Virus record (IMG/VR): IMGVR_UViG_3300046703_000136
Span: 1 to 23,115 of that record
From: a virus
Direction: 5' to 3' (one strand)
DNA: 23,115 nucleotides
Part shown: in pieces, positions 1 through 23,115 of the stretch
Layout: every line of letters begins with the position of its first letter
How positions within the stretch are numbered: position 1 is the first letter of the stretch
Program-made: the position numbers and the translations under genes
The notes under the pieces: generated by a model
Told to the model about the DNA's origin: nothing
The model's input: only the letters and a program-made list of their open reading frames with translations
The model's database searches: none

Positions 1-1
1 C

Positions 2-1405
2 GCGTTTAGTGGTGTTATCTCTGGGTTCAAAGAGCACCGCGTTGTAGGGGGGGAGGACACCTGCGAAGTTACATTCTCAAGCGATGAATTGCTGTTAGAA
101 GAGCACATAGCATTTCCAGATTGGGATACGATAAGCGGGACAGGTTACTCTGGGCACGCATTGCCTAGCCCCAGCGGAATCTGGGGACCCTCCAACGACG
201 GTGGGAAAGGAGGCGACCAGTGGGGCACAGAATCCAACGAGCTCGAAGATCCACAAGAAGCACAGATGAAATATTTTGTGCAGGATCAAATTGGTGTTTT
301 TGCAGCAGCAACGTCAGTGACTAACCGCAAACTGTCAGTTCTCAAAACGCAAGCGGTCTGGAATTATTCGTCACCCAGCAAACTGGAAGGCTATGGAGAC
401 AAAACCCTCCTTACCGATATCCTCGACACGCTTTTGGATTTGTGTAAATACTGCGTAGTCCCACAGCCAGCAGTAGGCAGCCCTGCTGAAGCATTGGTGC
501 CGAGCCCACAAGAAGAAATCCAGTTTTTCATCCGTTACCTTTACCCACCGGACGGGACTTACTACCTTGAGTTTAGGACACAAACCGCTACGAATGCAGC
601 ACAGCGGTTAGCAATGCCGCCGCGATTTACCGACGGAGGAAACGCACCAGACGGATATCACGCAGACTACGACATGGGTGAACACGATAAGCGTTTGACG
701 TGTGTATTCTCGGAACTTACAGGGACCGTGACCGAAGTCACCTATGAAGAGTTACGCCCCGAGGTTAACCAGTGTTTTGTCATTGGTCCGACGCCAAACG
801 CTGACACATACGTCGCAAATTATAGCTCGCATGATTTTTTGGATGACGGCTCCGATTTGAGTAGTTACTGTGCTAGCGTAGACAATTCGGGGTCTAATAC
901 GATCACGCCAGTTCAAGACACGACTACCAGTATAGACCACCGGATATACAAACTCGTCACTGGTAAGCCGGTTGTAACGAGCCAGGACATTTATGGAGTC
1001 GTAGAGGGCACCCACGAACACTCAACAGGAGAAGCTACGTCAAAGTCGAGGACCCTCAACATGATGCAATACTCTGGGCGTGCCATGTTGAATGAAAAAC
1101 TGTTTAATGTTTATTTCGAGGCGACGGTTACAGAAAACAAAATCCTCACGCTGTCCCCTGACGATGGCCCCCAAAATTTCTGGATAGGTGACTATGTGAA
1201 AGTCGTAACCAAAAACGGCACGTTGGAAAACCTAATTAGATCCGTGGACCTCTCTATTGACGCAAACGGGGAAGTCATGAAGTGCGTTGTTGGCGCCCCC
1301 TCAGCTGCGTATGGAAACTGGTGGACCGCAAACGTGAAAGCCAAAGAAATACATCGACAACACCGACGGAGCCGTAACGCCCACTATCACAGGACACGAT
1401 CATAA
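2..1405 (+). CDS. Tail hub/baseplate-like virion protein, 5'-truncated
   Basis: The reading frame is open from base 2, so the true start lies upstream of the window; the first in-frame start-like codon (TTG at 89) is probably internal. About 467 residues are present. The C-terminal part, with a charged repeat-like stretch followed by a segment with GDYVKVV and then a short basic tail, resembles the later domains of tail hub or baseplate proteins of siphovirus type, but I cannot name a family. No signal peptide or membrane segment is seen. The stop codon TAA (1403-1405) shares its last A with the ATG of the next gene, so the two are translationally coupled. Position just before a PKD-domain protein and a holin-like cluster fits the end of a late tail operon. 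Virion role is an inference from context; a host-contact protein is an alternative. Confidence 0.6.
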   Translation, partial: AFSGVISGFKEHRVVGGEDTCEVTFSSDELLLEEHIAFPDWDTISGTGYSGHALPSPSGIWGPSNDGGKGGDQWGTESNELEDPQEAQMKYFVQDQIGVFAAATSVTNRKLSVLKTQAVWNYSSPSKLEGYGDKTLLTDILDTLLDLCKYCVVPQPAVGSPAEALVPSPQEEIQFFIRYLYPPDGTYYLEFRTQTATNAAQRLAMPPRFTDGGNAPDGYHADYDMGEHDKRLTCVFSELTGTVTEVTYEELRPEVNQCFVIGPTPNADTYVANYSSHDFLDDGSDLSSYCASVDNSGSNTITPVQDTTTSIDHRIYKLVTGKPVVTSQDIYGVVEGTHEHSTGEATSKSRTLNMMQYSGRAMLNEKLFNVYFEATVTENKILTLSPDDGPQNFWIGDYVKVVTKNGTLENLIRSVDLSIDANGEVMKCVVGAPSAAYGNWWTANVKAKEIHRQHRRSRNAHYHRTRS

Positions 1406-1923
1406 TGGCGAGAAAATACGTTGTATGGATTGATGAGGTATGGACAGAGTTTAACAAATTATGGCCTGCTGTAAAGTCGGTTCGCGTTTACCTAAAAGCC
1501 GACCCTACACATGAGCCCCGTAATGTCACGATCGCGGAAATTGACTTGGGTAAAGGGTATGCCACTAAAATGGTCCCACAGGCTACAATACTGCGGGGTG
1601 TTTTATGGAATGACGATGAGGTCCCTGTGGAATGGACGGGTGCCTTAACTGCAAACATCTTAGCTACACCAAAGGGCACAGGCCTTGTTAATCAGCCGAT
1701 TTCCTTTGCATCCTCTAGTGTGGTGATCCTGCATACCGTTGTAAAATACGAGTGGAGTTTTGACGGAGGTGCTACCTACACCGAAGGGGACCGGATGGTT
1801 TCTCATACGTTTGAAACCCCAGGGACTTATAGAGTATTCCTACGTATCACCAACGATGCCGACGAAGTAGATCGAAGTAAGGTGCTTAACTATGTCGTCG
1901 CAGCGGCACCCGCCGGAGGTTAA
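1405..1923 (+). CDS. PKD-domain virion/tail protein
   Basis: This 172-residue protein has an N-terminal beta-rich domain (about 1-90) and a C-terminal PKD-like domain (about 92-166). The PKD signature is clear: YEWSFDGG followed by HTF-x-x-PGTYRVFLRITN, the usual W-D-F-G-D-G and H-x-Y-x-x-G-x-Y-x-V-x-L pattern of this Ig-like fold. PKD domains in archaeal S-layer and viral proteins bind carbohydrate or protein surfaces, so a decoration or host-adsorption role is likely. The start overlaps the upstream stop by one base. The Gly/Ala-rich end is encoded over a strong ribosome-binding site (GGAGGT, 1915-1920) for the next gene. The PKD call is good; its exact location on the virion is not visible. 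Confidence 0.75.
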   Translation: MARKYVVWIDEVWTEFNKLWPAVKSVRVYLKADPTHEPRNVTIAEIDLGKGYATKMVPQATILRGVLWNDDEVPVEWTGALTANILATPKGTGLVNQPISFASSSVVILHTVVKYEWSFDGGATYTEGDRMVSHTFETPGTYRVFLRITNDADEVDRSKVLNYVVAAAPAGG

Positions 1924-1926
1924 AAT

Positions 1927-2331
1927 GTGAACCCAGAAGAGCAGAAAACCCTAAATGAAGTCTTTTCAAAAATAGAATATGCTATCATCCCAACATTATT
2001 AGAATTGCAGAAGGGGCAGGATAATACCAACCAACATTTAGCTACTATAAATGGGACATGCGCGAGTCTTTCAAAAAATGATGCTGTTATGGCTTTTCGA
2101 CTCACAGCCGTCGAGAAAGAAGCAACCGCTGAGAATGTTCGACAAGTTAGAGACGATACATCGATGGGCGTCCGACAAGACAAATCAGATAAGCGTGCAG
2201 AAAGAATAGACAAACGCGCTATATACAATACAGCGTGGCGCGATTATATCATCAAAATTTTAGTCCCTATCTTTATAATAGTCGTCGCAGCCGTTTTAAC
2301 TAGAGATATAATTCCGACCTTTAGACCGTAA
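1927..2331 (+). CDS. Coiled-coil protein with C-terminal membrane anchor, XhlA-like
   Basis: The protein has 134 residues and starts with GTG at 1927, chosen because GGAGGT sits six bases upstream and no ATG is in frame nearby. Residues 1-95 are polar with heptad-like spacing, and one hydrophobic helix at about 108-128 (ILVPIFIIVVAAVL) forms a membrane anchor near the C-terminus. This coiled-coil-plus-tail-anchor layout is that of XhlA-type hemolysin/holin accessory proteins of phages. It is followed by a 27-aa membrane peptide, a second coiled-coil and a two-helix holin-like protein, which supports a role in lysis or membrane remodelling. The similarity is architectural, not a recognised sequence match. 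Confidence 0.6.
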   Translation: MNPEEQKTLNEVFSKIEYAIIPTLLELQKGQDNTNQHLATINGTCASLSKNDAVMAFRLTAVEKEATAENVRQVRDDTSMGVRQDKSDKRAERIDKRAIYNTAWRDYIIKILVPIFIIVVAAVLTRDIIPTFRP

Positions 2332-2352
2332 AACCGTAACAGGAGGTTAAAT

Positions 2353-2436
2353 ATGAATGTAGATGCTTCGTTGGCATTACTGACGATGATAACCGTCTTT
2401 GTATTCGTAATTATGTTGAAACAATTAGGATTCTAA
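2353..2436 (+). CDS. 27-aa single-pass membrane peptide
   Basis: A strong ribosome-binding site (AGGAGGT, 2341-2347) precedes the ATG at 2353. The peptide has 27 residues and consists almost entirely of one hydrophobic helix (about residues 6-22) ending in a short Lys-containing tail. It lies between two coiled-coil genes in the holin-like group. A role as small holin, antiholin or membrane regulator is possible but cannot be decided from sequence. The good ribosome-binding site and tight spacing argue that it is a real gene despite its length. Confidence 0.6.
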   Translation: MNVDASLALLTMITVFVFVIMLKQLGF

Positions 2437-2447
2437 GGGGTGTAAAG

Positions 2448-2753
2448 ATGGACACGACAGACAAAATAATGGAATTGGAAAAGACAGTTGCTGCACTTAC
2501 CTTAGAGGTTGACACCATAGACACTAAAGCAGAAGTAGACAAACTCGCAGCATTACAGGCGACGGTTGATGCGTTAAAAACCAAAATCGCCAGCAAAGAG
2601 TTTCAAGATATGAAAGCGCATGCCCTGGAAATAACACGCATTGAACAGGACATTTACTCAATGAGGCAAGAGCTCGCAATAATAAAAAGTGGCGAATCTG
2701 GCCCCCCTACTAATTATGTCGAAGCAATGACAGGAGGTGATAAACTTGAGTAG
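2448..2753 (+). CDS. Coiled-coil protein in holin-like cluster
   Basis: The 101-residue protein begins at ATG 2448, preceded by GGGGTG. Residues 1-50 and 55-80 show long heptad patterns rich in Leu, Val, Ile, Lys and Glu, so it is predicted to be largely coiled coil. There is no signal peptide or membrane helix. The C-terminal residues are encoded over the ribosome-binding site of the holin-like gene, and the two genes overlap by 8 bases, which suggests coupled translation. No family is recognised. It may partner the membrane proteins on either side. Confidence 0.6.
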   Translation: MDTTDKIMELEKTVAALTLEVDTIDTKAEVDKLAALQATVDALKTKIASKEFQDMKAHALEITRIEQDIYSMRQELAIIKSGESGPPTNYVEAMTGGDKLE

Positions 2754-2973
2754 TGAAATAGTTGACGAAGCAGTAGCCGGAAAGGCCTTAGTAGCTAGTA
2801 AACAGTTTTGGCTTATGATCTTGACGATGATCGTAGCGATAATAGAGAGCCCAGCGGTAAACGCAGCGATCCCCTGGACCGTGACCTATGGCGTGTTAAT
2901 CGTAGCCGTCTTAAGCATCATAATTCGAAAAGTTACCGATGAGCCTATCGTTGGAATTGTCAAGACGGAATAA
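2746..2973 (+). CDS. Holin-like two-helix membrane protein
   Basis: I place the start at TTG 2746 because AGGAGGTGA (2732-2740) is correctly spaced for it; the GTG at 2737 lies inside that ribosome-binding site. The product has about 75 residues. Two hydrophobic segments (about residues 18-35 and 44-61) are separated by a short turn, with charged ends (EIVDEA at the N-terminus, RKVTDEP near the C-terminus). Size and topology match small phage holins, which form membrane lesions at the end of infection. It is the last gene of the left operon. A different small membrane function cannot be excluded. The lysis enzyme is not adjacent; the best candidate is the glycosidase-like gene at 14449. Confidence 0.6.
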   Translation: MSSEIVDEAVAGKALVASKQFWLMILTMIVAIIESPAVNAAIPWTVTYGVLIVAVLSIIIRKVTDEPIVGIVKTE

Positions 2974-2983
2974 ACAAAAATCT

Positions 2984-3130
2984 AAAAGAGCCGAGGCGTA
3001 AGACACGGAGGGCTATACGTGCCTCCCTACGCGGTTTAACTCCTACCTCACCTAGCGTTAAGCAGAAAGGGTTTCTGTCCTTAGCCAATTTCTGCTAGTG
3101 TTCCGTGTCCGTCTTATCGGCTCTTTTTTC
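2984..3130 (+). ncRNA. Structured RNA candidate ending in terminator
   Basis: Bases 2984-2994 (AAAAGAGCCGA) pair perfectly over 11 bp with 3117-3127, closing a segment of about 145 nt that runs into a T-tract. Inside, 3002-3009 (GACACGGA) pairs with 3102-3109, with an alternative 6-bp extension 2999-3004/3111-3116. Further hairpins are GGAGG 3007-3011/CCTCC 3022-3026, and AGCAGAAA 3061-3068/TTTCTGCT 3089-3096, which competes with a tight CAGAAA-GGG-TTTCTG hairpin. Several alternative pairings suggest a branched or switching fold. It follows the holin-like gene by 10 bases, so it could be an elaborate terminator of the late operon, a stable 3' RNA, or an independent small RNA. It matches no RNA class that I recognise. 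Confidence 0.5.
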
Positions 3131-3346
3131 TCTTTTTTCTATTTTTACTCATTACCCCAACCGACAACCACTCTTCCTATTTTATCCTTTATGTGTCAAG
3201 TTATTCCATGCATGTGTTAGTCGCAGGAGAGAATTCAGAAAACCATTAAACGAAGCTCTGCGCGGGCTTCTATGTGGTGCAAAATACCTATTTTGTGAAC
3301 TGTTGTTTGATAACATATAAGTATTATAATGGTTATATAACTGTTA
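3128..3346. other. Gene-poor stretch after folded RNA
   Basis: After the T-tracts at 3124-3136 the sequence is A/T-rich and has no convincing gene. A 71-codon frame starting at 3105 begins inside the terminator stem, lacks a ribosome-binding site and has a composition unlike its neighbours, so I leave it out. The last 40 bases hold the TATA box of the next gene. Confidence 0.5.
3313..3320 (+). promoter_or_regulatory. TATA box for leaderless gene at 3347
   Basis: ACATATAA at 3313-3320 is centred about 30 bases before the ATG at 3347. With the usual archaeal distance of 25-28 nt to the transcription start, the mRNA would start at or within a few bases of the ATG. No ribosome-binding site precedes the gene, which agrees with a leaderless transcript. 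A second A/T-rich block (TTATATAA, 3333-3340) is too close to the ATG to serve as the TATA box. Confidence 0.5.
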
Positions 3347-3547
3347 ATGATCCTTCAAACAATCCAACCAAAAACCACAATTCAGATTAGTTCAAGCACG
3401 CGGGATGTGCTTAAAGAACTTGGTTTAAAGGGCGATTCTTATGATGACATCCTTAGGATGCTTATAGATGACTTCAAAAAGCACAGTCCTAGATACACGG
3501 CTATAAAGAATCTGAAAGCAGCGATTGATATAGGACCAGATGATTGA
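3347..3547 (+). CDS. Small antitoxin-like DNA-binding protein
   Basis: This 66-residue protein has a beta-strand-like start (TTIQISSSTRDVLKELG) followed by two helices and the motif GDSYDDILRMLI. That arrangement is typical of short archaeal antitoxin-like proteins related to the VapB/RHH type, which are common in methanogens. Such proteins bind DNA and often neutralise a toxin encoded next door. Here the next gene encodes an HNH nuclease and overlaps or directly follows it, so a regulatory or protective pairing is conceivable; no PIN or RelE toxin is present. The gene appears leaderless, with a TATA box at 3313-3320. Confidence 0.55.
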   Translation: MILQTIQPKTTIQISSSTRDVLKELGLKGDSYDDILRMLIDDFKKHSPRYTAIKNLKAAIDIGPDD

Positions 3548-3561
3548 CTCCCTTTTTAAGT

Positions 3562-4074
3562 ATGATGTCAGAAACTGAACGCACCCTTTCCCTTTGTAAT
3601 GTGTGCAAAACACCTACTGCAGGAACCTACAGATGCAAAGATTGTGCGGGAATTGCCAACATACGGGTGCGGAAATTACGTAAAGACCGATTAGATAATG
3701 GTTTATGTGTTACTTGCGGGAATCCGAGGGATCGATTAGAGGTTAACAACTGTAACTCGTGCGGTTATAAAGAGAATAAAAGGCGTCTAAAACATTACGG
3801 TCTAAAACACAAACAAGAAAGGGCGCAAATAAAAAGTATCGTTTTTAATTATTACTCACCTGACGATACGATAGGATGTTCTAGGTGCGGAATCTCAGAA
3901 ATCGATGTTCTGCAAGTCCATCATATAAACGGGGGCGGGAATGCGCACATTAAAGAGATATGTGCGGTGGGTAACTCGTCAAAGTTCTATCAATGGTTAT
4001 ATGATAATGGCTTTCCACCTGAGTTTGAAGTATTATGCGCTAACTGCCACATATTAAAACACAGAAAGAAGTGA
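3562..4074 (+). CDS. HNH endonuclease with N-terminal zinc knuckles
   Basis: From ATG 3562 the product has 170 residues; a TTG at 3544, overlapping the previous stop, is the alternative start, and neither has a clear ribosome-binding site. Cys pairs at about 12/15, 25/28, 49/52 and 64/67 form two zinc knuckles. The nuclease core follows: C106-x2-C109, H120-H121 (VHHINGGG), the FYQWL...FPPEFEVLCANCH block with C159-x2-C162, H163 and H167. This is the HNH family with a treble-clef beta-beta-alpha-metal site that nicks or cuts DNA. Free-standing HNH genes of this kind are often mobile homing enzymes in viruses. The region is more A/T-rich than the structural genes, which fits insertion. Its target is unknown. 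Confidence 0.85.
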   Translation: MMSETERTLSLCNVCKTPTAGTYRCKDCAGIANIRVRKLRKDRLDNGLCVTCGNPRDRLEVNNCNSCGYKENKRRLKHYGLKHKQERAQIKSIVFNYYSPDDTIGCSRCGISEIDVLQVHHINGGGNAHIKEICAVGNSSKFYQWLYDNGFPPEFEVLCANCHILKHRKK

Positions 4075-4088
4075 AAAGCGAAAAGAAA

Positions 4089-4121
4089 AAGGCCATGACG
4101 AGCACCGTTATGGTGTCGTCA
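4089..4121 (-). terminator. Hairpin plus T-tract terminator of lipoprotein gene
   Basis: On the minus strand a hairpin forms between 4116-4121 (TCGTCA) and 4096-4101 (TGACGA), continuing with CACC/GGTG around a 5-base loop. It is followed by GGCC and a run of T (the A-rich 4081-4090 on the plus strand). It overlaps the lipoprotein stop codon (4119-4121) and separates this gene from the converging HNH gene. Confidence 0.55.
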
Positions 4122-4658
4122 CATCGGACTCTGGTAGTCGATAGACACTGTGTATGCGGTGTCATCGATTTTTAAAAAAACGTAGCTCGCCAACCCCGTT
4201 ACGATCGCGCTACTAGACGGCTGATTCACTCCTACCCACACTACTTGATTAGGATACGACGTAGACCCATGGATGCCCTCCCAAGACGTTGTCGAGTATG
4301 CGTAGGGGGTGTAAACGTTCGCTTGCGCTTTCGCTATCGAGGCGTTATACTCTTTAAGCGCGGTTGCCCTATCCGACGCCACCACGATAGTGATGTTATT
4401 GCGATATGGTTGCAGGACATTATTCCCGTCGTCAACAACGCCGGTGTATGCGGTGAGACCGTTAACCGTTGTTTTTATAAACGGCGTGATAACTTTGTAA
4501 CCCGCGCTTGTAAATGCCGCATTTATGCCGTCGGTGACGTCTTTAGAACTCGCTGCGCTTGTAGGATTACCTCCTGGTGTCGCGGATGTGCACCCTGCCA
4601 CCAAAACAACGGCCACCAAAACCGCAGACAAAAGAATCAATTTATTAGTATGAATCAT
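4119..4658 (-). CDS. Surface lipoprotein, likely moron
   Basis: The 179-residue product starts with MIHTNK and a hydrophobic segment (7-21), then a lipobox V20-A21-G22-C23, so it is exported and lipid-anchored at Cys23. A Thr/Ser/Gly/Pro-rich linker (24-37) resembles methanogen S-layer-associated lipoproteins. The mature domain (about 40-179) is a small mixed alpha/beta fold that I do not recognise. A GAGGT ribosome-binding site lies upstream, and a TATA box at 4696-4703 gives it a separate transcript. It runs opposite to the structural genes and has its own promoter and terminator, the layout of a provirus moron. Superinfection exclusion or host-surface modification would fit, but this is inference. 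Confidence 0.75.
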   Translation of the reverse strand: MIHTNKLILLSAVLVAVVLVAGCTSATPGGNPTSAASSKDVTDGINAAFTSAGYKVITPFIKTTVNGLTAYTGVVDDGNNVLQPYRNNITIVVASDRATALKEYNASIAKAQANVYTPYAYSTTSWEGIHGSTSYPNQVVWVGVNQPSSSAIVTGLASYVFLKIDDTAYTVSIDYQSPM

Positions 4659-4695
4659 TTTCGAATTACCTCACACCCTATAATGTGAGAATCCG

Positions 4696-4703
4696 TTATA
4701 TAA
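4696..4703 (-). promoter_or_regulatory. TATA box of lipoprotein gene
   Basis: TTATATAA at 4696-4703 is a near-ideal archaeal box A, positioned to start transcription near 4672, about 14 bases before the lipoprotein ATG and just ahead of its GAGGT ribosome-binding site. Confidence 0.55.
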
Positions 4704-4798
4704 GACCTGTGTTCTGTGTTATTTGGTTACTTGACCTTGTTACACTCGTAACTCCATCAGGGAAAGCAAGGACTAAGAAAACAAGGCCGTGTAGCTTT

Positions 4799-5155
4799 CT
4801 AATGACCGAAAAGATGTCTGACCCTACTCCACAAAGACGGTTTCTTTGATTCTAGAGATTCCTGAGCTCCTGCAGGCAATAACTTTGTTCCGACAAGCAC
4901 ATAGTTAAGTTGATACATGCAGTTAAGCATCTGTTCAAGTTGTTGAATTTGTTTTTCTTTCTCAGCAATGATCTCTTCTTTGTGCTGAAGGTCCAGGGTT
5001 TCAGCAGCAGGGCCCTGCGATACTGTAACCTCAGTAGAATAATATTTTTCTATAGCCTGGAGGATCATCTTCTGTCTGCTAGTTTCGTTTTCAAGAGCTG
5101 AATCCTCGAGCTGAGCAGCCAGATCATCCCTGAGTTCTATCCTCACTGATGGCAT
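4799..5155 (-). CDS. Ribbon-helix-helix regulator with coiled-coil tail
   Basis: The 118-residue protein begins with a ribbon-helix-helix pattern (about 1-45): a short beta strand (PSVRIELRDDL), then two helices with the spacing typical of CopG/Arc-type repressors. Residues 55-85 (KEEIIAEKEKQIQQLEQML) form a coiled coil, which could extend dimer or higher-order contacts, and the tail is basic with aromatic residues. RHH proteins bind short tandem or inverted repeats. The gene diverges from the operon at 5477, and the 320-bp gap holds a palindrome and two sets of 9-bp repeats, so autoregulation and control of the early operon are likely. No ribosome-binding site precedes the ATG, which suggests a leaderless or very short-leader mRNA. 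Confidence 0.75.
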   Translation of the reverse strand: MPSVRIELRDDLAAQLEDSALENETSRQKMILQAIEKYYSTEVTVSQGPAAETLDLQHKEEIIAEKEKQIQQLEQMLNCMYQLNYVLVGTKLLPAGAQESLESKKPSLWSRVRHLFGH

Positions 5156-5186
5156 GGTCTAATAAATGAGTGAGGTTTGCTTAAGG

Positions 5187-5198
5187 ATTATGATATGA
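5187..5198 (-). promoter_or_regulatory. Possible TATA box of RHH gene
   Basis: On the minus strand the A/T-rich block ATCATATCATAA lies about 32-43 bases upstream of the RHH start codon at 5155. It directly adjoins the degenerate palindrome at 5200-5215, which would place a bound protein next to the TFB recognition element. The box is not an ideal match. Confidence 0.35.
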
Positions 5199-5199
5199 T

Positions 5200-5215
5200 G
5201 TCAACCGCGGTTTAC
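5200..5215. repeat. Degenerate copy of GTCAACCGCGGTTGAC palindrome
   Basis: GTCAACCGCGGTTTAC differs from the perfect 16-bp palindrome found at 8432, 8783 and 22360 by one base in the right arm. It lies immediately upstream of the presumed RHH-gene TATA box, so it may act as an operator there as well as a binding site of the same protein as the other copies. Confidence 0.6.
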
Positions 5216-5241
5216 GTTAAATGAAGTGACATTAACCGACT

Positions 5242-5259
5242 AAACTGTCGAAACTGACA
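5242..5259. repeat. Two 9-bp repeats, minus-strand orientation
   Basis: AAACTGTCG and AAACTGACA follow each other with a 9-base period. Read on the minus strand they contain CAGTTT, the core of the four repeats at 5415-5450, and they face the RHH gene as those face the gene at 5477. Confidence 0.55.
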
Positions 5260-5414
5260 TAAATTAAATGACCGAATCGATGCCCTATGAGAAAAAAAGT
5301 AGGTAGGTATCAGGGCGAAAAAATACTCTTGTTAGGTCATTGTGTTAATAGTATTTAAAATATTTGTTTTTGTTGTTGAGATATTCTTTTGCGTATCTCT
5401 ACCTTTATACCGAC
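5260..5414. other. A/T-rich core of divergent control region
   Basis: This stretch between the two repeat groups holds no reading frame of note. Bases 5343-5395 are especially A/T-rich (TATTTAAAATATTTG and T-runs). It may be extra promoter sequence or an origin unwinding element; I see no clear hairpin or terminator. Confidence 0.4.
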
Positions 5415-5450
5415 TCAGTCAAGTCAGTTTACTCAGTTTCATCAGTTTAA
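5415..5450. repeat. Four tandem 9-bp TCAGTTT repeats
   Basis: TCAGTCAAG, TCAGTTTAC, TCAGTTTCA and TCAGTTTAA start at 5415, 5424, 5433 and 5442, an exact 9-base period. The last copy overlaps the TATA box of the gene at 5477. The array could be an operator for the RHH regulator, or iterons of an origin with the A/T-rich stretch 5343-5395 as melting region. Confidence 0.65.
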
Positions 5451-5454
5451 TATA
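5446..5454 (+). promoter_or_regulatory. TATA box for leaderless gene at 5477
   Basis: TTTAATATA at 5446-5454 is centred 27 bases before the ATG at 5477, so transcription should start at the start codon. No ribosome-binding site precedes the ATG. The box overlaps the last of the 9-bp repeats, so a protein bound there would block TBP. Confidence 0.6.
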
Positions 5455-5476
5455 CCAGTAAAGCATCTTTGAAAAC

Positions 5477-5920
5477 ATGGTTGAAATCTTGGATATACCG
5501 TGGTATGCGGATAAAAAGCGGATACTCAGAAACATCAGAGCAAAGGCCAAGAGTTGCGGTTATCCTACACATTGGTTATTGCGTGAGCCAGTTAAGGTAA
5601 ACGAGCAAATGTGGCTTAGGGCAAAAGACGTCGATAAGAGAAGAGGGGAACGGGTCCAAGTTAGGCGGGTCTTGTATAGCCTGACATATAAGTCGCTTCC
5701 TTTAAAGCGAATTACGATGGTCTGCGGAAACGATCGCTGTATTAACCCCGCTCACATGAGAATACGTGGGTGGGAAGATGAGGCAAATGAGTTCATAGAC
5801 GAACAAATCGAAAAAGGCTGGTTAGACCCCAACGATGCCAAAGAATATTTTGGATGGGAAAACACGCATAACTTAAAACTTCCCGAAAAATTTAGTAAAG
5901 GCATCGAAATTGAGGGTTAG
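5477..5920 (+). CDS. HNH_3-like zinc-binding protein, early operon leader
   Basis: The 147-residue protein carries the HNH_3-type core C83-x4-C88-x-N-P-x-H93 (CGNDRCINPAHM), preceded by a conserved-looking RRVLYSLTYKSLPL segment. In this family the core binds a metal and contacts DNA. The usual His just before the first Cys is replaced (ITMVCGN), so cleavage activity may be weakened or lost and the protein may act as a DNA-binding regulator. It is the first gene of the operon, appears leaderless, and sits behind tandem repeats that overlap its TATA box, all fitting an early control gene. An active nicking enzyme remains possible. Confidence 0.65.
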   Translation: MVEILDIPWYADKKRILRNIRAKAKSCGYPTHWLLREPVKVNEQMWLRAKDVDKRRGERVQVRRVLYSLTYKSLPLKRITMVCGNDRCINPAHMRIRGWEDEANEFIDEQIEKGWLDPNDAKEYFGWENTHNLKLPEKFSKGIEIEG

Positions 5921-5933
5921 TTAGGGGTGCGAC

Positions 5934-6299
5934 ATGGAACAAAAACAGATGTATAAACGACTCAGAAAGGTTCGAGATTCAATAGATGACATAATGCTCG
6001 ATATATCCGAGAGCATAGCAGCAGGCGAACTAGAAAAACAAGAGAAGCGCGACTTTGATGTTATCGCGGTTGGCAAGTCAAAAGCACAACGGGACAGAAT
6101 TAAAGGCACGTTAGACGTTATCAGAGAACTCGAACGAGAGCACGGATCTGCAACGCTGGAGGCTATTATTGAGTGTGGAGCGAAGCAAGGAATCGATAAG
6201 GACAATGTAGAGGCAGAAATCACTATGTTAGTGCAAGAAGCTAGAATATTCGAGCCGGTTAGATACAGCGGGAATTATCGAGAGTCACGTCAAGATTAA
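5934..6299 (+). CDS. Winged-helix protein like MCM C-terminal domain
   Basis: The 121-residue protein has a helical, charged N-terminal half (1-50). Its C-terminal domain (about 53-117) has the order helix, helix, recognition helix, wing: TLDVIRELE, ATLEAIIECGAKQGI, VEAEITMLVQEARIFEPVRYSGNYR. That pattern matches the C-terminal winged helix of archaeal MCM helicases, where the domain ends in a motif like G-x-I-Y-E-P-x-x-G-x-Y-R. No AAA+ ATPase part is present, so it is a free-standing version. It could interact with the host replicative helicase or DNA at the viral origin. A GGGGTG ribosome-binding site precedes the ATG. The fold call is fairly good; the functional link is inference. Confidence 0.6.
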   Translation: MEQKQMYKRLRKVRDSIDDIMLDISESIAAGELEKQEKRDFDVIAVGKSKAQRDRIKGTLDVIRELEREHGSATLEAIIECGAKQGIDKDNVEAEITMLVQEARIFEPVRYSGNYRESRQD

Positions 6300-6310
6300 A
6301 AAGGAGAAAC

Positions 6311-6550
6311 ATGGCCCTCACGTTATTCGATAGATGCAAAGACTGTTCACATTATTTTTCATTCGAACCTTACGTAAAGATATGCTATGCGCGATTTACA
6401 GAATTTGACGCCGGAAAATGTCTAACGTTTAAAGAAAAAGATGGTGAAAAAATGACTGACTTGATCGAAATTATATTAGAGGATTATACAGACAAAACAA
6501 AACCAATGCCGAAACATTGGTGGCGATTAAAAGAAAAAGAAGGTGAATAA
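6311..6550 (+). CDS. Small Cys protein, apparent fusion of two cassettes
   Basis: This 79-residue protein starts after AAGGAG. Its first half has four Cys (C9-x2-C12, C25, C37), suggesting a small zinc site. Near codons 43-49 the DNA repeats the cassette junction found elsewhere (AAAGAAAAAGATGGTGAAA then AATGACTGAC), but with one extra A, so instead of a stop the frame runs through into an internal ATG at 6452. The second half (32 residues from 6452) ends in KEKEGE, like other small genes here. Either the whole frame or the internal start could be used. No family is recognised. Confidence 0.5.
   Translation: MALTLFDRCKDCSHYFSFEPYVKICYARFTEFDAGKCLTFKEKDGEKMTDLIEIILEDYTDKTKPMPKHWWRLKEKEGE
6431..6460 (+). 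repeat. Cassette-junction repeat, read-through copy
   Basis: AAAGAAAAAGATGGTGAAA followed by AAATGACTGAC repeats the junction seen between other small genes, but with one extra A so that no stop is made and two cassettes are fused. Confidence 0.5.
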
Positions 6551-6711
6551 TGAATTTACTGCTTGTGTTTAAATCTAGATCAAAGGAACTAGAATTAGAA
6601 TTGGAAAACACCGATAAATGGGACGACAGTTATAATTATGGATATTATACTGGAATGGTTGACGCTTTCAAAGAAGTAATCGCAATTTTAGAAAAAGAAG
6701 GTGAAAAATGA
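6550..6711 (+). CDS. 53-aa cassette protein
   Basis: The ATG at 6550 overlaps the preceding TAA by one base and has GGTGAATA just upstream. The 53-residue product has a leucine- and glutamate-rich start, a Tyr-rich centre (SYNYGYYTGM) and a helix ending in ILEKEGEK. The pattern of an aromatic G-x-Y-x-G motif followed by an AFKEVI helix occurs in many small phage proteins of unknown role. Its last codons form the repeated junction that supplies the next ribosome-binding site. Confidence 0.55.
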   Translation: MNLLLVFKSRSKELELELENTDKWDDSYNYGYYTGMVDAFKEVIAILEKEGEK

Positions 6712-6803
6712 TAATAGACCCCGTTTGGTTGTTTATCGGCCTTATCCTTATTTGGTTAGTTATAATATCGAAGCGAATTGAACGAATCGAAAGAAGAAGG
6801 TGA
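6708..6803 (+). CDS. 31-aa membrane peptide
   Basis: The ATG at 6708 overlaps the previous TGA in an ATGA junction. One hydrophobic helix (about residues 3-20, PVWLFIGLILIWLVII) is followed by a basic tail (KRIERIERRR), predicting N-out/C-in insertion in the membrane. Function is unknown. Confidence 0.5.
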   Translation: MIIDPVWLFIGLILIWLVIISKRIERIERRR

Positions 6804-6806
6804 AAA

Positions 6807-7217
6807 ATGACTTTCATGTATGTTACTTACGACGAAGAGGATGATTGTATCAAAATAGATGCTAACGACCGCGAGCGTTTCTTGGAGGACTTCGCACCGT
6901 TTTTAAACATTGATGCAGAGAAAACACAAAAAATACTCAACTATGAGGGGGCGTGGGACGATTTAGCAATAAGCAAGAACTATGGTAGCTGCTTCAACTT
7001 GTATATAAACATCTTTGACGATGCTAACGATTATATCCATACTCACTGGGAGCGCGTAACCGATGATATAATCACCGACCGGAACTACAAACGGATTCAA
7101 AAGCTGATAATCATGCAAGAGTTTACCCTCTACAACGATACAAGATTAGAGTATGAAGAGATCATCAAGATTGTTAAAGGGAAGTATGATTTCCACGATA
7201 TGAAAGAAAGAGGCTAA
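6807..7217 (+). CDS. Hypothetical acidic protein
   Basis: The 136-residue protein starts at ATG 6807, preceded by GGTGA from the cassette junction. It is acidic, with many Asp, Tyr and Phe residues, and appears soluble with mixed alpha/beta pattern; there are no Cys pairs, signal peptide or membrane helix. I do not recognise a family. Strong negative charge and small size resemble viral inhibitors or DNA mimics in a general way, but nothing specific supports that. It closes the early operon; the next gene has its own promoter. Confidence 0.55.
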   Translation: MTFMYVTYDEEDDCIKIDANDRERFLEDFAPFLNIDAEKTQKILNYEGAWDDLAISKNYGSCFNLYINIFDDANDYIHTHWERVTDDIITDRNYKRIQKLIIMQEFTLYNDTRLEYEEIIKIVKGKYDFHDMKERG

Positions 7218-7230
7218 AAATAGGCATAGA

Positions 7231-7238
7231 CTTTATAG
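7231..7238 (+). promoter_or_regulatory. TATA box of parB-like gene
   Basis: CTTTATAG at 7231-7238 is centred about 27 bases before the ATG at 7262, predicting a leaderless transcript. No ribosome-binding site lies before the ATG. Confidence 0.55.
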
Positions 7239-7261
7239 TTTAATGTCTATTATCTATTATT

Positions 7262-8302
7262 ATGGTTGAAACAGAACCTCCAAAAGAGCACAAGGCATTA
7301 TATATTCCCACAAAATTAATCAAACCAAATCGATTCAACCCTCGGACAGAGAGGGACAAGGAGAGCGATCAGGAACTCTACGATAGCATACGGATCCGAG
7401 GGGTCGAAACACCCATCCACGTCCGGCCGGTGGAAGAAGATGAGCAGGGCCAGATCTACGAAGTATTTGATGGCGATAGGCGACGAGCGGCAGCTATCAA
7501 AGCGAAGATTGCCACGGTCCCCGTTTTAATAGAGCAAAAATCAGACTCTGAAGTTATCGAGTTCTCACTTGTTTCAATAATAAGACGCAGTTATAATGAC
7601 ATCGAGATGGGACGTGCGATCGTCAGACTTTTAAAAGAGTTTTCAAACGAATACCCCAGTCAAAGATCGTTAATAAACAAGTTGACGATGACCAGGCAGC
7701 GCATAAATCAGCTTGTTCTATTAGTCACCAATCTTGACGAAGAGGCCCAGGAATACGTAGCCCCTGCCGATCCGACAACTAAGCGGATCCCAGAAGGATA
7801 CATCGACGGACGGCTCGGCACAGAACTATCTAAAATACCTGACAAGGAACGACAACTCGAAGCGGTAAAAGAGATAGTTGCGCACCCAGAGCTTAACTGG
7901 ATGGAAAGGCGGCTTCTCGCGTCCGAGGCTAAAGAAGAGCCGGAAACTCCCATCGAGGAATTAGTCGAGCGTCGCATAGCGCACAAGAAACAAAGGATGA
8001 CGACGCTTGTTATGTCAGCAGAGGAATACGAAGGCCTCATCGAAGGGTCTAGAAAGATACTGATTGAACCAACACTAAAGCCAGGGATCCACGAAGGAAC
8101 TATCATAGAGCCGCTCGTTAAAGGGGACCCTCTTGAGATCTCAGACGTATTTAAAAGACCACTCGGCAGGTTCAAGGACATGGACGTCAAGAACGCAGGA
8201 TTTAAGAACGTGCAGGAATTTAAAGAGGCGTGGATTGCTCAGCATGGCGAATGGAAAAACGAGCAGATCGGCTACATCCATTTATTTAAGCCTAAGAAGT
8301 AA
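7262..8302 (+). CDS. ParB-like protein with C-terminal ASCH-like domain
   Basis: The 346-residue protein has a ParB/Srx nuclease-fold domain (about 14-95): PNRFNPR, the GVETPIHVRPV strand, and FDGDRRRAAAIKA, which matches the GERR-type nucleotide-binding motif of ParB. The third ParB box is degenerate (SIIRRSYNDIEMGRAI, about 105-120). A helix-turn-helix follows (about 134-152, QRSLINKLTMTRQRINQLV), as in parS-binding ParB proteins. The C-terminal 100 residues (about 245-346) do not look like the ParB dimerisation domain. They resemble an ASCH/PUA-like domain: ILIEP...GTIIEPLVKG..LEI.DVFKRPLGRF, NAGFKNVQEFKEAW, HG.W and a final IHLF strand. ASCH domains bind nucleic acid, often RNA or modified bases. 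No ParA gene is seen. Palindromes at 8315-8801 are probable binding sites. Confidence 0.8.
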   Translation: MVETEPPKEHKALYIPTKLIKPNRFNPRTERDKESDQELYDSIRIRGVETPIHVRPVEEDEQGQIYEVFDGDRRRAAAIKAKIATVPVLIEQKSDSEVIEFSLVSIIRRSYNDIEMGRAIVRLLKEFSNEYPSQRSLINKLTMTRQRINQLVLLVTNLDEEAQEYVAPADPTTKRIPEGYIDGRLGTELSKIPDKERQLEAVKEIVAHPELNWMERRLLASEAKEEPETPIEELVERRIAHKKQRMTTLVMSAEEYEGLIEGSRKILIEPTLKPGIHEGTIIEPLVKGDPLEISDVFKRPLGRFKDMDVKNAGFKNVQEFKEAWIAQHGEWKNEQIGYIHLFKPKK

Positions 8303-8314
8303 GTTTTAGGAGTC

Positions 8315-8373
8315 TGTCAACCGGAGCCTCGCTCGGTTTACACTAGGCGCTTCCGGTGCTCTTCTTTTTTTCT
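8315..8373 (+). terminator. Terminator of parB-like gene, overlapping split palindrome
   Basis: ACCGGAGCCT (8320-8329) pairs with AGGC (8345-8348) and TCCGGT (8352-8357), leaving GCT bulged, and is followed by a T-rich tract at 8361-8373. The same bases contain TGTCAACCG (8315-8323) and CGGTTTACA (8334-8342), a split version of the palindrome seen downstream with a 10-base spacer. Confidence 0.6.
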
Positions 8374-8430
8374 TTCCGATTCAAATAGCAATGACTTTAT
8401 ACTTTAAGGTTGAATAGGTGCTTGTCAAAG

Positions 8431-8448
8431 TGTCAACCGCGGTTGACA
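8431..8448. repeat. Perfect 18-bp palindrome TGTCAACCGCGGTTGACA
   Basis: Perfect dyad symmetry over 18 bp, 130 bases downstream of the parB-like gene. Size and symmetry match a parS-type site, although the sequence differs from the bacterial parS consensus. It shares its 16-bp core with the copies at 8783 and 22360. Confidence 0.75.
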
Positions 8449-8576
8449 GTCAAGAAGTAGAAACCGCTGGTCGATATGTTTGAAAAGAATCAAAAAGCGT
8501 AGCAGACTAAGGGCAATCACTTGTTTCGCGCTCTTAGATCAGCTATATGTGGTATGCTGGATCGTAACTAAGTAAC

Positions 8577-8607
8577 ACAGCCTTGACGTATCTTATATTA
8601 AGGCTGT
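8577..8607. promoter_or_regulatory. Inverted repeat bracketing TATA box
   Basis: ACAGCCTT (8577-8584) and AAGGCTGT (8600-8607) form an exact 8-bp inverted repeat with a 15-base centre. The centre holds the TATA box CTTATATTA (8592-8600), which lies about 22 bases before the ATG at 8618. The repeat is well placed to be the operator of a dimeric repressor, perhaps the winged-helix product of this locus. Confidence 0.55.
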
Positions 8608-8617
8608 TAGGACTGGC

Positions 8618-8797
8618 ATGAAAACAGATGAACACGACGAACAACATGAGCAAATAATCAAAGAACAGGACAACGTTGCTGACCTACTCGCAAGGTATGA
8701 GCAGGATCAAATAGCACTATTAAAACGAGTTGAGGAACTTGAAGGGAAGGTAGAAAAACTGAGCATAAGAGACATATTTGGTGTCAACCGCGGTTGA
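8618..8797 (+). CDS. Acidic coiled-coil protein ending in palindrome
   Basis: The ATG at 8618 lies a few bases after the expected transcription start, so the gene is likely leaderless. The 59-residue product is acidic and predicted to be mostly coiled coil (about residues 10-48, with LLARYEQDQIALLKRVEELE). Its last codons, GVNRG-stop, lie inside the 22-bp palindrome at 8780-8801. The frame continues without another stop into a winged-helix domain, so this may be the N-terminal half of a longer regulator of about 160 residues. No family is recognised for the N-terminal part alone. Confidence 0.5.
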   Translation: MKTDEHDEQHEQIIKEQDNVADLLARYEQDQIALLKRVEELEGKVEKLSIRDIFGVNRG

Positions 8798-8801
8798 CAC
8801 C
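8780..8801. repeat. Perfect 22-bp palindrome, longest copy
   Basis: The core TGTCAACCGCGGTTGACA (8782-8799) is extended by GG and CC to 22 bp of perfect symmetry. Its right arm supplies the TGA (8795-8797) that ends the coiled-coil frame. A small hairpin (ACCC-TTCGG-GGGT) follows at once. Confidence 0.75.
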
Positions 8802-9103
8802 CTTCGGGGGTTACTACCACGACAATACTGTCTAGAAACAACTCACGATATAAAGGGTATAGGACTGATGAACAGCAACAGACCGATCCTGACAAACTCG
8901 ATCTCGCAATTATAGAGTGCATAGCCAGGAATCCAGGTTTATATGTAAGGGAGGTTTCGAGTTGCATTGGGGGAACACAAGACACAGAAGTTAACGCATT
9001 GACCGTAAGATACAGAATAATAACTTTGGAAAAAACAGGATTTATAAGGACAAAAAAGGTTGGGACGGTCCGGCGCTGTTATCTGGGGGGTCCTAAACCA
9101 TAA
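8798..9103 (+). pseudogene. Winged-helix domain, in frame after TGA, no own start
   Basis: Directly after the TGA at 8795-8797 the same frame stays open for 101 codons. From about 8906 it encodes a clear winged helix: LDLAIIECIARNPGLYVREV, SSCIGG, VNALTVRYRIITLEKTGFI, then a wing RTKKVGTVRRCYLG. This is the type used by archaeal transcription regulators. No in-frame ATG or GTG exists, and the first TTG is inside the domain; an ATG at 8868 is in another frame and closes after 15 codons. So the domain is either the broken C-terminal part of the gene starting at 8618 or is made by stop-codon readthrough or frameshifting. Preservation of an intact domain argues the event is recent or the product is still made. 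Confidence 0.55.
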
Positions 9104-9118
9104 AAGGAGTTGAAAATC

Positions 9119-9160
9119 ATGTCGTATAAATGGCAAGGACATGATCTTGAGGTGGTGTAA
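9119..9160 (+). CDS. Possible 13-aa leader peptide
   Basis: AAAGGAG at 9103-9109 precedes ATG 9119 of a 13-codon frame (MSYKWQGHDLEVV). Its end overlaps the GAGGTGG ribosome-binding site of the next gene, so it may only couple translation. Too short for more. Confidence 0.25.
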   Translation: MSYKWQGHDLEVV

Positions 9161-9161
9161 C

Positions 9162-9569
9162 ATGGATGACGTATTTGTAGACGTGATCGTCAAAGCGTAT
9201 GGGACTAAGCTGGATAAGGCGGCTAAGGAGCTCTTCAATTTAGCAGAAGAGTTAGCGGACTACAACAGCCAAGAACGGGACCTTAAAGATAAAATAACCC
9301 AGATCGAGGCAGGATATAGGCCAGACGTTGCGACAGCCCTTAATGATATTGGGAAACCCAAGTATTCAAACCTGGAGTCCCAAAATGCGATGGTAGTCCA
9401 GCTCAGTAACGCAGATATAGATTACAAACGCGCTAAGATAGAGCACGCAATGGCCCTGCTTAAAATTGAAAAGCACAAGGCCAAAATGCTCTTAAAAGAA
9501 AGAGCACGCAGGGACGCAAGATCAGAAACAGATCTTAGAGTGGAGTTGATGAAATATGAGCTTAAGTGA
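9162..9569 (+). CDS. Coiled-coil hypothetical protein
   Basis: I choose ATG 9162 because GAGGTGGTG lies just upstream; an in-frame ATG at 9141 lies before that site. The 135-residue product is highly helical, with two long amphipathic stretches (about 10-50 and 80-130) rich in Lys, Glu, Ala and Leu. No Cys or membrane segment is present. It is the first gene of the long array of small genes. No family is recognised. It overlaps the next gene by 14 bases. Confidence 0.6.
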   Translation: MDDVFVDVIVKAYGTKLDKAAKELFNLAEELADYNSQERDLKDKITQIEAGYRPDVATALNDIGKPKYSNLESQNAMVVQLSNADIDYKRAKIEHAMALLKIEKHKAKMLLKERARRDARSETDLRVELMKYELK

Positions 9570-9789
9570 TCTAACCTGTAAACACTGGTCAGACAGTCTT
9601 AATGCGTGTGATAGGTGCCATGCATGCAACGATGCCGACGAGCCCATAAACACCGATTGTGACTCCTGCTTTGAGAGGTGCGCCCAGGCTGCCTTTGAAA
9701 GGAGAGAGATCTGTCCAGAGTTTGCGGAGGCTTGCGAGGACCAGGGGTCTTATCATTACGAGGGACCCCGCGATCCAGTCATGGGCTAA
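9556..9789 (+). CDS. Cys-rich small protein
   Basis: The 77-residue product contains ten Cys and several His residues in the first 60 residues (C8, CDRCHAC, CDSCFERC, then two more), which suggests two zinc sites. It has no membrane segment and the tail is acidic and Tyr/Pro-rich. The pattern resembles small zinc proteins of archaeal viruses without matching a named family. Translation is probably coupled to the preceding gene, which it overlaps. Confidence 0.6.
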   Translation: MSLSDLTCKHWSDSLNACDRCHACNDADEPINTDCDSCFERCAQAAFERREICPEFAEACEDQGSYHYEGPRDPVMG

Positions 9790-9791
9790 TA

Positions 9792-9926
9792 ATGAAGGCG
9801 CTTCTTTGTATCGAATGCGACATTAAAAAGGAGCGAGACATCTACTTTAAGCGGTTTGCTGAGATGGATGCAGAAATAAACCTGCTCAAACAGCAGGTCA
9901 TAAAACTAAAGAAAGCAAAAAAGTGA
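9792..9926 (+). CDS. 44-aa Cys/coiled-coil protein
   Basis: The start is ATG 9792, two bases after the previous stop; upstream in-frame starts lie inside the previous gene. The product has C6-x2-C9 followed by a helical, Lys-rich coiled coil (about 15-44). It may dimerise. No family recognised. Confidence 0.5.
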   Translation: MKALLCIECDIKKERDIYFKRFAEMDAEINLLKQQVIKLKKAKK

Positions 9927-9935
9927 GGTAGGACC

Positions 9936-10091
9936 ATGGCTTCAACCATAGAATATAATGCGGTTTGCGTGGACTGCAAACGCAGCAATTTTAAACGGTT
10001 AGAAGAGTGCGGGGGGTTTGGTAGACACTGCCCACTCGCAATAATTGACGAATTGGAACAGAGCAATACCGAAGTAATACGCGAGGGGTAA
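9936..10091 (+). CDS. 51-aa Cys-rich protein
   Basis: GAGGTAGGA precedes ATG 9936. The product has C11-x2-C14 and later ECGGFGRHC, a likely four-ligand zinc site, then an acidic helix. The same leader sequence (AAAAAGTGAGGTAGGA) recurs before the gene at 10444. Confidence 0.55.
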   Translation: MASTIEYNAVCVDCKRSNFKRLEECGGFGRHCPLAIIDELEQSNTEVIREG

Positions 10092-10096
10092 GATAA

Positions 10097-10423
10097 ATGG
10101 CTGACGAAAAAGATTACGCGGTCGCAAAGGAGTCGCTTTGTGGAGAGATCGCGAGAGCAGTAGTAGAAGGTCCTCTCAGGATCGCAAAAACCGAAGTTGA
10201 CGACTTAGTAGTTTCTACTGTCGATACGTCGGATTGTGGACCGGAAACCGCTATATTATCTTATCAAGGGACCTGCCCAGTTGAGCGATACGAAACAGTA
10301 GCGCAAGCGGAGGAGGGTCACAAAAAATGGGTTAAAAGAGTAAGCGAGCCACACTTTAACGGGAAAGTAATTAAGCTGGGATATATGGACGTTGTTGACG
10401 ACGAAGAAATCGAGTTATTCTGA
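10097..10423 (+). CDS. Hypothetical protein
   Basis: GAGGGG lies before ATG 10097. The 108-residue acidic product has an alpha/beta pattern. A central segment (ETAILSYQGTCPVERYETVAQAEEGHKKWV, given here only as landmarks SYQGTCP and AEEGHKKW) resembles a motif of small phage proteins in which a Trp-containing helix follows A-x-x-GH. No catalytic motif or membrane segment is evident. Confidence 0.55.
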   Translation: MADEKDYAVAKESLCGEIARAVVEGPLRIAKTEVDDLVVSTVDTSDCGPETAILSYQGTCPVERYETVAQAEEGHKKWVKRVSEPHFNGKVIKLGYMDVVDDEEIELF

Positions 10424-10443
10424 AAACAAAAAGTGAGGTAGGA

Positions 10444-10590
10444 ATGATGGCTAACGGATTAAAAAATATAGGATTTCCACTGAAGGACTGGAGCAACCTG
10501 TTTCTACAAACGGGGCTCTCGGCAGTGTGGATCCTGCTTGTGTTTGGACTGATTAAAGTCATAACGTGGATTTTCAATATTTCGGTATAA
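10444..10590 (+). CDS. 48-aa single-pass membrane protein
   Basis: GAGGTAGGA precedes ATG 10444. The product has one hydrophobic helix (about residues 25-44, SAVWILLVFGLIKVITWIF) after a short polar start. It sits among soluble genes in the array. Function unknown. Confidence 0.55.
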   Translation: MMANGLKNIGFPLKDWSNLFLQTGLSAVWILLVFGLIKVITWIFNISV

Positions 10591-10600
10591 GAGGTCTAAA

Positions 10601-10903
10601 ATGGGTTGGACACAGGGAGAAAAGTTACGATTCTACGTGTTTATTGAATCAAAAACCGAAGTGACGGGGGTTGAGGTTACAAAAGGCCAAGTAGATATAG
10701 AGCGCCACGGGACTTCCGCCAGAAACGTAAACGGCTGGATAGAACGGACCCCACCAGGACCCGTGTTTATCAAGCTTACAGGCGAGATGGGTGAAGTAAA
10801 AACTGTATCGCACATGCCTGATGAGGCAAGCCCCAAAGAAGTGTTAAAAAAATTAACAGGTGAGGTCAAGAATGACGAAAGTAAAAGTATTAAACGAACC
10901 TAG
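10601..10903 (+). CDS. Hypothetical beta-rich protein
   Basis: GAGGTC precedes ATG 10601. The 100-residue product is predicted to be mostly beta in its first 70 residues (KLRFYVFIE, EVTGVEVTKGQVDIE, GPVFIKLTGE) with a helical, Lys-rich tail. The frame overlaps the next gene by 32 bases. No family recognised. Confidence 0.55.
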   Translation: MGWTQGEKLRFYVFIESKTEVTGVEVTKGQVDIERHGTSARNVNGWIERTPPGPVFIKLTGEMGEVKTVSHMPDEASPKEVLKKLTGEVKNDESKSIKRT

Positions 10904-11252
10904 CAGAATGCCGGAAAAGACCCGCAGACTCCACGCAATAACCAAAATGTATCAATATCACGGGGTCCGTTCAAAGGACCCTCGCGTAAACATAGAGCTC
11001 CCTATATTCCGAGCAAAACTAATCAATGAGGCGATAAGTTACGAACAGTTGCAGACCCGCACCGGACTGTCTGAAGAGGCGGTTCAGATGCTTACTGAAT
11101 TTTGCGAGACGAAACAAGCGAGTCCTAGGGACGTAGAATACATCAAACGCTGGAAAAAACACTTATCTAGGATCTTTGGTTTTAACGAGTGTGACTTTGA
11201 CATGGCAGTCTATGAAGTAGACGACACGGACTGGCGCTTAGTTGAGGTGTGA
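10872..11252 (+). CDS. Putative helix-turn-helix protein
   Basis: ATG 10872 is preferred over GTG 10860 because GAGGTCA lies just before it. The 126-residue basic protein has a likely helix-turn-helix at about residues 50-75 (LINEAISYEQLQTRTGLSEE), followed by a helical, Trp/Lys-rich segment and an acidic end. This suggests DNA binding, perhaps as a regulator of the array. It is not a confident match to a named family. Confidence 0.5.
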   Translation: MTKVKVLNEPSRMPEKTRRLHAITKMYQYHGVRSKDPRVNIELPIFRAKLINEAISYEQLQTRTGLSEEAVQMLTEFCETKQASPRDVEYIKRWKKHLSRIFGFNECDFDMAVYEVDDTDWRLVEV

Positions 11253-11255
11253 GTT

Positions 11256-11462
11256 ATGACGCTAGAACAGTGTATGCGCTGCAAGTTTGTGCGTATCAAA
11301 GGGTGGAAATATGACCTGCCCATGGGATTTTTCGACGTGTGGCTTAGTTGTGAGTTTTACTTATCGAAATATACAGATGCCACAGGTCGCATGTGCCCAG
11401 TCCCTCGGACCGAGTGTAAGAAATTCGACCACGCGGACGGGTGGGGCGTTACAGAGGTTTAA
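11256..11462 (+). CDS. Cys-containing hypothetical protein
   Basis: GAGGTG precedes ATG 11256. The 68-residue product has C6-x2-C9, C32, C47 and C54, a possible zinc site, and aromatic-rich stretches. Its end encodes the GAGGT ribosome-binding site of the following secreted-protein gene. Confidence 0.55.
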   Translation: MTLEQCMRCKFVRIKGWKYDLPMGFFDVWLSCEFYLSKYTDATGRMCPVPRTECKKFDHADGWGVTEV

Positions 11463-11465
11463 AAA

Positions 11466-11888
11466 ATGAAAAAGAAACTCTTGATAGCAGGGCTGACGTT
11501 GCTACTCGTCATAGCTTTTACCGTGACACCAGTAGCAGCGCAATCACAGCACCAGACTACTTACTACAAACCAAAGCTCGCATTCTTTTACAACGCAACG
11601 GACGGCCACTTAATCCAGAACGCAAATAATGCCGATGACATTAAAATGCTTCGGACGGTAAGGCTGTTGGACCTGACTTACGACGTGACATACTACGACC
11701 TTGGAGCTCATCCAGGCTACACGAACATGGCTAGATTTGCTTATGGCGTCACACAAACGCCCACACTCTCAGTCCTCGGTCCAAAATTTCCAAGCGTAGC
11801 GAGTGACTTTCACGACATCGTAGGGCATCATTCCTACTGGGACACACGGGTGATAATATGGCATACTACAAATACGGAATTTATGTAG
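11466..11888 (+). CDS. Secreted thioredoxin-fold-like protein without CXXC
   Basis: The 140-residue product has a clear signal peptide: basic KKK start, hydrophobic core (5-18) and a likely cut after VAA at about residue 25. The mature part has the strand-helix-strand order of a thioredoxin fold: KLAFFYNATDG, a helix DIKMLRTVRLL, DVTYYDLG, then FAYGVTQTPTLSVLG with the cis-proline signature at P99. The CXXC pair is missing, so no redox activity is expected. It would be exported and might act at the cell surface. It overlaps the next gene by 31 bases. Fold assignment is by pattern only. Confidence 0.55.
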   Translation: MKKKLLIAGLTLLLVIAFTVTPVAAQSQHQTTYYKPKLAFFYNATDGHLIQNANNADDIKMLRTVRLLDLTYDVTYYDLGAHPGYTNMARFAYGVTQTPTLSVLGPKFPSVASDFHDIVGHHSYWDTRVIIWHTTNTEFM

Positions 11889-11971
11889 ACTGGTTTCTAC
11901 AGATGGCGATTCTCATAAATATATGTGTGATCGCTGGCTTGAGCCTCGGTTGGATCTTTGGAGCGCGATAG
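11858..11971 (+). CDS. 37-aa membrane peptide
   Basis: GGTGATA precedes ATG 11858. One hydrophobic helix (about residues 12-33) follows an aromatic start. It ends in TAG, one of few TAG stops in the window, and the next gene is in the same frame four bases later. Function unknown. Confidence 0.45.
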   Translation: MAYYKYGIYVDWFLQMAILINICVIAGLSLGWIFGAR

Positions 11972-11974
11972 AAG

Positions 11975-12232
11975 ATGAATCCAGAAGAGTGTTTACTATG
12001 TGAATGGGAGGCTACGACATCGTGTAATAGGGACTGCCAATGTTATGACATCAAAGAGCAGCTACGCGGAAAGAAACGGGTAAATAATGCGGTTGAAGCC
12101 CTCACCATAATAAGTGCCCTGGTTTTAATAGTCCCGTTTATTATCGTGTGGACTATAGCTGCAACCATTGGTGCCGTCATAGAATGGTTTAGCCCCCTTA
12201 CCGACGCCATAAAGATCGCAAGGGGAAAATAA
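11975..12232 (+). CDS. Cys-motif membrane protein
   Basis: The 85-residue product starts with C6-x2-C9 ... C17-x3-C21-x-C23, a likely metal site, and then has a long hydrophobic stretch (about 44-68, IISALVLIVPFIIVWTIAATI) that could form one or two membrane helices. Such Cys-head plus membrane-anchor proteins occur several times in this array. Ribosome-binding site is weak (GGAGCG). Confidence 0.55.
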   Translation: MNPEECLLCEWEATTSCNRDCQCYDIKEQLRGKKRVNNAVEALTIISALVLIVPFIIVWTIAATIGAVIEWFSPLTDAIKIARGK

Positions 12233-12233
12233 A

Positions 12234-12359
12234 ATGGACCCAAAGTGTGCGATCTGCCAAGGAGACATGCTAGAAACCGATTTCATTATGTGCTCGAATT
12301 GCAGGGCCAAGGAACTAAAAAGACGATCCGAGTATTTTACTGAGCGGAAAAGAAGGTGA
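12234..12359 (+). CDS. 41-aa zinc-ribbon protein
   Basis: ATG 12234 directly follows the previous stop. C5-x2-C8 and C20-x2-C23 form a compact zinc ribbon, followed by a basic helix (KELKRRSEYFTERKRR). It may bind nucleic acid or protein. Its end is the first copy of the cassette junction in this stretch. Confidence 0.55.
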   Translation: MDPKCAICQGDMLETDFIMCSNCRAKELKRRSEYFTERKRR

Positions 12360-12362
12360 AAA

Positions 12363-12500
12363 ATGACTGAGTTTTGCGTATATTGGAACTTGGTAGGCCA
12401 TTGTCAATTAGGAGTTGACGATGCGGCTAACTGTGTCATAAAACATAGACTCGGCGAGAGTGGTAATTGTCCAATGAAAGAAAAAGAAGGTGAAAAATGA
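12363..12500 (+). CDS. 45-aa Cys-rich cassette protein
   Basis: The start uses the GGTGAAAAATGAC junction. The product has four Cys (C5, C14, C24, C36), likely one zinc site, and ends in KEKEGEK like the gene at 6550. The stop overlaps the next ATG (ATGA). Confidence 0.5.
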   Translation: MTEFCVYWNLVGHCQLGVDDAANCVIKHRLGESGNCPMKEKEGEK

Positions 12501-12616
12501 CCTTATATGAAGAAAAGATGTTAGAGATGCTAACGTTCTCAGAACGGTTAGACAGATTTAGAAAAACGTTGGAGCAAGCATTTACACCACTGTTTAATTT
12601 AAAAGAAGGTGAATAA
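12497..12616 (+). CDS. 39-aa helical cassette protein
   Basis: Starts inside the ATGA junction. The product is one amphipathic helix-rich peptide (EEKMLEMLTFSERLDRF) ending in KEGE. No family recognised. Confidence 0.45.
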   Translation: MTLYEEKMLEMLTFSERLDRFRKTLEQAFTPLFNLKEGE

Positions 12617-12822
12617 TGAGCCATCGGCGGCTTATAGGCAAACGACAAAAACGAGCATACTGGACTAGGTGCCGCGATTGGGCTGATCGTGCTAGGCGGA
12701 TTAAAGATGTCACTCCGCTTGAGGGCAAAATTGCCTGCATTAAAGCAACCCCTGGTAAGCTACTTAGTTATGAAGAAATGCGGAATCATTACGAAATAGG
12801 AAGGTGGAGATTTGAGAGGTGA
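12616..12822 (+). CDS. Basic hypothetical protein
   Basis: ATG 12616 overlaps the previous TAA by one base after AAGGTGAATA. The 68-residue product is strongly basic at the N-terminus (RRLIGKRQKRAYWTRCRDW), consistent with nucleic-acid binding. No domain recognised. Confidence 0.5.
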   Translation: MSHRRLIGKRQKRAYWTRCRDWADRARRIKDVTPLEGKIACIKATPGKLLSYEEMRNHYEIGRWRFER

Positions 12823-12825
12823 AAA

Positions 12826-12930
12826 ATGACTGACTTACTTTTGTTAACCGTTTTTTACATAGCAAATGGCGTTATATTCCTAGCGTTAGGGTTTTATTTA
12901 GGTTACGTTGTTTGTTTAGGTGAAAAATGA
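12826..12930 (+). CDS. 34-aa membrane peptide
   Basis: Starts at the GAGGTGAAAAATGACTGAC junction. Almost the whole product is one hydrophobic helix (about residues 3-29). It ends with GEK-stop overlapping the next ATG. Function unknown. Confidence 0.5.
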   Translation: MTDLLLLTVFYIANGVIFLALGFYLGYVVCLGEK

Positions 12931-13274
12931 AGCCAAACGAGCTCTTAATGTCTACATACAAAGTTAGTGACCAATGGCCTGCCCTAAAGAAAAGGCACTT
13001 AATACGGCGCCCAAAATGCGAGGTATGTGGAGCAACCAGAAATAGGACTGTCCACCACATCAAGCCAATTCATTTATTCCCAGAGCTTGAACTGGAGCCA
13101 GAGAATCTAATTACGCTCTGCGAAGGGGGCAAGCGTGGGGCAAATCATCATTTATTTGTAGGGCACCTGATGGACTACATGAGCTATAACGCGAACGTCT
13201 TAACCGACGTCGCGATCTGGAATGAACGAATACAACATAGACCAAACAAGAAACGACTGAGGAAAGTAGCATGA
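12927..13274 (+). CDS. HNH endonuclease
   Basis: The 115-residue protein has the HNH core in order: C31-x2-C34, T-V-H43-H44-I, N60, C65 (LITLCEGG), and H74-H75 in GANHHLFVGH. The core is compact and complete. Small HNH proteins of this type near terminase genes can assist DNA packaging cleavage in phages; here it lies about 3.5 kb upstream of the terminase, inside the small-gene array. Start overlaps the previous stop (ATGA) with a GGTGAA ribosome-binding site. A homing function is an alternative. Confidence 0.8.
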   Translation: MKPNELLMSTYKVSDQWPALKKRHLIRRPKCEVCGATRNRTVHHIKPIHLFPELELEPENLITLCEGGKRGANHHLFVGHLMDYMSYNANVLTDVAIWNERIQHRPNKKRLRKVA

Positions 13275-13528
13275 CAAAAAGACAGACGGTTTTAGTGCAG
13301 CATAGCTTGGAAGGCGACCGAGCGAAACGGGATAAATTTAGTGGACCGCATAAGACAAAATGGGCAGAAACCGTGACGGTCACGCCAGCTAAATACGGTA
13401 AGAATCCTAAGAGGCGCCCCAGGGCCTTTGATAAGGTGAGGACCAGGGGAGTTGTAAAGGATAAACAAAATGAAGAGTCTACCATTGCAGACGATGGTTA
13501 CAAGGTGGTAACAACATGCCGGAAGTAG
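13271..13528 (+). CDS. Basic hypothetical protein
   Basis: GAGGAAA precedes ATG 13271, which overlaps the HNH stop by 4 bases. The 85-residue product is Lys/Arg-rich and low in hydrophobic residues, probably extended and nucleic-acid binding. No domain recognised. Confidence 0.5.
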   Translation: MTKRQTVLVQHSLEGDRAKRDKFSGPHKTKWAETVTVTPAKYGKNPKRRPRAFDKVRTRGVVKDKQNEESTIADDGYKVVTTCRK

Positions 13529-13575
13529 TGAAGCTAAACACAACTATTACGATAAAACCGGAGGGTATTAAATGA
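13516..13575 (+). CDS. Possible 19-aa peptide
   Basis: AAGGTGG lies upstream of ATG 13516 and the frame ends in an ATGA overlap with the next gene. At 19 codons it could be a real peptide or a coupling device. Low certainty. Confidence 0.25.
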   Translation: MPEVVKLNTTITIKPEGIK

Positions 13576-13796
13576 ATACGTGCTATTTTATAAGCGATAG
13601 AATCTGCAAAGCCCAAGAAGAGTGGGGTGCGGAACCAGTGAGCCTAGAGATCGCCAACTTTCGTGTATCTCACTGTAACGCCTGCGCTCTGATGGCGATA
13701 TATGGCGAGCTCAAAGGGATTAACAAACAGCAGGGGCGGCTCAATGAGATCAGCAGAACGTTGGACTCACAACTCCCAAAGCTGAGGCCTAAATGA
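13572..13796 (+). CDS. Cys-containing hypothetical protein
   Basis: GAGGGT precedes ATG 13572. The 74-residue product has C4, C12 and C35-x2-C38, a probable zinc site, then a helical tail (GINKQQGRLNEISRTL) with coiled-coil character. The stop overlaps the next ATG by 4 bases. Confidence 0.55.
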   Translation: MNTCYFISDRICKAQEEWGAEPVSLEIANFRVSHCNACALMAIYGELKGINKQQGRLNEISRTLDSQLPKLRPK

Positions 13797-14134
13797 ATCC
13801 GAAACCAGATAGCGGGTGGGATAATCCAGCACCAATAGAACCAATGGAGCACCCGCCCTACAAAAACGCAAACCAAGACGATCAACCCAAAGACCTACTC
13901 CAAGAATGTAAACAAGAGAAAGACGAGCTCTTAATGGAGCTGGTTACTAAGTGTGCCGTATGTGAAATTGTAGGCACGCTCTCGAAAGACAAAGCAACGC
14001 TTATGTCTAAACTCAATCAGGTCACGCGAGTGCTCTCATTGGTTGAAGAGGAAAATAAGCATCTAAAACAGGCGTTCAGAGACTTAAAAGATGAGCTCAC
14101 CATAAGCCGCCTCTCCAATGAAATACAAAAATGA
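13793..14134 (+). CDS. Coiled-coil hypothetical protein
   Basis: GAGGCC precedes ATG 13793. The 113-residue product has a Pro/Asn-rich, probably disordered start (1-35) and a long coiled coil (about 38-113) containing C54-x2-C57 (CAVC). It overlaps the next ATG by 4 bases. No family recognised. Confidence 0.55.
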   Translation: MNPKPDSGWDNPAPIEPMEHPPYKNANQDDQPKDLLQECKQEKDELLMELVTKCAVCEIVGTLSKDKATLMSKLNQVTRVLSLVEEENKHLKQAFRDLKDELTISRLSNEIQK

Positions 14135-14271
14135 TCTATTGCAGCCTTCTAAAACGGAATGTGACCATGAAAGGCGACTGCATGACGTGCAATAACCTTC
14201 ACTGGAAAACCGTAAACATCGAAGGCGTCTCATCCGAGATGCAACACTGTAACCTCTGGAGACTTTTTTGA
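14131..14271 (+). CDS. 46-aa Cys-rich protein
   Basis: Starts in an ATGA overlap with the previous gene. The product has C4, C17-x2-C20 and C40, plus aromatic residues, and fits a small zinc-binding protein with the motif GDCMTC. Several genes in this array share such a G-x-C-x-x-C layout. Confidence 0.5.
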   Translation: MIYCSLLKRNVTMKGDCMTCNNLHWKTVNIEGVSSEMQHCNLWRLF

Positions 14272-14272
14272 A

Positions 14273-14461
14273 ATGAACGAAACAGACGCAATCCTAGACA
14301 AGCTAAGCAGAGAAGATAAAAGGCTGGCTAATGTTTACCTCGAATTTGTAGGGGAAGCATACATAGATCACAGCCTATCGACCGGCGAATATAAACTTAT
14401 TAGGTCAGTTGATGTAATACACATCAGACAGCAAGACCCAGGAGAACCATGCCAGAAATAG
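14273..14461 (+). CDS. Hypothetical acidic protein
   Basis: ATG 14273 follows the previous stop by one base. The 62-residue product has a helical acidic start and a beta-like second half (YKLIRSVDVIHIRQQ). Its end encodes GGAGAA, the ribosome-binding site of the glycosidase-like gene. No family recognised. Confidence 0.5.
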   Translation: MNETDAILDKLSREDKRLANVYLEFVGEAYIDHSLSTGEYKLIRSVDVIHIRQQDPGEPCQK

Positions 14462-15483
14462 ATTATCACTTTACCTGCACGCCTTACTCAGTTAACGATG
14501 GCGTGACGGTCCCGTATTTTGTAAATAAGAGATTCAATACAGCCGTGTTAGTAGTCCCAGACACAGGGATCTACGCCAATGAGATCAACAAACTCAAAGC
14601 CGCAGGGCTCAGGGTCATCGTGGACATAGAGCAACCGATCTGGGCAGGGGGCCAGCAACAGAATACACCCATAAGCAATTTCGCTACGTATTTTCAAAAT
14701 CTAAAGAACGTCGGTGTAACCATCGTATCGTCAGAAGGGGGGCGTAGCGGGGACCTCGACGTCATCTCGAAATACTTTGCATATATGAACTATAATTGCG
14801 ACCAATGCGGCCTCTGGAAGGACTTTTACAAGCACCCCGCAACCGTGATAAACAGCTGGGAAGCCTACTACCCCTGGGAATGGGAATACATCCAGAAAGG
14901 CATCATAGAGAGCAAAGGTAAGAAGCAAGGGATCCTCGCAGGCCTATGGGAAGGTGGGGCTAATCCAATACTAACCGCTACAAAATCAGGAAACGGTCTA
15001 TCATATTACCAGATAGCTAACTGGATGCTCGCCAACGGGGGCGTAGACCATTTCTCTGTTTGGGGGGGACTTAACAACGAATCGTTGGCCCAATATAAGG
15101 TGCTTGGATTCGAAGCGATCGTCAATAAGATGCAAGCCATGTTACCTCCAAGAACATCGAGCCCAATAATACCAACACCGAAACCAGCACTAGGAAACCC
15201 AATATCCGTATTAACCGCTCAATACACGAAAACCGCTACAGGGAACATTATCGACGGACGGGGCAGGGATAAGGACAACAAGCCAGCAACAGGACGCATG
15301 ACAGGTCTATGGGAACAAAACCTAAAAACGAAGGACTGGTTTGGCGTATCGTGGAGGGCGATCGACGGGGAAGCGTATTATGCCTATAACCTAGACAAAC
15401 TCCTACCAAGCGGCTATCATAAATTGAGGATCCAAACGAACGACGGAGTAACCACAGACATTACACCTTACGAGAAAGCATGA
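14449..15483 (+). CDS. TIM-barrel glycosidase-like protein with C-terminal beta domain
   Basis: The 344-residue product has an N-terminal region (about 25-230) with the alternating strand-helix pattern of a glycosidase TIM barrel: FNTAVLVVPD, GLRVIVDIEQP (D59, E61), GVTIVSSEGGRSG (E96), TVINSWEAYYPWEW (E138), GILAGLWEGG (E168) and HFSVWGG. A Pro/Thr/Ser linker (about 233-250) leads to an Ig-like or carbohydrate-binding beta domain (250-344). No signal peptide is present. It could be the viral lysin acting on the host envelope, exported through the holin-like proteins, or a virion enzyme. I cannot assign a named glycosidase family or catalytic residues with certainty. GGAGA precedes the ATG. 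Confidence 0.55.
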   Translation: MPEIDYHFTCTPYSVNDGVTVPYFVNKRFNTAVLVVPDTGIYANEINKLKAAGLRVIVDIEQPIWAGGQQQNTPISNFATYFQNLKNVGVTIVSSEGGRSGDLDVISKYFAYMNYNCDQCGLWKDFYKHPATVINSWEAYYPWEWEYIQKGIIESKGKKQGILAGLWEGGANPILTATKSGNGLSYYQIANWMLANGGVDHFSVWGGLNNESLAQYKVLGFEAIVNKMQAMLPPRTSSPIIPTPKPALGNPISVLTAQYTKTATGNIIDGRGRDKDNKPATGRMTGLWEQNLKTKDWFGVSWRAIDGEAYYAYNLDKLLPSGYHKLRIQTNDGVTTDITPYEKA

Positions 15484-15815
15484 TCGCAGGTGCTCCAGAT
15501 AATAAGATGGCCCAGGCACCACAAGAAACGCAAGAAACACAAGACGCAAAGGAAATAGCATACCACCGATATAACCAAAGCGAAACAGTAATATGTCAAA
15601 ATCCTGACTGTCGCAAACCGTTTATCACAGTAATTCGCAAACGAAACGGTAAAGTGACTGACAAGCAAGCAGGACGGAAGCGGAAGTATTGCTATGAATG
15701 TTCACCACCAAAGAACTGCATAACACGGCGCGATCTAGGAAAATGGGAAGTCTTAGACGTCCCGTTGCGAGGGGCGTGGACCAATGATAACAATAAACGG
15801 GACCTGGATCAATAG
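15480..15815 (+). CDS. Zinc-ribbon-like protein
   Basis: ATG 15480 overlaps the previous stop by 4 bases. The 111-residue product has a Gln/Glu/Thr-rich disordered start (1-30) and a zinc ribbon at C39-x4-C44 and C71-x2-C74, with a basic loop between. Such ribbons bind DNA, RNA or protein. It is the first of a group of small genes leading into the terminase genes. Its last 32 bases overlap the next gene. Confidence 0.55.
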   Translation: MIAGAPDNKMAQAPQETQETQDAKEIAYHRYNQSETVICQNPDCRKPFITVIRKRNGKVTDKQAGRKRKYCYECSPPKNCITRRDLGKWEVLDVPLRGAWTNDNNKRDLDQ

Positions 15816-16227
15816 GGTCCCTCTTAAAGTCGATTTTAAAGAGATAATCGGATACGTCGATCTGTATATGCAAGACGACGGGACCATAAAAGGCATCGCC
15901 AAAATAGAAGATACAAAGAGGTTTAATCAATTTAAAGAGCGCTTAGAAAACGGCTATCACATAGGACTAACACCAGAGATAGAGCCAGATAAATACGAGC
16001 AAGAAAACGACATGATCCGACAGATGCACACGGGGCCACTAAACGAACCTGGTGACATGCCTGACGATACGAAAGGGGGGCACTACATGCCCCCACACAT
16101 ACACACTGACGGCTACTACATGCCCAGACTGATGAACACCAAAATATTACGCGAACTCGGTGTCTTTATAAATCACTGGTCCATAGCGGAGCTGAGTTAT
16201 GGCTTATATCCCTGCGACGATGAATAA
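15784..16227 (+). CDS. Hypothetical protein, faint prohead-protease resemblance
   Basis: The 147-residue product has an N-terminal beta-rich segment: YVDLYMQDDGTIKGIAKIED, then a helix and NGYHIGLTPEI. In phage prohead proteases and related DUF2213-type proteins a similar order (G-x-A-x-I, then G-x-x-x-S-P) occurs, but the catalytic residues of that family are not clear here. The rest is His/Pro/Tyr-rich (GGHYMPPHIHTDGYYMPRL). It overlaps both neighbours and leads into the packaging genes. The resemblance is weak and is given as a lead only. Confidence 0.4.
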   Translation: MITINGTWINRVPLKVDFKEIIGYVDLYMQDDGTIKGIAKIEDTKRFNQFKERLENGYHIGLTPEIEPDKYEQENDMIRQMHTGPLNEPGDMPDDTKGGHYMPPHIHTDGYYMPRLMNTKILRELGVFINHWSIAELSYGLYPCDDE

Positions 16228-16528
16228 AGCAGTCCCAGAGATCTACACGCCCTGGAAAATCTGTGGGAATCCTAAGTGTCTAAAAGGGTTTCGTGCTGTT
16301 TTACGATACGAAGTAGGGCGTCATCGCATAAGGTGCGGACGTGCTATATACAGACGATACTGCTCGACAGCGTGTAGAAAGAAAGCGGAAAACATGAGGC
16401 GCGTCGCTCGGACCAAAGCAATACAAGCAGATATGTTCTTTGAATACAGAGCAGAGCGCAAAGCGGAGGGTAAATGGTTAAAACAGGCAGACCAACCAAG
16501 TTTAACGCAGATAGAGCCGCAATTATAA
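16199..16528 (+). CDS. Zinc-binding basic protein
   Basis: GGAG precedes ATG 16199. The 109-residue product has C22-x4-C27, C46 and C55-x3-C59 (YCSTACRKKAENMRR), a zinc-ribbon-like site with a basic helix, similar in style to the product of 15480. It overlaps the small terminase gene by 55 bases. A nucleic-acid binding role is likely. Confidence 0.55.
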   Translation: MAYIPATMNKAVPEIYTPWKICGNPKCLKGFRAVLRYEVGRHRIRCGRAIYRRYCSTACRKKAENMRRVARTKAIQADMFFEYRAERKAEGKWLKQADQPSLTQIEPQL

Positions 16529-16989
16529 TAGATCTAGTGCGTAAAGGTAACTTTAAAGAAACCGCTGCAAGGGCAGCAAGGATCACCACACGCACGCTCG
16601 ATAACTGGGTAGCCGCCGGTAAGAAGGCTAAGAGTGGTAGGTTTTTTGACTTTTTTACTGCACTAGAGCTCGCAGATGCAGAGGCGGAAGCAAACGCAGT
16701 AGAACGCTGGATAAATCACCAGGGTAACAGCCCAGAAGCTGCGAAAGAATACCTACGCAGGCGCTTCCCACACTGGAATGTAGCAGACAAGCAGGAAATC
16801 AAACAAGAGAACACTGAGTCCGACTTAACCAAGGATCGAATGAATGAGTATTTCGAGCAACTTAAACGAAGAGGAATCCCCAGAGGACTTAAAGAGAGCG
16901 CGTTACTTCGCGACGGTGCTGATGAATCCGTTTATCCCAGCGGAGGTTCGACCACCGACGACGAAACAGATCGAGCTTCTGACGAGTAA
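16474..16989 (+). CDS. terS: Terminase small subunit-like protein
   Basis: GGAGGGT precedes ATG 16474. The 171-residue product starts GRPTKFN, then has a helix-turn-helix (about 15-50, with GNFKETAARAARITTRTLDNWV) that would recognise the packaging site, and a helical oligomerisation segment (ALELADAEAEANAVERW). This layout is typical of phage small terminases that start packaging by guiding the large subunit to DNA. The C-terminal quarter is disordered and acidic. It overlaps the large-subunit gene by up to 146 bases, an unusually long overlap. Confidence 0.75.
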   Translation: MVKTGRPTKFNADRAAIIIDLVRKGNFKETAARAARITTRTLDNWVAAGKKAKSGRFFDFFTALELADAEAEANAVERWINHQGNSPEAAKEYLRRRFPHWNVADKQEIKQENTESDLTKDRMNEYFEQLKRRGIPRGLKESALLRDGADESVYPSGGSTTDDETDRASDE

Positions 16990-18160
16990 CGATAGGGAAA
17001 TCCTGTTCGGAGGGGCGGCAGGCGGAGGAAAGAGCATTGGCCTCACGATGGCTGCCTTACAGTATGTCCATGAGCCCTCTTACAACGCCCTCCTGGTCAG
17101 GAAAACTTACGGGATGCTCAGTCAACCAGGCGCCCTTATGGACATCATGAAGGAATGGATCCAAGGCAAGGGCGTTCACTGGGACCACATAGAAAATCTA
17201 CTCACGTTCCCGTCAGGGGCACAGCTCAAGTTTGGATACTTTAGGAACGATGCAGACAGGGACCAATACCAGGGTGCTAACTATCACTTTATTGGCGTGG
17301 ATGAACTGACGCAATTTGAAGAGGACCAATACCTCTGGCTTTATTCACGTAACAGGGCACCCACAAAAGACGACATACCGCTAAGGATCTGGAGCACATC
17401 AAACCCTGGGTCCAAAGGCCACATCTGGGTTAAACAACGATTCATAGAGACTCATGATGAGGATCGGAAGTATATCCCCTCTCGATTAGGGGACAACCCA
17501 CATCTGTTATATGAATCGTATAGTAAAACACTCATGCAACTGGACCCTATAACCAGGCAGCAACTCTTGGATGGTAACTGGGACGTAATGGCAACAGGTG
17601 GATACTTCTACAGAAAGTGGTTCAGTCCCTTCCTCAAAGAGGCCCCACCAGGAACCAAGGTTCGTTTCTGGGACCTTGCAGCAAGCCCAAAGACAGCAAC
17701 CACAGACCCAGACTGGACCGCGGGGGCCTTAGTGTCCAAAGACAAGGACGGCATATACTATCTTGAGCACCTCGTAAGGACCCAAGACACAGCCCAAGTA
17801 GTAGAGCAGCTTATCAGACAAACGGCTGACATTGATGGCCCCGAAGTATCAGTCATATTAGAACAGGAGCCTGGTGCGTCAGGGCTACAAGTGCTCGACT
17901 ATTATCGAAGGCACGTATTAGCGGACCGTAACTTAAAGGCCTATAAGCCAAGCGGACCCAAGGAAAGCAGGATCGCCATAGTATCCTCACATGCCGAGGC
18001 ACACAACCTCAAACTTGTGCAAGGCGACTGGATACGTGACTTCTTAGATGAGGCAGAGCTATTCCCAGAGGGCACACACGACGATCAACTAGACGCGGTT
18101 GCTGGCGCTATCTCGATGTTACAGAAGGTAGGCGGCAGGCAGAGAATAAGGTGGTTTTAA
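16844..18160 (+). CDS. terL: Terminase large subunit
   Basis: The 438-residue protein is the DNA-packaging motor. The ATPase domain holds Walker A GGAAGGGKS (56-64), Walker B FIGVDE (149-154) and the coupling motif STSNPG (184-189). The RNase-H-like nuclease has its acidic residues at D277 (RFWDLAAS), E340 or E342 (ILEQEPGASG) and D413/D414/D417 (THDDQLDA). Length is normal for this family. The first ATG (16844) gives a 146-base overlap with the small-subunit gene; a second in-frame ATG at 16922 would give residue 27 as start and still overlap. It works with the portal at 19724 during packaging. Confidence 0.95.
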   Translation: MSISSNLNEEESPEDLKRARYFATVLMNPFIPAEVRPPTTKQIELLTSNDREILFGGAAGGGKSIGLTMAALQYVHEPSYNALLVRKTYGMLSQPGALMDIMKEWIQGKGVHWDHIENLLTFPSGAQLKFGYFRNDADRDQYQGANYHFIGVDELTQFEEDQYLWLYSRNRAPTKDDIPLRIWSTSNPGSKGHIWVKQRFIETHDEDRKYIPSRLGDNPHLLYESYSKTLMQLDPITRQQLLDGNWDVMATGGYFYRKWFSPFLKEAPPGTKVRFWDLAASPKTATTDPDWTAGALVSKDKDGIYYLEHLVRTQDTAQVVEQLIRQTADIDGPEVSVILEQEPGASGLQVLDYYRRHVLADRNLKAYKPSGPKESRIAIVSSHAEAHNLKLVQGDWIRDFLDEAELFPEGTHDDQLDAVAGAISMLQKVGGRQRIRWF

Positions 18161-18324
18161 TGCCAAACGAGTTAAGAAATTGGGTCTATAAGAACGGATT
18201 TGAAACAGGGGTCTATGAGATCTTGGCAGAGCTCTACCCCAAGACAAAGCACGCTGCACTACTCAAACAAGCAGAAGAGTTTACAAACAAATACTTTGAC
18301 TGGATAGACCCTAAGGAGGCCTAA
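18160..18324 (+). CDS. 54-aa hypothetical protein
   Basis: The ATG shares its A with the terminase stop TAA, with AAGGTGG upstream. The 54-residue product is helical with many aromatic residues (WVYKNGF, YEILAELYP). Direct coupling to the terminase gene suggests packaging-linked expression. No family recognised. Confidence 0.55.
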   Translation: MPNELRNWVYKNGFETGVYEILAELYPKTKHAALLKQAEEFTNKYFDWIDPKEA

Positions 18325-18326
18325 GT

Positions 18327-18590
18327 ATGAAAACCAAGTATGTCACGCTTGATCTGGTTAACACGCTCACAAATCGTAAACGCTGTAATATTTGTGGGGA
18401 ACGGTTAACACAGGATACTAAAACGGAGATTTACGTGCGAGATAAGATAATAGACATGGTGGGCGGCTACCTCTGTTCGGACTGTTGGGGCTACCTACTT
18501 GAGTTAGCATATAAACGTAAAGCCGATTTTATACATAACAAAATAATGATTAGAAAGAGGCGAGATGCGTGGAAAACGGAAATGAATTAG
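18327..18590 (+). CDS. Zinc-finger protein
   Basis: AAGGAGG precedes ATG 18327. The 87-residue product has C20-x2-C23 (CNICGERL) and C50-x2-C53 (CSDCWG), a two-knuckle zinc site, then a basic helical tail (HNKIMIRKRRDAW). Probably nucleic-acid or protein binding. Confidence 0.6.
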   Translation: MKTKYVTLDLVNTLTNRKRCNICGERLTQDTKTEIYVRDKIIDMVGGYLCSDCWGYLLELAYKRKADFIHNKIMIRKRRDAWKTEMN

Positions 18591-18751
18591 AGATAGACTT
18601 AGGGTATGAGCCGTTAACAGCAAAACAAATAGCCGGAGGCCCTGGGGGCACCTGGACACGTAGTAAACCAAACAACCGCATAGAGATAGGGCTTCTTTAT
18701 TGGATCATCGCCATTGCGTTTTTCGTCTTTATGTATTCGATGCTTACATAG
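18569..18751 (+). CDS. 60-aa tail-anchored membrane protein
   Basis: GTG 18569 is the only fitting start and follows GAGGCGA; it overlaps the previous gene by 22 bases. The product has an acidic, Gly-rich soluble part and a C-terminal membrane helix (about 41-58, IGLLYWIIAIAFFVFMY). Function unknown. Confidence 0.5.
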   Translation: MENGNELEIDLGYEPLTAKQIAGGPGGTWTRSKPNNRIEIGLLYWIIAIAFFVFMYSMLT

Positions 18752-18752
18752 A

Positions 18753-18956
18753 ATGAGTCAGGATGAAATCCGAGAAACCCTCCGAAAAGAAAGACGAGGC
18801 CTAACTATCGCGGAGCTTGCGATATACACAGGATGTCATCCGAGAACAGTAGCCATGCAAGTGCAACAGATGAACACACGATGGCATGAACTGACTATTA
18901 CGAGGGCTGCTGGGTGCTATATCATCGAGCTTAAGGCTAGGAAGGCTGAAAAATGA
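18753..18956 (+). CDS. Small helix-turn-helix protein
   Basis: I take ATG 18753, just after the previous TAG, instead of an upstream start at 18714 inside that gene. The 67-residue product is one winged-helix or HTH unit: LTIAELAIYTGCHPRTVAMQVQQM with a following beta pair (HELTITRAAGCYIIEL). It is a likely DNA-binding regulator. No ribosome-binding site is apparent, so translation may be coupled. Confidence 0.6.
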   Translation: MSQDEIRETLRKERRGLTIAELAIYTGCHPRTVAMQVQQMNTRWHELTITRAAGCYIIELKARKAEK

Positions 18957-19048
18957 CTGACTTATTTGATAATCCCTGCTTTTGGTTGGCAGTTTTGCTA
19001 GGAATACTATGGTTGCCTATGTTTACTTTAATATATTTGAGAGGCTGA
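18953..19048 (+). CDS. 31-aa membrane peptide
   Basis: Starts at a GGCTGAAAAATGACTGAC junction overlapping the previous stop. One hydrophobic helix (about 8-28). Similar in size and start to the peptides at 6708 and 12826. Function unknown. Confidence 0.45.
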   Translation: MTDLFDNPCFWLAVLLGILWLPMFTLIYLRG

Positions 19049-19051
19049 AAG

Positions 19052-19183
19052 ATGACTGACGAAGTAGGTTTACAACGGATGCTGAAGGAAGGTGCCATGT
19101 TTAGGGGCACTAAAGGGGATTGGATCGAGTCTGAGATGAAGCTTAAGATAAAGAAGCAGATCATAGAAAGAAAGGTGGATTAA
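19052..19183 (+). CDS. 43-aa basic protein
   Basis: Starts at a GGCTGAAAGATGACTGAC junction. The product is helical and Lys-rich (EMKLKIKKQIIERK) and lies directly before the gene at 19184. No family recognised. Confidence 0.45.
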   Translation: MTDEVGLQRMLKEGAMFRGTKGDWIESEMKLKIKKQIIERKVD

Positions 19184-19558
19184 ATGGTAAAAGAAAGACT
19201 AACAGAACTTAAAGTATGGATCGTAGAGCCTCCCGTCGTTGTTTCACGAATGGAGCAAGACACGGAAGGGAAAACAAAGAAAGTAGACGTCACCAACCTA
19301 TACGAACGCGGGTGGGTAGACTCAGAACATTTTAAATGGCTAGTGCCTAACGGTAACTATGTGATCGAACAGGGCATAGGCAAGGCAGTAAAAGCCCAAT
19401 GGGCAGAAGTGAGGGATGGCGATGTATCAGTGAGTGTGGCTCCCTTACCTGACGCACCTAAAGCCAAACCAAGCACAGCAAAGGCAGCTAAAAAGGCAGC
19501 CAAAAAGCCAGAGACAAAGACAGAGGTAAAGACAGAAACAAAGTCCAAAGATAAATAA
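19184..19558 (+). CDS. Protein with histone-H1-like lysine-rich tail
   Basis: AGGTGG precedes ATG 19184. The 124-residue product has a folded-looking N-terminal part (1-85, with strands KVWIVEPPVVV and WVDSEHFKWLVPNGNYVI) and a low-complexity tail (about 88-124) rich in Lys, Ala, Pro and Thr, with repeats such as AKAAKKAAKK. Such tails bind DNA non-specifically, as in histone H1 and some phage packaging or core proteins. It is the last gene before the portal gene, so a role in DNA packaging or as a head protein is plausible. No family is recognised for the N-terminal part. Confidence 0.6.
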   Translation: MVKERLTELKVWIVEPPVVVSRMEQDTEGKTKKVDVTNLYERGWVDSEHFKWLVPNGNYVIEQGIGKAVKAQWAEVRDGDVSVSVAPLPDAPKAKPSTAKAAKKAAKKPETKTEVKTETKSKDK

Positions 19559-19690
19559 CAGTAGCGCATAGTGTTACGTGGATGCTTCCACATCTACGCA
19601 GGTGGAGCGCTGTCCTCGCTGTCGATTGGACTCCACGGCGGGGGCCACGCCCATTGCTTAGCTTTTCATATTACCTCCCAACTCTTTTTT
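19559..19690 (+). ncRNA. Folded non-coding segment before portal gene
   Basis: GTGGA-TGCT-TCCAC (19578-19591) is a tight hairpin. A second stem pairs GTGGA (19602-19606) and GTCC (19612-19615) with GGAC (19628-19631) and TCCAC (19632-19636). GGCG and CGCC (19637-19650) can close a third. A T-tract (19684-19691) follows after about 30 bases. It may be a terminator plus leader, a small RNA, or a packaging recognition site. The family is unknown and the pairings are by eye. Confidence 0.4.
19663..19674 (+). promoter_or_regulatory. Possible TATA box of portal operon
   Basis: TTTCATATTACC lies about 55 bases before the portal ATG and could start a short-leader transcript near 19695. The match is moderate. 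Confidence 0.25.
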
Positions 19691-19723
19691 TCGATACTAC
19701 AAGTTTAACTGAAGTGGTTACGT

Positions 19724-21253
19724 ATGGCTAGATCTAAAACATATAAGACCGTCACAACTAAACGCTCAATTCCCCAGCGAGTTAAGAGCGCACTCCAGGC
19801 ACTTATAGACCAAGAGCAGACCGGCTATGGTCAGTATAAGGTTCAACTCCAAGCAGGCCAACCTGTCCAGATAAGTAAAGATTTCATCGCGATCGCTATT
19901 GAGGGATACACCTCGAATCCCTGGATCTACAAAGGGTTTAGGATTATCATAGAAAGCGCAAGCGACATTACAATTAAGGTCACGAAAGAGACGCAAGTGG
20001 ACCATTCCCAGGACGTAGCAGCCTCAGAAAATTCAGGAAAGCCGGTAAAAATGGGGCATAAACAAGACGATCTGGCTACACAGCCTAAGACCAAGTGGGT
20101 AGACGTAGACGATCACCAGTTGACTAAGATCCTCCACAGACCAAACGAAGATCAAAGCTGGGTGGAGCTCCAGGAAACGGTCTTATTACACCTACTTATT
20201 GCAGGTAATGCGTTTATCTTTAGAGCCAAGCCACTTTACAACCTAACGTGCCTACGCCCTGACCTCGTAAAACCCGTCCCTGACGATAAGGGCCACATCG
20301 CTTCATACGAATACACGATAGACGAGGCGAAGGGGACCACGGTCCCGTATCAGAAAGACGAAATATTGCACCTTATGCTGATCGATCCTATTAACGCACT
20401 CGATGGCATATCTCCAGCGAAAGCCGCTGCTATGTCGATCAATCTTAATAACACCGCTCGCTTCTGGAATTTCCAAAAACTCCATAACACAGTAGGCCTA
20501 GGAGGCATCTTCTTTGGAGATGAGCCTTTAACCGAAAACCAAACAACCCAAGTAGAAAGTAAGATAGACACGTATAAAGGCCCTACTCAAGCTGCCTCCT
20601 ATGCCTTGCTAGACGGCGTTAAATCTTACCAGGAACTAAGCCTAAGTCCCAAAGAGATGGACTGGTTTAATATAATGGAGCTCAGCTCTCACGAAGTCAG
20701 CATGGCCATAGGCGTGCCCAAAGAGTTACTGTGGGGTGAGGCAACCTATGAGAATCTTGACCAGGCGATGAGGCAGCTCTACACAAGAACAGTATTACCT
20801 TTACTTGGAAAACTCGTAGACGGACTAAGCCACTGGTTCGAGCCCATCTATCCAGGCTATCGTTTTGAGTTAGACACAGAAGAGATCGTCGTTTTACAAG
20901 AGGACATAGGCAAGAAAGCCGCTTGGATCCTCCCTCTTGCTGTCAACAGAATTATATTAGTTAACGAAGCACGCGAAAAGATGGGATGGGAACCGCTCGA
21001 AGGTTGCGATATATTCCTGGAGCCAACAGGGTTACAGCCAGTTAACATTGATGGCTCCCTGCTCGACGGGGGATCAACAGGCGCCACACCTCCCACGCCT
21101 GACATGATCCCTCTGCCGCCTGGATCTTCACCAGGGCTCGACGTCCTCGGACCACCTGGAAACGGATCCTCACCCCCGAACCCTGCGGACGTCCCTGTCG
21201 CTGGCTTAATGGCGACACTTGAGGCAATCAAGCAGAAAATGCACGATAACTGA
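19724..21253 (+). CDS. HK97-type portal protein
   Basis: The 509-residue protein forms the dodecameric ring at the head vertex through which the terminase pumps DNA. Family hallmarks are present: an N-terminal region, then HRPNEDQSWVELQETVLLHLLIAGNAFIF (landmarks HRPNEDQSW and LIAGNAF, about 132-165), a KDEILHLML segment, a SPAKAAAMSINLNN helix, and GVPKELLWGEATYENLDQAMRQ with the long C-terminal stem helix. The C-terminal tail (about 440-490) is Pro/Gly-rich. Length is normal for the family. No strong ribosome-binding site is visible, and a folded segment precedes it. It is followed by a 50-aa gene and the MuF-like gene, the usual order in head modules. Confidence 0.9.
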   Translation: MARSKTYKTVTTKRSIPQRVKSALQALIDQEQTGYGQYKVQLQAGQPVQISKDFIAIAIEGYTSNPWIYKGFRIIIESASDITIKVTKETQVDHSQDVAASENSGKPVKMGHKQDDLATQPKTKWVDVDDHQLTKILHRPNEDQSWVELQETVLLHLLIAGNAFIFRAKPLYNLTCLRPDLVKPVPDDKGHIASYEYTIDEAKGTTVPYQKDEILHLMLIDPINALDGISPAKAAAMSINLNNTARFWNFQKLHNTVGLGGIFFGDEPLTENQTTQVESKIDTYKGPTQAASYALLDGVKSYQELSLSPKEMDWFNIMELSSHEVSMAIGVPKELLWGEATYENLDQAMRQLYTRTVLPLLGKLVDGLSHWFEPIYPGYRFELDTEEIVVLQEDIGKKAAWILPLAVNRIILVNEAREKMGWEPLEGCDIFLEPTGLQPVNIDGSLLDGGSTGATPPTPDMIPLPPGSSPGLDVLGPPGNGSSPPNPADVPVAGLMATLEAIKQKMHDN

Positions 21254-21273
21254 GGAACTGAGGAAATCTACCA

Positions 21274-21426
21274 ATGCACCCAGTCATAACTAAGATGCTG
21301 GCTAAGGCCTCGTTTTTCAATATAGACGGGACCGTAAATGAGCACCACCCAGATATAGAGAAGATGCTCGAAGTAGCAAAGGGCTTTAATTATAAAGGTG
21401 GTCCAGCCAAGGTTAAACGACGGTAA
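21274..21426 (+). CDS. 50-aa hypothetical head-module protein
   Basis: GAGGAAA precedes ATG 21274. The product has 50 residues, with a FFNIDGTVNEHHPD centre, a helix (IEKMLEVAKGF) and a basic end (KVKRR). It lies between the portal and MuF genes. Its last codons run into the 10-bp repeats at 21415-21454. No family recognised. Confidence 0.55.
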   Translation: MHPVITKMLAKASFFNIDGTVNEHHPDIEKMLEVAKGFNYKGGPAKVKRR

Positions 21427-21454
21427 ACGTAGCTAAACGTAGCTAAACGACGGT
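21415..21454. repeat. Four 10-bp tandem repeats in A-B-B-A order
   Basis: AAACGACGGT, AAACGTAGCT, AAACGTAGCT and AAACGACGGT follow without gaps. They overlap the end of the 50-aa gene and stop 5 bases before the MuF ATG. A 10-base period puts the sites on one face of DNA. Confidence 0.7.
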
Positions 21455-21459
21455 AAGTT

Positions 21460-22347
21460 ATGGCTTATAACCTGCTCAAGAGCGCACAACGCCAACGATA
21501 CAGGCGAGCGGTCTACAAACGCAGGGATTCTCTTATACCTTCAGCACAGCGTATCGTTGTAAATTCATATAGGCAGATGGCTACGCCTATAACTGCAGCA
21601 TTCAAGAGCGGCGGCACTCTAAACGAGAAAGAGGCGGCGGCACTCAAGGCTATTGACCAACAGAAACCTGTCATTAAAGTGATGGTCAAGCGTATCTGGG
21701 AGATGGCCGGAACCGAGGGCTACGTATTTTCACAAGAGATCTTTGGTGCTTCGGGGGCTTCTGGGGCCATGCTTGCAGGGGGCAAATCAGCACAAAACTC
21801 CCTGAGTATCGGCCCTAAAACACCCTTCGAAGGATACCACACAAAGGCGGCCAAACTAATTAAGGCGTGGATGGCGTTTGTCGCGAAGTATGTGGACGAG
21901 GATACGGGAAACAAGATAAAGTGGATAGAGGAGGGGGAAAAGAAAGAGCTCCAGCAACTGATATTCGAGGGGATCCAGAAAGAAGAGGGCGTGCCCAAGA
22001 TCACTAAGCGAGTCGAGGCTATGTTTACGGACATGCCTACCTGGAAAGCACGCAGGATCGCACAAAGCGAAGTCATAGAAGCGTTCTCACAAGCCACACT
22101 ACAACAAAGCATAGACGCAGGGTCCCACCTCGACAGGATATGGATAAATACTGACGATGATAGAACTCGACCAGCACACAGGGACTATCCCGAAGGTATA
22201 GGCGGCGCAACGATCCCGTGGGATGCCGACAGCTTTTTAGAAGTGGACCCGCGACCTGAAAACGATGACGGATCGGAATGGCCAGGCGATGCGGTTAACT
22301 GTCGGTGCTGTCTAGGATTCGCAATACCTAAGAAACCGAAGAAGTAA
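21460..22347 (+). CDS. Mu gpF/SPP1 gp7-like head morphogenesis protein
   Basis: The 295-residue protein has a helical N-terminal part and the MuF-type C-terminal domain: ARRIAQSEVIEAFSQATLQQS (landmarks ARRIAQSE and FSQAT, about 195-215), W-x-N-T-x-D-D-R-T-R-P-A-H-R, and the ending DAVNCRCCLGF (about 275-285). These match the family of minor head proteins that sit beside the portal and are thought to travel with DNA. It follows the portal as usual. The start has only a weak ribosome-binding site, within the last tandem repeat. No toxin or extra C-terminal domain is fused here. Confidence 0.88.
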   Translation: MAYNLLKSAQRQRYRRAVYKRRDSLIPSAQRIVVNSYRQMATPITAAFKSGGTLNEKEAAALKAIDQQKPVIKVMVKRIWEMAGTEGYVFSQEIFGASGASGAMLAGGKSAQNSLSIGPKTPFEGYHTKAAKLIKAWMAFVAKYVDEDTGNKIKWIEEGEKKELQQLIFEGIQKEEGVPKITKRVEAMFTDMPTWKARRIAQSEVIEAFSQATLQQSIDAGSHLDRIWINTDDDRTRPAHRDYPEGIGGATIPWDADSFLEVDPRPENDDGSEWPGDAVNCRCCLGFAIPKKPKK

Positions 22348-22359
22348 CCTTATGGGGGC

Positions 22360-22375
22360 GTCAACCGCGGTTGAC
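22360..22375. repeat. Perfect copy of 16-bp palindrome
   Basis: GTCAACCGCGGTTGAC lies 12 bases after the MuF stop, about 14 kb from the copies near the parB-like gene. Its exact conservation in an otherwise unrelated gap argues for a bound protein, most simply the ParB-like protein. Confidence 0.7.
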
Positions 22376-22466
22376 AAGAGCTTGAGCGGTGGAATGCCGA
22401 CTCGTAAATCTTTTCGTTTAACACTTTCACACCACGCGCTCCACTATTAAGCCGTGTTAAGAGGGT
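22376..22466. other. Intergenic segment with long imperfect hairpin
   Basis: GAGCGGTGG (near 22384-22392) can pair with CCACGCGCTC (near 22433-22442) with one bulged base, forming a stem with a large loop. A GAGGGT ribosome-binding site precedes the next ATG. No gene is seen. Confidence 0.35.
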
Positions 22467-22970
22467 ATGAGTAGTGTGGTATTACAATTAAAAGAAGGGG
22501 ATCTAAAAGCTATATTGGTCTACGCAGAGATTGATAGGCAACTGAACTACATACAACCAGAGCAACCAAAACCAAGAGCGCCCGCTCGAAAGTATGAGAG
22601 GTTTGTATCTACTGACAATTATCCTTCCACCTCTTTAGAATACAGGCGTGAATACTATAGGCTATATCGAGCGGAACATCCAGAGCGTATCAAACAATAT
22701 CTCCGCAATAGACGTGCGCGTAGGAGGGGTGGAGTAGGAAGTCACACATTAAAGGAATTAAAATTATTATTTGATAAACAAGAAGGGCGCTGTCATTACT
22801 GTAGCTCATTATTGTATTCTTCTTTTGATAACGAGATTCACGTAGACCATAAGACCCCCCTAATACGTGGGGGTTCCAACTATATCGAAAACATCGCAAT
22901 AGCGTGTGCTCCGTGTAATAGAAGGAAGCATACTAAAACAGAAGAAGAATTCTTCAGAACAGATACGTAA
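22467..22970 (+). CDS. HNH endonuclease, free-standing
   Basis: GAGGGT precedes ATG 22467. The 167-residue protein has a basic, Tyr/Arg-rich helical region (about 55-90) that probably contacts DNA, then a complete HNH core: C109-x2-C112, H125-V-D-H128, N142 (YIENIAIAC), C147-x2-C150 and N151-R-R-K. This is the classical HNH nuclease form. Base composition is more A/T-rich than the portal and MuF genes, and the gene interrupts the head module, so it is likely a mobile homing endonuclease gene. Confidence 0.85.
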   Translation: MSSVVLQLKEGDLKAILVYAEIDRQLNYIQPEQPKPRAPARKYERFVSTDNYPSTSLEYRREYYRLYRAEHPERIKQYLRNRRARRRGGVGSHTLKELKLLFDKQEGRCHYCSSLLYSSFDNEIHVDHKTPLIRGGSNYIENIAIACAPCNRRKHTKTEEEFFRTDT

Positions 22971-23115
22971 AACGATGTAAAACGTTTCTACCCTCATTTT
23001 CAGTAGGTATATATCTCTTTTCGTAGTAGCTTTTTATAGATGCTTTTCGCGCTACAGGCGCCCTCCTACTCTTCTACGCTTAGCCTTAGCTTTAATTATA
23101 TTTTAACACAAAACG
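22971..23115. other. Non-coding right edge with possible promoter
   Basis: The last 145 bases hold no gene. A repeated ACGTAAAACG/ATGTAAAACG motif occurs at the HNH stop, T-rich tracts follow, and TTAATTATATTTTAAC (about 23091-23106) could be the TATA box of the next gene, beyond the window. Confidence 0.35.

Follow-up and report, generated by a model that had tools for sequence, protein, structure and literature searches.

The window analysed here, the whole of an IMG/VR record of 23,115 bp, carries a gene of the ParB family together with several copies of a 16-bp palindrome, GTCAACCGCGGTTGAC. The genes and sites concerned are the following:

4799-5155 (- strand): small Arc/CopG-like (ribbon-helix-helix) protein with a coiled coil; match to PHROG transcriptional repressors (E 9e-4), Pfam RHH_1 below cut-off
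5199-5216: site with one core mismatch, GTCAACCGCGGTTTAC (core 5200-5215), upstream of the Arc-like gene
5477-5920 (+ strand): endonuclease-like conserved neighbour
7262-8302 (+ strand): parB-like gene, 346 amino acids; ParB_N domain (Pfam E 1.3e-16), HTH with recognition helix TRQRINQLVLLV, divergent C-terminal part
8315-8342: split form TGTCAACCG-N10-CGGTTTACA, immediately after the parB stop codon
8431-8448: 18-bp perfect palindrome TGTCAACCGCGGTTGACA, intergenic, downstream of parB
8618-8794 (+ strand): predicted small ORF (58 amino acids) between two sites downstream of parB
8780-8801: 22-bp perfect palindrome GGTGTCAACCGCGGTTGACACC, overlapping the stop codon at the 3' end of this small ORF
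9141-9569 (+ strand): conserved gene 3' of the sites next to parB
22359-22376: site CGTCAACCGCGGTTGACA with an exact 16-bp core (22360-22375), directly 3' of the minor-head gene

The parB-like product shows the domain order of its family, with ParB_N followed by the HTH, both in Pfam searches and in a fold model that matches Noc, ParB and KorB structures in the PDB (including KorB 8qa9/8qa8). Its recognition helix reads TRQRINQL. With regard to the CTPase motifs (GERRxR and ENxQR), GDRR is partly kept and the ENxQR box (box 3) is degenerate, replaced by SIIRR with loss of its E and N. The equivalents of Caulobacter E135 and N136 are S and I/T in all three full ParBs of our viral sample, which also included a truncated one. 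In Caulobacter ParB, alanine mutants of E135 lose CTP hydrolysis and those of N136 lose CTP binding (PMC8367383). A PF13614 search found no ParA-type ATPase in the window, in its apparent other half (G010) or in the related virus G011, both described below; the host might provide a ParA. Elsewhere in the window, two runs of small genes (6428-6823 and 12347-12632) share a near-identical leader, AAAAAGAAGGTGAAAAATGA, present in six copies.

The 16-mer has three exact copies in the window and a fourth with a single mismatch. Its count against expectation, which the first-pass annotation had proposed as a check, gave four matches at ≤3 mismatches in the window versus 0.09 expected from dinucleotide shuffles, where the largest count was 1. 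The consensus of the sites, GTCAACC-NN-GGTTGAC, consists of two 7-bp half-sites around 2 bp. Not all copies are intact: besides the one-mismatch site, the split form has two half-sites separated by a 12-nt spacer instead of 2 nt. It can also be folded as a hairpin, and its place bears an intact site in a relative (L151), so that the split form might be a copy that has decayed or been modified. The sites at 8431 and 8782 and the split form at 8315 adjoin parB, as palindromic sites do in ParABS loci. The three features that had been described as a cluster in this region are indeed all there; however, the set is genome-wide and dispersed, with further members at 5200-5215, at 22360-22375 and at position 11817 of G010.

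The complete virus and its relatives

Another record, IMGVR 3300046703_000046 (G010, 20,184 bp), has ends that match positions 1-136 (99%), 22985-23115 and 22318-22422 (98%) of the window, with 98-100% identity over the overlapping stretches, and contains capsid, tail and protease genes that are absent from the window. Both records appear to be halves of near-identical virus genomes with a total of ~43 kb, in which the exact site at G010 11817 is the fifth. A window stretch without counterpart in the matching part of G010 (22423-22984) holds an HNH endonuclease gene (22467-22970) that adjoins a site and probably represents a recent insertion. At 14085-16561 of G010 (L050), a reverse-transcriptase-like gene is followed by two similar C-terminal stretches (SSNSNRNIS and SSNSSRSIG), which looks like a viral diversity-generating retroelement. 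The best matches of the terminase in a phage collection were the methanogen viruses psiM100/psiM2 (44% identity), and there was a weak match to an archaeal MCM winged-helix; the capsid gave no archaeal signal, and positions 5000-12000 of the window had no DNA similarity to known phages. An archaeal (methanogen) host is likely. How archaeal tailed viruses control their genomes is, to our knowledge, little known.

A scan of 2.9 million viral contigs retrieved the exact 16-mer in 11 records. One of them, G011 (3300041955_000805), bears three sites and encodes a ParB with 63% identity to that of the window. The Arc-like gene, the endonuclease-like gene and the gene at 9141-9569 likewise have homologues there, that of the last one beside a site. 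Searches of the viral contigs with the single ParB found no close relatives, and a two-sequence ParB profile recovered only G011 again among viral contigs and nothing among genomes. In G007 and G002, which carry structural genes of other viruses, the site lies between structural genes. Four GC-rich records (G001, G005, G008 and G009) have one in-gene copy each, which we judged likely to be due to chance. Two related 56-kb phages (G004 and G006) contain 8-10 copies each, mostly within genes; of five positions that could be aligned, four keep the 16-mer unchanged between flanks of 58-76% identity, and the copies lie in more than one reading frame, which argues for selection acting on the DNA. 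Neither ParB_N nor ParA was found in these phages. One of their copies lies inside the gene of a 273-amino-acid protein (loci L041-L046) with a [ST][RK]QRAYQL helix, perhaps a candidate binder; its matches to the ParB profile were below threshold (E 0.14 and 0.41), and its low-confidence fold model (pLDDT 49) had ParB among the top matches, which were non-significant.

A scan with the neighbour gene at 5477-5920 yielded two further relatives of the window virus. The first (locus L151 of genome G223) has the Arc-like gene and a ParB 56% identical to that of the window. It has no GTCAACC palindrome; it has seven GTTAATC-NN-GATTAAC sites at ≤2 mismatches versus 0.1 expected, and in nearly all of them the substitutions affect the same two bases of the half-site. 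They lie 5' of the Arc-like gene, immediately behind the parB stop codon (the place of the split form in the window), ahead of a small gene whose location corresponds to that of 9141-9569, near the terminase region and at the minor-head/protease junction. In the second (L152), which has a truncated ParB, the palindrome beside parB is a weaker match of GTTAATC type. The recognition helix is STARINQYIKLV in L151 and STASINQFVKVV in L152. At position 179 (Caulobacter numbering), every ParB examined that is linked to GTCAACC has Leu, whereas the two linked to GTTAATC have Tyr/Phe. Site type and helix thus change together, and the positions of the sites are kept. Three other genomes found via the neighbour gene (G225-G227) had neither site type. 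G223 encodes a second ParB_N protein adjoining the first (L151 8091-9179). In L152 (~5000-7400), parB is cut to its C-terminal part, and its neighbours are a tRNA-Leu gene and genes resembling IS200/IS605; this arrangement might be a scar left by integration or transposition.

The locations of the sites are conserved as well. The place at 5200-5215 also bears a site in G011 and L151, and the junction between minor-head and protease genes bears one in three viruses (window 22359, G007 15478, G223 29839), so that the conserved junctions are those before the ribbon-helix-helix gene, after parB, and between these two late genes. Across the five records of archaeal-type viruses, only 3 of the 18 sites fall within ORFs versus 15.2 expected, and 15 lie outside versus ~3 expected; ORFs were called greedily, and some of the three in-ORF cases are probably spurious frames. 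By eye, TATA-like boxes can be seen a short way upstream of several sites: the sequence TTTATACT occurs ~34 nt upstream of a site in both the window (8431) and G011 (15289), and the G011 site that precedes the Arc-like gene has TTTATATA just a few bases ahead of it.

The palindrome in Chloroflexota

Among 84,980 species genomes, the 18-mer WGTCAACCGCGGTTGACW was found at 34 loci, about half of them from Chloroflexota according to record titles. A ParB homologue was encoded at 8 of the 34, several with parA beside the site. The Chloroflexota sites are often grouped in twos or threes on the parAB contig, and their central dinucleotide is free (GTCAACC-NN-GGTTGAC). Most of these Chloroflexota genomes encode two strong ParBs, and among the retrieved loci the palindrome accompanied 11 of 13 ParB2 genes versus none of 16 ParB1 genes from the same genomes (Fisher p 2e-6; as the genomes were selected for bearing the site, the test bears only on which ParB accompanies it). 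ParB2 helices are of the type [ST]RQR[IVA]xQL (e.g., SRQRIHQL), whereas ParB1 helices follow the canonical pattern K-x-R-x-x-[VI]-x-N; the viral TRQRINQL fits the former and not the latter. Position 178 of Caulobacter ParB contacts parS and is a conserved N in ParB and Noc (PMC7383237); in our alignment it is Q in both ParB2 and the viral proteins.

GTCAACC-NN-GGTTGAC is thus the apparent parS of a second Chloroflexota parAB locus (L085, L082, L065, L066, L068, L090, L091 and L087, in genomes G012-G021), which exists besides the canonical ParB/parS elsewhere in the class, where canonical parS, GTTTCACGTGAAAC, was present in 137 of the 199 genomes searched. In the open-access literature searched, we found no description of parS in Chloroflexota, of this second ParAB system or of a viral or archaeal use of the site. 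The earlier remark that the viral palindrome differs from the bacterial parS consensus is correct with respect to GTTTCACGTGAAAC, which is not the site in the virus, but the same palindrome marks this second bacterial system. Virus and Chloroflexota ParB2 loci (L085, L082, L065 and others) share the palindrome, the [ST]RQRxxQL helix type and the ParB_N domain; unlike the viral protein, ParB2 is bacterial, comes with a parA of its own, retains ENxQR intact and forms a separate group in the tree. Descent of the viral ParB from ParB2 was not supported by this tree, in which the viral ParBs do not group with ParB2, so that the likeness of their helices would reflect convergence or retention. Matches in Phenylobacterium, Stenotrophomonas and Bacteroidales were set aside because there was no ParB homologue at the fetched loci; several were terminator-like.

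Binding and function of the viral sites

The association with ParB2 loci in Chloroflexota and the joint change of site and helix in the viral relatives strongly support the reading of these palindromes as ParB sites, and uphold the first-pass annotation in calling them parS-like and linking them to the neighbouring gene. On these grounds, the virus's own ParB-family protein very probably binds them. The alternative binder is the Arc-like protein encoded at 4799-5155, which would then regulate its own gene and control the virus, with ParB as a bystander; otherwise, the Arc-like gene might be a regulated target. A site upstream of this conserved neighbour in three viruses and the similarity of its product to transcriptional repressors in PHROG agree with such a role. 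Moreover, the Arc-like protein also diverges somewhat in the GTTAATC virus, such that viral co-variation alone cannot discriminate it from ParB, and most of the discrimination comes from Chloroflexota, where the palindrome is tied to ParB2 and the fetched bacterial loci had no match to an Arc-like homologue. Together with the Pfam ribbon-helix-helix score below cut-off, this makes the Arc-like protein a very improbable owner of the sites. That the palindromes act as RNA hairpins or terminators rather than as protein sites is scarcely credible: they can fold in RNA, and some bacterial copies elsewhere are terminator-like with longer arms, but a hairpin does not need a fixed sequence, whereas here one 16-bp sequence is repeated far beyond chance and the same two half-site bases have been swapped at nearly all sites of a relative.

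Sites bound by ParB might form a true centromere, where the protein loads at parS and a host ATPase of ParA, MinD or SegA type segregates the virus as an extrachromosomal provirus. The presence of a ParB family protein, the identity of the palindrome with the bacterial ParAB2 site and the occurrence of three sites, intact or nearly so, in the 3.6 kb around parB are in line with this proposal. However, ParA was found neither in the two halves of the genome nor in G011, the E and N of the CTPase box are lost and sites also occur at conserved junctions of late structural genes, where a centromere does not need them. We therefore consider partition unlikely as their main role. The first-pass annotation had suggested a new archaeal viral centromere; archaeal is plausible given the terminase, but the centromere is not established, for the reasons just mentioned and also because some sites lie beside TATA-like motifs. 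Even less probable is that ParB, through spread sites, compacts or positions the genome or helps to package it (or marks it as self) without direct control of genes. The dispersion of the sites suits such an organiser, as do the 56-kb phages, whose many in-gene copies appear to be under DNA-level selection despite lacking ParB_N and ParA; nevertheless, the sites of the archaeal-type viruses avoid genes and keep to junctions, and the 273-amino-acid protein is only a candidate binder in those phages.

The absent partner gene, the lost E and N of the CTPase box and the location of the sites at conserved junctions outside ORFs suggest that the sites control genes instead of pulling DNA apart, and we favour regulation over partition as their main role by somewhat more than even chances. 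The viral ParB would bind the 16-bp sites through a helix of the non-canonical Chloroflexota ParB type. From boundaries of genes and operons throughout the ~43-kb genome, namely before the Arc-like gene, around parB and among the late structural genes, these sites would allow ParB to block or tune transcription at promoters and at junctions within operons, probably during a quiescent or carrier state.

Such a regulator would have analogues in plasmids and phages. KorB of plasmid RK2 is a ParB-fold repressor that uses several operator sites (PMC11790492) and is among the fold matches of the viral ParB; however, KorB is a CTP-binding and CTP-hydrolysing protein that acts together with KorA and IncC, the viral protein lacks the equivalent of its N146, and the KorB operator sequence differs from the viral site. 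The repressor of L5-type mycobacteriophages recognises one site in many copies at promoters and in short intergenic spaces, the stoperators (PMC9283540). As in L5, one site is repeated across a tailed-virus genome and is largely kept out of ORFs; in L5, by contrast, a monomer binds asymmetric 13-mers whose orientation follows that of transcription, whereas the viral sites are palindromes linked to a ParB-family protein. Chromosomal ParABS (ParB/Spo0J with canonical parS) and Noc/NBS share with the virus the ParB_N and HTH fold and several 16-bp palindromic sites, but differ in site and helix, and in the virus no ParA was found and the E135/N136 equivalents are lost.

A broader proposition, which we put forward tentatively, is that a ParB which lost its ParA and the CTP switch now serves as master regulator over a regulon of stoperator type, that site and helix have switched together among archaeal tailed viruses, and that this palindrome is found again alongside further proteins with that helix (Chloroflexota ParB2 and perhaps the 273-amino-acid phage protein). 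If true, ParB-type DNA recognition would make use of a reusable helix/site code. The pairing of protein and site in these viruses varies naturally, with a matching helix for each of the GTCAACC and GTTAATC types, and bears on the recognition code of non-canonical ParBs and on the possible function of a ParB without CTP-switch residues as a regulator; the GTCAACC palindrome also points to a second Chloroflexota ParABS system with a non-canonical parS.
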